Below are positions 1-64,000 of a DNA stretch of 64,000 bases, piece by piece. Both the position numbers and the translations under genes were made by a program. The stretch is taken from positions 1-64,000 of the IMG/VR virus record IMGVR_UViG_3300032323_001214; one strand, 5' to 3'. Positions within the stretch are counted from its first letter, which is position 1. Every line of letters begins with the position of its first letter. The notes beneath the pieces were generated by a model. That model made no database searches, was not told where the DNA came from, and was given only the letters and a program-made list of their open reading frames with translations. The stretch comes from a virus.

Positions 1-134
1 ACCCCCATATGGTCCACAGCCCCAGAATCGAACTGGGCTCTCTCGGCTTAAGAGGCCGGACTTCGCCAGCAAAGTTTGCTGTGGATGGATCGTAACTATT
101 GTCTTTTACGTGCCATCCAGGACCATACGGGGGT
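1..134 (-). other. Three-way-junction structure enclosing the first tRNA
   Basis: Positions 1-15 and 120-134 are complementary over 15 nt (one G-U pair). Inside lie the tRNA at 10-84 and a second hairpin at 83-118 (GGATGG/CCATCC plus CGTAA/TTACG around a 10-nt loop). The outer stem would pair the tRNA's own CCA end. It may be a processing structure of the tRNA precursor or a longer tRNA-like RNA. The outer stem begins at the window edge and may extend further. Confidence 0.45.
10..84 (-). tRNA. tRNA-Lys(CTT), probable
   Basis: Minus-strand cloverleaf with a 7-bp acceptor stem (CCACAGC/GCTGTGG), discriminator A and encoded CCA, a 4-bp D stem, anticodon loop CTCTTAA (anticodon CTT), a 5-nt variable loop and a perfect T arm with loop TTCGATT. 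A C at position 1 is unusual for a lysine tRNA, and position 26 seems to be missing. The gene is enclosed by a 15-nt inverted repeat at 1-15 and 120-134. Confidence 0.7.
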
Positions 135-224
135 CTAGGATGACACTATCGTTTACCTGAACGTTTCATGTCGTTCTCCTTTAAAAAAATGTATTGTATC
201 AGACAAGTTAATTATTGTCAAATT

Positions 225-299
225 TGGCGCCTCCTGATGGAATCGAACCACCATCCCGACGTTCGTAGCATCGTATCCTATCCATTGAACGAAGGAGGC
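225..299 (-). tRNA. tRNA-Arg(ACG)
   Basis: Complete cloverleaf: acceptor GCCTCCT/AGGAGGC, discriminator G, encoded CCA, anticodon loop CTACGAA (anticodon ACG) and T loop TTCGATT. An ACG anticodon needs A34-to-inosine editing by the host TadA to read all of CGU/CGC/CGA. Confidence 0.9.
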
Positions 300-308
300 A
301 TAAATTGT

Positions 309-383
309 TGGTACTCAGTACGGGAATCGAACCCGTCTTTACAACTTGAAAGGCTGTCGTCCTAACCGATAGACGAACTGAGT
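309..383 (-). tRNA. tRNA-Glu(TTC)
   Basis: Complete cloverleaf: acceptor ACTCAGT/ACTGAGT, discriminator A, encoded CCA, anticodon loop CTTTCAA (anticodon TTC), T arm CGGG/CCCG with loop TTCGATT. Confidence 0.9.
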
Positions 384-449
384 ATAACAGGATGCGTTTT
401 GTTTTCACCATAAGAAAAGTTTTTAACTTTGCTGTTAGCATCCTAAATC

Positions 450-524
450 TGGTGGAGACCGAGGGAGTTGAACCCTTCTAGTCATGATCCTTGCAAGGGA
501 TCACCGTAGCCCGCTACTGCCCCC
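450..524 (-). tRNA. tRNA-Ala(TGC)-like, atypical
   Basis: Perfect anticodon arm GATCC/GGATC with loop CTTGCAA (anticodon TGC) and encoded CCA. The 5' end is ambiguous. Starting at 524 gives a normal 75-nt tRNA with acceptor GGGGGCA against GGTCTCC, including the G3-U70 pair that is the alanine identity element. Starting at 539 gives a perfect 7-bp acceptor GGAGACC/GGTCTCC but a 90-nt molecule overlapping the next tRNA. The D arm does not fold well in either version, and the T stem has an A-C mismatch. The gene may be degenerate. Confidence 0.55.
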
Positions 525-531
525 GTATTGT

Positions 532-607
532 TGGTCTCCGTACTAGGATTCGAACCTAGACCACTCGGCCCCAAACCGAGTACGCTGCCTGATAACGCTT
601 TACAGAG
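532..607 (-). tRNA. tRNA-Pro(TGG)
   Basis: Acceptor CTCTGTA/TACGGAG, discriminator A, encoded CCA, anticodon stem CTCGG/CCGAG with loop TTTGGGG (anticodon TGG), T stem CTAGG/CCTAG with loop TTCGAAT. Its 3' end is eight bases shared with one possible 5' end of the adjacent alanine-type tRNA. Confidence 0.85.
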
Positions 608-615
608 ATTAAGAT

Positions 616-692
616 TGGCGTCCACCGTCGGTATCACACCGCACTCCAAGTTAGCTGGTTAAGCTAACCTACAGATCTCCTGTTGAGTGGAC
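616..692 (-). tRNA. Atypical tRNA-like gene, identity unclear
   Basis: Acceptor GTCCACT/GGTGGAC, discriminator G and encoded CCA; D stem ACAG/CTGT. The anticodon hairpin is unusually long (GTTAGC/GCTAAC). A 7-nt loop TTAACCA would give anticodon AAC (Val); an expanded 9-nt loop would give TAA (Leu). The T loop is TGTGATA instead of the usual TTCRANY pattern and the T stem needs a bulged G. It may be a decaying tRNA or one with altered function. Confidence 0.45.
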
Positions 693-749
693 TGACTTAT
701 ACTTTGATCGTTGCCACCACAGCATTGACTACTCATATAAGCACTAACT

Positions 750-827
750 TGGCAGAGGTAACTGGATTCGAACCAGTGATCACGATTTCAAAGACCGTTG
801 CTTTAGGCCAAACTAAGCTATACCCCA
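750..827 (-). tRNA. tRNA-Gln(TTG)
   Basis: Begins TGGGGTA like bacterial glutamine tRNAs, with a weak 1-72 pair (T-T here). D stem GCTT/AAGC, anticodon loop CTTTGAA (anticodon TTG), T stem CTGG/CCAG with loop TTCGAAT, discriminator G and encoded CCA. Confidence 0.88.
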
Positions 828-836
828 ACAAATACT

Positions 837-911
837 TGGCGATGCGTGGGAGAATCGAACTCCCGTCTTCGGATAGACAATCCGAGATAATGACCATTAT
901 ATGAACGCACC
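837..911 (-). tRNA. tRNA-Asp(GTC)
   Basis: Acceptor GGTGCGT/ACGCATC, discriminator G, encoded CCA, anticodon stem TCGGA/TCCGA with loop TTGTCTA (anticodon GTC), T arm GGGAG/CTCCC with loop TTCGATT. Confidence 0.9.
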
Positions 912-917
912 TAATAC

Positions 918-995
918 TGGCTCCGTGATCTGGGATCGAACCAGACTCATTTCTGATTAACAGTCAGACGCCTACACCTTGCTTGCTCTCACGGA
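918..995 (-). tRNA. tRNA-Asn(GTT)
   Basis: Acceptor TCCGTGA/TCACGGA, discriminator G, encoded CCA, anticodon stem TCTGA/TCAGA with loop CTGTTAA (anticodon GTT), T arm TCTGG/CCAGA with loop TTCGATC. It is the first tRNA of the array in the direction of transcription. Confidence 0.9.
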
Positions 996-1010
996 ATAAA
1001 AAATATGTCA

Positions 1011-1161
1011 CTACAGTATATCCGTCAGAGGGATATATACTGTTCATCTGTAGTAAGCATTCTAAAACATACTTCGGGGATTTCACTTAACGCCTCCCTA
1101 ACTCAAAGTATGTTTTAGAATGCCGTGTATTGCTACACGACATGATAGGGTTGATACCCTA
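1011..1161 (-). ncRNA. Run of four strong hairpins, candidate structured RNA
   Basis: No gene lies in 996-1268. Four hairpins follow each other almost without gaps: 1011-1053 (CTACAG/CTGTAG and ACAGTATATCC against a 13-nt partner with a 2-nt bulge), 1057-1123 (18 perfect base pairs, 31-nt loop with an inner GGGA/TCCC), 1124-1139 (6 bp; GCAA, a GNRA tetraloop, on the minus strand) and 1146-1161 (TAGGGT/ACCCTA). A weaker one is at 1180-1194. On the minus strand the last hairpin is followed by a T-run near 1000. This could be a small RNA, or a leader or attenuator ahead of the tRNA operon. I see nothing else in 1195-1268. Confidence 0.45.
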
Positions 1162-1268
1162 CCCAGTAGTCTTACTAATGTGTTATCGCCACACGTTCAT
1201 GTATACTGTCCGCCCATTCGATACATTTTACGCTGTATTCCGGCTCTCGTTGCCTATTCACGTTTCTA

Positions 1269-1430
1269 TCAATCCTCAAGTAAATATTTGTCTTTTACTC
1301 TTAGTTGATAGATTCTAGCACGGTCGATTTTATTTTGTATCAACTGTGCTACTTGCTCCTTAGTCAAAACATGATTGCTAAACCAATCTTGCTTTGTTTC
1401 AGAAGTCGTGTATTCTATCTGTTTATCCAT
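1269..1430 (-). CDS. Small hypothetical protein (53 aa)
   Basis: A 53-codon ORF starting MDKQIEYTTSE and ending LRVKDKYLLED, rich in charged residues and Gln. An AAGGAAA Shine-Dalgarno-like sequence lies about 12 nt before the ATG on the minus strand. I recognise no family. The middle (LTKEQVAQLIQNKIDRARI) reads like a helix-turn-helix or a small helical adaptor, but that is speculation. It sits between a terminator and the hairpin array upstream of the tRNAs. Confidence 0.5.
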   Translation of the reverse strand: MDKQIEYTTSETKQDWFSNHVLTKEQVAQLIQNKIDRARIYQLRVKDKYLLED

Positions 1431-1474
1431 TTATTGTCAAATTTCCTTTTGTTGTTTTTTAACAACACAAACAA

Positions 1475-1508
1475 AAACCCCTGAGACTTTTTAGTTTCCC
1501 AGGGGTTT
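1475..1508 (-). terminator. Rho-independent terminator
   Basis: Inverted repeat AAACCCCTG/CAGGGGTTT (9 bp, 16-nt loop) that on the minus strand runs directly into TTTTTGTTTG. It would end minus-strand transcription coming from the gene at 1532-1705 and beyond. A second small inverted repeat (GTTGTT/AACAAC) follows at 1451-1466. Confidence 0.75.
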
Positions 1509-1531
1509 CATAAACTTGTTAGAGTGTTACT

Positions 1532-1705
1532 TTAAGCGTAACCTGCTCCTTCTATGAAACTCCCCGGAATTCTCGCATCATAATTAAACTCTGATCCGCG
1601 AATACTCGGTGTAGACATATTACCCACAAAGGCTAATACTGGTGTCAAAGAGGCTATCTGCCACTGACCCGTATGTTTTAGCGTTTGACAAGTAATGTTT
1701 TTCAT
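1532..1705 (-). CDS. Small hypothetical protein (57 aa)
   Basis: A 57-codon ORF beginning MKNITCQTLKHTGQW and ending SFIEGAGYA. I recognise no family and see no transmembrane segment. The upstream ribosome-binding site is weak (AGGA about 14 nt before the ATG). It lies just before a good minus-strand terminator, which supports it being the last gene of a transcript. The 200 bases between it and the next gene (1706-1907) hold no recognisable gene. Confidence 0.45.
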   Translation of the reverse strand: MKNITCQTLKHTGQWQIASLTPVLAFVGNMSTPSIRGSEFNYDARIPGSFIEGAGYA

Positions 1706-1907
1706 AGTATGTTTATTTAGTCCTGGTTAAAAAATTTGTCTTTTAAAGGCGTTTTTATGTGCCTTTTCTCAATTCATACTGAAGTATAACAGATAACTGA
1801 ATTAGTGTCAACACTTTTTTTCAACTATCTGCCCAAACTTCAAAAATTCTTTTTGCTCTGATTTCTCAGAACATGAGTGCATAGTATAACACCACATGCA
1901 TTTAATG

Positions 1908-2549
1908 TCAAACTTGTGGTTTCCCTAAAAAGTTTTCACGTGTATAGCAGATATCTGAATACTTTTGTATACTAGATTCTAATAAATCGGATAACTTTTT
2001 TTCATCAGTAATCTTGCCTCTGATAACTCCTAGAATTTTAAAATTATCTGGATCAAAGCTTGCGCCATGCGAACAAGACTGATTGTTAAAGCAGAAGGTA
2101 TTAGTTGTCTCCGGTAGTGTAATGTAACGCTTTTTGTCTCCGTAGTCAATAAAAAAGGACTTCTTATCTTGTGCTATCACAAAGCGGAATCTAAAGTCTA
2201 GCCTCGTATCATACATTAGTTTGTCTTGATGAGGCGGAACATATTGAATATTTGACCACAAACTAATTGACTCTACTTCTAATGGGAGGTAGGAATTCAG
2301 TATCTCAACATCATCCTTTAAAAAGTCTGACATATCAATAAATGTACCCACATGCATCAACATTTCGGGTGTAAAAGTAGGTCCTTTATAACATGTTAGT
2401 CCTTTCCAAAACACCGGAAGATTTGGGTCGGTTGGTTTTGATATATTGCTAGCATGTTCTTTGTACAGTTCAACGATACTGTCACGGTTCTTTAATGGTA
2501 AATTTGGAATGTTTAAAGGTGAGTACAAAACATTATCAAAGTTTATCAT
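1908..2549 (-). CDS. Putative 2OG-Fe(II) oxygenase-like protein
   Basis: 213 aa. An iron-binding triad typical of double-stranded beta-helix dioxygenases is visible: H107-x-D109 in PPHQDK and a distal H161 in CSHGASFD, with R177 (LGVIRG) placed to bind 2-oxoglutarate. Such enzymes hydroxylate proteins or small molecules using Fe(II), O2 and 2-oxoglutarate; the substrate is unknown. It is the last gene of a minus-strand run starting with the ATP-grasp gene, and its start overlaps the preceding small gene by 14 nt. The stop codon lies in a weak ACCACA/TGTGGT inverted repeat (1893-1920). Overall homology is inferred from motif order. Confidence 0.6.
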   Translation of the reverse strand: MINFDNVLYSPLNIPNLPLKNRDSIVELYKEHASNISKPTDPNLPVFWKGLTCYKGPTFTPEMLMHVGTFIDMSDFLKDDVEILNSYLPLEVESISLWSNIQYVPPHQDKLMYDTRLDFRFRFVIAQDKKSFFIDYGDKKRYITLPETTNTFCFNNQSCSHGASFDPDNFKILGVIRGKITDEKKLSDLLESSIQKYSDICYTRENFLGKPQV

Positions 2550-2793
2550 GGCTATATCTTTCTTTTACAGACTCTTTGAACGAATTTACAAATGCATGAA
2601 TGATGGGTGCAAATCTTTTGTTTTGTTCAAGACTTACTTCTTCGCATAAATTCATACAATCATCTAATAATAGTTGAGCAAACGCTTCTATTTCTGTTTC
2701 TCTATTTACTAGTTCTGTGCTCAGGTCATTGACTACAGACCAGCTGGTGCTTGACATTGCTTGATCGGCTAATTTTTTTAAAGTATCGTTCAT
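2536..2793 (-). CDS. Small hypothetical helical protein (85 aa)
   Basis: 85 aa beginning MNDTLKKLADQA. It is predicted to be almost all helix, with a charged amphipathic pattern, and has no membrane segment or metal motif. The 14-nt overlap with the following 2OG-like gene and the absence of a gap to the preceding one indicate a co-translated unit. I do not recognise the family; short proteins of this kind are common in T4-like phages of environmental bacteria. Confidence 0.6.
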   Translation of the reverse strand: MNDTLKKLADQAMSSTSWSVVNDLSTELVNRETEIEAFAQLLLDDCMNLCEEVSLEQNKRFAPIIHAFVNSFKESVKERYSHDKL

Positions 2794-3381
2794 TTATCTA
2801 TCTATAATTATGTTTTGTGTTTTAAGGTGCTCTACTGCTTCATCCCATGTTAAATCATGTATACTTGTTCTTGCACTTATACACCATCTGGATTCATTGC
2901 CAACTGATAGAGAGTGCGGATAATCTGTTCTTACTAAAGTAGGTTCATTTGGCATTATTGAACATCTATCTATTTCTACCAAGTCTTTTATAGGCCAACT
3001 TAAAATTTTATTATTTCCAGGGACTAATTTAATATTTTTCTCACCCGGCGGAAGATCATACCATATCATCTCGCTTCCTGCACCCCCGAAGACCAAGTTA
3101 AAACCAAAATGTGTGCTTTGCGTAGGTGCCCCGACTTCACTGACCAAATCTACATGTGCTTCAGTGTCTACTAAATTAGCCTCTCTATAAAATACAACTG
3201 ATCTATTTATGGGTAATGCAACATCATTCATATATTTTACCCAATCAGTCTCAAAAATTTTATCTGCTTTAAATGACCATACCCCAACGTATCCGGAAAA
3301 TTGTCGGGGGTCAGGAAATTGCCAATCTTTTGATATTGCATTTTCTATATTTAAATTTAGTCTATACCAGCATTTTCTCAT
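2794..3381 (-). CDS. Putative 2OG-Fe(II) oxygenase-like protein
   Basis: 195 aa from the second ATG, chosen because GGGGA lies 5 nt before it; the upstream ATG at 3393 would add four residues. H76-x-D78 (EAHVDLV) and distal H156 in YPHSLSV, followed by R165 and R171 (SRWCISAR), form the facial triad plus 2OG-binding Arg pattern of the Fe(II)/2OG dioxygenase fold. The substrate is unknown. The gene follows the asparagine-synthase-like gene with 1 nt between them, so the two products probably act in the same process. Confidence 0.6.
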   Translation of the reverse strand: MRKCWYRLNLNIENAISKDWQFPDPRQFSGYVGVWSFKADKIFETDWVKYMNDVALPINRSVVFYREANLVDTEAHVDLVSEVGAPTQSTHFGFNLVFGGAGSEMIWYDLPPGEKNIKLVPGNNKILSWPIKDLVEIDRCSIMPNEPTLVRTDYPHSLSVGNESRWCISARTSIHDLTWDEAVEHLKTQNIIIDR

Positions 3382-3382
3382 A

Positions 3383-4306
3383 TTATTCCCCATATGAAAA
3401 TGATTTTTTAGAAAAATGATCTATGTTTTTAATTAATCTATTAACAACTGTATACTTTGTATGTTCGTGTAATTTTAAATTAATTTGATTAATTTCTTCA
3501 GTTCTATATTTTTCGTGGCCTGTAAATTTATCACGTTTGGTCATTTTATAAAAATGGAACACTTTGTACTTTAATATAGGGCTATTAAAATTCCAAAAGC
3601 CAAGTTCATTGTATTCTTTATTTGGATCAATGTTTTTAGTAAAATCATTAACATAGTTAATATATAGGTTTCCTGTTTCCCTAAAGAAATTAGAGCAACC
3701 ATCCATATTATTCATTGCTAAAAACTTATTCCATGAATTTTGAAACTCATAGTCTGCATGATAGACTATCCCGTTATATCTATAAATTTGTGGATCACCG
3801 TGGCCAATTATTGGATAGTAATTTTTATCATACATCATTTCCATCAATCGTGTAATCTGTGACATAGTAACATAACTTAAATTATGTTTCACACAATAAT
3901 CAAAACACTCTTGTGAACGATACCATTTAATAGTTTCTAAATTAATAATCTCTATGTTTAAATTATGCGTGTTAACAAAGTCATCAACAAATACAGTATC
4001 ACATTTGTTCTGATCTACATCATATACTGCATGTATGCAATGAAAATCTTCACCTGATTTGTAACCCAATTCTAAAAACGCATTTAGAATAATTTCACTG
4101 TCAATACCACCTGAATAAAATATACAAGGTGTTCTATTAACTAGTTTTGCCTTATTGACTAGTTGATTAACTGTTTCTAATAACCCTTCATGTATTCCTA
4201 CTGTAGGTACTTTGTAGTCGTAATGTACACAAAATTTATCATCTACACTTTTACGTGTAAAAATGTTCTTGTCATCATTATAGAAACATTGATAAAATTT
4301 ATGCAT
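3383..4306 (-). CDS. Asparagine-synthase-like PP-loop amide ligase
   Basis: 307 aa from the ATG at 4306 (an upstream in-frame ATG at 4333 lacks a ribosome-binding site and lies deeper in the preceding gene). The ATP-pyrophosphatase P-loop SGGIDS is at residues 65-70 after a hydrophobic strand (CIFY), as in the synthetase domain of AsnB and beta-lactam synthetase. The N-terminal glutaminase domain with its nucleophilic Cys2 is absent, so ammonia or an amine must come from elsewhere or the enzyme only adenylates. It overlaps the ATP-grasp gene by 8 nt and is paralogous to the gene at 8238-9158. Confidence 0.7.
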   Translation of the reverse strand: MHKFYQCFYNDDKNIFTRKSVDDKFCVHYDYKVPTVGIHEGLLETVNQLVNKAKLVNRTPCIFYSGGIDSEIILNAFLELGYKSGEDFHCIHAVYDVDQNKCDTVFVDDFVNTHNLNIEIINLETIKWYRSQECFDYCVKHNLSYVTMSQITRLMEMMYDKNYYPIIGHGDPQIYRYNGIVYHADYEFQNSWNKFLAMNNMDGCSNFFRETGNLYINYVNDFTKNIDPNKEYNELGFWNFNSPILKYKVFHFYKMTKRDKFTGHEKYRTEEINQINLKLHEHTKYTVVNRLIKNIDHFSKKSFSYGE

Positions 4307-5432
4307 CACATAACCTATAAATTTCTTGTTCATCTCTACGTAGTTGTTCTTGGTCAGTATTGATTAGAATAACTTCCCCTGGGATAGATGCTAGTGTTTT
4401 CGTGTTGACAGGCAACGTTTCAAAGAATGAATAGTGTTGGAACAACATACTGAATGATGGTAATTTGCTAAACTCCTGCCATGGAAACTCAGAAAATTTT
4501 CTTTCCCTATGGTTGAATAAATTAATTCGTTCCATATTTGCTTTTTTATTATATATCGGTGTCAAATCATCAAACTTTGATTCATTTCTTAAAAAAGCAT
4601 CGACTGTTAATTGTATTTGAGGTTGTGTTAATATTTTAAATGATGATGCGTAATCCAAATGACCATGCGTTCTGAAGTTAGCTTCAATTAATTTGAGTGC
4701 TCCATCCCCTATCATAATTTCAGTATGACATGCTCCGGTGACGTAATTTACTTTGTCTAACATATTACAAGTATATTCATATAAACGTTTAATTAATTCT
4801 TCATTTCCAACATAGTCTAGTAATATAGTTTTTTCTCTCCAAAATCCATTAGCTTTAGCATAAGTCCAGACAGAAACTAACTTATGTTTACCATTCATTG
4901 ACACTGTATCAACTACATACTCATTGCCTTTTATATATGGCATTATGAACATATCCGTTGTATCTACATCATCCATTGATTCTACTACGCTAATTCTGTC
5001 ATAACCACCGTGACTGATTTTAGGTTTAACTACACACTTTTTATATCGATTTAAAAACTCATCAAAGTTTGTATCAGATGCAGGTTCTCCTATAGCACAT
5101 AGTACGTCATATCTATTTGTTATTATTTTGTTATTGACACCGAGACCTAATAGTTCGTTCAAATGATTACTCAATACTTGTCCATTATCTGATCCGGGAA
5201 AACAGCATATGATATCATCTTTATACTTTGCTAAATCAGCAAGGATTTGATTGTCTGAATCGTAAATCAGACATGTCTCATATATGGTATTGTTTAGGGA
5301 TTTATAGAGTTTTTGAAATACGTGTTTGGATGAGTATATATTAATTACACGATACCCGCGATTAACAAACTCGTATGCCAGACTGTTTCCAGCAAGTACT
5401 ACGTCAATTATCAATGCATATTGTGTTTTCAT
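4299..5432 (-). CDS. ATP-grasp ligase
   Basis: 377 aa with the ATP-grasp order: an N-terminal Rossmann-like preATP domain, nucleotide-binding VVKPKISHGGYDR (K136, K138), the hinge segment YIKGNEYVVD (E171) and the metal-binding end HTEIMI...LKLIEANFRTHG (E238, E250, N252). ATP-grasp enzymes activate a carboxylate as acyl phosphate and join it to an amine or thiol; this one resembles the L-amino-acid ligase / carbamoyl-phosphate-synthase-like group. A perfect TATAAATA late promoter ends 6 nt before the ATG and there is no ribosome-binding site, so the mRNA is probably leaderless. It is co-transcribed with the PP-loop ligase, suggesting joint amide or peptide bond formation. Confidence 0.8.
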   Translation of the reverse strand: MKTQYALIIDVVLAGNSLAYEFVNRGYRVINIYSSKHVFQKLYKSLNNTIYETCLIYDSDNQILADLAKYKDDIICCFPGSDNGQVLSNHLNELLGLGVNNKIITNRYDVLCAIGEPASDTNFDEFLNRYKKCVVKPKISHGGYDRISVVESMDDVDTTDMFIMPYIKGNEYVVDTVSMNGKHKLVSVWTYAKANGFWREKTILLDYVGNEELIKRLYEYTCNMLDKVNYVTGACHTEIMIGDGALKLIEANFRTHGHLDYASSFKILTQPQIQLTVDAFLRNESKFDDLTPIYNKKANMERINLFNHRERKFSEFPWQEFSKLPSFSMLFQHYSFFETLPVNTKTLASIPGEVILINTDQEQLRRDEQEIYRLCDA

Positions 5433-5438
5433 AGCAAC

Positions 5439-5446
5439 TATTTATA
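5439..5446 (-). promoter_or_regulatory. T4-type late promoter TATAAATA
   Basis: Perfect TATAAATA on the minus strand with a 6-nt spacer to the ATP-grasp start codon at 5432. No Shine-Dalgarno sequence fits in between. Confidence 0.75.
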
Positions 5447-5468
5447 GAAATAATTGCATGAAAAAAAA

Positions 5469-5858
5469 TTATGAGAATAGCTGATTTGCAGTAACGTAGT
5501 CTGTTTCATTTATAATGTCAATAGTTTCTTGTTCGACTACAGTTAAGATAATACCAGTAGCGTCTAAAAATTTAGCTCTGGCCTTTAAAAAAGTGGTATG
5601 TGCTGGTGAGGTATTCCAAGCGTCAAACCTATCTTTGTCAGCATAATATGTTAAGGTAATTTTATCTAAACTATTTGCATCTTCTACCCAAACATAATTA
5701 GTTACACAGTTTAAACTCTCTATTTCAGGTCTTGCCTCAATAACAGCTATTGCATATTCCGTTTCTGCATCAGTTGTCTCTGGTAATGACAAATAATCCA
5801 TTGGTTTTCTATAGGTTACCTCACCGTTTGCTGTCCATTTACACGCTACTAAATACAT
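5469..5858 (-). CDS. Hypothetical protein, possibly ABM-like fold
   Basis: 129 aa. The start is set by AAGGAG at 5865-5870, six bases before the ATG; an in-frame ATG at 5879 lies upstream of this site and is rejected. The segment LTYYADKDRFDAWNTSPAH resembles the dimeric alpha-beta barrel of antibiotic-biosynthesis-monooxygenase-like proteins, but I cannot confirm it. It has a GATAAATA late promoter at 5883-5890 with a normal leader, unlike its neighbours. It sits between a desaturase and the ATP-grasp ligase, which suggests a role in the same pathway. Confidence 0.6.
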   Translation of the reverse strand: MYLVACKWTANGEVTYRKPMDYLSLPETTDAETEYAIAVIEARPEIESLNCVTNYVWVEDANSLDKITLTYYADKDRFDAWNTSPAHTTFLKARAKFLDATGIILTVVEQETIDIINETDYVTANQLFS

Positions 5859-5882
5859 AAATAACTCCTTATTATACAAGAG

Positions 5883-5890
5883 TATTTATC
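5883..5890 (-). promoter_or_regulatory. Late promoter GATAAATA
   Basis: GATAAATA on the minus strand, 24 nt before the start at 5858. The leader carries AAGGAG. Confidence 0.65.
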
Positions 5891-5892
5891 TT

Positions 5893-6681
5893 TTATTCAG
5901 CATCTTTAAATACTCTTATGAACCATCCTGAAGGATCAATTTCCCACCATTTGATCCCAAAATCATAATTACCAGGACGACCATGATGATTATTATGCCA
6001 ACATTCACCTAGTACGAGTGGCCATAACCATATGACATTTTTACTGTTATCTCGGGTCACAAAGTTAGTATATCCGTAATTTGAATGATTTAGGCAATTT
6101 GTTAGATTGTACGTAATCAGCGTGACCAATGCAGGAAGTATGCTAAAAAATAACAAGAATTCAATACTTATTAATCCAAATATAATGTTTGATGTTAGCC
6201 AAATTTTAGTATAATGAGTACTAAACCACATTATGTCTTTATTACGCATCGTGTCAACAGCATATCTAAAACTAATAGCATCCGATTTAATCCTAAACAT
6301 CCACAAAAATATGCTATGCCAAAATCCGTGAATAGGGCTGTGAGGATCTGTTATTGTATCTGGCTTTCTATGATGGTATCCCCTATGTAGTGCTACCCAC
6401 CAAATAGGACTTCCCTGCCCACTAAGTGTTGAAGCATATAACATTAAAATCTCTTTCCACCTAGCTGCCTTAAAAGATTTATGACTAAAATATCGATGTA
6501 GCCCTGCAGTTACTCCGATGATGTTAATAAAGAAGTAACCCAAACATACCAACAATAACTTATACCAAGTAAATTCAATTATCAACGATCCAGCTGCTAT
6601 AGATCCTAATATTATAATAGGCAACGTAATTATAAGAAGACTAGGATTTTCTTTAAGATTTTTAAGAATAGGGTTGAACAT
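5893..6681 (-). CDS. Membrane fatty-acid desaturase (delta-9 type)
   Basis: 262 aa. The three histidine boxes of the membrane diiron desaturases are complete: HRYFSH (62-67), HRGYHH (99-104) and HNNHH (229-233), plus NCLNHS near 196. Hydrophobic helices surround boxes one and two, as in stearoyl-CoA/acyl-lipid delta-9 desaturases, though the length is at the short bacterial end. It introduces a double bond into an acyl chain using O2 and electrons from a host reductase. CATAAATA ends 5 nt before the ATG with no ribosome-binding site. One of four desaturases in the window. Confidence 0.88.
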   Translation of the reverse strand: MFNPILKNLKENPSLLIITLPIIILGSIAAGSLIIEFTWYKLLLVCLGYFFINIIGVTAGLHRYFSHKSFKAARWKEILMLYASTLSGQGSPIWWVALHRGYHHRKPDTITDPHSPIHGFWHSIFLWMFRIKSDAISFRYAVDTMRNKDIMWFSTHYTKIWLTSNIIFGLISIEFLLFFSILPALVTLITYNLTNCLNHSNYGYTNFVTRDNSKNVIWLWPLVLGECWHNNHHGRPGNYDFGIKWWEIDPSGWFIRVFKDAE

Positions 6682-6685
6682 TACA

Positions 6686-7372
6686 CTATTTATGCTTTAA
6701 CGGCGGGTCATTCTTAATTCTATGTGCATAATGTAAATCGAGTGACATTAGCATTACGGGACGTATAAAACGTTTTGGAATAATATTCTTAAATGCCTTA
6801 AATTTATAATTATCAATGTCTTCCTGACTATTGAATATCTTTTCAATTATGAAATCATACTTAACTGCAGGTATGGTTTTAGAAAATATATTTAATGCAT
6901 AGTCTTTTGCTTGTGATGATTCTGTAATTCTTAAAGCTTTTTTAGTGGCTTTTATAACTATAAAACCCTTAGTATATTGCTGACCTTCAAATTGTTCTAG
7001 CATCAACTTTTCAATAGAAAAGAAATCATCATGTGGGGATTTCCAGGAACTACTAGTTTTATACCATAATCCTACTACCCAATAGGGTAATACATCTTCT
7101 GCCTTTTTTCTATGCCAAGCAATTTCAATTTTGTATCCTACCATTATTTCATCTATTTCTCCATCAGTAAATCTAGCTGATACTACAAAATCTTTGGGAG
7201 AAACTTCTAAGAATAGTTGTCGTAACCAATCAGCAAACTTCTTAATATCTTCATAGTAATATATAGGGTTAGGAGCAATAGATTCATGTTCTACATATTG
7301 TATCAATATTTGATTAAAATGCTCAACGTCAGCTAAATCATTGGGGTCAAGCAATTTGTAGGTGGTAGTCAT
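6686..7372 (-). CDS. Hypothetical protein, possibly GNAT-related
   Basis: 228 aa, no signal peptide or membrane segment. It has alternating strands and helices, with a central stretch (EIDEIMVGYKIEIAW) and later GFIVIKATKKALRI that resemble the strands of a GNAT acyltransferase, but the acetyl-CoA pyrophosphate loop is not clear. The C-terminal third is basic. It is directly followed by a desaturase, the same arrangement as the GNAT-like gene at 9937-10509 next to desaturases, which suggests an acyl-handling role. I saw no clear promoter or strong ribosome-binding site before the ATG. Confidence 0.5.
   Translation of the reverse strand: MTTTYKLLDPNDLADVEHFNQILIQYVEHESIAPNPIYYYEDIKKFADWLRQLFLEVSPKDFVVSARFTDGEIDEIMVGYKIEIAWHRKKAEDVLPYWVVGLWYKTSSSWKSPHDDFFSIEKLMLEQFEGQQYTKGFIVIKATKKALRITESSQAKDYALNIFSKTIPAVKYDFIIEKIFNSQEDIDNYKFKAFKNIIPKRFIRPVMLMSLDLHYAHRIKNDPPLKHK
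6687..6694 (-). promoter_or_regulatory. Late promoter CATAAATA
   Basis: On the minus strand, 5-nt spacer to the desaturase ATG at 6681. It overlaps the end of the preceding gene. Confidence 0.7.
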
Positions 7373-7397
7373 ATTATTTTACAGTGTATAGTGGCAG

Positions 7398-7405
7398 TAT
7401 AAATA
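7398..7405 (+). promoter_or_regulatory. Late promoter TATAAATA
   Basis: Perfect TATAAATA on the plus strand, 4-nt spacer to the ATG of the Rieske oxygenase gene at 7410. Confidence 0.75.
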
Positions 7406-7409
7406 TTTA

Positions 7410-8246
7410 ATGTTTACATCTACCCCTAAAATATTTGCTCATGTATCATCTGTAAATAAAGGTAACTTTGTATTACCTGAAGTTATACTCAACAAAGCTG
7501 ACAACGGAGTAAACTTATTTCATAGATTTTGCCCACATAGAATGTATCCACTACATAATACCGGAGAACATGTAGAAAATATCGTATGTAAATTTCACAA
7601 CTTTGAATGGGATAAAGATGGTAATCCTTTAAATAATCCTAAAAAGTTAAAATGCGGAACCGCTGAAGTGGGACGATCCGGATTAGTATTTAAAGATTTT
7701 ATTGAACCTGATCATCAATGGGTAGATGATTTAGCAAAAGAAACAGAATTGGTGTATAGTCATTCTTTTCAAGGAGAAAGTAAAGGAAGCTGGCTATGGT
7801 TAATGGATGCTGAAGCAGATTTGTTACATTTATACAAAGGTGGTATACATCCTTTTTTATCTCAGCAAATAGAGCTAAATGATATTGTACTTGACCAGGG
7901 CGATGGATGGATACTTCAACATCACCCAAATGGCTGGTGGTTATATATATTCCCCTTTACTTTTGTAGAATACAGCAGACCAGGATGTGTTATGGTTAAT
8001 ACAGTTATACCTGATAATATAGATACTGAGTATGGATTTAAATGGATTACACAATTTTACTATAGCAAAGATATACATCCCAATACTCGTATGATATTTG
8101 AAACACTAGAAACTGTCTTTAAAGAAGATGTTGCTACAGCAGAATTACAAAAGGGAAATTACTTTCCGTTAACGAAGGCGATGAACCGATATGAGGATCA
8201 TTGCGTATATTTTGGCAATTGGGTTAAAAATAATAAATTAAAATAA
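7410..8246 (+). CDS. Rieske non-heme iron oxygenase
   Basis: 278 aa. The [2Fe-2S] Rieske motif is C41-P-H43 and C60-K-F-H63 with 16 residues between the pairs. The catalytic domain shows D137-x-x-H140 and H147 (DLLHLYKGGIH), and E239-D240 in FKEDVATAE, matching the mononuclear-iron 2-His-1-carboxylate site of ring-hydroxylating and related oxygenases. Typical alpha subunits exceed 350 aa, so this is a compact version. It would need host ferredoxin/reductase. It is the only plus-strand gene in this part of the block, its 3' end overlaps the convergent PP-loop gene by 9 nt, and a TATAAATA 4 nt before the ATG predicts a leaderless late mRNA. Confidence 0.8.
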   Translation: MFTSTPKIFAHVSSVNKGNFVLPEVILNKADNGVNLFHRFCPHRMYPLHNTGEHVENIVCKFHNFEWDKDGNPLNNPKKLKCGTAEVGRSGLVFKDFIEPDHQWVDDLAKETELVYSHSFQGESKGSWLWLMDAEADLLHLYKGGIHPFLSQQIELNDIVLDQGDGWILQHHPNGWWLYIFPFTFVEYSRPGCVMVNTVIPDNIDTEYGFKWITQFYYSKDIHPNTRMIFETLETVFKEDVATAELQKGNYFPLTKAMNRYEDHCVYFGNWVKNNKLK

Positions 8247-9158
8247 CTCAGTTAACTCATTGTAGGTGAACCAGTATTCGTTTCCTTCTCCTACTACTGC
8301 GGTCATATAATCTTGCATTTTATTAATATATTCTGGATATACTCCGGTAAAGTTATCCCCTTCATAACCTGTTAATTTATGTTTATATTTAATATCAGGC
8401 CATATCTCTGAATGTATGGGAGTTCTACTAGTCCAACAACTTAATTTGCCCGGTAATTTATCATTTAGTAAATCTTGTATTAATGGTAATTCATTAAATG
8501 CTTTAATCAGATTGGGGTTAAATTCATACCAATCACATACATTTGGTCTACCAATAGATTGTAGATACATAGATGAATTATGATTGGCTTCATTTAAAGG
8601 GAATATCCAATTAGATTTTTGGCTATAATCTCTTTGTAATACACGTGACCAATATGGTTCAGCATCTCCCATTACCGGTATGTTGTCTATATAATCAAAG
8701 AATTTTATATGAGGTAAACGTCCGGCTCTGATGCAACCGCTCTTTTGAAATACATCATATGCTTCAGCCTCAAAGAATTTTTCTAAATTAAAATCTATAA
8801 TTTTATAGGGAATATTTAAACATGTGGCAATTTCTACTGCTGATGTTACATCTCGGTGGTTTATGTTATTTTCATATTTGAAAATATATGTATTATGTGT
8901 TATCTTTAAATCTTTAAAAGTACGTACTACTACTTCGCTATCAATACCACCAGATAATAATACATCAAATGTACCCACATGGTAATCTCTCATCAACCTA
9001 GCGTTATTATACAATTCTTCTTTATAGGATTTTACAGGCTTGGTTATAGTTGAAGTGTTTATGTTTAATGTATAAACATCATCTTTGCTTTTACGTAATC
9101 CAAAAGGTACATCATTAAAGCTCCATGTTAACCAACCATTAAAGGTAGACATGCTCAT
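8238..9158 (-). CDS. Asparagine-synthase-like PP-loop amide ligase, paralogue 2
   Basis: 306 aa. P-loop SGGIDS at residues 69-74 preceded by the strand FDVLL, with the same layout as the gene at 3383-4306 and again no glutaminase domain. The N-terminus MSMSTFNGWLTWSFN is a short beta region in place of the missing amidotransferase domain. The enzyme should adenylate a carboxylate for attack by an amine. Start and upstream stop overlap by four bases (ATGA), so it is translationally coupled to the desaturase at 9155-9928. A second ATG two codons later is also possible. Confidence 0.68.
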   Translation of the reverse strand: MSMSTFNGWLTWSFNDVPFGLRKSKDDVYTLNINTSTITKPVKSYKEELYNNARLMRDYHVGTFDVLLSGGIDSEVVVRTFKDLKITHNTYIFKYENNINHRDVTSAVEIATCLNIPYKIIDFNLEKFFEAEAYDVFQKSGCIRAGRLPHIKFFDYIDNIPVMGDAEPYWSRVLQRDYSQKSNWIFPLNEANHNSSMYLQSIGRPNVCDWYEFNPNLIKAFNELPLIQDLLNDKLPGKLSCWTSRTPIHSEIWPDIKYKHKLTGYEGDNFTGVYPEYINKMQDYMTAVVGEGNEYWFTYNELTELF

Positions 9159-9928
9159 GTTGTCTTAATTAATTTAATAATGAGTCCGGATATATCTAAT
9201 TCCCACCATTGTTTTCTAAAGGTATAATCTCTAGGAAATCTATGATGATTGTTATGCCATGCTTCACCCCAACTAGGTATAGACCATAACCAATTATTTG
9301 ATGATTGGTCATTAAGATTATATGAACGATATCCACCTAACCAATTTGGTTTATGTCCTACATAGTTAACGACATTACTCATAAGTCCTGTAATTAATGC
9401 AGGGGTCCAATGAAGGAATATCATTAACCAAAAACCACCAATGGCAAACAATATTATACTATATAAAGCAATTATTGCAAAGTAATAACGATGTAGGAAC
9501 TGTTGGAATGTATCAGTCACTAATTTCCTCATTCTCCATTTAGTATCATTGTTTACTTCATTAACATAATCAAGTGAGAATATCTTTATACCTTTATATA
9601 AAGGGCTATGCGGGTCATCGGGTTTATCACTTTTTAAATGATGATTAATGTGAATTGCTACCCAAGCAAGTGGGCTTCCTGTGCCAGCAAAACATCCTAA
9701 TATTGAAAATAATTTAGTAAATAATGGGTTTGTTTTATAGCTACGATGTGTTAATTGTCTATGATATGTGACTACTATTCCTAAACATCCATACAAAAAA
9801 TAACCCAATAGAATTAATAATATTGCGTTTAATGATACTCCATATACAATAGTGGCAAGTATCGTTCCTATCAATGATAGTATCATAAAAGCTTGGGCGC
9901 CGCGGGTACTTGATGCTAGGTATTTCAT
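9155..9928 (-). CDS. Membrane fatty-acid desaturase, paralogue 2
   Basis: 257 aa from the ATG at 9928. The ATG at 9934 is rejected because its A is the last base of a GATAAATA promoter; using 9928 leaves a 5-nt spacer as at neighbouring genes. Histidine boxes: HRQLTH (about 56-61), HINHH (about 93-97) and WHNNHH near residue 223. Hydrophobic helices flank box one. It is transcribed together with the PP-loop gene that follows, so the acyl product and the amide ligase may act in one pathway. Confidence 0.86.
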   Translation of the reverse strand: MKYLASSTRGAQAFMILSLIGTILATIVYGVSLNAILLILLGYFLYGCLGIVVTYHRQLTHRSYKTNPLFTKLFSILGCFAGTGSPLAWVAIHINHHLKSDKPDDPHSPLYKGIKIFSLDYVNEVNNDTKWRMRKLVTDTFQQFLHRYYFAIIALYSIILFAIGGFWLMIFLHWTPALITGLMSNVVNYVGHKPNWLGGYRSYNLNDQSSNNWLWSIPSWGEAWHNNHHRFPRDYTFRKQWWELDISGLIIKLIKTT

Positions 9929-9933
9929 TAACA

Positions 9934-9941
9934 TATTTATC
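9934..9941 (-). promoter_or_regulatory. Late promoter GATAAATA
   Basis: Overlaps the first candidate ATG of the desaturase gene. The spacer to the second ATG (9928) is 5 nt. Confidence 0.6.
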
Positions 9942-10509
9942 TAAAATTAGGTCGCAACACTCTTTTTTTTATGATTACGTTATCTGGTTTTATTTCTTTG
10001 CCTAATAATTTCCAATATAAATCAACTGTTGGCTTGGTATTTGCAGGAACAATGTCTAATTGAATACAATCATATCTACCCGTCGTAATATATTTGTTTT
10101 TTCTATATTGACTCTCATAAACGGATGCAATTCTTTCACTAACAGAATAGTAATATTCGTAGTATTTCTTTGATTCCGCTATGTGGAAGGCTTCTTTAAT
10201 TAACAATCCTATTTCTTCTTGGTTAAAAGAAAAATATTTTGTAAACTTTGTGGTATATAATGCACTAATCACCCAGAATCTACCTCGGGTTTTGTTTTCC
10301 ATTAACACGATCCCTAACCAGCTAACTATTTTGCCATCTTCTATACAGCCTAATGCATAGTAATTATCATTCTCAATAAAATATTTTGTACAGATTTCTA
10401 TTAATGCTTCTTCTGACAGTGGTTTGGATCCGCCTACTCTGGGCCGTAGTTTGGCTATACCCAAACAATCAGCCAAATGAACATCACCTAATAATCTTTC
10501 TACTTTCAT
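9937..10509 (-). CDS. GNAT-like acyltransferase, probable
   Basis: 190 aa. The strand-helix order and segments such as YYALGCIEDGKIVSWLGIVL (strands 2-4) and a following helix (EEIGLLIKEAFHIAESKKY) fit the GNAT N-acyltransferase fold, although a textbook Q/R-x-x-G-x-G/A CoA loop is not evident. The C-terminus is basic. It lies between two desaturases and overlaps the upstream desaturase by four bases (ATGA type), indicating tight co-expression. A role in transferring an acyl chain to an amine is plausible but inferred from context. Confidence 0.5.
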   Translation of the reverse strand: MKVERLLGDVHLADCLGIAKLRPRVGGSKPLSEEALIEICTKYFIENDNYYALGCIEDGKIVSWLGIVLMENKTRGRFWVISALYTTKFTKYFSFNQEEIGLLIKEAFHIAESKKYYEYYYSVSERIASVYESQYRKNKYITTGRYDCIQLDIVPANTKPTVDLYWKLLGKEIKPDNVIIKKRVLRPNFR

Positions 10510-11267
10510 TTATTGCTTTTTAATAGTGAAATTATTAGTGACAGTGGGTCAAACTCAAATGATTTAACCTTAGTAGATATTCTGTCAGCGTGAGCATGGT
10601 GATTATTATGCCATGCATCCCCTAAAATAAATGGCCACAAATATATATTGTTTGTACTGTGGTCTCTAGTCTCATAGTTTCTGTGCCCGTACATATGAGC
10701 AAAGTAATTAAATGCTATTTGTGAGATACTTACTAAAAATACAGGTAATGCCCACATATAAAAAATTAAATTTACATTTATTAGTCCCAGCAATACTATA
10801 TATGTTGCTATTAATAGCATGTAATACTTATCTATATTAATATGTGCAGGTGTCAATAATTCTTTCACAATAAAATAGTTAATAGGTTTGGTGTCATCAT
10901 ATATTGGTCTAAAACCTATAAATTTAAAAGTGGTATAGTGAGGACTATGAGGGTCTTTTTCAGTATCGCTTGTCGCATGGTGTAATCTATGAATATAAAC
11001 CCAACCAATTGGACTTCCCCTACCTGCTAATACAGCAAATATAGTAAAGAACCATTTAACTACAGAATGTAATTTAAAGCTCTTATGACTATAATATCTA
11101 TGTAACATCATACTTACTCCAAAAATACTATAACAATAAAAGGTAACAATAGCAGTAATAGTGTATATCCAAGATATATCCACAAAAAACATACCAAATA
11201 ATATAGTCACTAAGGATAATATTTGTAGCATGAAAAGTGATTTAGGAGTAGCAGATAAATGTTTCAT
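10506..11267 (-). CDS. Membrane fatty-acid desaturase, paralogue 3
   Basis: 253 aa with all three histidine boxes: HRYYSH (near 57), HRLHH (near 93) followed by DTEKDPHSP, and WHNNHH near residue 218. Several hydrophobic helices are present before box one and in the middle, typical of the membrane FADS family. Gene ends overlap on both sides (four bases each), so it is an internal member of a polycistronic run from 12336 down to 8238. It probably acts on acyl-CoA, acyl-ACP or lipid acyl chains; regiospecificity cannot be told. Confidence 0.86.
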   Translation of the reverse strand: MKHLSATPKSLFMLQILSLVTILFGMFFVDISWIYTITAIVTFYCYSIFGVSMMLHRYYSHKSFKLHSVVKWFFTIFAVLAGRGSPIGWVYIHRLHHATSDTEKDPHSPHYTTFKFIGFRPIYDDTKPINYFIVKELLTPAHINIDKYYMLLIATYIVLLGLINVNLIFYMWALPVFLVSISQIAFNYFAHMYGHRNYETRDHSTNNIYLWPFILGDAWHNNHHAHADRISTKVKSFEFDPLSLIISLLKSNK

Positions 11268-11743
11268 AATGTAATTAACCCTTTGTGTATTAAGTGTGTT
11301 TTTATTGTGTCAAAAGTTATAAAATGATTAACATGTATGTTAAGCAAATATCTAGTATGAACAGTGGAGTTGTTCCTTACATTATGGGGTAATGCAGTGT
11401 TTATTAAACAAGGAACATCAGTAGAATAAGGTATGTCATATTCTATATTATCTATTATCATTTTTCCTATATACTCTGGTCGTTGTTCAGTCAATAATTG
11501 ATTTATTGCACAATTTCTTGTGTTATCTATATGGAACTTATACTCCCATTCAGGTGGGGTTTTATATACACCTACCTGCAGGTCTAAATCATAATAATCA
11601 CATATCATAAGGTTTAACTCTTTTGGAACAGTTGCACGAAACAACTGATTGAATGTTGTCTTATAATTTAAAGAATTATAAATTTCTTTTAATTCACTTA
11701 GACACACTGGTGATTCATTTAATAATATCCAACCTTTATTCAT
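11264..11743 (-). CDS. Small 2OG-Fe(II) oxygenase-like protein
   Basis: 159 aa. KFHIDN supplies His-x-Asp, and LPHNVRNN followed by TRYLLNI supplies the distal His and a possible 2OG-binding Arg, the same signature as the larger neighbour at 11749-12336. At 159 aa it covers only the core double-stranded beta-helix. It overlaps the following desaturase by four bases. Whether it is an enzyme or a catalytically silent partner of the neighbouring protein cannot be decided. Confidence 0.5.
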   Translation of the reverse strand: MNKGWILLNESPVCLSELKEIYNSLNYKTTFNQLFRATVPKELNLMICDYYDLDLQVGVYKTPPEWEYKFHIDNTRNCAINQLLTEQRPEYIGKMIIDNIEYDIPYSTDVPCLINTALPHNVRNNSTVHTRYLLNIHVNHFITFDTIKTHLIHKGLITL

Positions 11744-11748
11744 ATAAT

Positions 11749-12336
11749 TTACTTGCCTAATAATAGATCACTGGTATCTATAACGTCTTCTAATTTTCTA
11801 AAGAGAGTTTTATCTAGCGGCCATCTTACAGTAAACATAACTCTATACTCGTCTGAATCATTGCGCACACTATGTAGTATTGAGTTATTCATTACATATG
11901 GACGAATGACTTCTATTTCTTCTCCTATAAGTTTTAGTTTAGCCTGATCTTTAACTAGCCAAGCAGATAGATAACCATCAGGGGAAGTAGCGTATATATT
12001 ATCTTTTGGGGTATCATAATAACAGTGATATGTATTCTGTGTACCAATGATTGGAATATTAATACCAAACGGCGAGGTTGGATCAACACCGTCTATATGT
12101 GCCTCAAGTGATGTATGCGGTGGGGTAATATAATATCGAAATATTCTAATAGGAGCTTTGACTTTTGGCATAAGCCATGTCATAAATTTGGGACAATGCT
12201 CTGTCATATACGTAGCAGAGTACGAAAAAGCATGAGTACCGACCACTGCTTTATAATCTCGGTCTATTGCATTCAATAATTCAACTTGGATTTCTTCCAA
12301 ATTTGGAATAGTAAATGGTATAGCTAATTCATTCAT
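11749..12336 (-). CDS. 2OG-Fe(II) oxygenase-like protein
   Basis: 195 aa. The strand FRYYITPPHTSLEAHIDG carries the His-x-Asp pair, followed by GINIPIIG and later ILHSVRNDSDEYRVMFTVRW with the distal His and Arg. It is clearly paralogous to the plus-strand protein at 13348-13908 (RFYLTPP...PHIDG...GLNIPISG). It is the first gene of a six-gene minus-strand run and is read from a late promoter at 12342-12353 shared with the divergent GNAT gene. The spacer to the ATG is 5 or 9 nt, depending on which overlapping promoter copy is used, with no ribosome-binding site. Confidence 0.62.
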   Translation of the reverse strand: MNELAIPFTIPNLEEIQVELLNAIDRDYKAVVGTHAFSYSATYMTEHCPKFMTWLMPKVKAPIRIFRYYITPPHTSLEAHIDGVDPTSPFGINIPIIGTQNTYHCYYDTPKDNIYATSPDGYLSAWLVKDQAKLKLIGEEIEVIRPYVMNNSILHSVRNDSDEYRVMFTVRWPLDKTLFRKLEDVIDTSDLLLGK

Positions 12337-12345
12337 AGTTATATT

Positions 12346-12357
12346 TATTTATAAATA
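12346..12357. promoter_or_regulatory. Bidirectional late promoter (palindromic TATTTATAAATA)
   Basis: TATAAATA is present on the plus strand at 12350-12357 and on the minus strand at 12346-12353; the two share four bases of a palindrome. The plus copy lies 6 nt before the ATG at 12364. The minus copy lies 9 nt before the ATG at 12336, or 5 nt if the overlapping AATAAATA at 12342-12349 is used. Confidence 0.75.
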
Positions 12358-12363
12358 ATATCT

Positions 12364-12975
12364 ATGTATAATAAAACATACAATTCACTGAGCAAAAAAG
12401 AAAAAGATCATTTCTTTGAATATCTACAATCTATAAAAGCCACAAATACCCAAGCCTATACCAATATGTGGAATGATAATTGGATGAATGAGGTTCATAC
12501 GCTTCCCTATGTACTTGAAAAAACAGACAGATTTAACGAAATTAACGGTGAATTTCACATCATATACAATGATTCAGATATTGTCGCATGTGGTGGTGTA
12601 TATAGAAGTCACTTCAGCGAGTCAGTGGGTATAGGTGGTGTACGTACTTGGACTAACGACAAATATAGACACCAATCGTTGTTGCGTGATTTTTTGTTAC
12701 CACTGCACAAATCTTGGTGTATAGAACATAATATAAAAATGATTGTGTTGTCTTTTAATGAGTATAATAAGAATCTAATCCAGGTGTTTAAACGTAGAAG
12801 ATTTGGTGAACAAAAAGATCGGATCAACAGTAGACAACCTCATCATTTATTTTATAACGGAATGGGTGAACCAAAGTTTCCGGTTATAATTCAGCATACA
12901 AAACAATGGATAATTTATGAAAAATTAGATCCATCGTTTGACTTTGACTGGACTACCATCAAATGCAAACTCTAA
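12364..12975 (+). CDS. GNAT-family N-acyltransferase
   Basis: 203 aa. Central strand pair IVACGGVYR...VGIGGVRTW, then NDKYRHQSLLRDFLLPLH in the position of the CoA-binding loop and helix, and IKMIVLSFNEYNKNLIQVFKRRRF as the last strand and helix: a recognisable GNAT layout with R/H-Q-S replacing the usual Q-x-x-G-x-G. The acceptor is unknown. It starts the plus-strand run of the divergent pair and overlaps the next gene by 13 nt. A TATAAATA ends 6 nt before the ATG, so a leaderless mRNA is likely. Confidence 0.65.
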   Translation: MYNKTYNSLSKKEKDHFFEYLQSIKATNTQAYTNMWNDNWMNEVHTLPYVLEKTDRFNEINGEFHIIYNDSDIVACGGVYRSHFSESVGIGGVRTWTNDKYRHQSLLRDFLLPLHKSWCIEHNIKMIVLSFNEYNKNLIQVFKRRRFGEQKDRINSRQPHHLFYNGMGEPKFPVIIQHTKQWIIYEKLDPSFDFDWTTIKCKL

Positions 12976-13361
12976 AATATCATCATTTGTTAAATATATC
13001 TGTAAATCATTTTATAAAAAATATTGAGGTGATACCCAAATTACCTAAAAATACTGACATATTTGTATCTAAATGTGATACAAAATTATTTTTACATGAA
13101 GGTGTATATAGCAAACTCTCTGAATTAGATCGGTTATCTAGTCTAATGTTTTTTATGACACCCGAATCCGATAAAAAAAATATTCATGTTGATTATAAGA
13201 CAAACAACTTTACTTTGCTTAATGTTTTAAAGCCACACGGCATAGAAAATAAAAATACTGAAAAGGAAAAAATAGTGCTATCTATGGGATTCAAGAATCA
13301 TGCATACAGTACTATGAGAGAAATGCATTATAAAGGAGAGTTGCTAAATGGTGTTATATAA
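12963..13361 (+). CDS. Small 2OG-Fe(II) oxygenase-like protein
   Basis: 132 aa. NIHVDY gives His-x-Asp and LKPHGIEN followed by KIVLSMGF gives the distal His and last core strand, a minimal form of the same motif set as its neighbours. The candidate 2OG-binding Arg is not evident, so activity is doubtful. It overlaps both neighbours (13 and 14 nt), mirroring the short-plus-long pairing on the minus strand (11264 and 11749). Confidence 0.5.
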   Translation: MQTLKYHHLLNISVNHFIKNIEVIPKLPKNTDIFVSKCDTKLFLHEGVYSKLSELDRLSSLMFFMTPESDKKNIHVDYKTNNFTLLNVLKPHGIENKNTEKEKIVLSMGFKNHAYSTMREMHYKGELLNGVI

Positions 13362-13908
13362 AAAATTAAACGTTGACAACTTTGAACAAATGCGAGTAGA
13401 GTTAGAATTAGCAACAACTGACAGAGTTATACAAAATACAAGATACTGGGGAGAACCTTATAAATGGTTTAAAGAAAACGCACCAACGTTCTATAACTTT
13501 GTAGAAAGTAAAAGAAAAATTTCTACTAGATTTTGTAGATTTTATCTAACTCCCCCAAATAGTAGTCTGCAGCCACACATTGATGGCACCAGTTCTTATA
13601 GATCACCGATTGGATTAAATATCCCTATATCGGGTTATGAGGGTAGTACAATGGATTGGTATATTTGCCCGAATGATAATTTTGATGATGGACATCATGG
13701 ATTTGAAAATATCCCTGCTAGTAAAGTTATAGACTTTACTAAATTAGAAAAAATAGATTCAACTGTTATTGATTGTCCTACATTTGTTAGAACTGATGTT
13801 GTTCACGGGATCGATAATTACAAATATACTAATAGACTAGTACTAAGTATAAGATTTCCGTATACTAAAATATTTGGTCAAAAATTTGAAGATGTTTGGA
13901 AATTTTAA
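13348..13908 (+). CDS. 2OG-Fe(II) oxygenase-like protein
   Basis: 186 aa. RFYLTPPNSSLQPHIDG supplies His-x-Asp, followed by GLNIPISG; the distal part VVHGIDNYKYTNRLVLSIRF supplies the second His and an Arg. Paralogue of 11749-12336. AAAGGAG lies 9 nt upstream of the ATG inside the preceding gene. It ends just before a 10-bp inverted repeat that separates it from the convergent ahpD gene. Confidence 0.62.
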   Translation: MVLYKKLNVDNFEQMRVELELATTDRVIQNTRYWGEPYKWFKENAPTFYNFVESKRKISTRFCRFYLTPPNSSLQPHIDGTSSYRSPIGLNIPISGYEGSTMDWYICPNDNFDDGHHGFENIPASKVIDFTKLEKIDSTVIDCPTFVRTDVVHGIDNYKYTNRLVLSIRFPYTKIFGQKFEDVWKF

Positions 13909-13934
13909 TCATCATGGTTTGATTCATGATGATT
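13907..13934. terminator. Inverted repeat between convergent genes
   Basis: Perfect 10-bp repeat AATCATCATG/CATGATGATT with an 8-nt loop, between the converging stops at 13908 and 13940. It lacks strong T-runs, so termination in both directions is possible but not certain. Confidence 0.5.
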
Positions 13935-13939
13935 AATAA

Positions 13940-14479
13940 TTAAAGTGATATTTTGCCAACAGCATTAATGACTGATGCAATACGACCAATAGCCATCAAC
14001 TCTTGTGTGGTCATGCCTTCTTTCTTGAGTGTATCATAGTGTGCTTTCACACAGAAATGACACTTACCGATAATACTTGCAGCTAGTGAGTACATTTCAA
14101 ATTTCTTTTTAGATACACCACCGTGCGTAGCATAAGCATTCATCCGCAATCCTGCAGGTAGACCCTTCATACCTTCATCACCTGCCATTTCAACAAATGG
14201 ATACCAGATGTTGTTTTGTGCCATCAATGATGCCGCTGTCTTGGCCGCTTCACGTTCTTTTTCTGCGGTAAACAAAGGACTGTTGTGTTCGATCTCAAAT
14301 GCTAAACCTCCGTTACCGGCTGCAAGTGCTGATGCATATGCAATAGCATGTGTATCTACTGGATCTAACCCTGAACGATTGATAACTGCATCGATGTTTA
14401 GTTTAATGTCTTTGGAGTGATCTGGGATACTATCTTTTACAGATTGTACCCAATCACCATTAATGGTGATTGGTTGCAT
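13940..14479 (-). CDS. ahpD: AhpD-type alkylhydroperoxidase
   Basis: 179 aa, the normal AhpD length. The active site E128...C140-H-F-C143...H147 (GKCHFCVKAH) is intact. AhpD uses this Cys pair to reduce peroxiredoxin AhpC or peroxides directly. The gene starts on the last base of ahpC's stop, so the two are translated together, as in bacterial ahpC-ahpD operons. The GC-richer codon usage of this pair compared with the accessory block suggests a bacterial origin (by eye only). Confidence 0.88.
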   Translation of the reverse strand: MQPITINGDWVQSVKDSIPDHSKDIKLNIDAVINRSGLDPVDTHAIAYASALAAGNGGLAFEIEHNSPLFTAEKEREAAKTAASLMAQNNIWYPFVEMAGDEGMKGLPAGLRMNAYATHGGVSKKKFEMYSLAASIIGKCHFCVKAHYDTLKKEGMTTQELMAIGRIASVINAVGKISL

Positions 14480-15018
14480 TATAGTGTTTCTCCACCAATA
14501 GCACGATTACATGGGCATAGTTCGCCAGTCTGTAATGCGTCAAGAATACGCAATGTTTCATCTGGGCTACGACCAACGTTCAAGTTATTAACTGTAACGT
14601 GCTGGATTTCATTGTTTGGATCAACGATGAATGTTGCACGAAGTGCGGCACCTGCTGGTGCATAGAATACACCTAATTGTTCAATCAAGCTCAACTCACC
14701 TCGCTGTGTGTCAGCAAACTGGTGATGTGTGATCTTCTTCAAGTCGGCGTGTGCATTTTGCCATGCTACTTTGCAGAACTCGTTGTCTGTGCTTCCTGTT
14801 AGCAATACTGCATCGCGGTCAGCAAAGTCTTGTGTCAACTTGTCGTATGCTACGATTTCTGTAGGGCAAACGAATGTAAAGTCTTTTGGATAGTAGACAA
14901 TTACCTTCCACTTGCCTTCAAAACTATTTTCTGTAATAGTGTAGAAAGCATCTTCTGGTTGTCCTGGCTTAACGCCTGTAACTGCGAATTTTTCTAATTT
15001 ATCTCCGACTGTTTTCAT
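14479..15018 (-). CDS. ahpC: Peroxiredoxin AhpC
   Basis: 179 aa 2-Cys peroxiredoxin. The peroxidatic Cys is C51 in DFTFVCPTE, with the usual conserved Pro and Thr around it; the C-terminal LCPCN has C168 and C170 as resolving candidates. It reduces H2O2 and organic peroxides. AAGGAG precedes the ATG. The leader contains a 17-bp palindrome (15053-15069) and an AATAAATA late-promoter-like element (15068-15075). It may protect the phage's iron and O2 enzymes during late infection. Confidence 0.92.
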   Translation of the reverse strand: MKTVGDKLEKFAVTGVKPGQPEDAFYTITENSFEGKWKVIVYYPKDFTFVCPTEIVAYDKLTQDFADRDAVLLTGSTDNEFCKVAWQNAHADLKKITHHQFADTQRGELSLIEQLGVFYAPAGAALRATFIVDPNNEIQHVTVNNLNVGRSPDETLRILDALQTGELCPCNRAIGGETL

Positions 15019-15052
15019 AATTTCTCCTTGTGTGTAATAGTCTCTGTAAGTA

Positions 15053-15069
15053 TAACATACTCTATGTTA
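15053..15069. promoter_or_regulatory. Palindrome in the ahpC leader
   Basis: Perfect inverted repeat TAACATA-CTC-TATGTTA, about 35 nt before the ahpC ATG and directly downstream of an AATAAATA element. It could be an operator or an mRNA hairpin. Confidence 0.5.
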
Positions 15070-15075
15070 TTTATT
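15068..15075 (-). promoter_or_regulatory. Late-promoter-like AATAAATA
   Basis: AATAAATA on the minus strand upstream of ahpC with a 49-nt leader containing AAGGAG. Confidence 0.45.
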
Positions 15076-15091
15076 CAATGAAACGGTAAGA

Positions 15092-15394
15092 TTAATCTTC
15101 TGTAGGTATAAGACCGTTGCTATGTTTATCTGTGATTTTTTCAGTATCTTGAAATAAACGCTTCTCTTGCGCCGTCAGTTTGTCTTTGTGAGTTTTACGT
15201 GGGTTACCACACATCATACAACCGGGTTGACCGCAATCCATAGCGTGATGTTTAGCTAGACGATGCGGTTCTTTAATTGCTTTATCTTTATTTGTTAACC
15301 CGTGTGCTTTAGCAATTTTAATTTGCTTTTTGACTGCGGTTTCGTCACGATGACGGCGTTGTGAATTTAAAAATTTTGCAAGTTCATTGGCCAT
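15092..15394 (-). CDS. Conserved hypothetical zinc-type protein (100 aa)
   Basis: 100 aa, very basic N-terminal half (RRHRDET...KKQIKIAKAHG), then a cysteine cluster CGQPGCMMCGNPRKTHK that may bind a metal. I recognise the Cys-rich CGNPRK signature as common among proteobacterial and phage hypotheticals without an assigned function. It overlaps the iscU gene by 11 nt, suggesting a shared role or at least co-expression. Confidence 0.7.
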   Translation of the reverse strand: MANELAKFLNSQRRHRDETAVKKQIKIAKAHGLTNKDKAIKEPHRLAKHHAMDCGQPGCMMCGNPRKTHKDKLTAQEKRLFQDTEKITDKHSNGLIPTED

Positions 15395-15773
15395 GATGTT
15401 TTTCTTTATAATCGTTTACTGCGGCTTTGATGGCGTCTTCTGCGAGGATGCTACAGTGGATTTTGACTGGGGGGAGGCTGAGTTCGTCTGCGATTGTGCT
15501 GTTTTTAAGTGCTGATGCTTCATCCAATGTTTTACCCTTGACCCACTCTGTGACAAGACTTGAAGAAGCAATTGCCGACCCGCACCCATATGTTTTAAAT
15601 TTGGCATCTGTTATTAATCCTGTTTCTTTATCTACTTTAATACTTAATTTAAGGACGTCTCCACATGCCGGGGCTCCTACCATTCCTATACCTACATCAC
15701 TATCGTCTTTTGCAAAACTACCCACGTTGCGTGGATTTTCATAGTGGTCAATTACTGCCGCTGAATAAGACAT
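15384..15773 (-). CDS. iscU: Iron-sulfur cluster scaffold IscU
   Basis: 129 aa, the normal IscU length. All three cluster cysteines (C37 in APACGD, C64 in YGCGSA, C107 in IHCS) and the nearby D39 are present, and LPPVK (100-104), the HscA chaperone recognition motif, is intact. It would assemble [2Fe-2S] clusters with host IscS. In this genome the visible client is the Rieske oxygenase. Promoter ACTAAATA at 15793-15800 and AAAGGAG before the ATG give a conventional late mRNA. Confidence 0.93.
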   Translation of the reverse strand: MSYSAAVIDHYENPRNVGSFAKDDSDVGIGMVGAPACGDVLKLSIKVDKETGLITDAKFKTYGCGSAIASSSLVTEWVKGKTLDEASALKNSTIADELSLPPVKIHCSILAEDAIKAAVNDYKEKHHGQ

Positions 15774-15792
15774 GTGTTACTCTCCTTTACAC

Positions 15793-15800
15793 TATTTAGT
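15793..15800 (-). promoter_or_regulatory. Late promoter ACTAAATA
   Basis: Minus strand, 19 nt before the iscU ATG, with AAAGGAG in the leader. Confidence 0.6.
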
Positions 15801-16332
15801 AATTATTATTACTGTCTACAACAATCCAACCTAGTTTTAATAAATCATTGCGAATTTCATCAGTGACTACACTTTCAGGAACGTATCCGTTTGGAAATGC
15901 TATGTTCAGTTTAGGATCATATCCAGTGTCGTTTCTTATCCCAGAACAATACCAATCCATATAGTCCCCTTCCTCTAGCATATTAGCAACGATGCCACCT
16001 GCAGAACGCCAACTTGCACTCCAAGTTTTACCTTGTAATATTGGCCATGCTTCGTTTTTTGTAAAGTCATTGTTACAAATTGCCGCATACATATTTTGTG
16101 CGTATACATCACTTGCTTTTGCTTTATCACATATCCACTGAGTGGAACGTAGGTCATACTCCATATTATCTACTTTCCACTCATCAGTGGCTTCTAGTTC
16201 AGTACGTTGTTCTCTCATTGATTTAAACAAATCAATCATCTGTTCAGCTTCTTCTGTGGTTTTCTCACCTTCTTCAACTTTTTTAAGCATGTTGTTAAGT
16301 TGAAAAGTTCCGCGTTCAGGACTACTATTCAT
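15796..16332 (-). CDS. Conserved phage hypothetical protein
   Basis: 178 aa. The N-terminal third is a charged helix (KKVEEGEKTTEEAEQM); the centre holds the Trp-rich stretch WSASWRSAGGIVANM followed by GDYMDWYCSG. I associate this Trp-rich signature with a hypothetical family of T4-like phages, but no function is known. No membrane segment. It overlaps the preceding gene by 8 nt. The C-terminus ends VVDSNNNY, only a few bases from the iscU promoter. Confidence 0.7.
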   Translation of the reverse strand: MNSSPERGTFQLNNMLKKVEEGEKTTEEAEQMIDLFKSMREQRTELEATDEWKVDNMEYDLRSTQWICDKAKASDVYAQNMYAAICNNDFTKNEAWPILQGKTWSASWRSAGGIVANMLEEGDYMDWYCSGIRNDTGYDPKLNIAFPNGYVPESVVTDEIRNDLLKLGWIVVDSNNNY

Positions 16333-16798
16333 CTTCTACCTCTATCCAAGTGTGGTCACCTAACCATTTAACTCTTGCGATGTATTCATATTCTTCTGGC
16401 TTACCTGTACACCAATCATTTGGGCCATTGATACTCAATCTAGTAAACTGTTTTCTATGGTCGTATAACAACCAATATATTTGTCCATTGAATAATTGAA
16501 AGTCATACTTAGCGGCATGAACCATATCAGTCAAATCAAGTCTATGCTTAATCTGCTCTGCTTGCTTTTGTAAAACAGTTACTAGTTCCATGATTCTATC
16601 ATATTCCTGTTTTGCATGTAGTCGGGCAACATTAAGCATAATATCTTTATGCTTTTCTACGGGTACTAAATCAAATTTAGGCCCACTACTTTCTGTAGCG
16701 TATGGTGTTACATTGCGGTTGAAGAAATGAACTAACGATTCCGAACTAGTAGAATCATAGCTACTTCTACCATTAGCCGAGTTAAGCTTATCTTTCAT
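16325..16798 (-). CDS. Conserved hypothetical protein, DUF2452-like
   Basis: 157 aa. A long helix in the middle (QEYDRIMELVTVLQKQAEQI) is followed by AAKYDFQLFNGQIYWLLY and a WCTGKPEEYEY segment, an order that resembles DUF2452 proteins. Function unknown. It overlaps both neighbours by about ten bases, forming one unit with the SleB-type hydrolase gene upstream. Confidence 0.6.
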   Translation of the reverse strand: MKDKLNSANGRSSYDSTSSESLVHFFNRNVTPYATESSGPKFDLVPVEKHKDIMLNVARLHAKQEYDRIMELVTVLQKQAEQIKHRLDLTDMVHAAKYDFQLFNGQIYWLLYDHRKQFTRLSINGPNDWCTGKPEEYEYIARVKWLGDHTWIEVEDE

Positions 16799-17381
16799 TG
16801 TAATTAGCTTTTTGTTTCTTCTGCTTAGAATAAAATATGTGATTACCTATTTTCTTTACTTGCTGATAGGGCCACATGGGGTCTACATGTATGCTATGAA
16901 AAAACAACGCCGTTTTTGGAACAACATCTTTATAGCCATCATTAACCATAACTTCGTATGCTACTTGCTGTGCTTGTTTATACCTAACATTATTTTTATT
17001 AGGTTCAGTTTTACCTTCACATACCCAACTGAATTGACAAAGTTTTGAACGTTGCAGTACCCCATCATTATTTGTTTTTTCAAAATGAGTAGTTTGATAA
17101 ATTACGGCACAGGGTGTTTTTGCAAATCCATGTTGTACTCTATTAAGCACGACTCTGGCTACGGCTGCTTGTCCCACTACAGATTCTCCGCCTGCCTCAT
17201 AAAAAATATTTTTAGCTAGACATTTAAGTTGTTTAGGATCTACATTTTTGATTTCTTCATGTATTGCCGCAATTGCGGAAGGTTGGTTAATCTTATCAGT
17301 TGTTTCAACCAAAAATATTCCAAAGAATAGAATTGATGTGATGGTAAAGTATTTACCAAATTTTAAAAAATTTTCTTTCAT
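16788..17381 (-). CDS. SleB-type cell-wall hydrolase (probable endolysin)
   Basis: 197 aa. A membrane segment at residues 11-25 (FTITSILFFGIFLVE) precedes a Hydrolase_2/SleB domain starting near residue 53: CLAKNIFYEAGGESVVGQAAVARVVLNRV, with the catalytic Glu candidate E62 or E66. The family cleaves peptidoglycan. The uncleaved N-terminal anchor resembles a signal-arrest-release endolysin, so export without a holin is possible. No holin was recognised in the window. Confidence 0.8.
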   Translation of the reverse strand: MKENFLKFGKYFTITSILFFGIFLVETTDKINQPSAIAAIHEEIKNVDPKQLKCLAKNIFYEAGGESVVGQAAVARVVLNRVQHGFAKTPCAVIYQTTHFEKTNNDGVLQRSKLCQFSWVCEGKTEPNKNNVRYKQAQQVAYEVMVNDGYKDVVPKTALFFHSIHVDPMWPYQQVKKIGNHIFYSKQKKQKANYNER

Positions 17382-17418
17382 TACTTTCCTTTCACTTGAG
17401 TGAACAAGTTATTAGAGA

Positions 17419-19419
17419 TTACAAATCGTCCCAGCAATCACAATTGCATCGAATTACATCATCTATTGCTTCGTTAATTGAGTACACCGATGACAATACG
17501 TTATTAGAAAAATAAGGTGGGTTTAATTCTGGTGGAATAATAGTTCCAAAATCTCCTCCACCAAAGCTTCCCGGGAAGTCAGATTCGCCTGTATCAATTG
17601 GCGTTCCTGGTCCCGGGTTATCGGGAATGATAGGAGGGAATACAGGGAAATTAGGATCAACTGGATCAACGTCCGGCGGAGGTAATATAGGGCCACCATC
17701 GTCATCAATAACTGGTTGTATTCCGGGGTTAGTGACGATATACAAGTTAGTACCCGGATCATAATAACCGACTGGACTCGGGGCAAGTATAGCGCCGTCT
17801 GCACAGCGTACTTGCTCAAGTTTTGCAGGTATAGTACCGGGTAACAAACCGTTAGCAATCAATTGTTTATTTTCTTTTGACGTTATTGTGTCGGGTATGT
17901 TATTATCTAACGGAATGCCTATCGCTGTCAACTTGTTTTGGTTACGTGACTCACGCATCATGCCCACAAGACTTTGACCGCCACTAGTACATAAGTTTAC
18001 AATTGCTTCTAATGTTTGGGCAGTCATATGCGGCTTAGTATTAAGTGCAAATTGGGGGACTGCATCTGTGAATACTATTTGTGTAGTAGGGAATCTATTT
18101 AGATTATCATCTTTTGGTACGGGTAGGGGTGCTAATCCTATACTTCTAGCCCGTTGTTCTCTGGTCAATTGTTCACCAGTTCTGTCCCATAACTTGTTAA
18201 GTAAGAACGATTCCCTAGGTCTATTATTTCTTATTGCTAATATTTCTTCGTTAGCTTGATCGATATATGACTGCACCGGACTATTCATCCAAGGCCAGCC
18301 CGGTTCTCCACCTGTTCCTGATGGTCCAAAGAACGGATCTACATAAATGTCACCAACTGTGTTTTTACCAGCAGTCGATATTGCACCAGATGGAGATACT
18401 GGAAGAGTTTCTATGGGTGGGTGCTGAATTGATATCGTTTCCCGCGGCATGTTGGCTCTTACCCAATTAGCATCTTGTGGTGGATAGAAAGGACGAGTTT
18501 GATTAGGGTATATATTACCTGCAGACCAATTAGTTTGTACAGTATGCGCCCATAAATATGAGTTGCCGTTGTTTATTTCTGCACTTACTCTACCAAAAGA
18601 GCCGCCACCCATAGAAGCAGCCAGTTCATCATTTCTACCGGTATTTGCTGTTACTGACGCTCCTACATTATTAGGTGATATAGTTACAACAGGATTAGGA
18701 GCTGTGCCCCTACCATATCCACCACCATCTTCACCCAAACTTAACAATAGTGAATAATACCAATCATATTCTTCTGGTTCACCGGGGTCTACCCATATAA
18801 TAGGTGAATTAGTGGGCGCATATAAATATTCCTGCGGATTGTAGTCAGGTTCCTCAGGGTCGGGCTGGTAATCGGGGTTTGCAGTATTGGGACCTGGTGT
18901 TGGTGGAACATATGGTTTAGAAATAACATACCAATAAGGTTGAGCAATATCTATTCTTGCTTTTTCCCATGTTACTGCTAGAAACAACTGATTATATATA
19001 TTATGTAATTTTTGTGTTTGTATGTTACGGATTGCGTTATATGTTTCTCTCAATGGGTATGGCAATCCAGACATACATCCAAAAAAGTCTGATGTAGTAT
19101 ATTGCCCTCTAGGACCGCTACCCAATGCTATCAAGTTTAGTGCCTGATCCGCTTCTGATAATATAGCAGGTATATCAGAACCGTTAATATTAAGACCTTT
19201 AGTGGTCTCTATTGTCATAGCTGCCTGTGCTAATTTTTCAACCGGTACATTTGTGATGTTTCGTATTTGACTAATTGATGCACCAAATGCTCCGGCAGCT
19301 ACTGCAATATCAGGTGGCAGAATACCATCTAGATATGATCCAAAACCACCCTGAACAAGCTGAATATTAATTTCAGGTTGTGTTTCATTTGATGTGTTAC
19401 TTGTTAGTTCGCCTGCCAT
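17419..19419 (-). CDS. Large hypothetical, probable virion protein (666 aa)
   Basis: 666 aa. The helical N-terminal region (to about residue 170) is followed by a Pro- and acid-rich stretch (PDYQPDPEEPDYNPQ) and further low-complexity Gly/Pro segments (PPPDVDPVDPNFPVFPP). It ends with a short cysteine-rich tail, CNCDCWDDL. I recognise no domain. It is read in the same direction as the PAAR spike gene and lies 12 bases from the next large gene, consistent with a tail or baseplate accessory protein. Confidence 0.6.
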   Translation of the reverse strand: MAGELTSNTSNETQPEINIQLVQGGFGSYLDGILPPDIAVAAGAFGASISQIRNITNVPVEKLAQAAMTIETTKGLNINGSDIPAILSEADQALNLIALGSGPRGQYTTSDFFGCMSGLPYPLRETYNAIRNIQTQKLHNIYNQLFLAVTWEKARIDIAQPYWYVISKPYVPPTPGPNTANPDYQPDPEEPDYNPQEYLYAPTNSPIIWVDPGEPEEYDWYYSLLLSLGEDGGGYGRGTAPNPVVTISPNNVGASVTANTGRNDELAASMGGGSFGRVSAEINNGNSYLWAHTVQTNWSAGNIYPNQTRPFYPPQDANWVRANMPRETISIQHPPIETLPVSPSGAISTAGKNTVGDIYVDPFFGPSGTGGEPGWPWMNSPVQSYIDQANEEILAIRNNRPRESFLLNKLWDRTGEQLTREQRARSIGLAPLPVPKDDNLNRFPTTQIVFTDAVPQFALNTKPHMTAQTLEAIVNLCTSGGQSLVGMMRESRNQNKLTAIGIPLDNNIPDTITSKENKQLIANGLLPGTIPAKLEQVRCADGAILAPSPVGYYDPGTNLYIVTNPGIQPVIDDDGGPILPPPDVDPVDPNFPVFPPIIPDNPGPGTPIDTGESDFPGSFGGGDFGTIIPPELNPPYFSNNVLSSVYSINEAIDDVIRCNCDCWDDL

Positions 19420-19431
19420 ATTTTTATTCTA

Positions 19432-21549
19432 TTAAGATTGTTCCCAAGGTCTTATCAAATCTGTGGGTGCTGCCACACCTTGTGATTGGAAAAGATCCTC
19501 TCTGCGGTCTGCACGTTGTATTTGTTCTACCGCTTGTTTTTGTATTCTAGGATCTTCGTATGGATTTGTGATCCCTTGTGCGGCCCAAGTTTCGGATATC
19601 GGTTTACCAGTTACAGGATTTATCTCACCTGCTTGCCAAGCAATAAATGCATCAGTTTCTTTTTTGGGTATCAATGATGGATCTCTACCGATGTAAGGTG
19701 TAGGTGTAGGATCTCCTGCTACAACACTTTGACTCCCTGCGGGACCGGCAACAAAGTTTACGTTGGTTGATTGCTGTGTTGCGGCAGGGGCGGTAGCAAG
19801 TGCAACACCAAAGTTTGGTGAGGGTTGTCCTGAAGGATATACCGGTAATACTCTATCTTGCACTGTAGGTGAAGTTAGTTGAGAGTTGACTGATGCGTTT
19901 GCTACTCCTTGACCATATATAAAATAATATACTTTGCTTGATGGATAAAGTCTTGTTGAGAAGTTATTATTTATGGTTGATGTGGTTAAATCTTTTACTT
20001 GTTTATTCAACACCTCAATCGTGTTGGCAAATAATGTCACCGCATCATTATCTGTACTGACTGCTAGTTGATTGTTCAATTCAGCTACTACTGTTAAAGC
20101 ATAACCTTGGAAGTTAGGATATAAGTTGTTATTAAAAGTAGAAGTAGTTGTCCTAGCAGTAGCAGTAATTATAGTAGACACCGTGTTGTCCGTGTTTCTA
20201 GTTGTTACTAAAGTATAGTATGGCACTGATAAGTCATTGCCACCATAGTATACATTTTGTGTATTGGTGACTGAAGTTATGCCTTGAGCGGCTTGACCTG
20301 TATTATATAAAGGAACAGTTAATGTCTGATACACTGCTGAACTAGTTGATGTAGCCCTAGTAGGGAACAATTTTTTAGGATTTAATAAATCAGCTAATGA
20401 TTCTAATCCTTCTGTTTTGCAATTCAGTGGTATCAATACTTCTGTTAAATCTTTTCCTAAAATAATAGTAAAGGCTTTATATATTTTTATTTGTTGCGCT
20501 TTTGTTATGTTATCAGTATTACCAAGTATAGATGCTAATTCAGATTGAGTCATGCCGGCAGCTAATAGTGCTAAACTAACAGCCGGTGTTAATGCATTGT
20601 TTTCTTGTAAAGTTTCTAATAAATTAGAAGGTAATCCAAACGTGTTAATCTTCTTTAGATTAATGGCTCTTCCTGTTTTAATTAAGTCTTGTCCAAAATT
20701 GAATGTGGCTAATGAGACCCCTGTTATGTCTGCACTAATTAAGTCATTCATGTTGCTATATGTGCCTTCTAAGAATGACTTAGAATTGTCAACTGAAGTT
20801 ATAGCACTATTAGTATAGTTTACAAACGAGTCTGCTTGTTGGAAGGATCCTAAGAAATCTTTATACTTAGGTTGACCTTCATTATAGTTAAACTCATCCC
20901 AGGCTTGTAACGCAATTAGTCTATTAAATCCCCATTGTGTTACTGCTTTGTTGCCACCATTGCTATACTTAGTACCGCCCCATGCAGTACCTATGCCATA
21001 AGGACCGGTTGTATCATTATTCCATGTAAACGCATATGTTCCACTATTACCTAATCCAGGTACTAGTGTTCCATATTTAATATTTCCACCAGTGACATTT
21101 CCCGGGTCGGCAACTGTCACAACTACAAATGATCCCGGCTTACTTGTACTAATCAACCATGTATCATTGTATCCCTCAACTGATGTACTTAATTGTACAT
21201 ATGTACCTGCAGGAAATTGGTTTATTACACTAGTGTCGTGATATACTGTAAAGTATGAGGGTGTTGATTCAATGTTTATAAAACCTATACTATTTGTTAA
21301 TCCACCTACAAAAATTATATTATTATATACGTCTCCGTTAACTTGCCCACGTAGACAAGCATCATTGATTGACCAAGTAATTAAACGTAGTACGGTGTTT
21401 TGTACGATTGATCCAAAAGAAAAATTAGAATAAGATTTGCTACTACCGGCAAAGTCTGTTACGATTGGATTGATGCCTAGTCCATTGTTTTGCAACAATG
21501 AACTCATGACGTTTACGCCCAGTGGGCTTTGCTTTCCTGTATCGCTCAT
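19432..21549 (-). CDS. Large hypothetical, probable virion protein (705 aa)
   Basis: 705 aa, without signal peptide or membrane segment. The first half is beta-rich with many Gly/Asn/Thr turns (TYVQLSTSVEGYNDTW), the central part is helical (LTPAVSLALLAAGMTQSELASIL), and the C-terminus is Pro/Gln-rich. I do not recognise a family. Its start overlaps the GIY-YIG-like gene stop by four bases. Proximity to PAAR suggests a baseplate or tail-tip component. Confidence 0.6.
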   Translation of the reverse strand: MSDTGKQSPLGVNVMSSLLQNNGLGINPIVTDFAGSSKSYSNFSFGSIVQNTVLRLITWSINDACLRGQVNGDVYNNIIFVGGLTNSIGFINIESTPSYFTVYHDTSVINQFPAGTYVQLSTSVEGYNDTWLISTSKPGSFVVVTVADPGNVTGGNIKYGTLVPGLGNSGTYAFTWNNDTTGPYGIGTAWGGTKYSNGGNKAVTQWGFNRLIALQAWDEFNYNEGQPKYKDFLGSFQQADSFVNYTNSAITSVDNSKSFLEGTYSNMNDLISADITGVSLATFNFGQDLIKTGRAINLKKINTFGLPSNLLETLQENNALTPAVSLALLAAGMTQSELASILGNTDNITKAQQIKIYKAFTIILGKDLTEVLIPLNCKTEGLESLADLLNPKKLFPTRATSTSSAVYQTLTVPLYNTGQAAQGITSVTNTQNVYYGGNDLSVPYYTLVTTRNTDNTVSTIITATARTTTSTFNNNLYPNFQGYALTVVAELNNQLAVSTDNDAVTLFANTIEVLNKQVKDLTTSTINNNFSTRLYPSSKVYYFIYGQGVANASVNSQLTSPTVQDRVLPVYPSGQPSPNFGVALATAPAATQQSTNVNFVAGPAGSQSVVAGDPTPTPYIGRDPSLIPKKETDAFIAWQAGEINPVTGKPISETWAAQGITNPYEDPRIQKQAVEQIQRADRREDLFQSQGVAAPTDLIRPWEQS

Positions 21550-22232
21550 GGTTGTAGTTGCTCATTAATAATTTGTATAACATTAGATACCATATCCAAT
21601 GATAAAGTTTCTGTAAACCCGTCCGGGCATTGTTCTTTGGTTGCGTAACCTTCTTTAGTAAGAGTTTTTATTAAATTCTCTACTAATTTTGCTTCTTTAC
21701 CAGTAGCATAACATTTTGTTATTATTAATTCATACTTCCCGTTAGTCAATAAATGCCTGTACAATCTAGATTTTAAATTATTAGTTATACCAAATTTAAT
21801 AAAATTTTCAAATTTTAATACATATACCCAGCCCGGTAGTGTTTCTTTGTATCCATACTTAGCACACTTTGGACAGCCACTAATTCGCATTACACTGTCC
21901 GGGGTAGAACTCCAACGATGACCGTAATCACATTCAAATTGAGTTTTTGTATCCTGATTTATATAATCTCCAATCATATAAATATTACGAAAATTTATTC
22001 TATTATTTACAATTTCTTTTGTTAATTTAGAGTAAAGATGATGCCCTCCGTTTAGCTGAGAGTTACATGTGGGGCAACCTCTGAGTATGACATTATTAAC
22101 TCTAGCTGTCCAAGAATGTCCATTAATACATTTCATTAAACTCTTTTTATGCGTGCCATGGTACTCGCCGATAATATGAATATCTTTATCGTTTAATTTC
22201 TTATCAATGATATCTCTACTAATTCTAATCAT
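21546..22232 (-). CDS. GIY-YIG-like endonuclease with two zinc modules
   Basis: 228 aa. Two consecutive zinc modules of the form C-x-x-G-H-x-W...C-P-x-C (near 34-57 and 98-127) are followed by GWVYVLKFENFIKFGITN, the beta-hairpin of a GIY-YIG/T5orf172-type nuclease, and E189-type residues in the helix EAKLVENLIKTL. Such genes are typical free-standing homing endonucleases in T4-like phages. It sits between PAAR and the 705-aa protein with four-base overlaps on both sides, so it is well integrated into the operon. Confidence 0.7.
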   Translation of the reverse strand: MIRISRDIIDKKLNDKDIHIIGEYHGTHKKSLMKCINGHSWTARVNNVILRGCPTCNSQLNGGHHLYSKLTKEIVNNRINFRNIYMIGDYINQDTKTQFECDYGHRWSSTPDSVMRISGCPKCAKYGYKETLPGWVYVLKFENFIKFGITNNLKSRLYRHLLTNGKYELIITKCYATGKEAKLVENLIKTLTKEGYATKEQCPDGFTETLSLDMVSNVIQIINEQLQP

Positions 22233-22513
22233 GGGACAAACACATCAGGACTACCTTGAACAATAGAATGTCCACATGTATTACCCGACCCTACTCTAAG
22301 TACCGGTACTCCCTCGCAGAATACAGTAGGACTACCACTGGTAGTTGAGGCAGCTTTGTGAGGAGGATGCGATTTTCTACCCCATGGCCCATGGGGTGTT
22401 AATTTACTAACATGCAGTCCTACTGGAATGCCGTTAGCGAAAACGGTTGAGGCGCCACGTATTATCTTGCCGCCTTCTTGATTCTCGTCACCTTTCCTAC
22501 TAAGCTTTGCCAT
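22229..22513 (-). CDS. PAAR-motif spike-tip protein
   Basis: 94 aa. The repeat pattern of PAAR proteins is seen: STVFANGIPV, later PTVFCEGVPVLRVG and GSPDVFVP, with H/C residues (HPPH, C, C, H) that would coordinate the tip metal ion. PAAR proteins form the sharp end of the contractile tail spike (T4 gp5.4 position). The length is normal. Confidence 0.85.
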   Translation of the reverse strand: MAKLSRKGDENQEGGKIIRGASTVFANGIPVGLHVSKLTPHGPWGRKSHPPHKAASTTSGSPTVFCEGVPVLRVGSGNTCGHSIVQGSPDVFVP

Positions 22514-22514
22514 T

Positions 22515-22820
22515 TTATCCCAATACGATTTTTTTATCTGGTACTTTAATACCAGTTGTTGCTTCTAAATACTTCATTCTAACACTATCGTCAGTTTCAG
22601 CATAAATTGCAATACTAGTAGTATTTAGCTTAAATTCACCCTTAGGATTTGCAGTAAAGATACTAGGAATCATTTGCATTCCCTGCTGTGTAGGTGCAAT
22701 AGAGACAGGTTCTTCAATAACAATGAAGTTTCCGCCTGCTTGTACGACTTTGGCTATTAATTCCTCGCCCGAGTTAAGCTTAAATGTGAATACTTTGTTT
22801 GGTTCTAGTGCTATTTGCAT
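22515..22820 (-). CDS. Small conserved beta-barrel-like phage protein
   Basis: 101 aa. It begins MQIALEPNKVFTFKLNSGEELIAKVV, with strand pattern and GEELIAKVV like a small Sm/LSm-type barrel, and ends IKVPDKKIVLG. No membrane segment. The function is unknown; the Sm-like suggestion rests only on strand order and the GEELIAKV element. It abuts the glutaredoxin gene (one shared base) and the PAAR gene. Confidence 0.6.
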   Translation of the reverse strand: MQIALEPNKVFTFKLNSGEELIAKVVQAGGNFIVIEEPVSIAPTQQGMQMIPSIFTANPKGEFKLNTTSIAIYAETDDSVRMKYLEATTGIKVPDKKIVLG

Positions 22821-23050
22821 TAATTACTTTCTGTTAATTTTTGTTTAAGTTCAGTGAATCCACCGATTAGTACACCATCTAAAATGATTTGCGGTACTGT
22901 TCTTGCTGTTGGGATTGCTTCGAGCAATTCTTCTCTGGTATAACCATCTCCGATCTTGCGTTCTTCGAATTTAATACCTTTTTGTGTTAATAGTGCCTTT
23001 GCTTGGTCGCAATAGGGACAATGATACTTACTCCATACGATTGCTGTCAT
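22820..23050 (-). CDS. grx: Glutaredoxin
   Basis: 76 aa, the size of phage and NrdH-like glutaredoxins. Redox pair C11-P-Y-C14, the cis-Pro loop ARTVPQI and the glutathione-binding GGFTEL segment are intact. It directly follows nrdB and nrdA in transcription order and is the likely electron donor for the ribonucleotide reductase; AhpD or other redox enzymes could also use it. Confidence 0.93.
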   Translation of the reverse strand: MTAIVWSKYHCPYCDQAKALLTQKGIKFEERKIGDGYTREELLEAIPTARTVPQIILDGVLIGGFTELKQKLTESN

Positions 23051-23061
23051 TTTATTTCCTT

Positions 23062-24174
23062 TTAAATATTTGGTAATTCTTCGTAATCCAATGATTCGGA
23101 CATAATTCCTATTACATAGTTAGTACTCTCTGTTTCTTGAAGGGCAGACTGCTTCTTACTAGTGTCAGAGTGCTTGTTAAACCACGGGATAGGTGTAGCT
23201 TTTGGTGATGGATTGTTATATCTAATCCCAATCTGTTTCAACGCATCGTGCGCTGTGTAGTCCACAAAGTCTTTCAATACTGTTGCGTTCAAGCCAATTA
23301 CAGGACCCATCTTAAACAGATAGTCTGCCCACTTTTTTTCTTCACGAATAACATCCAGATAAAGTTGATATACTTCTGCTTCGCATTCAATTTTAGCCTG
23401 TGCAAAGCGAGTATCTTCTTTGATTACTTGATTAATCAAATAAGCTGTCCAACCTTTATGTAACAATTCGTCTTGTAAAATCAAGCTGATGATATTGCCG
23501 TTGCCAATAAATATTTTGTTTTCAACCATTGCTAGACTTGTAGCAAATGATACCATAAAGCGGAATGCTTCTAATGCGTAACTGGCATTGAGTGCCATCC
23601 AAATTGCCCTTACGTGATCTCTTTCACTAACATGCCCTACTTCATCATTGCTTATTTCTTTGATACAATTTAGTTTATGCAAGTCATCGTAATACTTGCC
23701 TACACTAGACGCCATGCTGATAATTTCTTGCGTGTCGTGGATTGTGTTGAATACTTCCTTAGGTACGTTGTAGATGTTACGAATGATGTGGCTGTAGCTA
23801 CGACTATGAATATTAGTTTCAAAGAAACTCCAGTTATAAATCAATGCTTCTAGTTCAGGCAATGATACAACAGGAGAAAACACTTGGCTAGGTCCACGAC
23901 CTTGCAAGCTGTCTAATGCTGTTTGACGTAATAGGTTGCTAGTAAAGATATGTCTAACAGCATCGCTAGCTTCTTTGAAATCGTTGGCATCTTTAGTTAG
24001 ACTAACTTCTTCTGGTACCCAGAAGAAACCACGTGCGGTAGTTTCAAAGTCTGCAATCTTTTTATATTTTACCTCTTCAAATCTTTGAATGGTTACGGGA
24101 CCTTCCGGGTCCAAAAACATTTTTCTATTCAAATAATCTGTCTTTGTGTTTAAGTTATATTGTTGTTTTGACAT
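23062..24174 (-). CDS. nrdB: Ribonucleotide reductase small subunit, class Ia
   Basis: 370 aa, normal for NrdB. The ferritin-like four-helix core shows the WSFFETNIHSRSYSHII segment (diiron ligand E...H and the radical-bearing Tyr region), EVGHVSERDH and the later DELLHKGWT ligands. The C-terminal tail SESLDYEELPNI would dock on NrdA. AAGGAAAAAC precedes the ATG. The diiron-tyrosyl radical needs Fe and O2, which fits the general iron/oxygen profile of this phage. Confidence 0.95.
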   Translation of the reverse strand: MSKQQYNLNTKTDYLNRKMFLDPEGPVTIQRFEEVKYKKIADFETTARGFFWVPEEVSLTKDANDFKEASDAVRHIFTSNLLRQTALDSLQGRGPSQVFSPVVSLPELEALIYNWSFFETNIHSRSYSHIIRNIYNVPKEVFNTIHDTQEIISMASSVGKYYDDLHKLNCIKEISNDEVGHVSERDHVRAIWMALNASYALEAFRFMVSFATSLAMVENKIFIGNGNIISLILQDELLHKGWTAYLINQVIKEDTRFAQAKIECEAEVYQLYLDVIREEKKWADYLFKMGPVIGLNATVLKDFVDYTAHDALKQIGIRYNNPSPKATPIPWFNKHSDTSKKQSALQETESTNYVIGIMSESLDYEELPNI

Positions 24175-24183
24175 TGTTTTTCC

Positions 24184-26502
24184 TTAAAGCTTACATGCTT
24201 GGCAATCTTCTTCATCTATATCGTTAAGTCCACTTGGTAACTCTAATACAGTTTCATCTTGACTCTTGCTACCTGCTTTGTTAATTAAGCTATAGTAGAA
24301 CGTCTTTAGGCCCCAGTAGTGTGCTTGCATTAAGTTTTTAGCAATCAATGTAGTTGGGACTTTACGATCCGCAAAATGTGCAGGATTATAAAATGTGTTA
24401 GTTGAGATACTTTGGTCAACATAAGCTGCAATAACTGCCGCAGTCTTTAAGTAACCGTCACAATCTTTTTGTTCCCACATCATTTGATATTTGTTCTTCA
24501 ACTTGTGATATTCGGGAACAACTTGTACAAATGAGCCTGCTTTACTTTCTTTAACTGAAATTAAACTCATTGGCATTTCAATACCATTTGTACTATTAAT
24601 AACTACACTACTTGATTCTACAGGAGCAACTGCCATTTGTGTAGCGTTACGGACACCATAACTGCGCATCATGGCACGTAGTCCTTCCCAGTTTAGTTCT
24701 GGTTCAAAGTTAGCCAATTCATTAACACCCTTAGCACGTAATTCCCAAGGAAATACTCCTTGTCCATAGCGTGTCTTATCACTGTGTTCACAACGACCAC
24801 GTTCTTGTGCTAGTTCAACGCTGGCTTCAGTTAGATAATACGATTGATACTCCATCCAAGTTTTAACTTCTTGCAATGCATCTTTCTCACCGTACTTTAA
24901 ACTACGCTTGGCATGCCAGTAAGCTAGGTTGGTGATGCCAATACCTAGAGGACGAATTTCATCATTGCTTAACTTGCTTTGAATACTCAAAAAGTCCTGG
25001 TAATCAAGTATATTGTTAAGACTGCGGTGCAGAATACGGCAAGCCCTACGCATGTCTTCTGGGTTCCGGAACGCTCCCCAGTTGATAGATCCCAGTGTAC
25101 ATAACGCTATGCGTCCATCCTCGTCGTCTAATCTCTTAAATGAACGGGTGGGTAGTAGGATCTCGCAACACAAATTACTCTGGTAAATGGTGTGATACTC
25201 AGGATCAAATGGACCTTGATTCATCACATTGTCAATGAACACTAGATAGATGCGACCAGTGTCTGTACGTTCTTTTAAGATTCCGCTCTTGAATACTTCT
25301 TCGGCGCTCATGGACTTCTTACGCAAGCCCTTTTGTTTTTCATATTTTACATATAGTTCTTCAAACTTTTCAGTATTTGAATAGAACGATTCATATAAGT
25401 CAGGTACTTCGTTGGGATCAAAGAACGTTATGTTTTCTTTGTTTTTGAATCGTCTCCAGAAGAAAGCACTAAGCACAACCCCATAATCCATATGACGGAC
25501 TCGGGTTTCTTCTGTTCCTTGATTGTTCTTGAGCACAATAAGATCATCAAACTGATGATGCCAAATAGGATAAAAAACTGTAGCACTTGCATTACGAATA
25601 CCTCCTTGACTGCAACTTCTTAGGTCACCGAACCACTTCTTCAAGAACGGTATCATACCAGTGTGCATAATTTCGCCACCACGAATAGGACTACCTAGTG
25701 GGCGCAATCTGCCAATCTCTAACCCAATGCCAGCACGTTTGCTAGCATACTTTGCCATCATTTCACCGCTAGCAAATATTGAGTCCAAATCATCATCACT
25801 ACGAATGAGAACGCATGAACTAAACTGCTTGGTTGGAGTACCGAGACCAGCAAGCACAGGGGTGGCAAGAGTAAAGAGACCGTCTGACGCCGCATTATAG
25901 TATTCTTTAATATAACGCATACGTGCCGCATTTGGTTCTTCTTTGTGAAAGACAGTTGCCGCGGCAACCATGTAGCGAATTTGAGGAGTTTCATAAATTT
26001 CTTTTGTTGAACGATTCTTTACTAGATACTTTTCAATCAGTTGTTCAATGGCGGCATAACTATATTGCTCGTCTTTAGAATGATCCAGCATGTCATTCAT
26101 CTTGTTCCAGTCTTCTTCAGTGTACCATTCTAATAGTTCGCTAGTGTATAATCCTACTTCTACGTTCTTTTTTACAATATCATAAAGGTGTGGAACTTCA
26201 TATGAGCCGTATACATCTTTACGCAACATTGATACACGTTGCTTACCTGCTACATATTGATAGTTAGTGTGACCTACGTCACTGTTATTTTCCACATCTA
26301 TAAGGTCTACTATGGCTCGCAATGTAATTTCATCAATTTGTTTAGTTGTAATACCATCGTAAAAATGCAATTGCGATTTAATCTCAATCATCGATGGACT
26401 AACATCCGCTATTCCCGTACAAATTTTTGCCACTTGTGTTTGCCATTTTTCTAAATCTAATGGCTCTTTCTTACCGCTTCTTTTGGTAACATTAATAATC
26501 AT
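24184..26502 (-). CDS. nrdA: Ribonucleotide reductase large subunit, class Ia
   Basis: 772 aa, close to bacterial and T4 NrdA. An N-terminal ATP-cone region (KRSGKKEPLDLEKW...) is followed by the ten-stranded barrel with FSSCVLI (active-site Cys), SNLCCEI (the N-x-C-x-E catalytic triad) and the C-terminal redox pair C767-Q-A-C770. It converts NDPs to dNDPs for phage DNA synthesis. AGGTGA lies before the ATG. No intron or inserted gene is visible. Confidence 0.96.
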   Translation of the reverse strand: MIINVTKRSGKKEPLDLEKWQTQVAKICTGIADVSPSMIEIKSQLHFYDGITTKQIDEITLRAIVDLIDVENNSDVGHTNYQYVAGKQRVSMLRKDVYGSYEVPHLYDIVKKNVEVGLYTSELLEWYTEEDWNKMNDMLDHSKDEQYSYAAIEQLIEKYLVKNRSTKEIYETPQIRYMVAAATVFHKEEPNAARMRYIKEYYNAASDGLFTLATPVLAGLGTPTKQFSSCVLIRSDDDLDSIFASGEMMAKYASKRAGIGLEIGRLRPLGSPIRGGEIMHTGMIPFLKKWFGDLRSCSQGGIRNASATVFYPIWHHQFDDLIVLKNNQGTEETRVRHMDYGVVLSAFFWRRFKNKENITFFDPNEVPDLYESFYSNTEKFEELYVKYEKQKGLRKKSMSAEEVFKSGILKERTDTGRIYLVFIDNVMNQGPFDPEYHTIYQSNLCCEILLPTRSFKRLDDEDGRIALCTLGSINWGAFRNPEDMRRACRILHRSLNNILDYQDFLSIQSKLSNDEIRPLGIGITNLAYWHAKRSLKYGEKDALQEVKTWMEYQSYYLTEASVELAQERGRCEHSDKTRYGQGVFPWELRAKGVNELANFEPELNWEGLRAMMRSYGVRNATQMAVAPVESSSVVINSTNGIEMPMSLISVKESKAGSFVQVVPEYHKLKNKYQMMWEQKDCDGYLKTAAVIAAYVDQSISTNTFYNPAHFADRKVPTTLIAKNLMQAHYWGLKTFYYSLINKAGSKSQDETVLELPSGLNDIDEEDCQACKL

Positions 26503-26512
26503 TCTTCACCTG

Positions 26513-26992
26513 TTATAGTTTTGTTTTTATGTCTGTAATATCTATCTTCTGGACTACTTTAAAATCTTGTAGATTATTACTTAGTACCGAATTGGGCCAG
26601 TAATTCAACACATATTTTGCGTTGTCAACCATGACTATAGCTACTTCTTCGCTATTATCGTCTATTGCTATACAAAAGTCAATATCATCTATGCCCGATA
26701 GTAATAGTGTATATATCATACCCAAACCGCGGGTGATGTGACAATATTGATTGTCTACTAACATTTCCCATGGATTAGGCCAAGATTGCTTATCGTGTGG
26801 ATGTAGATAATGGGATACTAAAGGTGCTCGTTGCCACCATTTGTCTATCTCTACACATTTGGTAGCAACGTCCGCGTTCTCTATTGATTTTCTTAAATCA
26901 TGCCAGCTTAATAATCTAGCATTGTAGTTGAGTTGAAATACATTAATCACAATGTACTTATCATCTGTCGTATTCTCCGTATAGTTTACCAT
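26513..26992 (-). CDS. Conserved hypothetical phage protein (159 aa)
   Basis: 159 aa with a Trp/His-rich centre (DKWWQRAPLVSHYLHPHDKQSW) and RGLGMIYTLLLSGI; no membrane helix long enough to count. Co-transcribed with nrdA, which starts about 10 nt downstream. I do not know a function. The upstream gap 26993-27063 has a TGGAGA/TCTCCA inverted repeat but no clear promoter. Confidence 0.65.
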   Translation of the reverse strand: MVNYTENTTDDKYIVINVFQLNYNARLLSWHDLRKSIENADVATKCVEIDKWWQRAPLVSHYLHPHDKQSWPNPWEMLVDNQYCHITRGLGMIYTLLLSGIDDIDFCIAIDDNSEEVAIVMVDNAKYVLNYWPNSVLSNNLQDFKVVQKIDITDIKTKL

Positions 26993-27063
26993 TTGCGTAG
27001 CCCGTAAAGGACAGGTGCAAAGGATCGTGGAGATCAGCTTCTAGCAGTTCTCCAGTTAAAATT

Positions 27064-27552
27064 TTACTCTGCCGTTAATGACCAAGCAGCAGACGGGCGC
27101 ACCGGCCAATCAGCAACAATGGTAGGTGGATTGATGGCAATGGCACGTAAAGCCAATCGGTATGCATCAAAGTCGCTACCGTTAGTCAAGTGCGGAGTCA
27201 AGTTTGGGTTGCGAACACTGGCAAGATCAGACCAATCGGTATCAAGCAACTCGGTTTTGGCGCGTGTTGCGTTGTCGGCTCTTTGCGCAACATTTCGCTC
27301 GGCAATTTCTTGTTCCGTCATATCCACAACATTCCAACTCTGAACCCATAAACCATCTTGCTGTATTGGTTGACCGGGAACAACCTTCTGATTGAGTCCG
27401 AGTTGAGGTGGTGTAGTTGCACCAACCATTACATACCCATCAGGTAGAGCATTAGGTGTCAAAGGTGACGGGAAGCTGGTGTTGGGGAACAGCGGTACGA
27501 GGCTTGGAATGGGCCACTGTACAACTTTATTATTTTCAATTTTTGCAAACAT
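27064..27552 (-). CDS. Tail fibre assembly-like protein
   Basis: 162 aa from the ATG at 27552, which has AAAAGGA about 9 nt upstream; the longer frame upstream overlaps the propeller gene and is rejected. The N-terminus MFAKIENNKVVQWPIP and the C-terminal helix with LLDTDWSDLASVRN are typical of tail-fibre assembly chaperone-like proteins (TDW motif). It probably assists folding or attachment of one of the fibres upstream. Confidence 0.7.
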   Translation of the reverse strand: MFAKIENNKVVQWPIPSLVPLFPNTSFPSPLTPNALPDGYVMVGATTPPQLGLNQKVVPGQPIQQDGLWVQSWNVVDMTEQEIAERNVAQRADNATRAKTELLDTDWSDLASVRNPNLTPHLTNGSDFDAYRLALRAIAINPPTIVADWPVRPSAAWSLTAE

Positions 27553-27566
27553 ATTATTTTTTCCTT

Positions 27567-28532
27567 TTACGGTGATGTGGCTGCTCGGCCATCGTTTCCT
27601 ACTACACAGAACGTAGACCCCGTCCACGCTATTGCTCGGGCATTACTGGACCCAAACGTAGTTGCGTTAAGCCCTGGTTGATAGGTCCATGTGACCCCAT
27701 CAGGTGATGTAGCCACTCGTCCACTATCGCCAACAGCGCAAAAAACTGTCCCTGTCCACGTTATAGCGCGGACACTAAAAAAGCTCCAAGCGGTAGAACT
27801 TAATCCGGACTGCGCCGTCCATGTAATACCGTCAGGAGAAGTAGCAATAGTAGCGGTGTCGCCGCCTGCACAAAACTGCGTACCATTCCATGCAATGGCT
27901 CGAACGACTGCTGCGTTGGGTGTTGCTCGGTATGTCCATGTAACTCCGTCAGGAGAAGTTGCAATTCTTCCATTTCCACCACCAACACAAAACAATGTTC
28001 CCGTCCAAACAATAGCGTTGACGTTGCCTATCCCGGGAGAGATAGCTCCTAGCCCAGACCTGTATGTCCATGTAACTCCGTCAGGAGAAGTTGCACAACG
28101 GTTGCCGTTTCCAACAACACAAAACTGCGTACCAGTCCATACAATAGCGTTGGCGGGCGCACCTACTCCCCATGTTCCGTTTCTAAGGCTTGTTTGGTAT
28201 GTCCATGTGATACCGTCAGGAGAAGTTGCAACTTGACCCAAACCACCTGCAACGCAAAACTGAGCACCTGTCCATGCAATACAAAGAACTTGATCTGTAT
28301 AACCGCTACTTAACAGTCCTGCTTGATATGTCCACGTAACACCATCTGGTGAAGTGGCGCAAGGGGCTTGGAGACTAATAAGAGCACCATTTCCAGCAGC
28401 GCAAAATTGAGAACCCGTCCAAGCAATGGCTTGAGCAATACTAGTACTAAAAGTAGTTGCGCTTAAACCTGCTTGGTAAGTCCATGTCTCTCCGGCCGGA
28501 ACTGTAGAACTAGTTGTATTACTACTAAACAT
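27567..28532 (-). CDS. Seven-unit beta-propeller tail protein
   Basis: 321 aa made of seven units of about 42-45 residues, each containing AIAWTG-x-x-FC...ATSPDGVTWTY. The first unit lacks the ATSP strand but begins with GETWTY, and the protein stops immediately after ATSP; the two ends would complete one blade (Velcro closure). This strongly suggests a closed seven-bladed propeller, a fold often used for carbohydrate or protein recognition. Each unit carries a Cys at the same place. It follows a large fibre gene by 2 nt, so it may be a fibre tip. Confidence 0.75.
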   Translation of the reverse strand: MFSSNTTSSTVPAGETWTYQAGLSATTFSTSIAQAIAWTGSQFCAAGNGALISLQAPCATSPDGVTWTYQAGLLSSGYTDQVLCIAWTGAQFCVAGGLGQVATSPDGITWTYQTSLRNGTWGVGAPANAIVWTGTQFCVVGNGNRCATSPDGVTWTYRSGLGAISPGIGNVNAIVWTGTLFCVGGGNGRIATSPDGVTWTYRATPNAAVVRAIAWNGTQFCAGGDTATIATSPDGITWTAQSGLSSTAWSFFSVRAITWTGTVFCAVGDSGRVATSPDGVTWTYQPGLNATTFGSSNARAIAWTGSTFCVVGNDGRAATSP

Positions 28533-28534
28533 AT

Positions 28535-29959
28535 TTACACCGTGTAGTTTTGGCCAGCATTACTGCCATACCAGTTAGTTCCGTCAGCGGTAAACACGAA
28601 TTTATCTTGTCTACTTGCTGTTGATGTTATTGTAGGTGCAGTACCACTGGGCCACTTAACAGCGGAAGGCCATGTCACAGTGCGGCCGCCGGTGCCGTCT
28701 TGCCTGAGCAGCAATGTAAAACTCTCACCAGCTGTAGCAGTCGGGAAGGTGAACGTGCAATTATTTGTCAGAGTCAATATTTGAATTGTGCCTGTTGCTG
28801 TGTCGATAGTGTAAGAAGTGCCTGTGTTGGCAGTAACCACGCCTTCTTTGTAATTGCCAGCAAGGTCGAATTTTGCTACAGGAGAATTTGTTCCAACCCC
28901 CACATTACCAGTCACAGCCAATGATGCAAGTGTACCAACACTAGTAATGTTAGGCTGTGCCGCAGTTGTTAAATTACCTGCAACAGTAGTAAATACGCCT
29001 GCAGCGGCACCAATGTTACCAACGTTAGCATTGCCAGTTACACTTAGCCCGTCGACGGCTGATAGATTACCTGATGCTATATTACCTGTTACTGCTAAAC
29101 TACTTAATGTACCAATACTTGTAATGTTAGGTTGTGCTGCTGTAGTTACTGTACCTGCAGTTGTTGCTGCACCACTTAATGTTGCTGTAATAATGTTTGC
29201 ACTAAAGCTTCCATTATTATCACGTATAACAACCGTGTTTGCTGTTGCTGCTGTCGCTGTGTTATAACCATCAAGTAAATCAGCGTTTAAATTTGCTACT
29301 TTTGTTGTTGAAATAACTACTATTGGAGCCGTGCCGTTAGCGACATTTGATTCAAATGTTGAAGCAATTACTTTGCCAACAGTATCAAAATTACCAGCAC
29401 TTGCATTACCTGTTATTGCTAATGAAGTAAGTGTACCAACACTAGTAATATTTGGCTGTGCATTAGTAATTAGTGACCCATTTAAAGTTGTTGCTACAAT
29501 ACCAGTAGCACCCAAATTACCTACATTAGCATTTCCAGTAGTATTCAATGTACCGGTGATATTTGCTCCGGAAGATGTTACTACCAATACATTAGCTACA
29601 CCTGCTACACTTGTTGTTACATTACCACTTACGCCAATAATATCAACATTACTTGTTCCGTTTGCAATACTAGAAACTGCAATATCTCCAGCAATCAATG
29701 TTCCAGTGACTGTTAGGTTTGAAACTGTCATTAAATCTGTTGTTTTATTAAACGTTAACGATGAATCTCCACCCAAAGCTCCGGCGTCATTGTATAATAT
29801 TTGAGTATTACCACCTGAAGATATACTAACAAATGATGATGTACTACCGGCTGCATCTTTCACTGCGACTTGGTTATTGGCTGTGAGAAATAAAGTACCC
29901 TTACCAGCTGCCGGTGTTGGTACGTTACCTGATGTTTCTTGTTTTAAAATTAATGACAT
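28535..29959 (-). CDS. Tail fibre protein (474 aa)
   Basis: 474 aa. The N-terminus MSLILKQETSGNVPTPAAGKG is followed by Asn/Gly/Thr-rich beta-helix-like repeats (VTGNANVGNIG, AAQPNITSVGTLASLAVTGN) shared with the giant fibres at 40-52 kb. The C-terminal domain TFTFPTATAGESFTLLLRQD...NWYGSN is a small beta tip. GATAAATA lies at 29979-29986 with AGGGG in the leader. It is the first gene of a run with the propeller gene. Confidence 0.82.
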   Translation of the reverse strand: MSLILKQETSGNVPTPAAGKGTLFLTANNQVAVKDAAGSTSSFVSISSGGNTQILYNDAGALGGDSSLTFNKTTDLMTVSNLTVTGTLIAGDIAVSSIANGTSNVDIIGVSGNVTTSVAGVANVLVVTSSGANITGTLNTTGNANVGNLGATGIVATTLNGSLITNAQPNITSVGTLTSLAITGNASAGNFDTVGKVIASTFESNVANGTAPIVVISTTKVANLNADLLDGYNTATAATANTVVIRDNNGSFSANIITATLSGAATTAGTVTTAAQPNITSIGTLSSLAVTGNIASGNLSAVDGLSVTGNANVGNIGAAAGVFTTVAGNLTTAAQPNITSVGTLASLAVTGNVGVGTNSPVAKFDLAGNYKEGVVTANTGTSYTIDTATGTIQILTLTNNCTFTFPTATAGESFTLLLRQDGTGGRTVTWPSAVKWPSGTAPTITSTASRQDKFVFTADGTNWYGSNAGQNYTV

Positions 29960-29978
29960 TTATTACCCCTAATACATG

Positions 29979-29986
29979 TATTTATC
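29979..29986 (-). promoter_or_regulatory. Late promoter GATAAATA
   Basis: Minus strand, 19 nt before the fibre gene ATG at 29959. A second copy stands 45 bp upstream. Confidence 0.68.
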
Positions 29987-30023
29987 TTTTTTGGATCCAC
30001 ACACGTGATTAAAATTATATGTA

Positions 30024-30031
30024 TATTTATC
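30024..30031 (-). promoter_or_regulatory. Second upstream late promoter GATAAATA
   Basis: Same motif as 29979-29986; a tandem pair in front of the 474-aa fibre gene. Confidence 0.55.
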
Positions 30032-30062
30032 TTTTAAGTTTTGGGGAAAACGTCAAGTAATT

Positions 30063-30422
30063 TTAACTTGTTCTATCCCAACTTAATGTATCTTCATTCC
30101 ACACATATATTTCACCATCAGTTGGCATACTGACTGGTGCGTCCCAGTGACATGTACCTTCATTTAATATCCACGAATTGTATGGTTTAGGGGGTATGAA
30201 TGCTTGTCTTGCTCTGTCGAAAGTATAACCTATTCCGGCAAAGTTTTTTCTAAAACTAGCATTATAACTTGTTTGTACCCAAAAACCACCTAACAGTGAT
30301 TCGCAAAATCGAATACCTTTACTTTCACTTTCTTGTCCATTTTCGTCAAGTAATTCAGTGTTATTAACTACTATAACTTGTTGAACTATATTGTTACTGT
30401 CTATTTGTGCAAAATGTGCCAT
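30063..30422 (-). CDS. Conserved phage tail-associated protein (119 aa)
   Basis: 119 aa. MAHFAQIDSNNIVQQVIVVNN followed by FCESLLGGFWVQTSYN, FRKNFAGIGYTFD and FIPPKPYNSWILNE are a widely conserved phage signature found beside tail-fibre genes; function unknown. A TATAAATA promoter (30483-30490) lies about 60 bp upstream, and a purine-rich GAAAGAAAA precedes the ATG. Confidence 0.78.
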   Translation of the reverse strand: MAHFAQIDSNNIVQQVIVVNNTELLDENGQESESKGIRFCESLLGGFWVQTSYNASFRKNFAGIGYTFDRARQAFIPPKPYNSWILNEGTCHWDAPVSMPTDGEIYVWNEDTLSWDRTS

Positions 30423-30482
30423 AGTTTTCTTTCATGTTCTATTACAATATTATGCTTTTTGCAAGCTTGTTTTTGCCATGAA

Positions 30483-30490
30483 TATTTATA
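30483..30490 (-). promoter_or_regulatory. Late promoter TATAAATA
   Basis: Minus strand. Three bases downstream is a 9-codon open frame (starts MAKTSLQ, then stop), and 60 nt downstream the 119-aa gene starts. Confidence 0.65.
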
Positions 30491-30722
30491 TATTTTTTAC
30501 TATAGCCAACAGTTCTTCACTGTTCTGTGCCGCGTCTATTGTAGTTTGAATTGTCGTGTACTTGTCACGTATTGACTGACGTTGTGCTTCTACTGCTTGA
30601 GTATCAGTGCCTGGAATTTGTTTCATAATCACTTCATCAAGTGGTTTGAATTCTTCACTACGTTTTTGTCTACGAATATCGTGACTAATTGTTTTTGCTT
30701 TGTTTAAGTTGATTGTTATCAT
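30486..30722 (-). CDS. Small helical phage protein (78 aa)
   Basis: 78 aa: MITINLNKAKTISHDIRRQKRSEEF followed by a charged helix and a C-terminal helix (AQNSEELLAIVKNI). Short proteins of this pattern accompany tail-fibre genes in many myophages; the exact role is unknown. AAGGAA precedes the ATG. Its stop codon lies within the promoter of the next gene. Confidence 0.7.
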   Translation of the reverse strand: MITINLNKAKTISHDIRRQKRSEEFKPLDEVIMKQIPGTDTQAVEAQRQSIRDKYTTIQTTIDAAQNSEELLAIVKNI

Positions 30723-30731
30723 GTTATTTCC

Positions 30732-31223
30732 TTATTGACCAAATGGTTCGGCTATTTGCATATAGGTATCTAAACCCCCAGTGTTATATGTCCTTACTAA
30801 GGTGGAAAACACAAACAGTTCGAGATAATCAGTAGTTCCATTACAATACGCATAGGCTTGTCCACCGATAGCTAATACTCCCCCGTTTGTATCAGAACCA
30901 ACGGCGCGTATCAATGAGCCGTTTTTTGCTACAGCAAGTGCTGCCGGACCAGTAGCAGTAGTTCTAATACGTCCGCCGAAATTAAAAAACCCAGGCATCG
31001 TTGGCCTAAATCTTTTATTAGTATTATCCCACCAACCTGCAGTGTCTCCATCGGCAGTATCTATTGGAACTTTTTGCCACCCAGCAGTAGTAGTGTTAGC
31101 TGTCCCTACTAAAATAACAGTGCTACAAAATATCCCGCGTACTGGATTACTACTCACTGTCAATGAATCAGATGCTAATGCAGGACTAGTTATCCCAGTT
31201 GATCCATTTAAAGTAATTGGCAT
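30732..31223 (-). CDS. Small tail tip/fibre protein
   Basis: 163 aa from the ATG at 31223 (AAGGAAT upstream). It begins MPITLNGSTGITSPALASDS, an N-terminus shared with the gene at 31445-31888, and continues with Thr/Gly/Ala-rich beta strands, a jelly-roll-like pattern (TMPGFFNFGGRIRTTATG). Probably a short receptor-binding tip protein. The frame extends upstream to 31307 but that part overlaps the next gene and is not used. Confidence 0.72.
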   Translation of the reverse strand: MPITLNGSTGITSPALASDSLTVSSNPVRGIFCSTVILVGTANTTTAGWQKVPIDTADGDTAGWWDNTNKRFRPTMPGFFNFGGRIRTTATGPAALAVAKNGSLIRAVGSDTNGGVLAIGGQAYAYCNGTTDYLELFVFSTLVRTYNTGGLDTYMQIAEPFGQ

Positions 31224-31227
31224 ATGT

Positions 31228-31434
31228 TTATTCCTTAAAGGGTGCGTCTGTGAAATCTGCTTGCCATGCATCTCGAAAGGTTCTGTCAGTGGGTATATCA
31301 CTAACATCTATCACTAGGTAAGGTTTACCACTAGGTACCGCACGTAATGCTTCTATTTGTTCTATACCGGGTGCTGGTACCACAACGGCTACGCCGTCTG
31401 TGTCATTGGGGTAAATTATTCTATATGTTGTCAT
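31228..31434 (-). CDS. Small fibre-associated protein, copy A
   Basis: 68 aa from the ATG at 31434. MTTYRIIYPND-DGVAVVVPAPG...GKPYLVIDVSDIPTDRTFRDAWQADF. The RTFRDAWQADF end is found in small phage proteins next to tail fibres. Nearly identical in sequence to the gene at 31893-32099, so the pair arose by duplication. Confidence 0.72.
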   Translation of the reverse strand: MTTYRIIYPNDTDGVAVVVPAPGIEQIEALRAVPSGKPYLVIDVSDIPTDRTFRDAWQADFTDAPFKE

Positions 31435-31444
31435 TTTATTTTCT

Positions 31445-31888
31445 TCAAATAAATACTGCTGCATTCATGCTTTCATAATCCGCGTAGCCATTATTACCAG
31501 CAGTAGAATAGGTAGAATTTAACTCTACGTGGGTGGTAGTTTTATTACTTGCACGTTCCCAAAAACTAAGTGCGGCTGTATCATCTGCTAATCTACCACT
31601 AGTTCCTAAGGTCATATATAAATTAGATGATAGTGCATTTGTAAAATTTAGCTGGTATCGTCCGGCGCCAAAATCAGTTATAGTAGACACATTAAATGCT
31701 GCACGAATGGCAACTGTACCGGTTCCGTTGAAGTTTACCCATGCTCTACAAAAGGTACCGATTTGAATACCGCTCGTATTCTGAATAGTTGGTGGATTAC
31801 CGGTATCGGATCTAATTACTGATGTATTAAAAATATTACCTGAATCAGGAAGAGTTATTCCAGTTGACCCATTTAAAGTAATTGGCAT
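31445..31888 (-). CDS. Small tail tip/fibre protein
   Basis: 147 aa, starting MPITLNGSTGITLPDSGN like 30732-31223 but with a different body. IGTFCRAWVNFNGTGTVAIRAAFNVS and a terminal beta segment make it a homologue of 32109-32561. AAGGAAT before the ATG. It is likely a receptor-binding tip whose N-terminus has been exchanged between paralogues. Confidence 0.75.
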   Translation of the reverse strand: MPITLNGSTGITLPDSGNIFNTSVIRSDTGNPPTIQNTSGIQIGTFCRAWVNFNGTGTVAIRAAFNVSTITDFGAGRYQLNFTNALSSNLYMTLGTSGRLADDTAALSFWERASNKTTTHVELNSTYSTAGNNGYADYESMNAAVFI

Positions 31889-31892
31889 ATAG

Positions 31893-32099
31893 TTATTCCT
31901 TTATTGGTGCGTCTGTGAAATCTGCTTGCCACGCATTACGAAATGTTCTGTCTGCTGGTATATCACTAACATCTATCACTAGGTAAGGTTTACCAGTAGG
32001 TACTGCACGTAATGCTTCTGTTTGTTCTATACCGGGTGCTGGTACTATAACGGCAATACCGTCATCATCATTTGGATAAATTATTCTATAGTCGGTCAT
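31893..32099 (-). CDS. Small fibre-associated protein, copy B
   Basis: 68 aa, MTDYRIIYPND...IDVSDIPADRTFRNAWQADF, the duplicate of 31228-31434 with only scattered substitutions. It directly precedes the tip gene downstream by 4 nt, as copy A does. Confidence 0.72.
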   Translation of the reverse strand: MTDYRIIYPNDDDGIAVIVPAPGIEQTEALRAVPTGKPYLVIDVSDIPADRTFRNAWQADFTDAPIKE

Positions 32100-32108
32100 T
32101 TTTGTTTC

Positions 32109-32561
32109 TCATCTAAATACAGTTGCACCAATATACGGCACCTCAAATACTCCACCACCAGAATCAACTACCGAAAACGAAACTTGACTGGCAGTTCTGC
32201 TAGTAACAACTATTACCTCAAATGATCCAGCACCACGATATTGAACTATTGCAGGTGCTGCATAGTTTGCGTCAGGCATTGCATTTGTAAAATTTACGGC
32301 TATACTACCAACTCCGACGTCGGTGACACTGCTTACATTAAATGCAGCTAAGATTGTACTACTACCGTTACAAGCGACCCATGCTCTGCACAGTGTACCA
32401 ATTTGCGTACCTGCACTGTCTTGAAATAAAGGAGCTGTGTTGGCTGCAGTACCACGTAATGCGCTAGGTTGTATTGATGTAAGAGCATTGTTAGAGTCAC
32501 GCACTGCTAACACACCAGCTGGTGTGTTTGTTTGTATTGTGTTTACTTGTAGTGTGCTCAT
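32109..32561 (-). CDS. Small tail tip/fibre protein
   Basis: 150 aa. N-terminus MSTLQVNTIQTNTPAGVLAVRDSN (a fibre-attachment type sequence), then IGTLCRAWVACNGSSTI and VNFTNAMPDANYAAPA, the same tip module as in 31445-31888 with a different N-terminal part. It is followed by small protein copy B. Confidence 0.75.
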   Translation of the reverse strand: MSTLQVNTIQTNTPAGVLAVRDSNNALTSIQPSALRGTAANTAPLFQDSAGTQIGTLCRAWVACNGSSTILAAFNVSSVTDVGVGSIAVNFTNAMPDANYAAPAIVQYRGAGSFEVIVVTSRTASQVSFSVVDSGGGVFEVPYIGATVFR

Positions 32562-32562
32562 A

Positions 32563-33180
32563 TTATGCCCATGTTCCTACACTTGTGTTGCTACCGGCTT
32601 CACCAATTGGATATATTGAAAAATATGAGTTAGGTTGAATTGTATATATAGGACCAGTGGCACTAATAGTAATTTGCGGGATAAAAGTGCCTGTTCCTGA
32701 TACAGTAACTATCCCATTTATTTGTATAGTTTGATAATTTGTCGCAGAAGCAGATGGTCCTATCAAAGTAGTATTAGAAGTAGTAGCAATAAACCCTGTA
32801 TATGCAGGGGACGCTACTGTTGAAAACCCACTAGTATCAAAATATCTAATAACACTATATCCAATACTCGACACAGTTGATGTACCTCCAAACCCAATAC
32901 CATATGTATGTGAAGTTGTTGTCGTTGTTTTTATCATTGCATAGTATGCTTGGAATGCATACACTATATTACTTGACAACGTTACACCTACTCCTAGAAT
33001 TGATTGTGCTGAAGTTGAGCTGGCCATCGCTAATGTACTATTCAATCTATAATACTGCATACTAGGAACTAAGCCACGCTGTGTACCCAATGGTGTAAAA
33101 TATAATTCTCCACCGTCGTACTCAAGCGTACCTATCTCCGGTGTAATCAATGTGCTGGGCTGTAATACTAATTTCGACAT
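32563..33180 (-). CDS. Tail tip/fibre protein (205 aa)
   Basis: 205 aa, Ser/Thr-rich and all beta. It starts MSKLVLQPSTLITPEIGTLEYDGGELYFTP, a common N-terminus of small phage fibre or decoration proteins, and ends YSFIYPIGEAG-type strands before SNTSVGTWA. AAGGAAT precedes the ATG. Likely part of the virion adhesin set. Confidence 0.65.
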   Translation of the reverse strand: MSKLVLQPSTLITPEIGTLEYDGGELYFTPLGTQRGLVPSMQYYRLNSTLAMASSTSAQSILGVGVTLSSNIVYAFQAYYAMIKTTTTTSHTYGIGFGGTSTVSSIGYSVIRYFDTSGFSTVASPAYTGFIATTSNTTLIGPSASATNYQTIQINGIVTVSGTGTFIPQITISATGPIYTIQPNSYFSIYPIGEAGSNTSVGTWA

Positions 33181-33189
33181 TTCATTCCT

Positions 33190-33396
33190 TTATACAATAA
33201 CCCAGCGTGAGCCAGTAGCTACAGTAACAGATATACCATTTGCAATTGTTATCGGGCCTGTACTGATTCCATTAGTACCGCTACTAATAGTAGCATTAGC
33301 AGATATAGTGTTTGCATTGACATAAATTGGCGGGTTGGTACCGGGAAATGAACTTCCTGTTCCTCCGCCTGACGCTTTAATTATTGTTAATGGCAT
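33190..33396 (-). CDS. Small fibre-like protein (68 aa)
   Basis: 68 aa, Gly/Ser/Thr/Ile-rich: MPLTIIKASGGGTG and NGISVTVATGSRWVIV. It resembles the C-terminal strand region of a fibre. AGAGGA is in the leader, with two tandem late-promoter variants (ACTAAATA, GCTAAATA) at 33413-33427. It could be an independent peptide or a fragment of a former larger adhesin. Confidence 0.55.
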   Translation of the reverse strand: MPLTIIKASGGGTGSSFPGTNPPIYVNANTISANATISSGTNGISTGPITIANGISVTVATGSRWVIV

Positions 33397-33412
33397 ATAT
33401 TATCCTCTGTTA

Positions 33413-33427
33413 TATTTAGTATTTAGC
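33413..33427 (-). promoter_or_regulatory. Tandem late promoter variants
   Basis: ACTAAATA (33413-33420) and GCTAAATA (33420-33427) in tandem, 17 nt and more before the ATG at 33396. Confidence 0.5.
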
Positions 33428-34831
33428 TTAGAAAGTTATGCTACCAGAGCTGTTGAATTGGTAAATTCTAAATCCACCTGCAACTGTTACAGTTGGACTA
33501 CCTGTAGTAGATACTGCCTCACCGAATGAGTCAGAATAACGAATTATAACGACACCTGATCCGCCACTTCCTCCTGTACCGGAGACTCCGCCTCCGCCAC
33601 CGCCTCCGCCACCTGTATTAGTTCCGCCGGCGGTGCCCACTCCTGTTGTACCACCGGCGCCACCTCCGCCGGTGCCCCCCAGTCCACGAGAAGCACCATT
33701 TTGTGACTGGCCGCCACCGCCACCGCCGGCGTAAGTAACAGATGCACCTGTGATTGCACTTGCAGTGCCGACGCCGCCTGCACCAGAAACAGAACCGGTG
33801 GCTGATTGCCCAACACCTCCTGCACCGCCGCCGCCACCTGCACCATAGACTCCACTGTTGAGATTATTTCCACCGTTATTACCTTGACTAGGGGTAGTAG
33901 ATGGTGTATTTCCGGCTGCACCAGAAATACTACTAACAATGTCTCCGTAACCGCCACCGCCACTTCCACCGACGGAGGGGTTTATTGTAGTAGGTCTACT
34001 GCCGCCAGCGCCACCACCTGTAGAAGTTATAGTTGAAAAAATACTGTTAGCACCATTAGTTGCTGCTGTTCCACCTGCTCCTACTGTTACAGTGTAAGCT
34101 ATCCCGGAAGTTACAGATAATCCTGTTCCAGAACGAAGGCCACCAGCGCCACCGCCGCCACCAGCGCCTCCAGCGCCACCGCCGCCGCCACCGGCAACTA
34201 CTAGATATTCTACTGATGATGGTGGCATAACTAAAACAACTGATAACGAAAATGTTCTAGGTGCATCTTGTAATTCACTATCATATGCTTCTATAGTGAA
34301 GCTGTATGTAGTATTGGAAACTACATTTACTGTACCACTTAATAATCCACTAGTACTGAGTGTTAATCCGGTTGGTAATGTACTACCACTTTGTAATTGA
34401 TATCCAGCAGCACCGGTCGCATTCAGTTGTAATGATATTGCTACTCCCGTTTGATATGGACCCAAGCTACTTGATGTAACCCATGTAATATTGATTGGAC
34501 TAAAAGTTATCCCAATTGGTTTTATGCAATATGTGCCATCTGTATTAACAACAGTTACATCATATGATCCTGCTATTGTTGCAGGTACTTGTACATTTAA
34601 CACAGTTGAATTTACTAGTGAAATACTTGTTGCTAGTGTAGTTCCAATATATACCTGTACGCCAGTATTAAAATTAGTACCAGTAATTTTTATAAATCCA
34701 CCGCTGGTACTTACAGCAGTATCATCTAATACTGTGTAACTTGAATTTGTAACTTGTATATTAGATATAGTGGGACTAAAAATACCACTATTTGGTTGAA
34801 AATTGTTAAAGTCAATCTGTGTTACAGCCAT
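33428..34831 (-). CDS. Glycine-rich adhesin with TIG and PIG domains
   Basis: 467 aa in three parts: an N-terminal IPT/TIG-like domain (about 20-110), a putative Ig/cadherin-like He_PIG domain (about 115-205, LPTGLTLSTSGLLSGTV), then VEYLVVAGGGGGGAGG and a long glycine-rich domain with many poly-Gly runs. It ends with FRIYQFNSSGSITF. Glycine-rich sandwich domains of this kind form the receptor-binding tip of T4-like fibres (gp38 of S16-type phages). The N-terminal two domains are shared with the next gene. Confidence 0.8.
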   Translation of the reverse strand: MAVTQIDFNNFQPNSGIFSPTISNIQVTNSSYTVLDDTAVSTSGGFIKITGTNFNTGVQVYIGTTLATSISLVNSTVLNVQVPATIAGSYDVTVVNTDGTYCIKPIGITFSPINITWVTSSSLGPYQTGVAISLQLNATGAAGYQLQSGSTLPTGLTLSTSGLLSGTVNVVSNTTYSFTIEAYDSELQDAPRTFSLSVVLVMPPSSVEYLVVAGGGGGGAGGAGGGGGAGGLRSGTGLSVTSGIAYTVTVGAGGTAATNGANSIFSTITSTGGGAGGSRPTTINPSVGGSGGGGYGDIVSSISGAAGNTPSTTPSQGNNGGNNLNSGVYGAGGGGGAGGVGQSATGSVSGAGGVGTASAITGASVTYAGGGGGGQSQNGASRGLGGTGGGGAGGTTGVGTAGGTNTGGGGGGGGGVSGTGGSGGSGVVIIRYSDSFGEAVSTTGSPTVTVAGGFRIYQFNSSGSITF

Positions 34832-34834
34832 ATG

Positions 34835-37800
34835 TTAATTAGTTAAGAATGGTATTGTTGGTGGCGTAAAGTTGGCTGTGTAACGGGCAACGCCTTGAGT
34901 GATACGTAAATCGTTGATGTTACCAGTCATTGGAAATGCTGAAGTAACTACACCACTACCTATTTCTAGTGCGTAGTTGCCGGGAGTATAGCTAGTAGCG
35001 TTGACTGCGGAGCCTCGATTAACACCATCAATGTAGATAGTCACTGTTCCACTATTTCTAACCACTGCAATATGCGACCAAGTATTGTTGGCAAGTGTTG
35101 AGCCTGTTGTCAGTACCACAGATGTCAAATTACTATACCACCTTAGCTGATTATTACCATCATTTTTATAAAGTCTCCAGCCGCCTGCAATACCATAAGC
35201 TCTACTTATAATACTTTGCCAAGTACTATTTACGTTGGTAAAATTAATCCACATTTCAATGGTAAAATTACTAGGAAAATCAAATGCTGGACTGCTAGGA
35301 GAAAGTAAGTAGTCTCCAGTACCGTCAAAAAACATACTGGTGTTGCCATATTTGGCAGTGTTAGTTACCAAACGACTATCGCCCACAGTTTCCAAATTGT
35401 TCTGTGCGCTAGCATCGTAAATGCCTGCACCTGTACCATTTAATAATAATACTGAGTTTTGAACTGCGGTTAGTGGTTGATTACTTGGTACGAAGTTTGA
35501 GGTGTATAGTGCCGTCCCCTTCACCATACGTAAATTAGAAATGTAGCCATTAAAATAATCTACAAGAAGAGGCCATGCCCCTATAAACAAAAGACTAGAA
35601 TTGTCAGCAATATTAGGAAATGTGAACGTAGCACCTGCTTGCTGTCCATTTAAAAATATATATCCAGTAGTACCAGATTTTACAACTGCAACATGAACCC
35701 ATTGATTTAACGGCGAATTTTGGTTTCTAGTAAACGAAACTTCACCAGAACCGTTGTTGTATAAAAAAGTCCATCCATTTGTTGTGTTCCAATTTACAGA
35801 CCAATAAACAGTAGAACTTGATCGTTGGCTAACTATTTGATTAAATGCACCCGGAAAAGAGATTGCATAAGCCCAAAATTCTATAGTATAATTGGAATCA
35901 ATAGTCCATGCTGCATTATCTGCTAGTGTTAGATAATCCCCAGTGCCATCAAAATACATACTGCCACCAAATACGCTTGGCGAGTAACTTTGCAGTATTG
36001 AATATGTTACAGTAAAGGGATTGAAGAATGATGGCTGACTATTACCAGCAGCCGTGATTGTTAACTGGTTAGTGCTGTTATCTATAAATGTTGGGCTTTG
36101 GCAAGTCAACACTGTAGTACCAGAAATTGCAGTTAGCGGTGTGGTTGGTACTATGTATGTTGTACCAGAATAAACAACTGTATTAGTGACTCTAAAATTT
36201 GAGATATATCCAGTGTATGGAGTTGTACCATCACTTCTAGCGCCAATAATTGGGTTACCAGTATATAGTGATGTTGATACACCAGCTGTTATACTATCTC
36301 TTACCCCGTTCACATATAATGATAAATTATTTGATCCATCACGAACCCATGCTATATGATACCAAGTGTTTGCTGAGTATGTAGACGCAGATGCGTAACT
36401 TGTTGCTGCGATGCTAAAACTAAATTTATTGGCTGCATCGTTCCACAACATACTCCATCTACCTGCCGCAGGACTAGGATTACCAAGATATTGTCCGTAT
36501 ATACTTTGTGCAGCCGCAGTACCGGTAACATAGACCCAACACTCAACTGTAAACGTTCCAGTAGCAGCAACTGGCGCAGATGAAAGCGTTAAGAAATCCC
36601 CGGTACCATCAAAGTAAGCACTATAGTATGGCGTAGGTAATGTTGTGCCTGCAAACGGTCCAAACTTTTGTACACTAGTATTACCGACTACTGTAATTGC
36701 TAATCTATTAGCACTGTCATCAACAATAGTACTATCACGGCATGTTAATAAGCTTGTATTAGCAATTGGCAATAATGGTGTAGTACTAGGTGTGAAGGCT
36801 GATGTATAAACAGCGGCGCGTGTGTATCTGAAATTAGAAATGTATCCTGTAAAATACTGAAGTGCCCCGGCTGATCTGATAAATCCTATATTAAGAGTTG
36901 TTCCAGACGCCGGCGTATTGGTGATTGATCCTGAGGCTACTTCGACCCCGTTAACATAAATTTTAATAGTTGAATTGTTAGACACCACTGCAATATGATA
37001 CCATGTGTTGAGCGCAATAACACCGTTGGCAGATGATACCGCATAGTTAGTCGGACTAGTCGATTCAGAATAAAAATAAATTTCGCCCGATGGACCTCTA
37101 GATATCATTACTCGATTGGCATTACTTCCTGTGTTGCCGTTATACACATACCCAGCACCTTCCACGCCACCGGCAGCAGTTTGGTATACCCAGAATTCTA
37201 CAGTCCAAATTCCTGTGAGAGCAGGAGCAGTAACTGTCAAATTATCCCCGTTACCATCAAAATAATTACTCCAATTCTCAGCATAAGGACTAAATGTTCC
37301 TTGTGTAGTGTTGCCGTTGCGAGTGACTAAGAAATTGTTGGTACTTGAATCCAAAAACATATTATTGTTATTGGGTTGGTTTGTTTGGCAGGTTAATAAA
37401 CTGGTATTGGTCACTGATGTGAGTGGTTGTGTAGGTGGTGTAAAGTTTGCAGTGTAAAGTGCCGTTCCCTTGACAAATCTAGCATTACTGATATAACCAT
37501 TGAAGTAAGTATCAACTGTTGTATTGTATAATCCAACTAATATAGAGCCAGCAGAATCAGCAAACGCACCACTTAATGAAAAAGTCGTTGCATCTTGTAT
37601 ACCGTTGATAAAATACCTAAATGTTGTTCCGCTTCGGGTCCAAACTACGTGATTCCAAGTATTATACACTATTCTAGATGTTGATAGTGTACCATTTGTC
37701 TCACCACTTATATTATAGGCAATACTAAGTTGTCCTGTATTTTCTATTCTAAAAATGAACGATGTTGTGGCGGAACTTGGCCATTGACCTATAACTGTTA

Positions 37801-40030
37801 CAGTCTTTGAAGAAAATTGATAAACCCAGGCCTCAACTGTGAAGTCACCTGTAATTTGAAACGCAGAATTGTCGGCTATACTTAGATAATCCCCGGTACC
37901 ATCAAAGTATGTGCTGCCAGTTCCAGTAATTGTTTGACTTGTAAAGGTTTGCGTAAACGGAGTTACAGCAACAGGTTGTGCTTGTCCAACTGAAGTAATA
38001 GCAAAGTTATTTGTTGAGTTATCAATTAATGTAGAATTTTGACAAGTCAACAAACTTGTTCCACTAATAGCAGTAAGTGGTTGTGTAGGCGGTGTAAAGT
38101 TACTAGTATAAACTGCGGTGCCATTTACTATACGGAAGTTAGAAATATATCCAGGAAAATATCCTGCACCCGACGGTGTTCCTGCATCAGCACCTATATA
38201 TATTGGAGCAACAGGTGACATTAACGCCCCCGTTGCTGTTCCCGTAGATCCACCTGCAACACCGTTGATATAATAAGACACCGTAGTACCACTTCTTACT
38301 AGTGCAATATGTGTCCAAGTATTTACAGTCAATGACGGACTCGATAAATTCACAGCCCAAGAACTGCCGGATGTTGATACAAGAAATTGTAATGTTGCCC
38401 CATTAAACTCCATTAATATAGGGGCGTAGTTAGCTTCTGATGCTCGTTGACCAAACAAACCCTTAACTCCAGAAAGTGCAGTCGGGTATATCCACATCTC
38501 AATGGTAAAGTTTGCACTTATATTGAAGGCGGCGTTATTGGGAATAGTTAAAAAGTCGCCGGTACCATCAAAATAACCACTGTAAAGATTAGGTACGCCT
38601 ATACTACTTGGAATAACAAACGGATCAAAACCGTCAATTCTAACATCACCGTTGCGTGTGATAGCAAAATTGTTAGTACTGTTGTCTATAAATCTGTTTG
38701 ATTGACAGGTTAACAAGCTGGTTCCGGTGATGTTTGTGAGTGGAATTGTACTTGGTGTGAAGTTAGAAGTATAAACTGCGGTTCCCTTTACAAATCTAAA
38801 ATTACTCATGTACCCGTCAACGGCCTGCACTCCATTAGCAGCACCGGCCATCAATGACAGATTACCACTGGTTCCAATTGCACCAGTTGCTACACTAGCT
38901 GTAGTTCCTGCAACCCCATTCCGATAAAAAGTCATAGTATTTCCGGACCTGACCAATGCTATATGTTGCCATTGATTTAGTAAAACAGTAAATCCAGTAC
39001 TGGCCCCACTTACCTGCCAACTATTTGCTGCTGAGTTTGCTATGAAATACAAATAATTTCCAGAACTGTCCATAACTATACAAGCACCTCCAACATCTGT
39101 TGAAAGTGTAGCAGTAGCTCTTTGTGCCCAAAATGTCTTAAAGTTTCCTGAACTGGGTAAACTCAATGGATAAACCCATGCTTCCCAAGTACAATTACCG
39201 GATTCGGGCCGAATATTTGTAGTGTCGGCTACAGTTAGATAATCTCCAGTACCATCAAAGAAATTACTGTAATAACCCGGTGTGTAGGGACCAAAGTTGT
39301 TGGGTCGTGCATCACCAAATACACTTATATTAAAATTATTGGTACTAGCATCATCATTAAAAATACTTGTACTTGTTGTGCCGGGTAGTAATAAAGTTAC
39401 ATAATCCCAAAATTGATCTCCTGCAACTATTGTTATTGCAAATGCTTTAGGACTATCTTGTAATTGCGGATCGATTGCTTCAATTGTAAAATTATAAGTA
39501 GTGTCTGAAGTTAACCCAGTTACAGTGCCACTTAGTAATCCACTACTACTTAATGTTAGTCCAGACGGTAATGTACTACCTGCTTGTAATGCATATGTTA
39601 ATGGAGTATCTCCTGTAGCACTTAATTGTATACTTATAGGGATTGATGTTACACCTTGTGGTAATGGACTTGCTGTTACCCAAGTTGGTGTACCACTGTA
39701 TGTTAATCCATTTACTATGATCGCAGTGCTTCCATTTGTGTTTACTACATATACTACATATGTGCCTGCACTCATAGCCGGTACTTGTACTCTAAGTGTA
39801 GTAGAGTTTACAAATGCAACACTTGTTGCGTTTGTGCTACTGATAATTACATTACAACCAGTAGCAAAATTTGTACCAGTAATAACAATATAACCACCGC
39901 TAGTACTGACTGCACTATCATCCAACGGAGTCCAACTGCTATTAGTAACTGTAATACTAGTAATAGATACTGGAGCTAAAACGGCAAGTGTAGCCGGTTG
40001 TATGTTGGTTGATGATATTTGTGTTGTCAT
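34835..40030 (-). CDS. Giant fibre with seven LamG/lectin-like repeats
   Basis: 1731 aa. An N-terminal TIG domain and a He_PIG-like domain like those of 33428-34831 come first. Seven tandem modules of about 200 residues follow, each opening with YFDGTGDYLTV-like sequence, containing TIEMWIYP, W-x-HIA-V-R and YISNFR, and mostly ending with LLTCQ...IDNSTNNFAIT. This is the LamG/concanavalin-A-like fold that binds glycans. The protein may reach far from the virion and bind several glycans at once. No cleavage signal was seen. Confidence 0.85.
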   Translation of the reverse strand: MTTQISSTNIQPATLAVLAPVSITSITVTNSSWTPLDDSAVSTSGGYIVITGTNFATGCNVIISSTNATSVAFVNSTTLRVQVPAMSAGTYVVYVVNTNGSTAIIVNGLTYSGTPTWVTASPLPQGVTSIPISIQLSATGDTPLTYALQAGSTLPSGLTLSSSGLLSGTVTGLTSDTTYNFTIEAIDPQLQDSPKAFAITIVAGDQFWDYVTLLLPGTTSTSIFNDDASTNNFNISVFGDARPNNFGPYTPGYYSNFFDGTGDYLTVADTTNIRPESGNCTWEAWVYPLSLPSSGNFKTFWAQRATATLSTDVGGACIVMDSSGNYLYFIANSAANSWQVSGASTGFTVLLNQWQHIALVRSGNTMTFYRNGVAGTTASVATGAIGTSGNLSLMAGAANGVQAVDGYMSNFRFVKGTAVYTSNFTPSTIPLTNITGTSLLTCQSNRFIDNSTNNFAITRNGDVRIDGFDPFVIPSSIGVPNLYSGYFDGTGDFLTIPNNAAFNISANFTIEMWIYPTALSGVKGLFGQRASEANYAPILMEFNGATLQFLVSTSGSSWAVNLSSPSLTVNTWTHIALVRSGTTVSYYINGVAGGSTGTATGALMSPVAPIYIGADAGTPSGAGYFPGYISNFRIVNGTAVYTSNFTPPTQPLTAISGTSLLTCQNSTLIDNSTNNFAITSVGQAQPVAVTPFTQTFTSQTITGTGSTYFDGTGDYLSIADNSAFQITGDFTVEAWVYQFSSKTVTVIGQWPSSATTSFIFRIENTGQLSIAYNISGETNGTLSTSRIVYNTWNHVVWTRSGTTFRYFINGIQDATTFSLSGAFADSAGSILVGLYNTTVDTYFNGYISNARFVKGTALYTANFTPPTQPLTSVTNTSLLTCQTNQPNNNNMFLDSSTNNFLVTRNGNTTQGTFSPYAENWSNYFDGNGDNLTVTAPALTGIWTVEFWVYQTAAGGVEGAGYVYNGNTGSNANRVMISRGPSGEIYFYSESTSPTNYAVSSANGVIALNTWYHIAVVSNNSTIKIYVNGVEVASGSITNTPASGTTLNIGFIRSAGALQYFTGYISNFRYTRAAVYTSAFTPSTTPLLPIANTSLLTCRDSTIVDDSANRLAITVVGNTSVQKFGPFAGTTLPTPYYSAYFDGTGDFLTLSSAPVAATGTFTVECWVYVTGTAAAQSIYGQYLGNPSPAAGRWSMLWNDAANKFSFSIAATSYASASTYSANTWYHIAWVRDGSNNLSLYVNGVRDSITAGVSTSLYTGNPIIGARSDGTTPYTGYISNFRVTNTVVYSGTTYIVPTTPLTAISGTTVLTCQSPTFIDNSTNQLTITAAGNSQPSFFNPFTVTYSILQSYSPSVFGGSMYFDGTGDYLTLADNAAWTIDSNYTIEFWAYAISFPGAFNQIVSQRSSSTVYWSVNWNTTNGWTFLYNNGSGEVSFTRNQNSPLNQWVHVAVVKSGTTGYIFLNGQQAGATFTFPNIADNSSLLFIGAWPLLVDYFNGYISNLRMVKGTALYTSNFVPSNQPLTAVQNSVLLLNGTGAGIYDASAQNNLETVGDSRLVTNTAKYGNTSMFFDGTGDYLLSPSSPAFDFPSNFTIEMWINFTNVNSTWQSIISRAYGIAGGWRLYKNDGNNQLRWYSNLTSVVLTTGSTLANNTWSHIAVVRNSGTVTIYIDGVNRGSAVNATSYTPGNYALEIGSGVVTSAFPMTGNINDLRITQGVARYTANFTPPTIPFLTN

Positions 40031-40044
40031 GCTATTATTTATTT

Positions 40045-40137
40045 TTAATATATAATTGAGTCAGAATCAGTGAATTGATAAATTCTAAATCCACTTGATT
40101 CTGGCACTATTGTTGCTGCTGGTGTGTGTTCCTTCAT
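40045..40137 (-). pseudogene. Remnant of a glycine-rich adhesin C-terminus (30 aa)
   Basis: A 30-codon open frame, MKEHTPAATIVPESSGFRIY and on to SDSIIY, matches the C-terminal end of the glycine-rich adhesin at 33428-34831 (GGFRIYQFNSSGSITF). No convincing ribosome-binding site precedes it. It is best explained as the end of a lost adhesin gene left between the LamG fibre and the next giant fibre. The rest of the 40031-40172 gap holds nothing recognisable. Confidence 0.6.
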
Positions 40138-40172
40138 TATTTTTATTCTATAAAAATGTGTCATCTTATTAA

Positions 40173-43100
40173 TTATTCGTACATGATGTTTACTGTGCCG
40201 GCGTCAAAAGTGCTAATCGATGCTACCAATGATACTCTATCTAATACGCCACTTAATGCAATATAACCAGTCCAAGCTTGTGCAATAGTATCACTTGGTC
40301 TTGCAGCTATTCCAGTAGCCATCCAAAGATTAGTCGTTGGGTTTACTAAGGTTATAACACATTGTCCGTACACTATAGCAGCACCGGCACCGGCACCAGT
40401 AGTAAAGTTTGCTAAGGTTGTAGTAGCTGAAGCAACTGAACTAGTACCAGCATTAACAGTGGTCGACTGTAGCCATGTATAACCAGTCGTAGCTAAACTA
40501 CCAGACCCTACAAGAATACCTGAAGAACCGGCGCCTACAAAACTTAATCCAACCACATTTATAGTAATTCTCTTGACCCAACTTGGTATACCTGTAAAGT
40601 CTACGCTGGTTCCGCTAGCAGTCTGCGCTGTGCCCAACACCAGGGGATATAGTGTGCCGGTTCCAGCAGTTATGTTACCTGAGGCACTAATGTTACCTGA
40701 AGCAGTTATGTTACTTGTCGCACTGATATTACCTGTTGACAATGTAGATGTTGTCTTATTGAAGGTAAGATTTGCATTACCACCAATGATGTTAGCGTCA
40801 TTGAACTGAATCTGGGTGTTACTGCCTGCTGCCGCAGTTAGACCTGTTGCTACTACTGTACCCAATTCACGTATTTGAATTGCTTGTGCGTTTGCAGGTG
40901 CAGTAGTAAATGTTAAGTTTGCACCAGACACAGTATAATCTGAGTCAGGTGTTTGCAATATACCGTTTTCTGTGACTAATACACCTGTACTTGTTACGCC
41001 ATTTGTTACAGCAAATGTAGTCTGTACTCCATTTCCTGTATATGTTCTTGTAGTAAAAGTAGGCTGTGCATTACTTAGTGCTGATACGGTTGTTACTTCA
41101 ATTAGTGCACCATTTGCGGGAGCTCCGTCAAATATAATACTTGTACCACTTAGTGAATAATCAGTTTTTAATTGACTTACACCGTCAATATTTACAAATG
41201 TGTAGTTTTCACTCTGTGGTGCTGCACTTAATGTAAAGGTTGTTTGTACTCCGTTACCAGTAAATGAATCTAAAATAACTGATGCAGGACCACCACCTCC
41301 ACCGCCTGTTATATTAACAGTAACAGCATTTCCTATAGTTGTTGCAGTAACACCTGACCCTACAAAGTCTAAGCTAGAAACAGTATTTGTTAATAAATTA
41401 CCTTCATCATAAATTGCAATATTAGCAGAGCCGCCACCACCAGATTGTGCTACCCAACTTAAATTACCTGCACCGTCTGTTCTTAACACATAATTTGCGA
41501 TACCGCCTGTAATTATTACATTACTTGCAGGGCCTAAATTACTTGTACCGCCCACACTTAAGTTACCGGTGACGTTTGCCGTACCCGTAATATTTGCGCC
41601 GGTTCCTGTAATTACAACTATGTTTGCATTGCCGGCTGATGAAATAGCTACATTACCATTTGCTGATGGAATTCTTACATTACTATTACCGTTTGCTAAT
41701 ACACCAACTAAATTACCAGCAGTAATATTACCAGTAACTGCTAATGAACTCAATATTCCTAAGCTAGTAATATTTCCCTGTGCAGCCGTTGTTAATGTAC
41801 CTGCTATAAAGTTTGCTGTTAGTAGATTTCCTGCATTTATATTACCGGCAGTTATGTTGCCGTTCGCAGATACTGCACTAGATATTACAACAATGCCTGT
41901 TCCATTAGGAGATAAGTTGATATTACCATTCGCACCAGTAATTATTGATAACTCAGTGGTATCAACAATATTTCCAGTTAAATTTAGATTTCCACCGGTA
42001 ATGTTACCGGTAGCAGTAAGTGAACCACCGGTTATAATATTACCAAATGTACCATTGCCTGTTGCAATTATTAAACCAGCTGTTCCTAAATTACCAACGT
42101 TAGCATTACCGCTTACTGACACACTAGTTAATGTACCAACACTTGTTATATTTGGTTGACTTGCTGTAGTTAAAGTACCACCTAAAGTTGTAGCTACTAT
42201 CCCAGTTGCACCTAAATTACCAACGTTAGCATTACCTGTAACACTTAGTGTTCCGCCTGTTATTAAGTTACCACCAGTGACATTACCTGTTGCTATTATC
42301 AATCCAGCAGTACCTAAATTACCAACGTTAGCATTACCAGTTGCGCTAATTCTGCCAGCTGTAGTAATATTACCACCAGATACATTACCGGTAACTGTAA
42401 TTGCACTTGTTGTTTTGTCAAATGTAAACCCGTTGTTTCCGGCAATTGTTCCAGCATCGCTGAACAATACTTGTGTGTTGCTACCTACAGTAATATTACC
42501 AGAAATATTTCCTACAACATTACCATTGAAATAATTAGCAGAAACATTACCAGTAAATGTTGCATTGCCGGTGGCTACTAGATTTCCTAGCTTTACAGTA
42601 GGGTAAGATGCATTTGCCCAATCAATTACTGTTGTGGGGTGTGTTGCAACATTATCGAAGAAAGTCCAAACACTGTCTACTTCATTTCTTGCTATACCGG
42701 TATACTTGAGTGTACCCACAGTGTAACTTGCTACTATGCCTAAATCGTATGTGTCACCTGGATTGTTTGCACCTATATAAATTAAAGGATCACCTACAAC
42801 TAAGTCAGTTACATTACTATAATTTAAATTACCTGTTACATTGACATTACCAGTAACGTCTAAATTGGCATTTATTTTTGTATAACCATTTATATTAGCA
42901 CCGTTAGCACCTACAAATAATGAAGCTACGTTCGCGGTGCCACCAGTAATGATGTTACCGCCGGTGATATTACCTATAGTAATAAGAGCTCCTGATATTC
43001 GAGCATTTGCAATGTTGGCGTTTGCCGCAACAGTAAGTTCACCACTTGAAGTTAAATTACCTGCACTTATCTGTCCGGGTGTAGTAATAAAACCAGTTAA

Positions 43101-46100
43101 GCCTAAGTTTGCAATATTACTGTTTCCTGTTACACTAAGTCCTTGTAAAGCAGATATTCTTGCATTTGCAAAAACACCATTACTTCTTATACTTAATACT
43201 GCATCAGTTCCACTAGCAGATATATCTATTGCACCATTACTAGTTATTGCAATATTACTGCTTCCATTTGCAAAACTAGCACCAGTTATTTCGCCCGTTG
43301 ATCTTATATTTCCATTAACAATAACACCATATTCTGCAACTTGTAGAACATTTGGAGTACCGTTAACTGTGATGTTAACATTGCTATTTGCAGTAACTAA
43401 TACATTACTACTTCCATTGATAATTGCAGTACCTGCTGGAATAGTTAAGTTTGTTAATAAGTATCCATCACCACTGAAGAAATTAGCATTTACTAAGTTT
43501 CCTAAATTAGCATTAAGTGCTGTGATATTTCCGTTTGAAGAAATAGCACCATTACTGTTTATGTTTCCATTTATATTAGCAGTACTAGAAACAACTAAAC
43601 TACCACTGAAGTTTGCATTAGCACCGGTAACGTTACCTGTAAATAATCCAACTCCTGCACCAATATTACCTACGTTAGCGTTGCCGGAAACACTTAGTGT
43701 TCCAACTAAGTTAGCTCCAGTGTTTCTTACTACCCATACATTAGCAGTTCCTGCAACACTTGTTCTTACGTTACCACTACCGTCAACAAATATATTACTT
43801 GTACCATTGATAAGTGCAGTGCCTGCCGGAATAGTTAAGTTTGATAATAAATATCCGTCACCACTAAAGAAGTTAGCACTTACAAGATTACCACCGTTTA
43901 TGTTACCTGCATTAATATTTGAACTGACGTTTAAGTTGGCATTAACGTTTGTTCTGTTGTTTAGTGTAGTGTTACCAGTAACTGATAAATTACCTGATGT
44001 TGAAAGAGTAAATGCTGAAGTAACTGCATTAGCAGATACAGTGTCATCAGCACTTATATTATTGTTTGCGTTAATACTACCATTAACTTGAATACTAGCA
44101 GCGTTAATATGAGCAACATTGGAAGTACCTGAAACAAACAATCTCTCTTGTGCAGATAAATTTCCCTGAATTACTGCGGTTCCAAAATCTCCCCCAACTT
44201 TTCTAATTAATAAAGTTTCGCCGGTAATAGCACCATTTGCAGTAATAGCACCATTTGCAGTAACATCAGCATTAACATTTAATGCGTTTTGAACTGATAA
44301 AGTTGTTGAATTTATTGTTGTAATATTAGCAACGGCAAAGTTAGCGTTTGTTCCCAATAATTGTTTATTGAGCACAACACTGTTGCCAGTCACTGTTACA
44401 ACGTTTGCATTTCCTTCTGCCGTGATAGTTACGTTTGCATTTGCTGCTACTTGTACATTACTATTTCCATTTGTAATTGCTGAACCGGCTACTATAGTAA
44501 GGTTACTGATTAGATATCCGTCACCTTGTAAAAAGTTTGCAGTAACTAGATTTCCACCATTAAGGTTTCCTGCAGTTATATTTCCTGAAGCAGCTATATT
44601 TCCTGAGGCATTTATTCCTACTACATTAGCATTGGTAATACTTGCAAATGATGCGCTAACATTTCCTAATACTGTATTACCTGTTACACGTAAAACATTG
44701 CTAATGTTAGCATTACCCGTGACACTAATCCAATTATCATGTAATTCTAGAACATTACCTGAACCAATATCAAATGCTATCCAAGTACCAGTACCATTCA
44801 ATGTCATGGAAACATTACCTGTCTTGATAACATTAGCTAATATATTTGCATTACTAACAATATTAGTGTTAAAATATGTGTTAGATTCCGTTACAATTAC
44901 TCTATTAGCACTGCCGTTAATAGAAAATGTCACATTTGCATTTGGTTCTACGAATACATTACTGTTGCCATTTACAATACTAGTTCCACCGGCAACCGTA
45001 ATGTTCGTCAAAAATCTGCCATCACCTTGAAAGAAATTAGCAAGTGCTAAGTTTCCTAAATTAGCATTAAATACAGTGAGGTTACCATTAGCGTTAATTG
45101 CACCATTAGCGTCAATTGCACCATTGGCTACAATGTTTGCAGCAGTAATATTACCGAGTGCATTTATTATTCCCGATGTTTGTAACGTGCCTATTGATGC
45201 ACGACCTGTGACACTTAAGTTTGATGATAGAGAAATATTATTCGCACTAACGTTTCCACTTACAGCTAAACTACTTAAAGATCCATAACCATTTGTGTAA
45301 AAATCTGATTTATTCGTTGCATTAGGATTACCTACAGTAAGTCTTGTATTAACAATTGCATTTGTACCTACATACAAGTTTGTTTGAATGTTTGCATTGC
45401 CAATAACGCTTAGATCACCCGATGTATTAATATTAACACCGCTCAAATTTCCAGATGCTGCGAAAGAACCGATAATATTCGCATTACCCATACTAACATT
45501 ACCGGTAACATTTAAATTACCACTTGCTGCAATGTCAACAACAGATAAGTTGCCTAAAGAAGACATATTTCCTAAAGTAGTAATGTCTCCTGTAGCACCT
45601 ATTGTTCCTGTAACATCTAAGCCATTTTTTGTTATTAATGCTACGTTGCTAACGCCATTGGAAGAAATTCCTATACTGCTATTATTAGCAATTGTAATAT
45701 TACTATTACCATTTGCCAATATGCTAGTTGAAGTATTTGCACTTCCACCTATAACAAATGCGCCGCCCGATGGGTTTGTAATTATAACTGCTGTAGAATT
45801 AGCACTTAAAGTGGCACTACCTAAATTAATAGTAGTACCTGACAAATACAAATCGTTAAATCTATTTGTGTTATTACCTAAATCGTATGCTACATTGGAA
45901 GTAGGAATGATGTTACCAGTTAAACTTAACTGACCATTAACTGCAAGATTAGGAGTAGTAACTACTCCTGTTATTTCATTAAAAGTAAAAGCAGAGTTCC
46001 CGCCAAATACGCCGGTATCATTATATTGAATCTGCGTGTTTGAACCGCCAGGTACGCCATTACCCCCGCCTCCGCCGCCGCCTTCTACTTCTATAAGTAC

Positions 46101-46448
46101 TCCATCAACTTCCAATGCACCATCAATTGTGATAGGTATATTAAAAAGTCCTTGAAAGTTATTTGATACTGTATACGACTCTCCTGTAGGAATAAAGTAC
46201 GGCATGGGTGCCGCTAAATTACTACTACCACCTGATACCGAAGTGAAAGTTAAGTTTCCTAATCCATCAGTAGTTACTACTTGTCCATTAGAACCACCTG
46301 ATAATTTTAAATTACTAACAGGACCTAAATCTGTTATACCATTAGCGGTGATATTAGTGGTAGTAATATCACCGTTAGCTAGTATAATATTCGCAGGTTG
46401 TTCTCCTACCGAAAAACCATGGATCGAATTAAAGGGTTTAATTGCCAT
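40173..46448 (-). CDS. Giant Asn/Gly-rich tail fibre (2091 aa)
   Basis: 2091 aa. N-terminus MAIKPFNSIHGFSVGEQPAN is shared with two neighbouring genes and is probably the virion attachment. The body is a very long run of repeats such as TGNANVGNLGA, ANFFSGDGYLL and TNLTIPAGTA, predicted to form a trimeric beta-helix-like shaft. There are conserved island sequences (PLIYIGANNPGD) and a C-terminal beta domain. Start and preceding stop are 3 nt apart, so it is co-translated with the gene at 46452-49727. Confidence 0.85.
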   Translation of the reverse strand: MAIKPFNSIHGFSVGEQPANIILANGDITTTNITANGITDLGPVSNLKLSGGSNGQVVTTDGLGNLTFTSVSGGSSNLAAPMPYFIPTGESYTVSNNFQGLFNIPITIDGALEVDGVLIEVEGGGGGGGNGVPGGSNTQIQYNDTGVFGGNSAFTFNEITGVVTTPNLAVNGQLSLTGNIIPTSNVAYDLGNNTNRFNDLYLSGTTINLGSATLSANSTAVIITNPSGGAFVIGGSANTSTSILANGNSNITIANNSSIGISSNGVSNVALITKNGLDVTGTIGATGDITTLGNMSSLGNLSVVDIAASGNLNVTGNVSMGNANIIGSFAASGNLSGVNINTSGDLSVIGNANIQTNLYVGTNAIVNTRLTVGNPNATNKSDFYTNGYGSLSSLAVSGNVSANNISLSSNLSVTGRASIGTLQTSGIINALGNITAANIVANGAIDANGAINANGNLTVFNANLGNLALANFFQGDGRFLTNITVAGGTSIVNGNSNVFVEPNANVTFSINGSANRVIVTESNTYFNTNIVSNANILANVIKTGNVSMTLNGTGTWIAFDIGSGNVLELHDNWISVTGNANISNVLRVTGNTVLGNVSASFASITNANVVGINASGNIAASGNITAGNLNGGNLVTANFLQGDGYLISNLTIVAGSAITNGNSNVQVAANANVTITAEGNANVVTVTGNSVVLNKQLLGTNANFAVANITTINSTTLSVQNALNVNADVTANGAITANGAITGETLLIRKVGGDFGTAVIQGNLSAQERLFVSGTSNVAHINAASIQVNGSINANNNISADDTVSANAVTSAFTLSTSGNLSVTGNTTLNNRTNVNANLNVSSNINAGNINGGNLVSANFFSGDGYLLSNLTIPAGTALINGTSNIFVDGSGNVRTSVAGTANVWVVRNTGANLVGTLSVSGNANVGNIGAGVGLFTGNVTGANANFSGSLVVSSTANINGNINSNGAISSNGNITALNANLGNLVNANFFSGDGYLLTNLTIPAGTAIINGSSNVLVTANSNVNITVNGTPNVLQVAEYGVIVNGNIRSTGEITGASFANGSSNIAITSNGAIDISASGTDAVLSIRSNGVFANARISALQGLSVTGNSNIANLGLTGFITTPGQISAGNLTSSGELTVAANANIANARISGALITIGNITGGNIITGGTANVASLFVGANGANINGYTKINANLDVTGNVNVTGNLNYSNVTDLVVGDPLIYIGANNPGDTYDLGIVASYTVGTLKYTGIARNEVDSVWTFFDNVATHPTTVIDWANASYPTVKLGNLVATGNATFTGNVSANYFNGNVVGNISGNITVGSNTQVLFSDAGTIAGNNGFTFDKTTSAITVTGNVSGGNITTAGRISATGNANVGNLGTAGLIIATGNVTGGNLITGGTLSVTGNANVGNLGATGIVATTLGGTLTTASQPNITSVGTLTSVSVSGNANVGNLGTAGLIIATGNGTFGNIITGGSLTATGNITGGNLNLTGNIVDTTELSIITGANGNINLSPNGTGIVVISSAVSANGNITAGNINAGNLLTANFIAGTLTTAAQGNITSLGILSSLAVTGNITAGNLVGVLANGNSNVRIPSANGNVAISSAGNANIVVITGTGANITGTANVTGNLSVGGTSNLGPASNVIITGGIANYVLRTDGAGNLSWVAQSGGGGSANIAIYDEGNLLTNTVSSLDFVGSGVTATTIGNAVTVNITGGGGGGPASVILDSFTGNGVQTTFTLSAAPQSENYTFVNIDGVSQLKTDYSLSGTSIIFDGAPANGALIEVTTVSALSNAQPTFTTRTYTGNGVQTTFAVTNGVTSTGVLVTENGILQTPDSDYTVSGANLTFTTAPANAQAIQIRELGTVVATGLTAAAGSNTQIQFNDANIIGGNANLTFNKTTSTLSTGNISATSNITASGNISASGNITAGTGTLYPLVLGTAQTASGTSVDFTGIPSWVKRITINVVGLSFVGAGSSGILVGSGSLATTGYTWLQSTTVNAGTSSVASATTTLANFTTGAGAGAAIVYGQCVITLVNPTTNLWMATGIAARPSDTIAQAWTGYIALSGVLDRVSLVASISTFDAGTVNIMYE

Positions 46449-46451
46449 TTA

Positions 46452-49400
46452 TTACATCACTCTATATTGTGTTGTCCAAACTGTACTATTGCTACTAGCA
46501 GGTGTAACTTGTAATGCTACATTACCACCAGAAACATTTACTGATAATGAACCTGTTCCTGAACCCAAATAAGCAGTAGCATATGTTGCATAATCTACTG
46601 ATGTACCATCAGTAACCGCACTAACAGTTGCTACGCTATATTTAGCTCCAGTAGAATCTACACCTTTAACTAAAAATTCGATTGCCGCAATTCCAGTTGT
46701 ACTAAACTGAGCTATGGTTTGATTAGCAGTAATTCCAGTAGTAGTGAGTGTTCCCCAACCAACTTTAGTATTACCAATATTTGCACTGGTATTAGCAGTT
46801 ACTGTATTGGCTGTTACAGCGTTACTTGTGTTTAAATTTCCACCAGTAATATTACCTGTCGCAACAATTAAACCAGCTGTTCCTAAATTTCCTACGTTAG
46901 CATTACCAGTAACACTTAACACCCCAGATGCAATTAAATTACCAGTTGATACATTACCATTTGAAACTGTCAATACGTTAGTGGTAGTATCAAAGGTGAA
47001 GTTTGCACTTGCACCAAAATCGTTATTGCTATTAAACTGAATTTCTGTATTAGAACCAGCTGCTTGTTGGAAGTCAACTGGGGCTCCGTTTGCATAATAA
47101 TAGTTATCTGTTAATATACCGCCAACTGCCGCATTGCCTGTTATATTAGCAGTGTTTCCATATATACCATTAGCAGCTACTACGTTACTACCGTTTACAT
47201 TGCCTGTTGCAGATACAACACCACCAGTTACTAGATTGCCACCGGTAATATTACCAGTTGCTGTTATCAATCCACCGGTACCCAAATTACCTACGTTGGC
47301 GTTTCCAGTAACTGACAGTACGCCACCTGTGCTTATATTTGCGGCATTGATATTACCAGTGAAGTTTGCAGTATTACCTGCAATTGCTAAGTTAACTGCT
47401 ATATTTGGTACTATTACGTTACCACTGAAGTTTGCAGTATTACCCGCAAGTTCTAAATTAACAGTTGCGTTATTAACAACAATGTTGCCACTAAAGTTAG
47501 CACTGTTACTTGAAATTGAAGTATTTACAGTCAGTACATTGGTAATAGTTGTACCAGAAACGTTTGCGTTAGCTGCAAATACAGTTGCGTTTGCAGTAAT
47601 ATTACTTGCAACAACATTACCACCTGCTGCTACGTTACCATTAGCATTTATATTTGTACCGCTTACGTTTGCATTACTTGCAATAGCATTATTAGAGAAG
47701 ATATAACCAGCAACGGTTAAGTTTCCACCAATGTTTGCAAGATTTGCAATACTTAGACCATTAGCATCAACGTTACCTGTTACATTTAAACTTGTACCTG
47801 TTGCAGCACCAATATTTGGAGTAGTTAGTTGAGCACTTGTTTTAACAACAATGTTGCCATCAACAATATCAGTTGTTATACCATCTACGTTGGCACTTAT
47901 TACAGTACCGGTGATGTTAATACCGTTACCAGGAGTATAAGATCCTGCACCATTAAACTGAGTAAATGTTAAATTGTTGGTGCCAATTATAACATCACCC
48001 AATGGTGCTGTCATTACATAAGATTCACCTGCTCCAGTTAGACCTTGTGACACAAATACATAAGAACCGGCGCTCAATCCATTTGGAGTATCTGGACTAT
48101 ATTTGTTAAAATCTGTTGCTCTTGTTAATACCCAAGCAGTAGATCCACTACCTGCATCAGTTACAGTATACACACCATTCTCATATCCGTTCACTTGGTT
48201 ATATACTAAAACACGATTGGTATTGCTTAAGGTAATGTTATCAATTACAAGTGCGGCATTTGCACCTGCATTTGTTAACGTTGCTCCTACACCTGGATTA
48301 GCACGTGATGGCTCTGCAAGACCTGTACCATTTGAAAGAGTAGTGACTTGTGGTCCAAAATAGCCGTCTTTGACAGTAATACTAGTTGAACTAGGTATGC
48401 TAAAAACCCAATATGCTCTACCACCAATTAAACCATTGAATGAGTTAGTGAATACAATACCATCATCGACACTCAATCCGTGAGCAGAGCCAAAATCGAT
48501 ATTAACACCCCCCGTGATAGCGTCAACTGTTGGGGTTGTACCACCCTGAACATATGTTGCATTGAGTGCAGTTGGTGTTTCAACACGAACCGGAGTGTGA
48601 ATGTCAAGACCTTCACCAGCCATAACATCAACATATTCTTTTGTTGCCGCATCAGTTGGGTTAGTGGGATCAGCAAGTTGAATGATTTTCTTACCAGATA
48701 CGCTAATTGCACCTGTGCCTGTTGGTACAAGAACAATATTTTCATTAGTACCAGCTGCACTAATTGTAATATTACCAGTTGGTGCCGTAATTGTCTCTGT
48801 CCTTACGCTACCTATTATTGCTTGACCAGTTATATTAGCATTAGCACCATTTAAGAATCCGTTTGCAGTAATGTTACCGTTAGATAACATATTACCTGCA
48901 GTAGACTTGATTTCTCCAACAACTAAGAATTCAGTGCTTGTGAATGTTGCAACGTTAGCTATACCATTTACTGTAACTTCTACGTTGGCATTATTATAAA
49001 CTTTTACATTACTATTACCGTTAGCAAGAGCACCTATAAAGTTTGCCCCAGAAACATTACCTATTACGTTAACATCATTTGCAACATTAACATAATTTGC
49101 TGTTGCTAGATTACCCAAGTTTGCATTGAGTGAAGTTAGATTTCCGCTAAAGTTAGCAATATTACCATTTAATTCATTTGCTACATTAACATAATTTGCT
49201 GTTGCTAGATTACCTAAATTTGCATTAAGCGAAATTAAATTTCCACTAAAGTTAGCAACATTACCTGATAAGTTAGCGTTGACTGTTAGATTAGGTAATA
49301 TAACATTGCCACTAAAGCTAGCAGTATTACCCGCAATTGCTAGATTAACTGAAAGATTGGAAGTGGTTACATTGCTTGCGACATTCACAAAATTAGCAAT

Positions 49401-49727
49401 AGCCAAGTTACCTAAATTAGCATTATTAAACTGCCCGTTACCTAAAACAGTAAAGAGTTGTATTGCGTCATTAAAGGTAAGATTTGCGCTTGCGGCAAAG
49501 TTGTCACCCATGTTGAACTGAATTTCTGTATTAGATCCAGCGGCTTCTTGTAAGTCCCATGGCGTGCCATTTGCATAATATAGATTGTCCGTTAATAAAC
49601 CCAGAGCCGCAACATTACCTGTAAAATTAGCTTTATTACCAGCAAAGTCGCCGTTAGCGTATATAACATTAGACGGTGTTTCACCTATTGAGAATCCGCC
49701 AACTGAATTGAATGGTTTAATTGCCAT
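46452..49727 (-). CDS. Giant Asn/Gly-rich tail fibre (1091 aa)
   Basis: 1091 aa. It has the same N-terminal anchor (MAIKPFNSVGGFSIGETPSN) and the same repeat type (ANLGNLATANYVNVAN, TGNANVGNLGTGGLI) as its neighbours. A central insert around ADPTNPTDAATKEYVD resembles the conserved DPTxPxDAATKxYVD element of phage tail fibres. The C-terminus is a short beta tip. GATAAATA (49749-49756) and AAGGAAAAGG precede the ATG, giving a conventional leader. Confidence 0.87.
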   Translation of the reverse strand: MAIKPFNSVGGFSIGETPSNVIYANGDFAGNKANFTGNVAALGLLTDNLYYANGTPWDLQEAAGSNTEIQFNMGDNFAASANLTFNDAIQLFTVLGNGQFNNANLGNLAIANFVNVASNVTTSNLSVNLAIAGNTASFSGNVILPNLTVNANLSGNVANFSGNLISLNANLGNLATANYVNVANELNGNIANFSGNLTSLNANLGNLATANYVNVANDVNVIGNVSGANFIGALANGNSNVKVYNNANVEVTVNGIANVATFTSTEFLVVGEIKSTAGNMLSNGNITANGFLNGANANITGQAIIGSVRTETITAPTGNITISAAGTNENIVLVPTGTGAISVSGKKIIQLADPTNPTDAATKEYVDVMAGEGLDIHTPVRVETPTALNATYVQGGTTPTVDAITGGVNIDFGSAHGLSVDDGIVFTNSFNGLIGGRAYWVFSIPSSTSITVKDGYFGPQVTTLSNGTGLAEPSRANPGVGATLTNAGANAALVIDNITLSNTNRVLVYNQVNGYENGVYTVTDAGSGSTAWVLTRATDFNKYSPDTPNGLSAGSYVFVSQGLTGAGESYVMTAPLGDVIIGTNNLTFTQFNGAGSYTPGNGINITGTVISANVDGITTDIVDGNIVVKTSAQLTTPNIGAATGTSLNVTGNVDANGLSIANLANIGGNLTVAGYIFSNNAIASNANVSGTNINANGNVAAGGNVVASNITANATVFAANANVSGTTITNVLTVNTSISSNSANFSGNIVVNNATVNLELAGNTANFSGNVIVPNIAVNLAIAGNTANFTGNINAANISTGGVLSVTGNANVGNLGTGGLITATGNITGGNLVTGGVVSATGNVNGSNVVAANGIYGNTANITGNAAVGGILTDNYYYANGAPVDFQQAAGSNTEIQFNSNNDFGASANFTFDTTTNVLTVSNGNVSTGNLIASGVLSVTGNANVGNLGTAGLIVATGNITGGNLNTSNAVTANTVTANTSANIGNTKVGWGTLTTTGITANQTIAQFSTTGIAAIEFLVKGVDSTGAKYSVATVSAVTDGTSVDYATYATAYLGSGTGSLSVNVSGGNVALQVTPASSNSTVWTTQYRVM

Positions 49728-49748
49728 AACCTTTTCCTTTATTAATCA

Positions 49749-49756
49749 TATTTATC
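49749..49756 (-). promoter_or_regulatory. Late promoter GATAAATA
   Basis: Minus strand, 21 nt before the ATG at 49727, with AAGGAAAAGG in the leader. Confidence 0.68.
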
Positions 49757-49772
49757 TGAAAACTATAATGAA

Positions 49773-52745
49773 TCATGGTGCATACTCCGTAATCATCATT
49801 TTGTAAGTTGTTAAATTTACCGAATCAGGTGTCACTAACAATCGAAGTGTCGCCGGATTAATAATGTCGCCTGCTACATATACAACTGAAAATGTACCAG
49901 TGCCCCCGTTTATTTGTAAACTACCAAATTCATTCCATACTACGTTCGATCCATATACCACTGTTGATATTTTAGATGACTGTCTAGTAGATCCTGCTAC
50001 ATCAGTAGCAATAATGTGAAAATCTACACCTGATACATTTGCTACAGGCACTGACCATAGTATTTGATCCGTTGCAGTTGATGACGTGGTCGCAAAATAT
50101 ACATATTGAGTCGAGAATTTATAAACTCCTGCGCCCATTTGAGTAGTATTAGCAATCAAATTACCTGCAATTTGTAATGTATTAGTTGCTTCATTGAATG
50201 TGAAAAATGGACTGCCACCAAATACACCAGCGTCATTATATTGTACTTGAGTATTGCTGCCACCAGGCAAGCCATTGCCACCACCACTGCCTGTAGTCCA
50301 TGAAAGACCTCCGGCACCGTCAGTTGATAATAATTGCCCATTAACACCGCCATATATATGAATGTTTCCAATAGTACCCAAATTAACATTGGATGAAGTA
50401 TTAGTGTCGAATCTACCACTTACGTTAACTGTTTTTGTATTTCCTACAAATACATTACCTAATGTCGTGTTTCCTGTAACAGTTAAACCAGTGGTTGTTG
50501 TCTGACCGGATGTAGAAATATTTCCCGCAGAAAAATTACCGGATACACTAAATGCACCACCTATCGACAAATTGCCTGCATTTAAATTACCGGTAACATT
50601 TAATGAAATAAGATTACCAACACTTGTAATATTAGGTTGTGCATTGTTTCTTACTGTGCTTGCAGTGTCTACTGCTAAGTTTGCTACCGGAGTAGTTGAT
50701 AAAACTGTGAAGGGTGCCGTACCTGTATTAGCAGAAGATACAAATGTAACTGCGTTTGCTCTACCTAAAATGTTAGTGTTTCCACCAACAACAAGCATCT
50801 GAGTGTTGTTATTCCACGTAAAATTAGGACTACCTGCAAAACTACCATTGTTATTGTACTGGATGTAAGTGTTAAATCCACCAGGGACTCCATTGCCACC
50901 ACCATTACCGGTTTGTGCTGACCAACTTAAATTACCTGCACCATCAGTAGTCAATACATAATTAGGAGAGCCACCTGTAATAGTTATATTACCTACTGCA
51001 CCCAAATCAACCGGACCCTGTACTGTTAAGTCAATTAAGTTACCAACAGCCCAAATATTTGGTTGATCGTTAGTTGTTAATGTACCTGCTATCAATGTTG
51101 TTATAACATTTCCTGCAGTAAGGTTACCTGTAATATCTATGTCACTTTGTGTTCCGATACCACTCATACTGCCATTAAATGTAATATTACCATTTCCACC
51201 TGATACAGTAGTATCTACATTTAAGAATCCTAAATTACCAACAGTATGAATATTAGATTGTGTTTGAGTAGTTAATGTACCAGTTAAGAAATTTGCACTT
51301 ATTAGATTAGCGCCAGTTATATTACGTGCTGTTATATTACCTGATACTACTAGGTTGTTAAGTGTACCAACACTTGTAATGTTTGGTTGTGCGTTTACTG
51401 TTACGTTACCTGCATAATTAGCAACATTAGATATTATGGTGCTGTTCGCAGAGCCAGCAGTTAATGCGTATGTTGCATTTGCAACAGCACCGACTACATT
51501 GGCACCTGTAATGTAAGTAATCGGAGCTCCGTTACCACTTAGATAACTTGACGTTATCCAATTTGCTCCTGATATGTTACCTGATACGGTTAAACCATTT
51601 AATGTACCAACGCTTGTTATGTTAGGCTGTGATGCCGTAGTCAATACACCTGATAATTGAGTTGCACTAACTCTTGTTACAGCAATAACATTAGCTGCAT
51701 TAATATTACCCGACACCGTTAAATTACTTAATGTACCTACATTAGTAATATTTGGTTGATTTGCTGTTGTTAGTATGCCGGTTAAAAAGTTTGCACTTAC
51801 TGAATTACCGGCAGATATATTTGCTATTGATAGATTACCACTGGCTATTATGTTACCGGGTACAGTTAAATCATTTCCACCTAATACAAAATTAGAACCT
51901 AATGGATTAGTAAAAATTATAGCAGTAGCATTAGCTTGAACAGAGGCATTTCCTAAATAAATTGTATTTCCACTTAGATACAAGTCTTTCCAACGATTAG
52001 CAGATGTACCTAAGTTATATTGATTATTGGCACCCGGTATAATATTGCCGGCAACATTTAATCCAGTTAATGTACCAACGCTAGTAATATTTGGTTGTGC
52101 ATTAGTTGTTAATGTTCCTGTTAAACGATTAGCTGAAACAATATTAGCATTAGAAACATTTCCTATCAAATTGCCAATAAAATAATTAGCTGATACATTA
52201 CCATTTACAGTTATACCATTTGTTTCAATAGCAGTAATAGATGCATCTACTGCTGAAATATTAACAGTTTCCAATGTGTTAGTTGAACTGTTAAAGGTTA
52301 AATTTGCACTGGCATTCAATAATCCATTTGAATTAAATTGTAATTGATTGTTTGAGCCAGCGGCTGTAGCTTGAAATACAAATGGTGCACCATTAGCATA
52401 TCGGTAATTATCAGTTAATATATTGGTAACTGCTATGTTACCAGTTATAGTAACTACATTGGTTGTATTATTGAACCGGAACGCATCACTTGCGCCGGCA
52501 TTGCCTTGATTGTTAAAAAGTACTGCTGTGTTTGTGCCTGGCACAACAATATTGCCGGAGATATTACCTGTTACATTACCTATAAAATACGGGGCGGTAA
52601 TATTACCGGTGCTAGTAATAATGCTAGCGGTTAAATTTCCTATATTTGCTTTATTGGCAGTGATATTTCCGTTGGCGTCTACAACTGTAAACGGTGGTAT
52701 ACCTATCGTAAAACCACCCAGTGAATTGAATGCGTCTGATGCCAT
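49773..52745 (-). CDS. Giant Asn/Gly-rich tail fibre (990 aa)
   Basis: 990 aa. N-terminus MASDAFNSLGGFTIGIPPFT is a diverged version of the anchor of the two preceding fibres. Repeats of the pattern TNAQPNITSVGTLTGLNVAG run through the molecule, and the C-terminal 120 residues form a compact beta domain. The leader contains CAGGATA and a GATAAATA promoter at 52777-52784. It is the first gene of the adhesin region in transcription order. Confidence 0.86.
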   Translation of the reverse strand: MASDAFNSLGGFTIGIPPFTVVDANGNITANKANIGNLTASIITSTGNITAPYFIGNVTGNISGNIVVPGTNTAVLFNNQGNAGASDAFRFNNTTNVVTITGNIAVTNILTDNYRYANGAPFVFQATAAGSNNQLQFNSNGLLNASANLTFNSSTNTLETVNISAVDASITAIETNGITVNGNVSANYFIGNLIGNVSNANIVSANRLTGTLTTNAQPNITSVGTLTGLNVAGNIIPGANNQYNLGTSANRWKDLYLSGNTIYLGNASVQANATAIIFTNPLGSNFVLGGNDLTVPGNIIASGNLSIANISAGNSVSANFLTGILTTANQPNITNVGTLSNLTVSGNINAANVIAVTRVSATQLSGVLTTASQPNITSVGTLNGLTVSGNISGANWITSSYLSGNGAPITYITGANVVGAVANATYALTAGSANSTIISNVANYAGNVTVNAQPNITSVGTLNNLVVSGNITARNITGANLISANFLTGTLTTQTQSNIHTVGNLGFLNVDTTVSGGNGNITFNGSMSGIGTQSDIDITGNLTAGNVITTLIAGTLTTNDQPNIWAVGNLIDLTVQGPVDLGAVGNITITGGSPNYVLTTDGAGNLSWSAQTGNGGGNGVPGGFNTYIQYNNNGSFAGSPNFTWNNNTQMLVVGGNTNILGRANAVTFVSSANTGTAPFTVLSTTPVANLAVDTASTVRNNAQPNITSVGNLISLNVTGNLNAGNLSIGGAFSVSGNFSAGNISTSGQTTTTGLTVTGNTTLGNVFVGNTKTVNVSGRFDTNTSSNVNLGTIGNIHIYGGVNGQLLSTDGAGGLSWTTGSGGGNGLPGGSNTQVQYNDAGVFGGSPFFTFNEATNTLQIAGNLIANTTQMGAGVYKFSTQYVYFATTSSTATDQILWSVPVANVSGVDFHIIATDVAGSTRQSSKISTVVYGSNVVWNEFGSLQINGGTGTFSVVYVAGDIINPATLRLLVTPDSVNLTTYKMMITEYAP

Positions 52746-52776
52746 TTATGTATCCTGAAATATATTTCTTATGATA

Positions 52777-52784
52777 TATTTATC
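52777..52784 (-). promoter_or_regulatory. Late promoter GATAAATA
   Basis: Minus strand, 31 nt before the ATG at 52745. Confidence 0.66.
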
Positions 52785-52834
52785 AGTTATCCAAAATTAA
52801 ATCTGAAGAAAAAAGCACCCTAAAAATCTTTTTT

Positions 52835-52842
52835 TCTAAATA
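52835..52842 (+). promoter_or_regulatory. Late-promoter variant TCTAAATA
   Basis: Plus strand, 4-nt spacer to the ATG of the HNH gene at 52847. Confidence 0.5.
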
Positions 52843-52846
52843 CAAT

Positions 52847-53212
52847 ATGCTCACACGACAACAACCAAGACCATTATGTAAGAATTGTAACATAACACTT
52901 GCAAAACCAAATGGTGTAAGCAAGCACGGATTCAAAAAATGGCACAAGTATTGTGTTGAATGTAGTAAGGCAGCATATAATCCAAAACATGGATACTTAT
53001 TACATAAGAAAAATAAATGTGAGAAATGTGGTTTTGTTCCAGAAGATAAATGTCAGCTTGATATTGTGTATAAAGACGGCAATAAAAAGAACAAGGTAAA
53101 ATCTAATTTAAAAACTTTATGTGCTAACTGTAATAGACTTCACCAAAAGAAAGAAAGAGAAAAACGCAAAAGTATTTTAGATATAACAGTAGATAGTGAT
53201 TTTACTCTTTAA
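52847..53212 (+). CDS. HNH-type endonuclease, catalytic site altered
   Basis: 121 aa. Zinc pairs C11/C14 and C36/C39 (a ribbon), then the HNH core C58-x-x-C61...QLDIVYKDGN...C92-x-x-C95...H99. The usual catalytic D-H or H-H before I-D-G-N is replaced by V-Y-K (LDIVYKDGN), so cleavage activity is doubtful. It is the only plus-strand gene between the fibre and head regions and overlaps the convergent desaturase by 11 nt, typical of a mobile homing gene. No ribosome-binding site; TCTAAATA sits 4 nt upstream. Confidence 0.7.
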   Translation: MLTRQQPRPLCKNCNITLAKPNGVSKHGFKKWHKYCVECSKAAYNPKHGYLLHKKNKCEKCGFVPEDKCQLDIVYKDGNKKNKVKSNLKTLCANCNRLHQKKEREKRKSILDITVDSDFTL

Positions 53213-53912
53213 TACGTGTCTTAGCTAATCGGATGAATTTAAACAACGATAGCCACATATAACCAATATCAAACTCAAACCATTTTCTACTTAGTTTAGG
53301 ATTTGCAGGTTCTAAATGATGGTTATTGTGTAATTCTTCCCCTCCAATAATAATGCCAATTGGAATTATATTCGTGCTATAATCTTTGCTGTTTCCATTA
53401 CGATAACCCCATTTGTGTCCTGCGCCATTAATTACACCTGCTGCCCAGAAGGGTATCCAAATCATCTGTACTATCCATATCAAAATACCAATAGGACCAA
53501 ATAGTAAAACATCTATTAATAACATTAACACTACACCTGCATAGTTATAAGGTGTGTATACTTTTCTTTCTAACCAATCGTCGGGGGTGTCTCTACCAAA
53601 ATTAACTATCATTTTAGCATTCTTACCTGCAATGTAATAATAATACACCCCTCTGAATAGTATGTTCCATATGCCATATATTACAGGACTATGAGGGTCA
53701 CCTTCTTTGTCAGTTGTACTATGGTGCTTTCTATGTATAGCTACCCATTGTTTAGTAATCATTCCGGTAGTAAGCCACAACCATAATCTCATAAAATGAC
53801 TAAGTAGAGGGTTAAATTCAATTGCTTTATGTGCTTGACCTCTATGTAAGAATAGAGTAACACATACTATAGTGATGTGGGTAACTATTAAAGTGTATAA
53901 TATTGCGTTCAT
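53202..53912 (-). CDS. Membrane fatty-acid desaturase, paralogue 4
   Basis: 236 aa from the ATG at 53912 (the longer frame upstream includes a terminator hairpin and is rejected). Boxes HRGQAH (near 23), HRKHH (near 60) followed by DKEGDPHSP, and LHNNHH near 202 are complete. It diverges most from the three paralogues in the accessory block, with a GHKWGYRN element before box three. It is placed after the major capsid gene, behind a terminator, with its own CATAAATA promoter 4 nt before the ATG. Confidence 0.85.
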   Translation of the reverse strand: MNAILYTLIVTHITIVCVTLFLHRGQAHKAIEFNPLLSHFMRLWLWLTTGMITKQWVAIHRKHHSTTDKEGDPHSPVIYGIWNILFRGVYYYYIAGKNAKMIVNFGRDTPDDWLERKVYTPYNYAGVVLMLLIDVLLFGPIGILIWIVQMIWIPFWAAGVINGAGHKWGYRNGNSKDYSTNIIPIGIIIGGEELHNNHHLEPANPKLSRKWFEFDIGYMWLSLFKFIRLAKTRIKE

Positions 53913-53916
53913 TAGA

Positions 53917-53924
53917 TATTTATG
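53917..53924 (-). promoter_or_regulatory. Late promoter CATAAATA
   Basis: Minus strand, 4-nt spacer to the desaturase ATG at 53912, directly after the capsid-gene terminator. Confidence 0.72.
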
Positions 53925-53933
53925 CCCAATAAA

Positions 53934-53955
53934 AAAGAGCACCGAAGTGCTCTTT
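53934..53955 (-). terminator. Rho-independent terminator after the capsid gene
   Basis: 9-bp stem AAAGAGCAC/GTGCTCTTT. On the minus strand it has a TTCG tetraloop and is followed by TTTTTTATT. A second hairpin (CACAGAC/GTCTGTG, 53971-53988) stands between it and the capsid stop codon. Confidence 0.85.
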
Positions 53956-54011
53956 GATTCCTTCCCGTAACACAGACCGTAGTCTGTGCTCTCGAACAAG
54001 AAGATTTCGAT

Positions 54012-55208
54012 TTATTGGAACGTTAAATTCTGGACCGCAATTTCACCAACGTAGTCCGCTGCGTTACCGAAGCTGGATGCAGTGTTAGTCAATTCGATGT
54101 AACCATAACGTGTCATGAATGATACGACTGGTTCGAATGTTGACGGATCTAGAACAACACCAGAACTCATCAATGGGATGTATGGGCAATAGAATGCCGC
54201 TGCATCAGTTTCAGATGAACCCTTGTATCCAACTAGAACAGGAGTTGTGTCAGGAGCATAAGAGTCAACGAAAACTCTCATTGCACCGTTCAATGTACCA
54301 ACAAACTTAGTGTTTGTAGGAGCTTCGAATGTACCTTCTGTTGTACGTGCGAAAGCTGAAGTAGTTGCAGATTGCAATACTGTCAATGCTGCGCTAGAAA
54401 CAACAGCCCAGTTACCTGCGCCACGACGAGTACGTTGGGCGATCAAGTTAGCAACACGGTTGATTAGAACAGCTAGAGCAGCGTGTTCGTCACCAACGTA
54501 AGTAGCTGTACCTGATACAGTAGCTTGGTTGTATGTAAACTCTGTAGATGCTAGAGTACGTAGAGACAATAGAATTTCTTGGTCGATTTCAGCAGTAATT
54601 TCTTGTGCTAGAGCGGCCATGATTTCTGCTTCAACGTCAATACCATGCTGGCTTTGAGCGTCTTGAGCAGCTTCGAATGTCCAACGTGCTTGTAACTTAC
54701 GTGACTTAGCTTCAACAGCTTGACGCAAGATTTGTACGCTGATTTGCTTACCACCGTTACCTTCAAGAGCCGCTGTATTATTAGCAGTATAGCTTGAAGA
54801 TGTAGCAGTAGCTTGTGGTGTGCGTGAGTATGCCTGAGCAATCAAGAATGGACTCAACGCTTCTTGACCAGCAGTAACGCTAGTTGCAGCAGCAGATGTA
54901 TCTGTCAAAGATTGTGCATAACGTACACGTAATGTGTGAATTTGACCAACTGGTCCTGTCATTGGCTGAACGCCTACCAATTCGTTAGCAATAACGGTTG
55001 GCATAACACGACGGATAACAGGTAGAATAACACGGTTTAATGTAGCAATGTTACCTGCAGTTGTAGTACCGGCTGAAGATTCAGATAGTAACTGTTTTTT
55101 GGTGTTTTCTAAGATCACACCCATTGTTGAGCGGCGAGTACCCTTAAGGCCTTCTAGAAGGGCTTCTTTGGTCTCGTCCCAACGGCTTTCTAATAGAACT
55201 TTTGACAT
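54012..55208 (-). CDS. 23: Major capsid protein, gp23-like
   Basis: 398 aa. The start MSKVLLESRWDETKEALLEG and the body (NRVILPVIRRVMPTVIANELVGVQPMTGP) are characteristic of T4 gp23 major head proteins. A likely gp21 cleavage site is L41-S-E43 followed by SSAG, which would remove a 43-residue propeptide. The mature form builds the hexamers of the head. TTAGGAG precedes the ATG; a strong terminator follows. Confidence 0.95.
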   Translation of the reverse strand: MSKVLLESRWDETKEALLEGLKGTRRSTMGVILENTKKQLLSESSAGTTTAGNIATLNRVILPVIRRVMPTVIANELVGVQPMTGPVGQIHTLRVRYAQSLTDTSAAATSVTAGQEALSPFLIAQAYSRTPQATATSSSYTANNTAALEGNGGKQISVQILRQAVEAKSRKLQARWTFEAAQDAQSQHGIDVEAEIMAALAQEITAEIDQEILLSLRTLASTEFTYNQATVSGTATYVGDEHAALAVLINRVANLIAQRTRRGAGNWAVVSSAALTVLQSATTSAFARTTEGTFEAPTNTKFVGTLNGAMRVFVDSYAPDTTPVLVGYKGSSETDAAAFYCPYIPLMSSGVVLDPSTFEPVVSFMTRYGYIELTNTASSFGNAADYVGEIAVQNLTFQ

Positions 55209-55240
55209 TTTATATTTCTCCTAAATCTATGTCTTTATAA

Positions 55241-56350
55241 TTAAAGCCCTGCCAGACGCTTGATATCGATAACGTTGTCACGTTCTTCGTTCTCAACAAC
55301 ATCTTGTTTGGCAGATTTATCACCAGTAATTTCACTAATCATTGTTGACTCAGAAAGATTCTGCTTGGTAGCAATTTTTCTTTCAGCGCCACTGTTTAGT
55401 ACTGCTGGTAGATACTTATCGAAAGCGGCTTGTAGACGTGGTGTCTGGACGCTTTCTAGTAAGTTCTTCATTACGTTTGCTTTTTCTTCGTTCAATGAAC
55501 CAAGTAAATCAGCCATAGTCTTTTCACGTAGATTAGACTCTTTTATAATGCGAACTTCACGTTCTTTACTTTCAATCAACTTTTTAGATTGATTGATAGT
55601 CTCAATGGATTCAGCCAATTGAATATCTTTTTGTTGAAGTTGTGTCATTAGCTTTCTTGTTTCTGCTTTCTCATTTAAATGAGTAACAGAGAACTCTCCT
55701 GCAAATGCTTCAAATAAGCGACGGCCAAAGTTGTTTTCTTTTGCAACTTTAATGTCTTCTTTCAACTGACCTAATTCACCCTTTAATTGACTTGTTACAG
55801 CAGTAGACAATTTCTTAGCACTTTCAGCAACAAAACGTTGCTTCAATGCTTCTAATTGTTTACGGCCTTCTGCAACTAACTTAACCTTAGCTTCAACTAC
55901 TGCTTGTTTGTCTGTGGCGAATTCTTTAATTTCGCGGGCAAGAGCATGAACAATAAATTGTTCTAACTTTTGTTGACTTTCTTTAGCGATCATACGGTCA
56001 GAACGTAGTTCTTTAATTTCTTCGGCTAGTTTAGTAACCATAAAATCATTGAATTTTGTTGCTGATTCACGTAGTTTTTGTTGTGCGTTGATACGGTCTT
56101 CGTTCATTGCTTGTTTTTCAGCACGGAATTCTTCAATCTCGTCTGATAAACTGTCTGTAACCATCTTGTCAAGGGCTTCAACCATCACATGTCTATCATG
56201 TTCGTAACGTTGTGCAAATTCCTCGCGGAGTTCTGCACGAACTTGTTCGCGGGCTTCGTTCAATTTCATTTCCCAGGCTTCATTTAACTGTTGCCCGATA
56301 TCGTCATTGATAAGTCCACTCTCAAGTAATGGTTTGATAGCATCAAACAT
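55241..56350 (-). CDS. 22: Prohead core scaffold, gp22-like
   Basis: 369 aa, almost entirely coiled-coil and rich in Glu, Lys and Gln, in the position of T4 gp22 (between the protease and the capsid protein). Several LSE/ISE sites at the C-terminal end (NLSESTMISEITGD) fit the L/I-x-E preference of the head maturation protease, which degrades the core in T4. Its start overlaps the GIY-YIG gene by 8 nt. Confidence 0.88.
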   Translation of the reverse strand: MFDAIKPLLESGLINDDIGQQLNEAWEMKLNEAREQVRAELREEFAQRYEHDRHVMVEALDKMVTDSLSDEIEEFRAEKQAMNEDRINAQQKLRESATKFNDFMVTKLAEEIKELRSDRMIAKESQQKLEQFIVHALAREIKEFATDKQAVVEAKVKLVAEGRKQLEALKQRFVAESAKKLSTAVTSQLKGELGQLKEDIKVAKENNFGRRLFEAFAGEFSVTHLNEKAETRKLMTQLQQKDIQLAESIETINQSKKLIESKEREVRIIKESNLREKTMADLLGSLNEEKANVMKNLLESVQTPRLQAAFDKYLPAVLNSGAERKIATKQNLSESTMISEITGDKSAKQDVVENEERDNVIDIKRLAGL

Positions 56351-56969
56351 GCTTATTCCCCTTTATTTGATTTTCTTGCATTATCCATCCATTCAATTGA
56401 TTTTTACACCAACGATATATTGTCGTGTGTGAACAATTATTATCTTTGGCGGCATCAAAAGGTGTATGATACTGCTTGCCTTCAGGTGATATTATAATCC
56501 ATTTATTATTAGGATTATTAGTACCTGATTTAATTAAAGACATTTGTTTTAGAGATTCACGTGTGTGTGTTTTTCCTAAAAATGTCCCTAATTTTCCTTT
56601 TCGGTAAACAATATTTTGTTTAGCCAAATGTGTTCTTAACTTTTGTGCGTGATTTGTAGATTTTTTAATTCCCAAATTAACTGCACCATTAAATTTTGGT
56701 GTGGCATTGTGTCTGTTGAGGCTTCTAGGGTCTGACACCGCATCAAAGAAAGTTAAAATTTCTTGCTCTAACAAACGCATTTCTTTGGGGGCGCCTGTAG
56801 CAATAATTTCTTTTTTCCAGTTTTTACTATTTTCAATAATTAAAGGTTCTACTGTTTTACTAGAGCATATATAACCGTCATTTGGGTGACAGTTTTTTCT
56901 TGTCCTAGATCCAACATACCATTGCAATGTTTCTAGGTTCGTCCATTTATAAACATACGCAATGGTCAT
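56343..56969 (-). CDS. GIY-YIG homing endonuclease
   Basis: 208 aa. AYVYKWTN and WYVGSRT (Y7, Y18-V-G) form the GIY-YIG pair, with R22/R24 and E68/E70 (LEQE) as further active-site residues. The C-terminal half contains GKTHTRESLKQMS and an HTTIYRWCKNQLNGW helix-turn-helix, typical DNA-binding (NUMOD-like) modules of SegE/Seg endonucleases. It is inserted between the gp21 and gp22 genes with short overlaps, in place of the usual direct junction. Confidence 0.85.
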   Translation of the reverse strand: MTIAYVYKWTNLETLQWYVGSRTRKNCHPNDGYICSSKTVEPLIIENSKNWKKEIIATGAPKEMRLLEQEILTFFDAVSDPRSLNRHNATPKFNGAVNLGIKKSTNHAQKLRTHLAKQNIVYRKGKLGTFLGKTHTRESLKQMSLIKSGTNNPNNKWIIISPEGKQYHTPFDAAKDNNCSHTTIYRWCKNQLNGWIMQENQIKGNKHV

Positions 56970-57601
56970 TTTATCTTTAACTCCGAAATTAGTCGTTTAA
57001 CTTCCTCAGCTAAGTATTTTTGAACTTTATTATTACCCCTAGCTTCTTTAGCAATTTCCAAAACACGATGTCCGTGTTTCATGTTCATTAGTGATTCATA
57101 AATTGCTTTAGGATACGCATTTGGTGCGCTTGGTTGAGCAACAATATCCACAGTGACTATTTCAAAGTCACTGACACGGCCGTCCATATCGTTAACGTTA
57201 CCGCTACCTCTACTAGACACACCTAGTTTGACACCACTCTCCAACATAGTAGACACTAATTGTCCCATTGGAGTTGGTAAAATCTTTAATTTACCGAAGC
57301 CGTTTGCGCCATCCATCCACATTTGAGTAATCATATGTGATACACGATCCAAGTTAATCTTTAGATCATCCGGGTGGTCAACTTCGCCTAAGACTGAATA
57401 GCCTTCTAGAATTTGCTTGTTAAGAGTTTCAACTGCACTTTCTATCTCAGAAACAGGGTAAACACGCTCATTAGCGTTTTTTACCCCACCCTGAATGAAG
57501 ATCCCCTTCATATAAAGGGACTTCAAAGCGCCTTCACCTGACGACTCAACGACCATGTTAGCACGGTCGAATGTCAGATGCTCTTTGAGATACGAAGCCA
57601 T
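56966..57601 (-). CDS. 21: Prohead maturation protease, gp21-like
   Basis: 211 aa. H76 in EVDHP and the serine in GVSSRGSG (S129/S130) fit the catalytic His and Ser of the T4 gp21 (S77) protease family, with the DFEIVTVDIVAQPSAP strand ahead of the C-terminal helix. It processes capsid and core proteins at L-x-E/I-x-E sites before packaging. It overlaps the homing gene by four bases. Confidence 0.93.
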   Translation of the reverse strand: MASYLKEHLTFDRANMVVESSGEGALKSLYMKGIFIQGGVKNANERVYPVSEIESAVETLNKQILEGYSVLGEVDHPDDLKINLDRVSHMITQMWMDGANGFGKLKILPTPMGQLVSTMLESGVKLGVSSRGSGNVNDMDGRVSDFEIVTVDIVAQPSAPNAYPKAIYESLMNMKHGHRVLEIAKEARGNNKVQKYLAEEVKRLISELKIK

Positions 57602-57614
57602 TCTCTCAGATTCC

Positions 57615-58427
57615 TTATCTTACGATTCTTTTAGTAGTCTTACGTGACTCAGCAACTGGGCTACGTACTTTACCTGCTTCGTCTTTAGTGACTGGCTTTG
57701 GTGCAGACTCTAAATCAGCGTTTTTCTGTGCAGGAGCATTCTTCCAATTGTTAGCATCTTTTACAGATGTTTCACCTTTAGTATATGCATTGCTAGGTCC
57801 TTTTGGTCCTGTTGGAACTGATTCACTAGCACCACTGAACTTAACTGGCTTGCTATCCATACCAGCTTGACCACTATTTACTAGTGTTGGGCTTTTTGTC
57901 TGAACACCGTTATCACCGTGTGTTACTGAAACTTTCTTTAAAGTGATCGCTTCCATCATTGCTGGTTCTTCGTCACCAAATTCTTCTTCATCGGCGTCCA
58001 TATCCATGCCATCATCACCCATGTCGTCATCGCCCATGCCATCATCACCCATGATGTCTTCAAATTCTGCCATCAATTGATCTAGTTTGTCTTCTAAATC
58101 AACTACACGGTCTTCTAAGTCTTCTTCACCCATGTCATCATCAGCTTCTAAGTCACGAGTTAAATCTTCACCGTCTTTTTCAGCTTCATCATCGAATTCG
58201 ATATCGGCTTCATCTTCTTCGTTCATGCCTTCTTCTTCAACGTTAATTTCGTCTAGTAAGTCACCAACTTGTCCGCCCATACCTTCTTCCATGCTTTCTT
58301 CGTCCATCATAGATTCATAAATCTCACGGGATTTTTCAACTACGATATCATGGAATAAAGCTTTAGCTTGTTCTTCATTTTCATTGATAATAAGTTCAAT
58401 GAGTTGTTCAAATTTTTTGTTGTCCAT
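57615..58427 (-). CDS. Acidic prohead core protein
   Basis: 270 aa. The central 110 residues are extremely rich in Asp, Glu and Met (IMGDDGMGDDDMGDDGMD), an intrinsically disordered stretch. The N-terminal helix MDNKKFEQLIELIINENEEQ and the basic C-terminus (RKTTKRIVR) flank it. It stands between the portal and the protease, the place of T4 gp67/gp68 core proteins. ACTAAATA (58462-58469) and AGGAGA form its promoter and ribosome-binding site. Confidence 0.78.
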   Translation of the reverse strand: MDNKKFEQLIELIINENEEQAKALFHDIVVEKSREIYESMMDEESMEEGMGGQVGDLLDEINVEEEGMNEEDEADIEFDDEAEKDGEDLTRDLEADDDMGEEDLEDRVVDLEDKLDQLMAEFEDIMGDDGMGDDDMGDDGMDMDADEEEFGDEEPAMMEAITLKKVSVTHGDNGVQTKSPTLVNSGQAGMDSKPVKFSGASESVPTGPKGPSNAYTKGETSVKDANNWKNAPAQKNADLESAPKPVTKDEAGKVRSPVAESRKTTKRIVR

Positions 58428-58461
58428 TGTTGTCTCCTGAATGTTAATGGCTTCGTAGAAT

Positions 58462-58469
58462 TATTTAGT
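58462..58469 (-). promoter_or_regulatory. Late promoter ACTAAATA
   Basis: Minus strand, 34 nt before the ATG at 58427, with AGGAGA in the leader. Confidence 0.58.
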
Positions 58470-58480
58470 GGGTATCATAA

Positions 58481-58508
58481 AAAACAGCACATTAAGTGCT
58501 GATTTTTT
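58481..58508 (-). terminator. Rho-independent terminator
   Basis: CAGCAC/GTGCTG stem (5-nt loop) followed on the minus strand by TTTTTT; A-rich on the other side. It ends the portal and 77-aa gene transcript before the next promoter. Confidence 0.8.
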
Positions 58509-58531
58509 ACGTTTTTAGTAGAGATAGCGAT

Positions 58532-58765
58532 TTATATAGATGGAGTTTCGCCTTGTTGTGCATTTTGTGCTCCATATTGCTCATGTACTTTTTTCAAATA
58601 CTTAGCTTTTTCATAATTTCTAACATCATTCATCTTACGTAATTTACGTATTTGTTTCAATGTTAATTTAGTTTTTCGGCTTTCTTTCCACTTAGGTTTA
58701 CTATTATCAGACTCTACATCTTGATAACCTGGAATAGCTGGTTCAAACATTTCAAATAATTTCAT
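58532..58765 (-). CDS. Small prohead/core-type protein (77 aa)
   Basis: 77 aa, highly basic in the middle (KESRKTKLTLKQIRKLRKMND). N-terminus MKLFEMFEPAIPG. It lies directly behind the portal gene, where T4 has small head-core genes; identification as a gp67/gp68-like protein is by position. CATAAATA stands 5 nt before the ATG and there is no Shine-Dalgarno sequence. Confidence 0.65.
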   Translation of the reverse strand: MKLFEMFEPAIPGYQDVESDNSKPKWKESRKTKLTLKQIRKLRKMNDVRNYEKAKYLKKVHEQYGAQNAQQGETPSI

Positions 58766-58770
58766 ATACT

Positions 58771-58778
58771 TATTTATG
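58771..58778 (-). promoter_or_regulatory. Late promoter CATAAATA
   Basis: Minus strand, 5-nt spacer to the ATG at 58765; inside the end of the portal gene. Confidence 0.68.
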
Positions 58779-60561
58779 CTGTTAGTCCACCTGCCGGTGC
58801 CGGTGTGCCTGGGCCAGTAACTGGTGCGTCTCCTACTGGTCCGGCTACATCTAATCCTTCTTCATCACCCTCAGGTGGATTTTCCATATCCATTGCAGCC
58901 TCAGAATCTGCTTCAATATCGCCAGGTGATATTCCAATACTACGTAAGTCTTTGCCTTGTGGATCAATGTCAACATCTTTATTGTTTTCTTCACGCCACA
59001 TTTTTTCGTTTTTAGTAATTTCTTCTTCAGTTAAGCCCAAGAATCGTTCCAATGCAAAACGTTTACTGATATATGGGTACTGTTCAACTGCTGTGAATGA
59101 ACTAATACGAGCGGTATCCAGTTCACTTTGACGATATGCTGCAAAGTTTTGCGGTGGATTAAACTCTAAAGTGAATAGTCCACTGTCAATATTAAAGCCT
59201 CTCCAACGCAAGAATAGTTTAAATTCTTCGTCTAGCTTTTGACTAATATACTTTTGTAGACGTTCACAATATTGATTGAAGCGAAACTCTTGAATCATAG
59301 CTGTTCCAACACGACCATCGCTCATAGGAGTAGGGTTGTCATCTGGACCAGTTGGAAGATAACTACTTGGCACACGTAAACCACGTGCTAATCTATTGTT
59401 AAAATAGCGCAAATCATCAATCTCACCCAAATTTTGTCCACCGGGTAATACTTCAACACTTGATCCTCTTCCATCAGCAGTAACTGGGAAGAAGTAATCT
59501 TCGTTCATTGACAATGGATTATACGTTGCATCAACTATACTAGCACCACCGTGCGGTGATGGTATTCTACGCTGGTGAATTTCATTTTTAATTCGTTCAA
59601 CAAATGCCATAGCCATATGACTTGGCATATTACCAACGTCAATTTTAAACATTCTACGCTCAGGAGCACGTTGTACACGATATATCAGTACTGCATCTTC
59701 TAGTAATTCTTTTTGCTTGTATACTTTAAAGATGTTTTCTAAGATTGACTGACCGAAGGGCCAGAAACGATCCAGACCCTCCGTCAAACTTAGATGGACT
59801 ACATGTTTAGCATCTATGGCTGACTCGCTCTGGCCCAAAGTGAATCGACTGCCGGTAGTATTATATGGCATTGCGGGTACAGTATAGCCACCGCCTGCGC
59901 CACCTCCACCTGTGCCGCCAAACCCAGTTGCAGGATTAGCAGCAAAGTCTGTGTTTGTTTTCTGTGCTACTGTCAAATTCTGTAAGTTAATGTTAATATC
60001 TTTAATAACATATTGTTCGGGTTTCTTACCTTCACTCTCATTAACAATGACTTTTACGATTTTAGCCATATCAACCCAGTATAACTTAAAGTTTTCTGGA
60101 TCACGCACAAATACTTGATCTCCATACTTAATAACGTTACGGAAAATCTTGAATGTTCTAGTATCAAATTCGTTTAATTTACACCACTGTTGCAACTGAG
60201 TTTTTAATAAATCTACTTCATGCGGTGTGGGTTCATCTTTGAAATCTAAATTAAACGGGGTTTTATTATGGTCATTCTTTTGTGTACTGAATTCGCTTAT
60301 AATATCCAAACATGCATTAACTTCAGCATCAACGTCCATCATTTCATATTGATTATAGCGTTCAATACGATTTGGGTGACCCGTATAGACTTCAGGTAAT
60401 CTACTTTGATAATTTCTATAACCCCAATCTGCGTTATTCCATCCTCCAGTAGGGGAACCATTTTGTCCAGGACTTCCGTTCCATGCACCGGTGTTACTGT
60501 TAACACCTGATATTGGACTTGAAATACCAGTCCTATTTACGAATCGTTTTTTATATGTCAT
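58774..60561 (-). CDS. 20: Portal protein, gp20-like
   Basis: 595 aa, near the T4 gp20 size. RIERYNQYEMMDVDAEVNACLDIISEF, LLEDAVLIYRVQRAPERRMFKIDVG and NPPQNFAAYRQSELDTARI are hallmark segments of the T4 portal family. Twelve copies would form the head vertex through which DNA enters. The C-terminal 60 residues are Pro/Gly/Asp-rich. GCTAAATA (60579-60586) lies 17 nt before the ATG. Confidence 0.95.
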   Translation of the reverse strand: MTYKKRFVNRTGISSPISGVNSNTGAWNGSPGQNGSPTGGWNNADWGYRNYQSRLPEVYTGHPNRIERYNQYEMMDVDAEVNACLDIISEFSTQKNDHNKTPFNLDFKDEPTPHEVDLLKTQLQQWCKLNEFDTRTFKIFRNVIKYGDQVFVRDPENFKLYWVDMAKIVKVIVNESEGKKPEQYVIKDININLQNLTVAQKTNTDFAANPATGFGGTGGGGAGGGYTVPAMPYNTTGSRFTLGQSESAIDAKHVVHLSLTEGLDRFWPFGQSILENIFKVYKQKELLEDAVLIYRVQRAPERRMFKIDVGNMPSHMAMAFVERIKNEIHQRRIPSPHGGASIVDATYNPLSMNEDYFFPVTADGRGSSVEVLPGGQNLGEIDDLRYFNNRLARGLRVPSSYLPTGPDDNPTPMSDGRVGTAMIQEFRFNQYCERLQKYISQKLDEEFKLFLRWRGFNIDSGLFTLEFNPPQNFAAYRQSELDTARISSFTAVEQYPYISKRFALERFLGLTEEEITKNEKMWREENNKDVDIDPQGKDLRSIGISPGDIEADSEAAMDMENPPEGDEEGLDVAGPVGDAPVTGPGTPAPAGGLTA

Positions 60562-60578
60562 AGTTTGGTTTTATCTAG

Positions 60579-60586
60579 TATTTAGC
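60579..60586 (-). promoter_or_regulatory. Late promoter GCTAAATA
   Basis: Minus strand, in the 26-nt gap between the portal and tape-measure genes. Confidence 0.55.
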
Positions 60587-60587
60587 G

Positions 60588-63500
60588 TTATACCCTTGAA
60601 TACTTTAATAATTGCTCTTGTGTATCGTTTGAAGTATTCAATATATTAATCATTGTATCTAGTTTTTCAGCTAACATAGTGAATACTTCGAGTGTTAATC
60701 CATTATTTTCGGACAAACCATTACCGGCAACATTAGTGTTATTGAAGGATTGCATCATTTGTTCAGGTGTTGACAATAACATTTTCGCAATAACACTGTT
60801 TGGATCTAATGGAGCAACTAGTTCATTGCCATGCATTGCTACTGGATAACCTGTATTTGGACCACTGAATATGCCACCACTTGCAGCTTGTGGCAATTCT
60901 CCTATATTTTTTATGTTATCTGATACTTTACCCGTTGCAATTAATTCACCTGCTTTATTAATTTTGTTCGACATTATGTTGTACACATCTTGTAGCGAAC
61001 GCATTTGACCTTCTTTGGTATAAAAAATACTTTTATTTGCTTGCAGTGCTTTTTCATCAACACCTTCTGATGCCGGTGCATTTGGATTTTTTGCCATAGC
61101 ATTTAAGAATTTGGTTGCACCGCCGGCACCCAAAAAGTGAGCCATGTACATGTCTGCATCAGATGCTTCTCTACCTGTACCTTTTTCTAGCTGTCTTCTT
61201 TGTTGCTTTGTAAAATATGATGCAACTTCTTCAGACTTTTTAGGATCAAATCTATCTTCCAATGAGTAGTTTAGTCCCATCTGTTTTGTCATTTGTTTCC
61301 AAGTACCTTCAGTAAATTGGAACAAACCGGCAGCGGTTGAAGTTCCTGCTTTTGCGTTGGCTTGTCCACTGGACTCTACTTGTGCTATTTTTTTCAGATA
61401 ACTAGTATCTGACCTTCCACTTCCTCCGGTCATACCCAATCTTCTAGATTCAGCAGAAGATTGTGTTCCGGCTGCCTCAGCCGCTCTAGCTAAACTACTA
61501 GCTTTATCTCTTTGGTCTTCGGCTTGTATTGCACCCGCAGTATATCTACGTTTAACCGCCGCTTGTTGCGGAGTAATTTCACCTAATTCAAGTTGTTTTT
61601 TAATAAGACTTTCCTCTAGCTTATTACCTTCACTAGTTAAAATGTTTCTTTGTTTTTCTAATTCTAGTAATTTTTCGTCAGCTTTTTCTTTGGACATTGA
61701 AAATTTTGCGTTTTTAATGTTCAGATTTGCTTGATCCGCTAGCTGTTTTGCAGTCTGTTCTTCTTTTTGATTTTCTAATAACTGCTGTTTTAAAATTGCT
61801 TTTTTAGCAGTATCTTGTTCTTTATTATAAAGCTCTCTGGTTTTTTCAGTTTCTTGGGCTTTTGCTATATAATTATCTTCTGTTAACTTTTTCTCTTTTA
61901 GTAATTCTTCTTTATAAGCCTCAGGCTGTTGCATTGCCTTTTTAGTTTGCTCAATTTTTCTAGTTACTTCTTCAAGGGCAATTGCATTTTTATTTGCCTT
62001 TTCTGCAATTTCTTCAGGAGTTTCAAAAAGTTTAGCTAAATCAGTACCAAACAATTTATCAGAATAAATTGCCATACCTTTCATTACACCGCTCATTACT
62101 TTCATTAATTTTTCAAATGCACCGGTAACTGGACCATTCAATAGTCCAACAATTGCATCTGCACCCAATCGTGCTCTACGTTCTGCTTGTTCTTGTGCGT
62201 TACGTGCTGCCTTTGCTGGGTCGGTAGTACCTTCTTTGAGTGCTTTTGCTCTAACTGCACGTTCTTCTTCAATAATTTTTTTAATTTCTTCAGGATTTTT
62301 GCCACGAAATTTAGCTTCGTTTTCTAATGCTCCTAAACTGTAGGCAAACGACTTACCAACTTCTTTGTTTTGTATAACAGCTTCGCCCAAATTCTCACGT
62401 GTTCGTTTAGTTGCCTGTGCCATCATTAAACTTAATTCGTAAGGTTCTTTCTTACCTTTCTTAACTGCATCAATAAATTCTAATATCTCTGGTGCACCAC
62501 TAGCAAAGCCAGCACTCAATTCATTAAAATTACCTGTAGCAACCATACTTTGGAACCCGGCTAGTTCCTCACCTTTTAACATGGTTCCAGCCATATCCAT
62601 TAATGCAGCAGTACGTTCACGTTCAGCTTTAATATCATTAGCTTGGGCGTTAAGGCCTTGGCTGCGTAACTTTTCTTCTTTATCCTGTAATAATGCTAAT
62701 CTAGTTTGTACAGCTAAATCAGCACGTGCAACTTCTTGTGCTTTCTTTGCTTCATCAACTGATAAGCCAGTGATAGCAGATAAATCCATCAAATAGTTGG
62801 TATATTCAATTGTTGTTCGCTTTAATGTGCCGTCACGTTTATCTCTATCACTGATAGCAAGACCACTTTTAATTTGCAACTTAATGTAATCTGCTTGGTT
62901 CTTGTTAAGTTGCTCTTGTGTAACACCCATTGCTCGATAGTTAGCTAGCAATGTTTCATCCATTGTTGCAAGTTCAGCAAATGCTTTGACACCACCTGTT
63001 ACCGATGCGCTTAGTCCTATAATATCTGTACCAAGACCTTTAGTAATACCTGCAAACTTTTCCATTTCGCCGCTAGAATATCCAGCGGCATTTGCCATGT
63101 TTAATAACTCTTTAGTTGTTAGTGCACCGGTAGCACCAAAATCTGCTAAAATATCCGCTGAATTTAGCATTGCGGCATTTTGCTTGAGTACCATTTCGGC
63201 ACCCACACTGAACAACTTAATTAATCCACCAATAGCAGTACCCAATATACCAAAGTTTTTACCAATACTCATTGCAGCATCACCGGCTGAACTGACTGCA
63301 CTACCATATTTGGTCATGTCACCGCCGGCAGTTAGTAGTGCATTACCAAACTTTTTAAGGCTATCAACTGCCTGCGCACCAGCCATTTTATAATTTGCTT
63401 GAACTTTAGCGTATTCTTCATCAGCTTTGGCTCTAGAGTGAGTTGCAGCGGTAGCCTCTTGTTGAGACTTTAGAAAATCATCTACTAACTTTTTGCCATT

Positions 63501-63659
63501 TTTCGTAGTATTTGCGTTACCTTTAGTAGCGTTCATGTTCTCATTCATGGCCGCAGTCATTAAGACCATAGCCGGAACCATACCCGCTACGGTTTCACGC
63601 ATATCACGCATTGATTCGTTTAATTGTCTTAATGTTTCGGGATCTAAATTATCTGCCAT
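60588..63659 (-). CDS. Tape measure protein with lytic transglycosylase domain
   Basis: 1023 aa. Long coiled-coils (about 300-700) and a hydrophobic segment near residues 135-157 are typical of tape measure proteins. At residues 754-783 YLKKIAQVESSGQANAKAGT followed by AAGLFQF is a soluble lytic transglycosylase (SLT/goose-lysozyme-like) motif with catalytic E762, so the protein may also open the peptidoglycan during DNA injection. It follows a divergent promoter region with the gp26-like gene. Confidence 0.85.
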   Translation of the reverse strand: MADNLDPETLRQLNESMRDMRETVAGMVPAMVLMTAAMNENMNATKGNANTTKNGKKLVDDFLKSQQEATAATHSRAKADEEYAKVQANYKMAGAQAVDSLKKFGNALLTAGGDMTKYGSAVSSAGDAAMSIGKNFGILGTAIGGLIKLFSVGAEMVLKQNAAMLNSADILADFGATGALTTKELLNMANAAGYSSGEMEKFAGITKGLGTDIIGLSASVTGGVKAFAELATMDETLLANYRAMGVTQEQLNKNQADYIKLQIKSGLAISDRDKRDGTLKRTTIEYTNYLMDLSAITGLSVDEAKKAQEVARADLAVQTRLALLQDKEEKLRSQGLNAQANDIKAERERTAALMDMAGTMLKGEELAGFQSMVATGNFNELSAGFASGAPEILEFIDAVKKGKKEPYELSLMMAQATKRTRENLGEAVIQNKEVGKSFAYSLGALENEAKFRGKNPEEIKKIIEEERAVRAKALKEGTTDPAKAARNAQEQAERRARLGADAIVGLLNGPVTGAFEKLMKVMSGVMKGMAIYSDKLFGTDLAKLFETPEEIAEKANKNAIALEEVTRKIEQTKKAMQQPEAYKEELLKEKKLTEDNYIAKAQETEKTRELYNKEQDTAKKAILKQQLLENQKEEQTAKQLADQANLNIKNAKFSMSKEKADEKLLELEKQRNILTSEGNKLEESLIKKQLELGEITPQQAAVKRRYTAGAIQAEDQRDKASSLARAAEAAGTQSSAESRRLGMTGGSGRSDTSYLKKIAQVESSGQANAKAGTSTAAGLFQFTEGTWKQMTKQMGLNYSLEDRFDPKKSEEVASYFTKQQRRQLEKGTGREASDADMYMAHFLGAGGATKFLNAMAKNPNAPASEGVDEKALQANKSIFYTKEGQMRSLQDVYNIMSNKINKAGELIATGKVSDNIKNIGELPQAASGGIFSGPNTGYPVAMHGNELVAPLDPNSVIAKMLLSTPEQMMQSFNNTNVAGNGLSENNGLTLEVFTMLAEKLDTMINILNTSNDTQEQLLKYSRV

Positions 63660-63670
63660 GGTTTGTACTC

Positions 63671-63695
63671 ACTAAATAATACTCATGTATTTAGT
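63671..63695. promoter_or_regulatory. Divergent late promoter pair
   Basis: ACTAAATA on the plus strand (63671-63678) and ACTAAATA on the minus strand (63688-63695) face outward toward the gp26-like and tape-measure genes. Leaders of 56 and 28 nt. Confidence 0.55.
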
Positions 63696-63734
63696 ATCGG
63701 GTAAACACCCATTTCAAAGACATAAGGAAAAATC

Positions 63735-64000
63735 ATGGCAATTCAAAACAATCCGTTAAAGCAATATTTTCGCAGACCAGCAATATATCTGAAATTACCA
63801 AGTGGTGGTAAAAACTATCCTGAGGGAGTTATTGTTATGCCCGAAACCGGAGAACTCCCAGTTTATCCTATGACTGCTATCGATGAAATTACCTCAAAGA
63901 CACCGGACGGACTTTTTAATGGTTCAGCAGTAGCCGAAATTATTAGTAGCTGTATTCCTAATATTAAGGATCCTTGGCAACTAACCAGCGTGGATTTGGA
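63735..64000 (+). CDS. 26: Baseplate hub subunit, gp26-like (5' part)
   Basis: 88 codons are present; the gene runs off the window. MAIQNNPLKQYFRRPAIYLKLPSGGKNYP and PVYPMTAIDEITSKTPDGLFNG are diagnostic of the gp26-type baseplate hub protein of T4-like and cyanobacterial myophages. AAGGAAAAATC precedes the ATG. It is transcribed away from the tape measure gene. Confidence 0.9.
   Translation, partial: MAIQNNPLKQYFRRPAIYLKLPSGGKNYPEGVIVMPETGELPVYPMTAIDEITSKTPDGLFNGSAVAEIISSCIPNIKDPWQLTSVDL

Follow-up and report, generated by a model that had tools for sequence, protein, structure and literature searches.

A 12-kb block at positions 1908-13908 of the window (the whole stretch of 64,000 nucleotides analysed here) is shown, by comparison of predicted genes among related contigs, to be a conserved and selected phage module of putative biosynthetic function. 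The same neighbourhood recurs in more than 100 uncultivated phage contigs recovered with two reciprocal baits, and its genes are under purifying selection (dN/dS near 0.1, family medians 0.07-0.17). Such wide recurrence makes it probable that these phages operate a small biosynthetic pathway themselves while infecting their hosts. With close to an even chance of being right, we infer that acyl chains are desaturated, joined by an amide bond to an amine or amino acid and oxidised, giving a tailored acyl amide or aminolipid.

Gene content of the block

The window derives from a 249.6-kb record of a T4-like freshwater virus and contains gp23, gp20 and gp21 of T4-like type. Profile HMMs of the module families gave 14 matches within the block and three (one weak) in the other 237 kb, radical SAM, FolE and QueD profiles being excluded from this count, and the grouping of these genes is therefore not due to chance. 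The mixed cluster described in an earlier note was recovered by ORF and Pfam analysis, with three desaturases, an ATP-grasp ligase, two PP-loop proteins and a Rieske oxygenase (Table 1), and the gene overlaps are evident from the coordinates. Shared late promoters, also proposed there, were not established: TATAAATA precedes four gene heads (5439, 7398, 12346 and 12350) by 5-13 nt, but it occurs 7 times in the window against 11.6 expected by chance and was not found upstream of the capsid genes. The 85-aa and 136-aa reading frames may not be module members, and the AhpD-like/AhpC pair and the IscU/NifU-N scaffold are likely to be support genes of the module.

Table 1. Predicted genes of the block and associated genes in the window
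Feature	Position	Strand	Evidence
2OG-type oxygenase A, family OG7	1908..2549	-	HQD at residue 107; no Pfam match
85-aa ORF, probably outside module	2536..2793	-	no relatives in related loci
2OG-type oxygenase B	2794..3393	-	HVD 80, H160, R169; relatives in 15-51 loci
PP-loop ligase 1 (PP1)	3383..4333	-	SGGIDS motif; PF01171 weak, TilS-N weak
ATP-grasp carboxylate-amine ligase, dapdiamide-synthase-like C-terminal half	4299..5432	-	PF02655 above cut-off
136-aa protein	5469..5879	-	no relatives in related loci
Membrane desaturase A, accessory clade	5893..6681	-	PF00487 E=3e-13; tree clade 14
GNAT-like protein 3 (p228)	6686..7372	-	hhalign to GNAT190 family: probability 90%, E=1.5e-6
Rieske non-haem iron oxygenase	7410..8246	+	PF00355 E=4e-8
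PP-loop ligase 2 (PP2), AsnB/beta-lactam-synthetase fold	8238..9158	-	AF2 pLDDT 93, pTM 0.91
Membrane desaturase B (desB), core pair, clade 1	9155..9934	-	PF00487 E=1e-18
GNAT-like acyltransferase 2 (GNAT190, family GNAT8)	9937..10509	-	best profile matches are GNAT structures, weakly
Membrane desaturase C (desC), core pair, clade 0	10506..11267	-	PF00487 E=1e-12
2OG-type oxygenase p159, family OG21	11264..11743	-	HID 71, H120, R131; OG21 HMM 1e-7
2OG oxygenase C, Asp/Arg-hydroxylase-like	11749..12336	-	HID 80, H155, R165
GNAT-like acyltransferase 1 (GNAT203, module marker)	12364..12975	+	AF2 pLDDT 92
Shortened 2OG-type protein	12963..13361	+	HVD, no H...R at usual spacing
2OG oxygenase D, paralogue of C	13348..13908	+	HID 77, H153, R163
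AhpD-like + AhpC peroxiredoxin pair	13940..15018	-	PF02627, PF00578; in 18-21 related loci
IscU/NifU-N Fe-S scaffold	15384..15773	-	PF01592 E=6e-52; in 23 related loci
Fourth desaturase, alone, adjoining major capsid gene	53202..53999	-	PF00487 E=4e-15; separate clade

The three clustered desaturases are intact and all score above the PF00487 cut-off. The desaturases encoded on the phage genome have hydrophobic membrane segments and a complete histidine site (His boxes and NxxxH), which in desaturase A reads HRYFSH, HRGYHH, NCLNH and HNNHH. The product of desB matches the NCBIfam DesA family at E=8e-29, below cut-off, and is the clade partner of desC in the desaturase tree; the desC family matches stearoyl-CoA desaturase 4ymk (E=2.5e-19).

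Both PP-loop proteins, described earlier as asparagine-synthase-like ligases, are present and belong to the same family (HMM, 182 bits). PP2 scores just above the QueC cut-off and PP1, with its SGGIDS motif, below cut-off. The 306-aa PP2 has a synthetase-type fold only, and Foldseek related its model to AsnB 1ct9 (E=1e-6) and to beta-lactam synthetase 1mbz (TM 0.53). The identification of PP2 as QueC was rejected, since the match covers only positions 4-66 of the 210-position QueC profile. The ATP-grasp ligase was equally borne out; it matches L-amino acid ligase 30vh (E=4e-10) as well as DdaF (E=2e-11) and PRK07206 (E=3e-40), the last two below curated cut-offs, and it has one relative among the related loci (L066, 16394-17584).

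The Rieske protein scores above the PF00355 cut-off and carries the 2Cys-2His cluster ligands, 2His-1Asp iron site and bridging Asp of its class; the CxH...CxxH ligands and D137, H140, H147 and D240 are invariant in 16 relatives. Its top PDB match, a saxitoxin enzyme, extends over only some 47 residues within the Rieske domain, and this kinship was not accepted. The earlier count of six 2OG-type proteins is too high by one: five have a complete HxD...H...R, whereas the sixth is shortened, lacks the usual Arg and is possibly degenerate; a longer homologue occurs in L088. The distal His and Arg of oxygenase A, which has relatives in 44-56 related loci, were identified by eye from the sequence. 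Oxygenase C matches PF05118 at E=0.003, below cut-off, and oxygenase D is 84% identical to an L088 protein. Catalytic residues, the absence of which would have spoken against the cluster, are thus kept in the Rieske protein, the desaturases and most of the 2OG proteins.

Up to three acyltransferase-like proteins had been suspected, and three GNAT-like proteins were found with unequal support, namely a model fold (GNAT203), weak profiles (GNAT190) and an alignment (p228). The AlphaFold2 model of GNAT203 has a GNAT fold (Foldseek, PaiA 1tiq, E=6e-7), the AHL synthase BjaI appearing only at rank 49 of its Foldseek list, and the acetyl-CoA motif is retained in one of 55 relatives. Relatives of GNAT190 occur in 36-51 loci, and homologues of p228 adjoin extra desaturases in L066 and L104. 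The queries of the GNAT scan were the closer alignment set A10, in place of the diverse sets A6 and A8. Among 34 GNAT8/33/p228 members, no Pfam match to a LuxI/FeeM-type acyltransferase was found. The assignment of GNAT8 from weak profiles was counted against an acyl reading.

Conservation among phage contigs

Homologues of the module genes are not scattered singly. With desC as bait we obtained 42 non-redundant loci of at least 15 kb each, in which at least two desaturases (38 loci), PP-loop (38), 2OG (40) and GNAT (38) proteins were found, all four together in 31. With GNAT203 as bait a desaturase was present in 41 of 42 loci, the nearest at a median of 1.4 kb. Most loci pair a C-side with a B-side desaturase in an ordered tandem, and relatives can carry extra colinear arrays of up to ten desaturases (diverged ones in L028, L046, L066 and L104). 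A PP-loop gene lies at most two genes from the Rieske gene in 29 of 30 lineages. As 12 of these 30 lineages have Rieske and PP-loop genes with no desaturase in the locus, the substrate of this pair may be something other than acyl chains.

These patterns bear on the view that the desaturases only adjust host phospholipids for membrane fluidity, the ligases and oxygenases being unrelated cargo of the same hypervariable region. The desaturases are SCD-like, and this role has been proposed in print for single viral desaturases (Roitman 2018, as cited in PMC7300359), but GNAT, PP-loop and 2OG families are nearly constant companions of the desaturase pair whichever bait is used, and arrays of 8-10 desaturases with an acyl carrier protein (ACP) and ketosynthase exceed any fluidity need. 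We consider this explanation improbable.

No match to Rieske, PP2 or GNAT203 was found among INPHARED phages. A bacterial origin or context was rejected, since a pattern scan of GTDB genomes gave no relative of the Rieske family and 399 Burkholderiales genomes gave none of GNAT203 (in a search where no positive control rang). The host group of the module phages is likely to be freshwater Comamonadaceae.

Proposed pathway and its alternatives

Among 30 records of relatives, 12 encode an ACP (PF00550), which lies inside the module in 8 lineages, often adjoining GNAT8/33 and desaturase genes. Moreover, a holo-ACP synthase AcpS (PF01648) is encoded in L028, with homologues in L068, L048 and L012, and a ketosynthase adjoins desaturases in L028 and L105. 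In the record of the window phage (G000), which may be incomplete, no ACP, ketosynthase or AMP-binding enzyme was found. Because of these genes in relatives, an acyl amide or a modified lipid is favoured among the product candidates named beforehand. A RiPP or lasso peptide, raised by the AsnB-like ligases, ATP-grasp and radical SAM proteins, was set aside: no precursor peptide was noticed, and ACP and ketosynthase make a better fit.

In the proposed pathway the acyl chains are probably ACP-bound; the window phage would draw long chains from host acyl-ACP or acyl lipids and some relatives would use the phage-encoded ACP. The desC-desB pair would desaturate the chains, with extra desaturases adding to this where present. 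Acyl chemistry is supported by the stearoyl-CoA desaturase match and by ACP, AcpS and ketosynthase in relatives. GNAT-like N-acyltransferases and AsnB-like PP-loop or ATP-grasp ligases would then form the amide bond between the chain and an amine or amino acid; here the AsnB-like fold of PP2, the likeness of the ATP-grasp protein to L-amino acid ligase and a GNAT fold that lacks the usual acetyl-CoA motif lend support. Rieske, 2OG and, in relatives, radical-SAM enzymes would oxidise the amide, for which the invariant Rieske metal site speaks, while IscU may supply Fe-S clusters and AhpC/AhpD remove peroxide. What would form in or at the membrane of the infected host is an acyl amide, either an N-acyl amino acid or an aminolipid, that is both unsaturated and oxidised.

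The successive desaturases could instead work with acetylenases on acyl-ACP in a polyyne-like or polyene pathway, giving a highly unsaturated acid or amide that hits the host or competitors. Known polyyne cassettes combine ACP and desaturases (PMC8406139), as do relatives such as L028 with its ACP, AcpS, ketosynthase and desaturase array. However, the window has just three clustered desaturases (PF00487), a JamC-type ACP is absent from G000, and a JamA-type fatty acyl-AMP ligase (PF00501) is absent from G000 and from 28 of 30 records. In addition, the rubredoxin motif was seen just in zinc-finger-like proteins and no thioesterase was found among the Pfam-scanned module proteins. We give this pathway a decidedly small probability.

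The same low probability applies to an amino-acid or dipeptide antimetabolite, in which ATP-grasp and PP-loop enzymes would join amino acids to be tailored by the desaturase, 2OG and Rieske enzymes. The ATP-grasp protein resembles the dapdiamide synthase DdaF and L-amino acid ligase, PF00487 desaturases occur in the small-molecule clusters for rhizobitoxine and phaseolotoxin, and PF00487 enzymes acting on amino acids exist, such as RtxC of rhizobitoxine, which counts against an acyl reading. Nevertheless, the ATP-grasp gene has a single homologue among the related loci, the presence of ACP, AcpS and ketosynthase speaks for acyl chains, and a lytic phage would have no clear benefit.

Very improbable, in our view, is DNA hypermodification, with PP-loop and oxygenase proteins extending a 7-deazaguanine base that FolE/QueD synthesise and DpdA places in the DNA. 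Of 29 records with Rieske or PP2, 15 encode QueD, as do all six above 150 kb; G000 encodes a DpdA-like protein, as do six further records, and the L016 group has FolE-Rieske-PP-PP-PP-QueD-Rieske-QueE as neighbours. Yet QueD lies 20-70 kb from Rieske in the other large records, PP2 resembles QueC by the short PP-loop signature only, and the desaturases have membrane segments. A general link to DNA modification was rejected, being real in one clade only.

Returning to the acyl amide, a bolder form of this proposal is that aquatic T4-like phages use a virus-specific acyl-ACP pathway to make amide-linked acyl compounds of a new, highly unsaturated class during infection, which we regard as possible but doubtful. 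In this reading some lineages would do so with an ACP, a holo-ACP synthase and a ketosynthase of their own and as many as ten desaturases acting in sequence. Auxiliary genes of phages mostly code for lone enzymes that strengthen a pathway which the host already has; if the module works as proposed, many aquatic phages run dedicated biosynthesis, with enzyme families that the searches of cellular genomes did not turn up. The module would then be a concrete place to seek a phage-made lipid or small molecule, with the likely Comamonadaceae hosts and the cultured distant relative Mosig available for testing.

Comparison with known systems

The claim that no T4-like module of this content has been described holds for the open literature searched, but a divergent annotated relative exists in Pelagibacter phage Mosig EXVC030M (MT647606, Kyanoviridae), which has homologues of the desaturase (E=6e-47), GNAT203 (3e-9) and 2OG families. 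In this isolated pelagiphage, whose cluster is apparently unstudied judging from the papers searched, peroxiredoxin, FMN reductase and radical-SAM-like genes lie alongside, adjoining tail fibres. Unlike the window module, it has one short desaturase, and the stretch examined contains neither a PP-loop nor a Rieske homologue.

The module does not fully match the definitions of polyyne, aminolipid or N-acyl-amino-acid-synthase systems. Bacterial OlsB/OlsC and FeeM serve in aminolipid and N-acyl amino acid synthesis with a GNAT-type N-acyltransferase and a PF05118-like 2OG enzyme, types with likely counterparts in the module, ACP adjoining GNAT in relatives; however, Pfam gave no match to known acyltransferase families and PP-loop ligases and Rieske are extra. 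At about 13% identity, PP2 shares the synthetase-domain fold and SGGxDS PP-loop of asparagine synthetase B and beta-lactam synthetase, but lacks the N-terminal glutaminase domain of the former.

Bacterial alkyne and polyyne clusters (JamABC, Cay, Pgn; PMC8406139) likewise have several membrane desaturases, and ACP as in module relatives, whereas the module has PP-loop ligases, GNATs, Rieske and 2OG proteins instead. Freshwater pelagimyophages carry SCD and fabF (PMC7029224). Cyanophage and Arctic viral lipid desaturases, proposed for membrane fluidity (Roitman 2018, as cited in PMC7300359), are SCD-like membrane enzymes as in the module; those are single auxiliary genes, whereas the module has an ordered pair within a multi-enzyme set.

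Gene content of the cluster

Record G000, a T4-like freshwater phage, is 249,606 bases long and the window is its first 64 kb. T4-like genes for the major capsid, portal and prohead protease were found in the window, and its left end carries eight tRNA genes. The cluster comprises 18 ORFs, which in most cases overlap or abut. The three membrane desaturases, the Rieske domain, the ATP-grasp protein and one PP-loop protein claimed in the earlier note were all recovered by Pfam at or above the curated cut-offs. The second PP-loop protein and the Asp/Arg-hydroxylase-like 2OG-type oxygenases scored below the cut-off, with the expected motifs present. In searches of NCBIfam and PDB sequences the desaturases grouped with stearoyl-CoA desaturase and with the DesA family, and the closest counterparts of the ATP-grasp protein were dapdiamide synthase and L-amino acid ligase; almost none of the cluster proteins was recognised in PHROGs. 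When the whole of G000 was scanned with the module HMMs, radical SAM, FolE and QueD profiles excluded, 14 matches fell in the 12-kb block against three elsewhere, one of them weak.

Coordinates of the cluster and of other features in the record and its relatives
Feature	Sequence	Position	Remark
Inverted repeat, perfect, 18 nt	window	1057-1123	loop 31 nt; lies between tRNA array and cluster
Cluster	window	1908-13908	
Second PP-loop protein	window	3383-4333	
ATP-grasp ligase	window	4299-5432	
desA	window	5893-6681	membrane desaturase
p228	window	6686-7372	GNAT-like
Rieske oxygenase	window	7410-8246	
PP2	window	8238-9158	PP-loop ligase
desB	window	9155-9934	membrane desaturase
GNAT190 (family GNAT8)	window	9937-10509	GNAT-like
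desC	window	10506-11267	membrane desaturase
GNAT203	window	12364-12975	GNAT-like
Fourth desaturase	window	53202-53999	isolated, separate clade; directly adjoins major capsid gene
Homing-endonuclease-like gene	window	56343-56969	in capsid region
Radical-SAM array (L053)	G000	108249-123998	about eleven proteins in tandem, with SGNH-like proteins
PstS homologue	G000	132821-133825 (L054 8821-9825)	phosphate-binding
7-deazaguanine DNA-modification genes	G000	239684-247760 (L049 10078-18154)	near right end; DpdA-like, FolE, QueD
Related locus	L016	3864-12203	one phage clade; contiguous FolE, Rieske, three PP-loop ligases, QueD, second Rieske, QueE
Related locus, 10 kb	L028	178-9958	eight desaturases, ACP, ketosynthase, holo-ACP synthase, RimK-like ATP-grasp, GNAT-like protein
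TctC-type periplasmic solute-binding protein (family cl4)	L041	3998-4885	also in many other loci; repeatedly adjoins long PP-loop ligase in modules

A conserved module in uncultivated phages

IMG/VR was searched with three baits, Rieske, desC and GNAT203, and the statistics for the last two refer to the best matches only. The Rieske bait gave 37 loci which, collapsed at 90% identity together with other loci, formed 30 lineages; a PP-loop gene adjoins the Rieske gene in 26 of these and lies at most two genes away in 29, and 18 of the 30 have a desaturase in the locus. For desC the best 80 of at least 583 relatives were retrieved, and among the 42 non-redundant loci that reached 15 kb we found two or more desaturases in 38, a PP-loop protein in 38, a 2OG protein in 40 and the GNAT203 family in 36. 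With GNAT203 as bait (best 80 of 122 relatives; 42 non-redundant loci with a length of 12 kb or more) the counts were 41 for desaturases, 41 for 2OG and 36 for PP-loop proteins. These two sets are reciprocal, not independent, since they have contigs in common. The conserved neighbourhood which the earlier note proposed to look for in other phage contigs does exist, the desC and GNAT203 baits recovering the same classes and 31 of the 42 desC loci holding all four. Comparative sequence analysis thus shows the cluster to be an enzyme module that is conserved and under selection across many uncultivated phages.

The common order is Rieske, PP2, desB, GNAT190, desC, 2OG, GNAT203. In a desaturase tree for which desC was a bait and desB was not, the core pair of most loci consists of one C-side (clades 0 or 2) and one B-side (clades 1 or 3) member, in constant relative order in most loci. 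Extra desaturases bring the totals to ten in L028 and eight in L046. They stand in colinear arrays whose members come from distinct clades, with 8-12-9-19-20 shared by L028 and L046 and 8-13-18-21 by L066 and L104, as would be expected of non-redundant steps.

Catalytic sites and possible substrate

The Rieske cluster ligands (two Cys, two His) and the iron site (D137, H140, H147, D240) are preserved in 16 relatives. In the desC family the three histidine boxes and an extra His are invariant alignment columns. The strict desaturase pattern is complete in 124 of 172 distinct desaturases, and many of those failing it, desA included, deviate solely in box-2 spacing (H-x3-HH versus H-x2-HH). The PP2 model (pLDDT 93) best matches asparagine synthetase B and beta-lactam synthetase, the glutaminase domain being absent. 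GNAT203 is modelled with a GNAT fold (pLDDT 92), and the canonical acetyl-CoA motif is kept in only one of 55 distinct relatives, an indication that the donor is not the usual one or is bound differently. Functions are assigned only weakly to GNAT190 and p228. Between close pairs, family medians of dN/dS are 0.07-0.17.

An acyl carrier protein (ACP) of 72-90 aa with a DSL motif lies within the modules of L012, L028, L048, L068, L075, L084, L116 and L117; six of seven scanned exceed the PF00550 cut-off, that of L075 being slightly under. A GNAT8/33 protein and a desaturase often adjoin the ACP gene. Moreover, L028 encodes both a holo-ACP synthase (PF01648) and a ketosynthase in whose sequence Cys, His and His could be read at the expected motifs. 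A second ketosynthase is encoded in L105, and L068, L048 and L012 each have an AcpS-like protein. Across 30 whole records, which as virus records are fragments, ACP was found in 12, ketosynthase in six and AMP-binding ligase in two; none of the three was found in G000. Acyl-carrier genes, as recognised by motif and profile, accompany the module in a subset of phages. We suggest that acyl chains would be the substrate, that the GNAT and PP-loop enzymes would make an amide and that the oxygenases would tailor it, the window phage presumably drawing on host acyl-ACP or lipids. The Rieske and PP-loop genes are also paired in loci lacking desaturases, so that they may act on a head group instead of the chain. 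The gene neighbourhood in L016 hints that base modification may be a second role of this pair. At the 7-deazaguanine genes of L049, QueE and QueC were not recognised.

Host and comparison with known systems

The PstS homologue has about 70-78% identity to freshwater Comamonadaceae proteins, Limnohabitans first among the closest matches, which suggests a Limnohabitans-like host of this group. There is no support for the module having come from the host, since GNAT203 was found in none of 399 Burkholderiales genomes and a pattern scan of GTDB gave no member of the Rieske family. Glycosyltransferase-like genes stand before the radical-SAM array and a carbamoyltransferase-like gene comes after it; in L082, L092 and L102, relatives of the radical-SAM genes adjoin the desaturase module.

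Among isolated phages, pelagiphage Mosig carries homologues of the desaturase, GNAT203 and 2OG proteins in a divergent cluster adjoining the tail fibres. A stearoyl-CoA desaturase, a 2OG protein and fabF have been reported from freshwater pelagimyophages (PMC7029224), and viral desaturases in the literature are presented as lone genes serving membrane fluidity (PMC7300359, citing Roitman 2018). Desaturase genes in phages and pathways built on acyl-ACP are already known, each on its own; we found no description of their combination in the open literature searched. The defining genes of bacterial polyyne clusters also include an acyl-AMP ligase, a thioesterase and a rubredoxin (PMC8406139), which were not found for the phage module: G000 and 28 of 30 records lack an AMP-binding ligase, the Pfam-scanned module proteins include no thioesterase, and a rubredoxin motif occurs only in zinc-finger-like proteins. 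Multiple desaturases and, in some relatives of the window phage, ACP are common to both.
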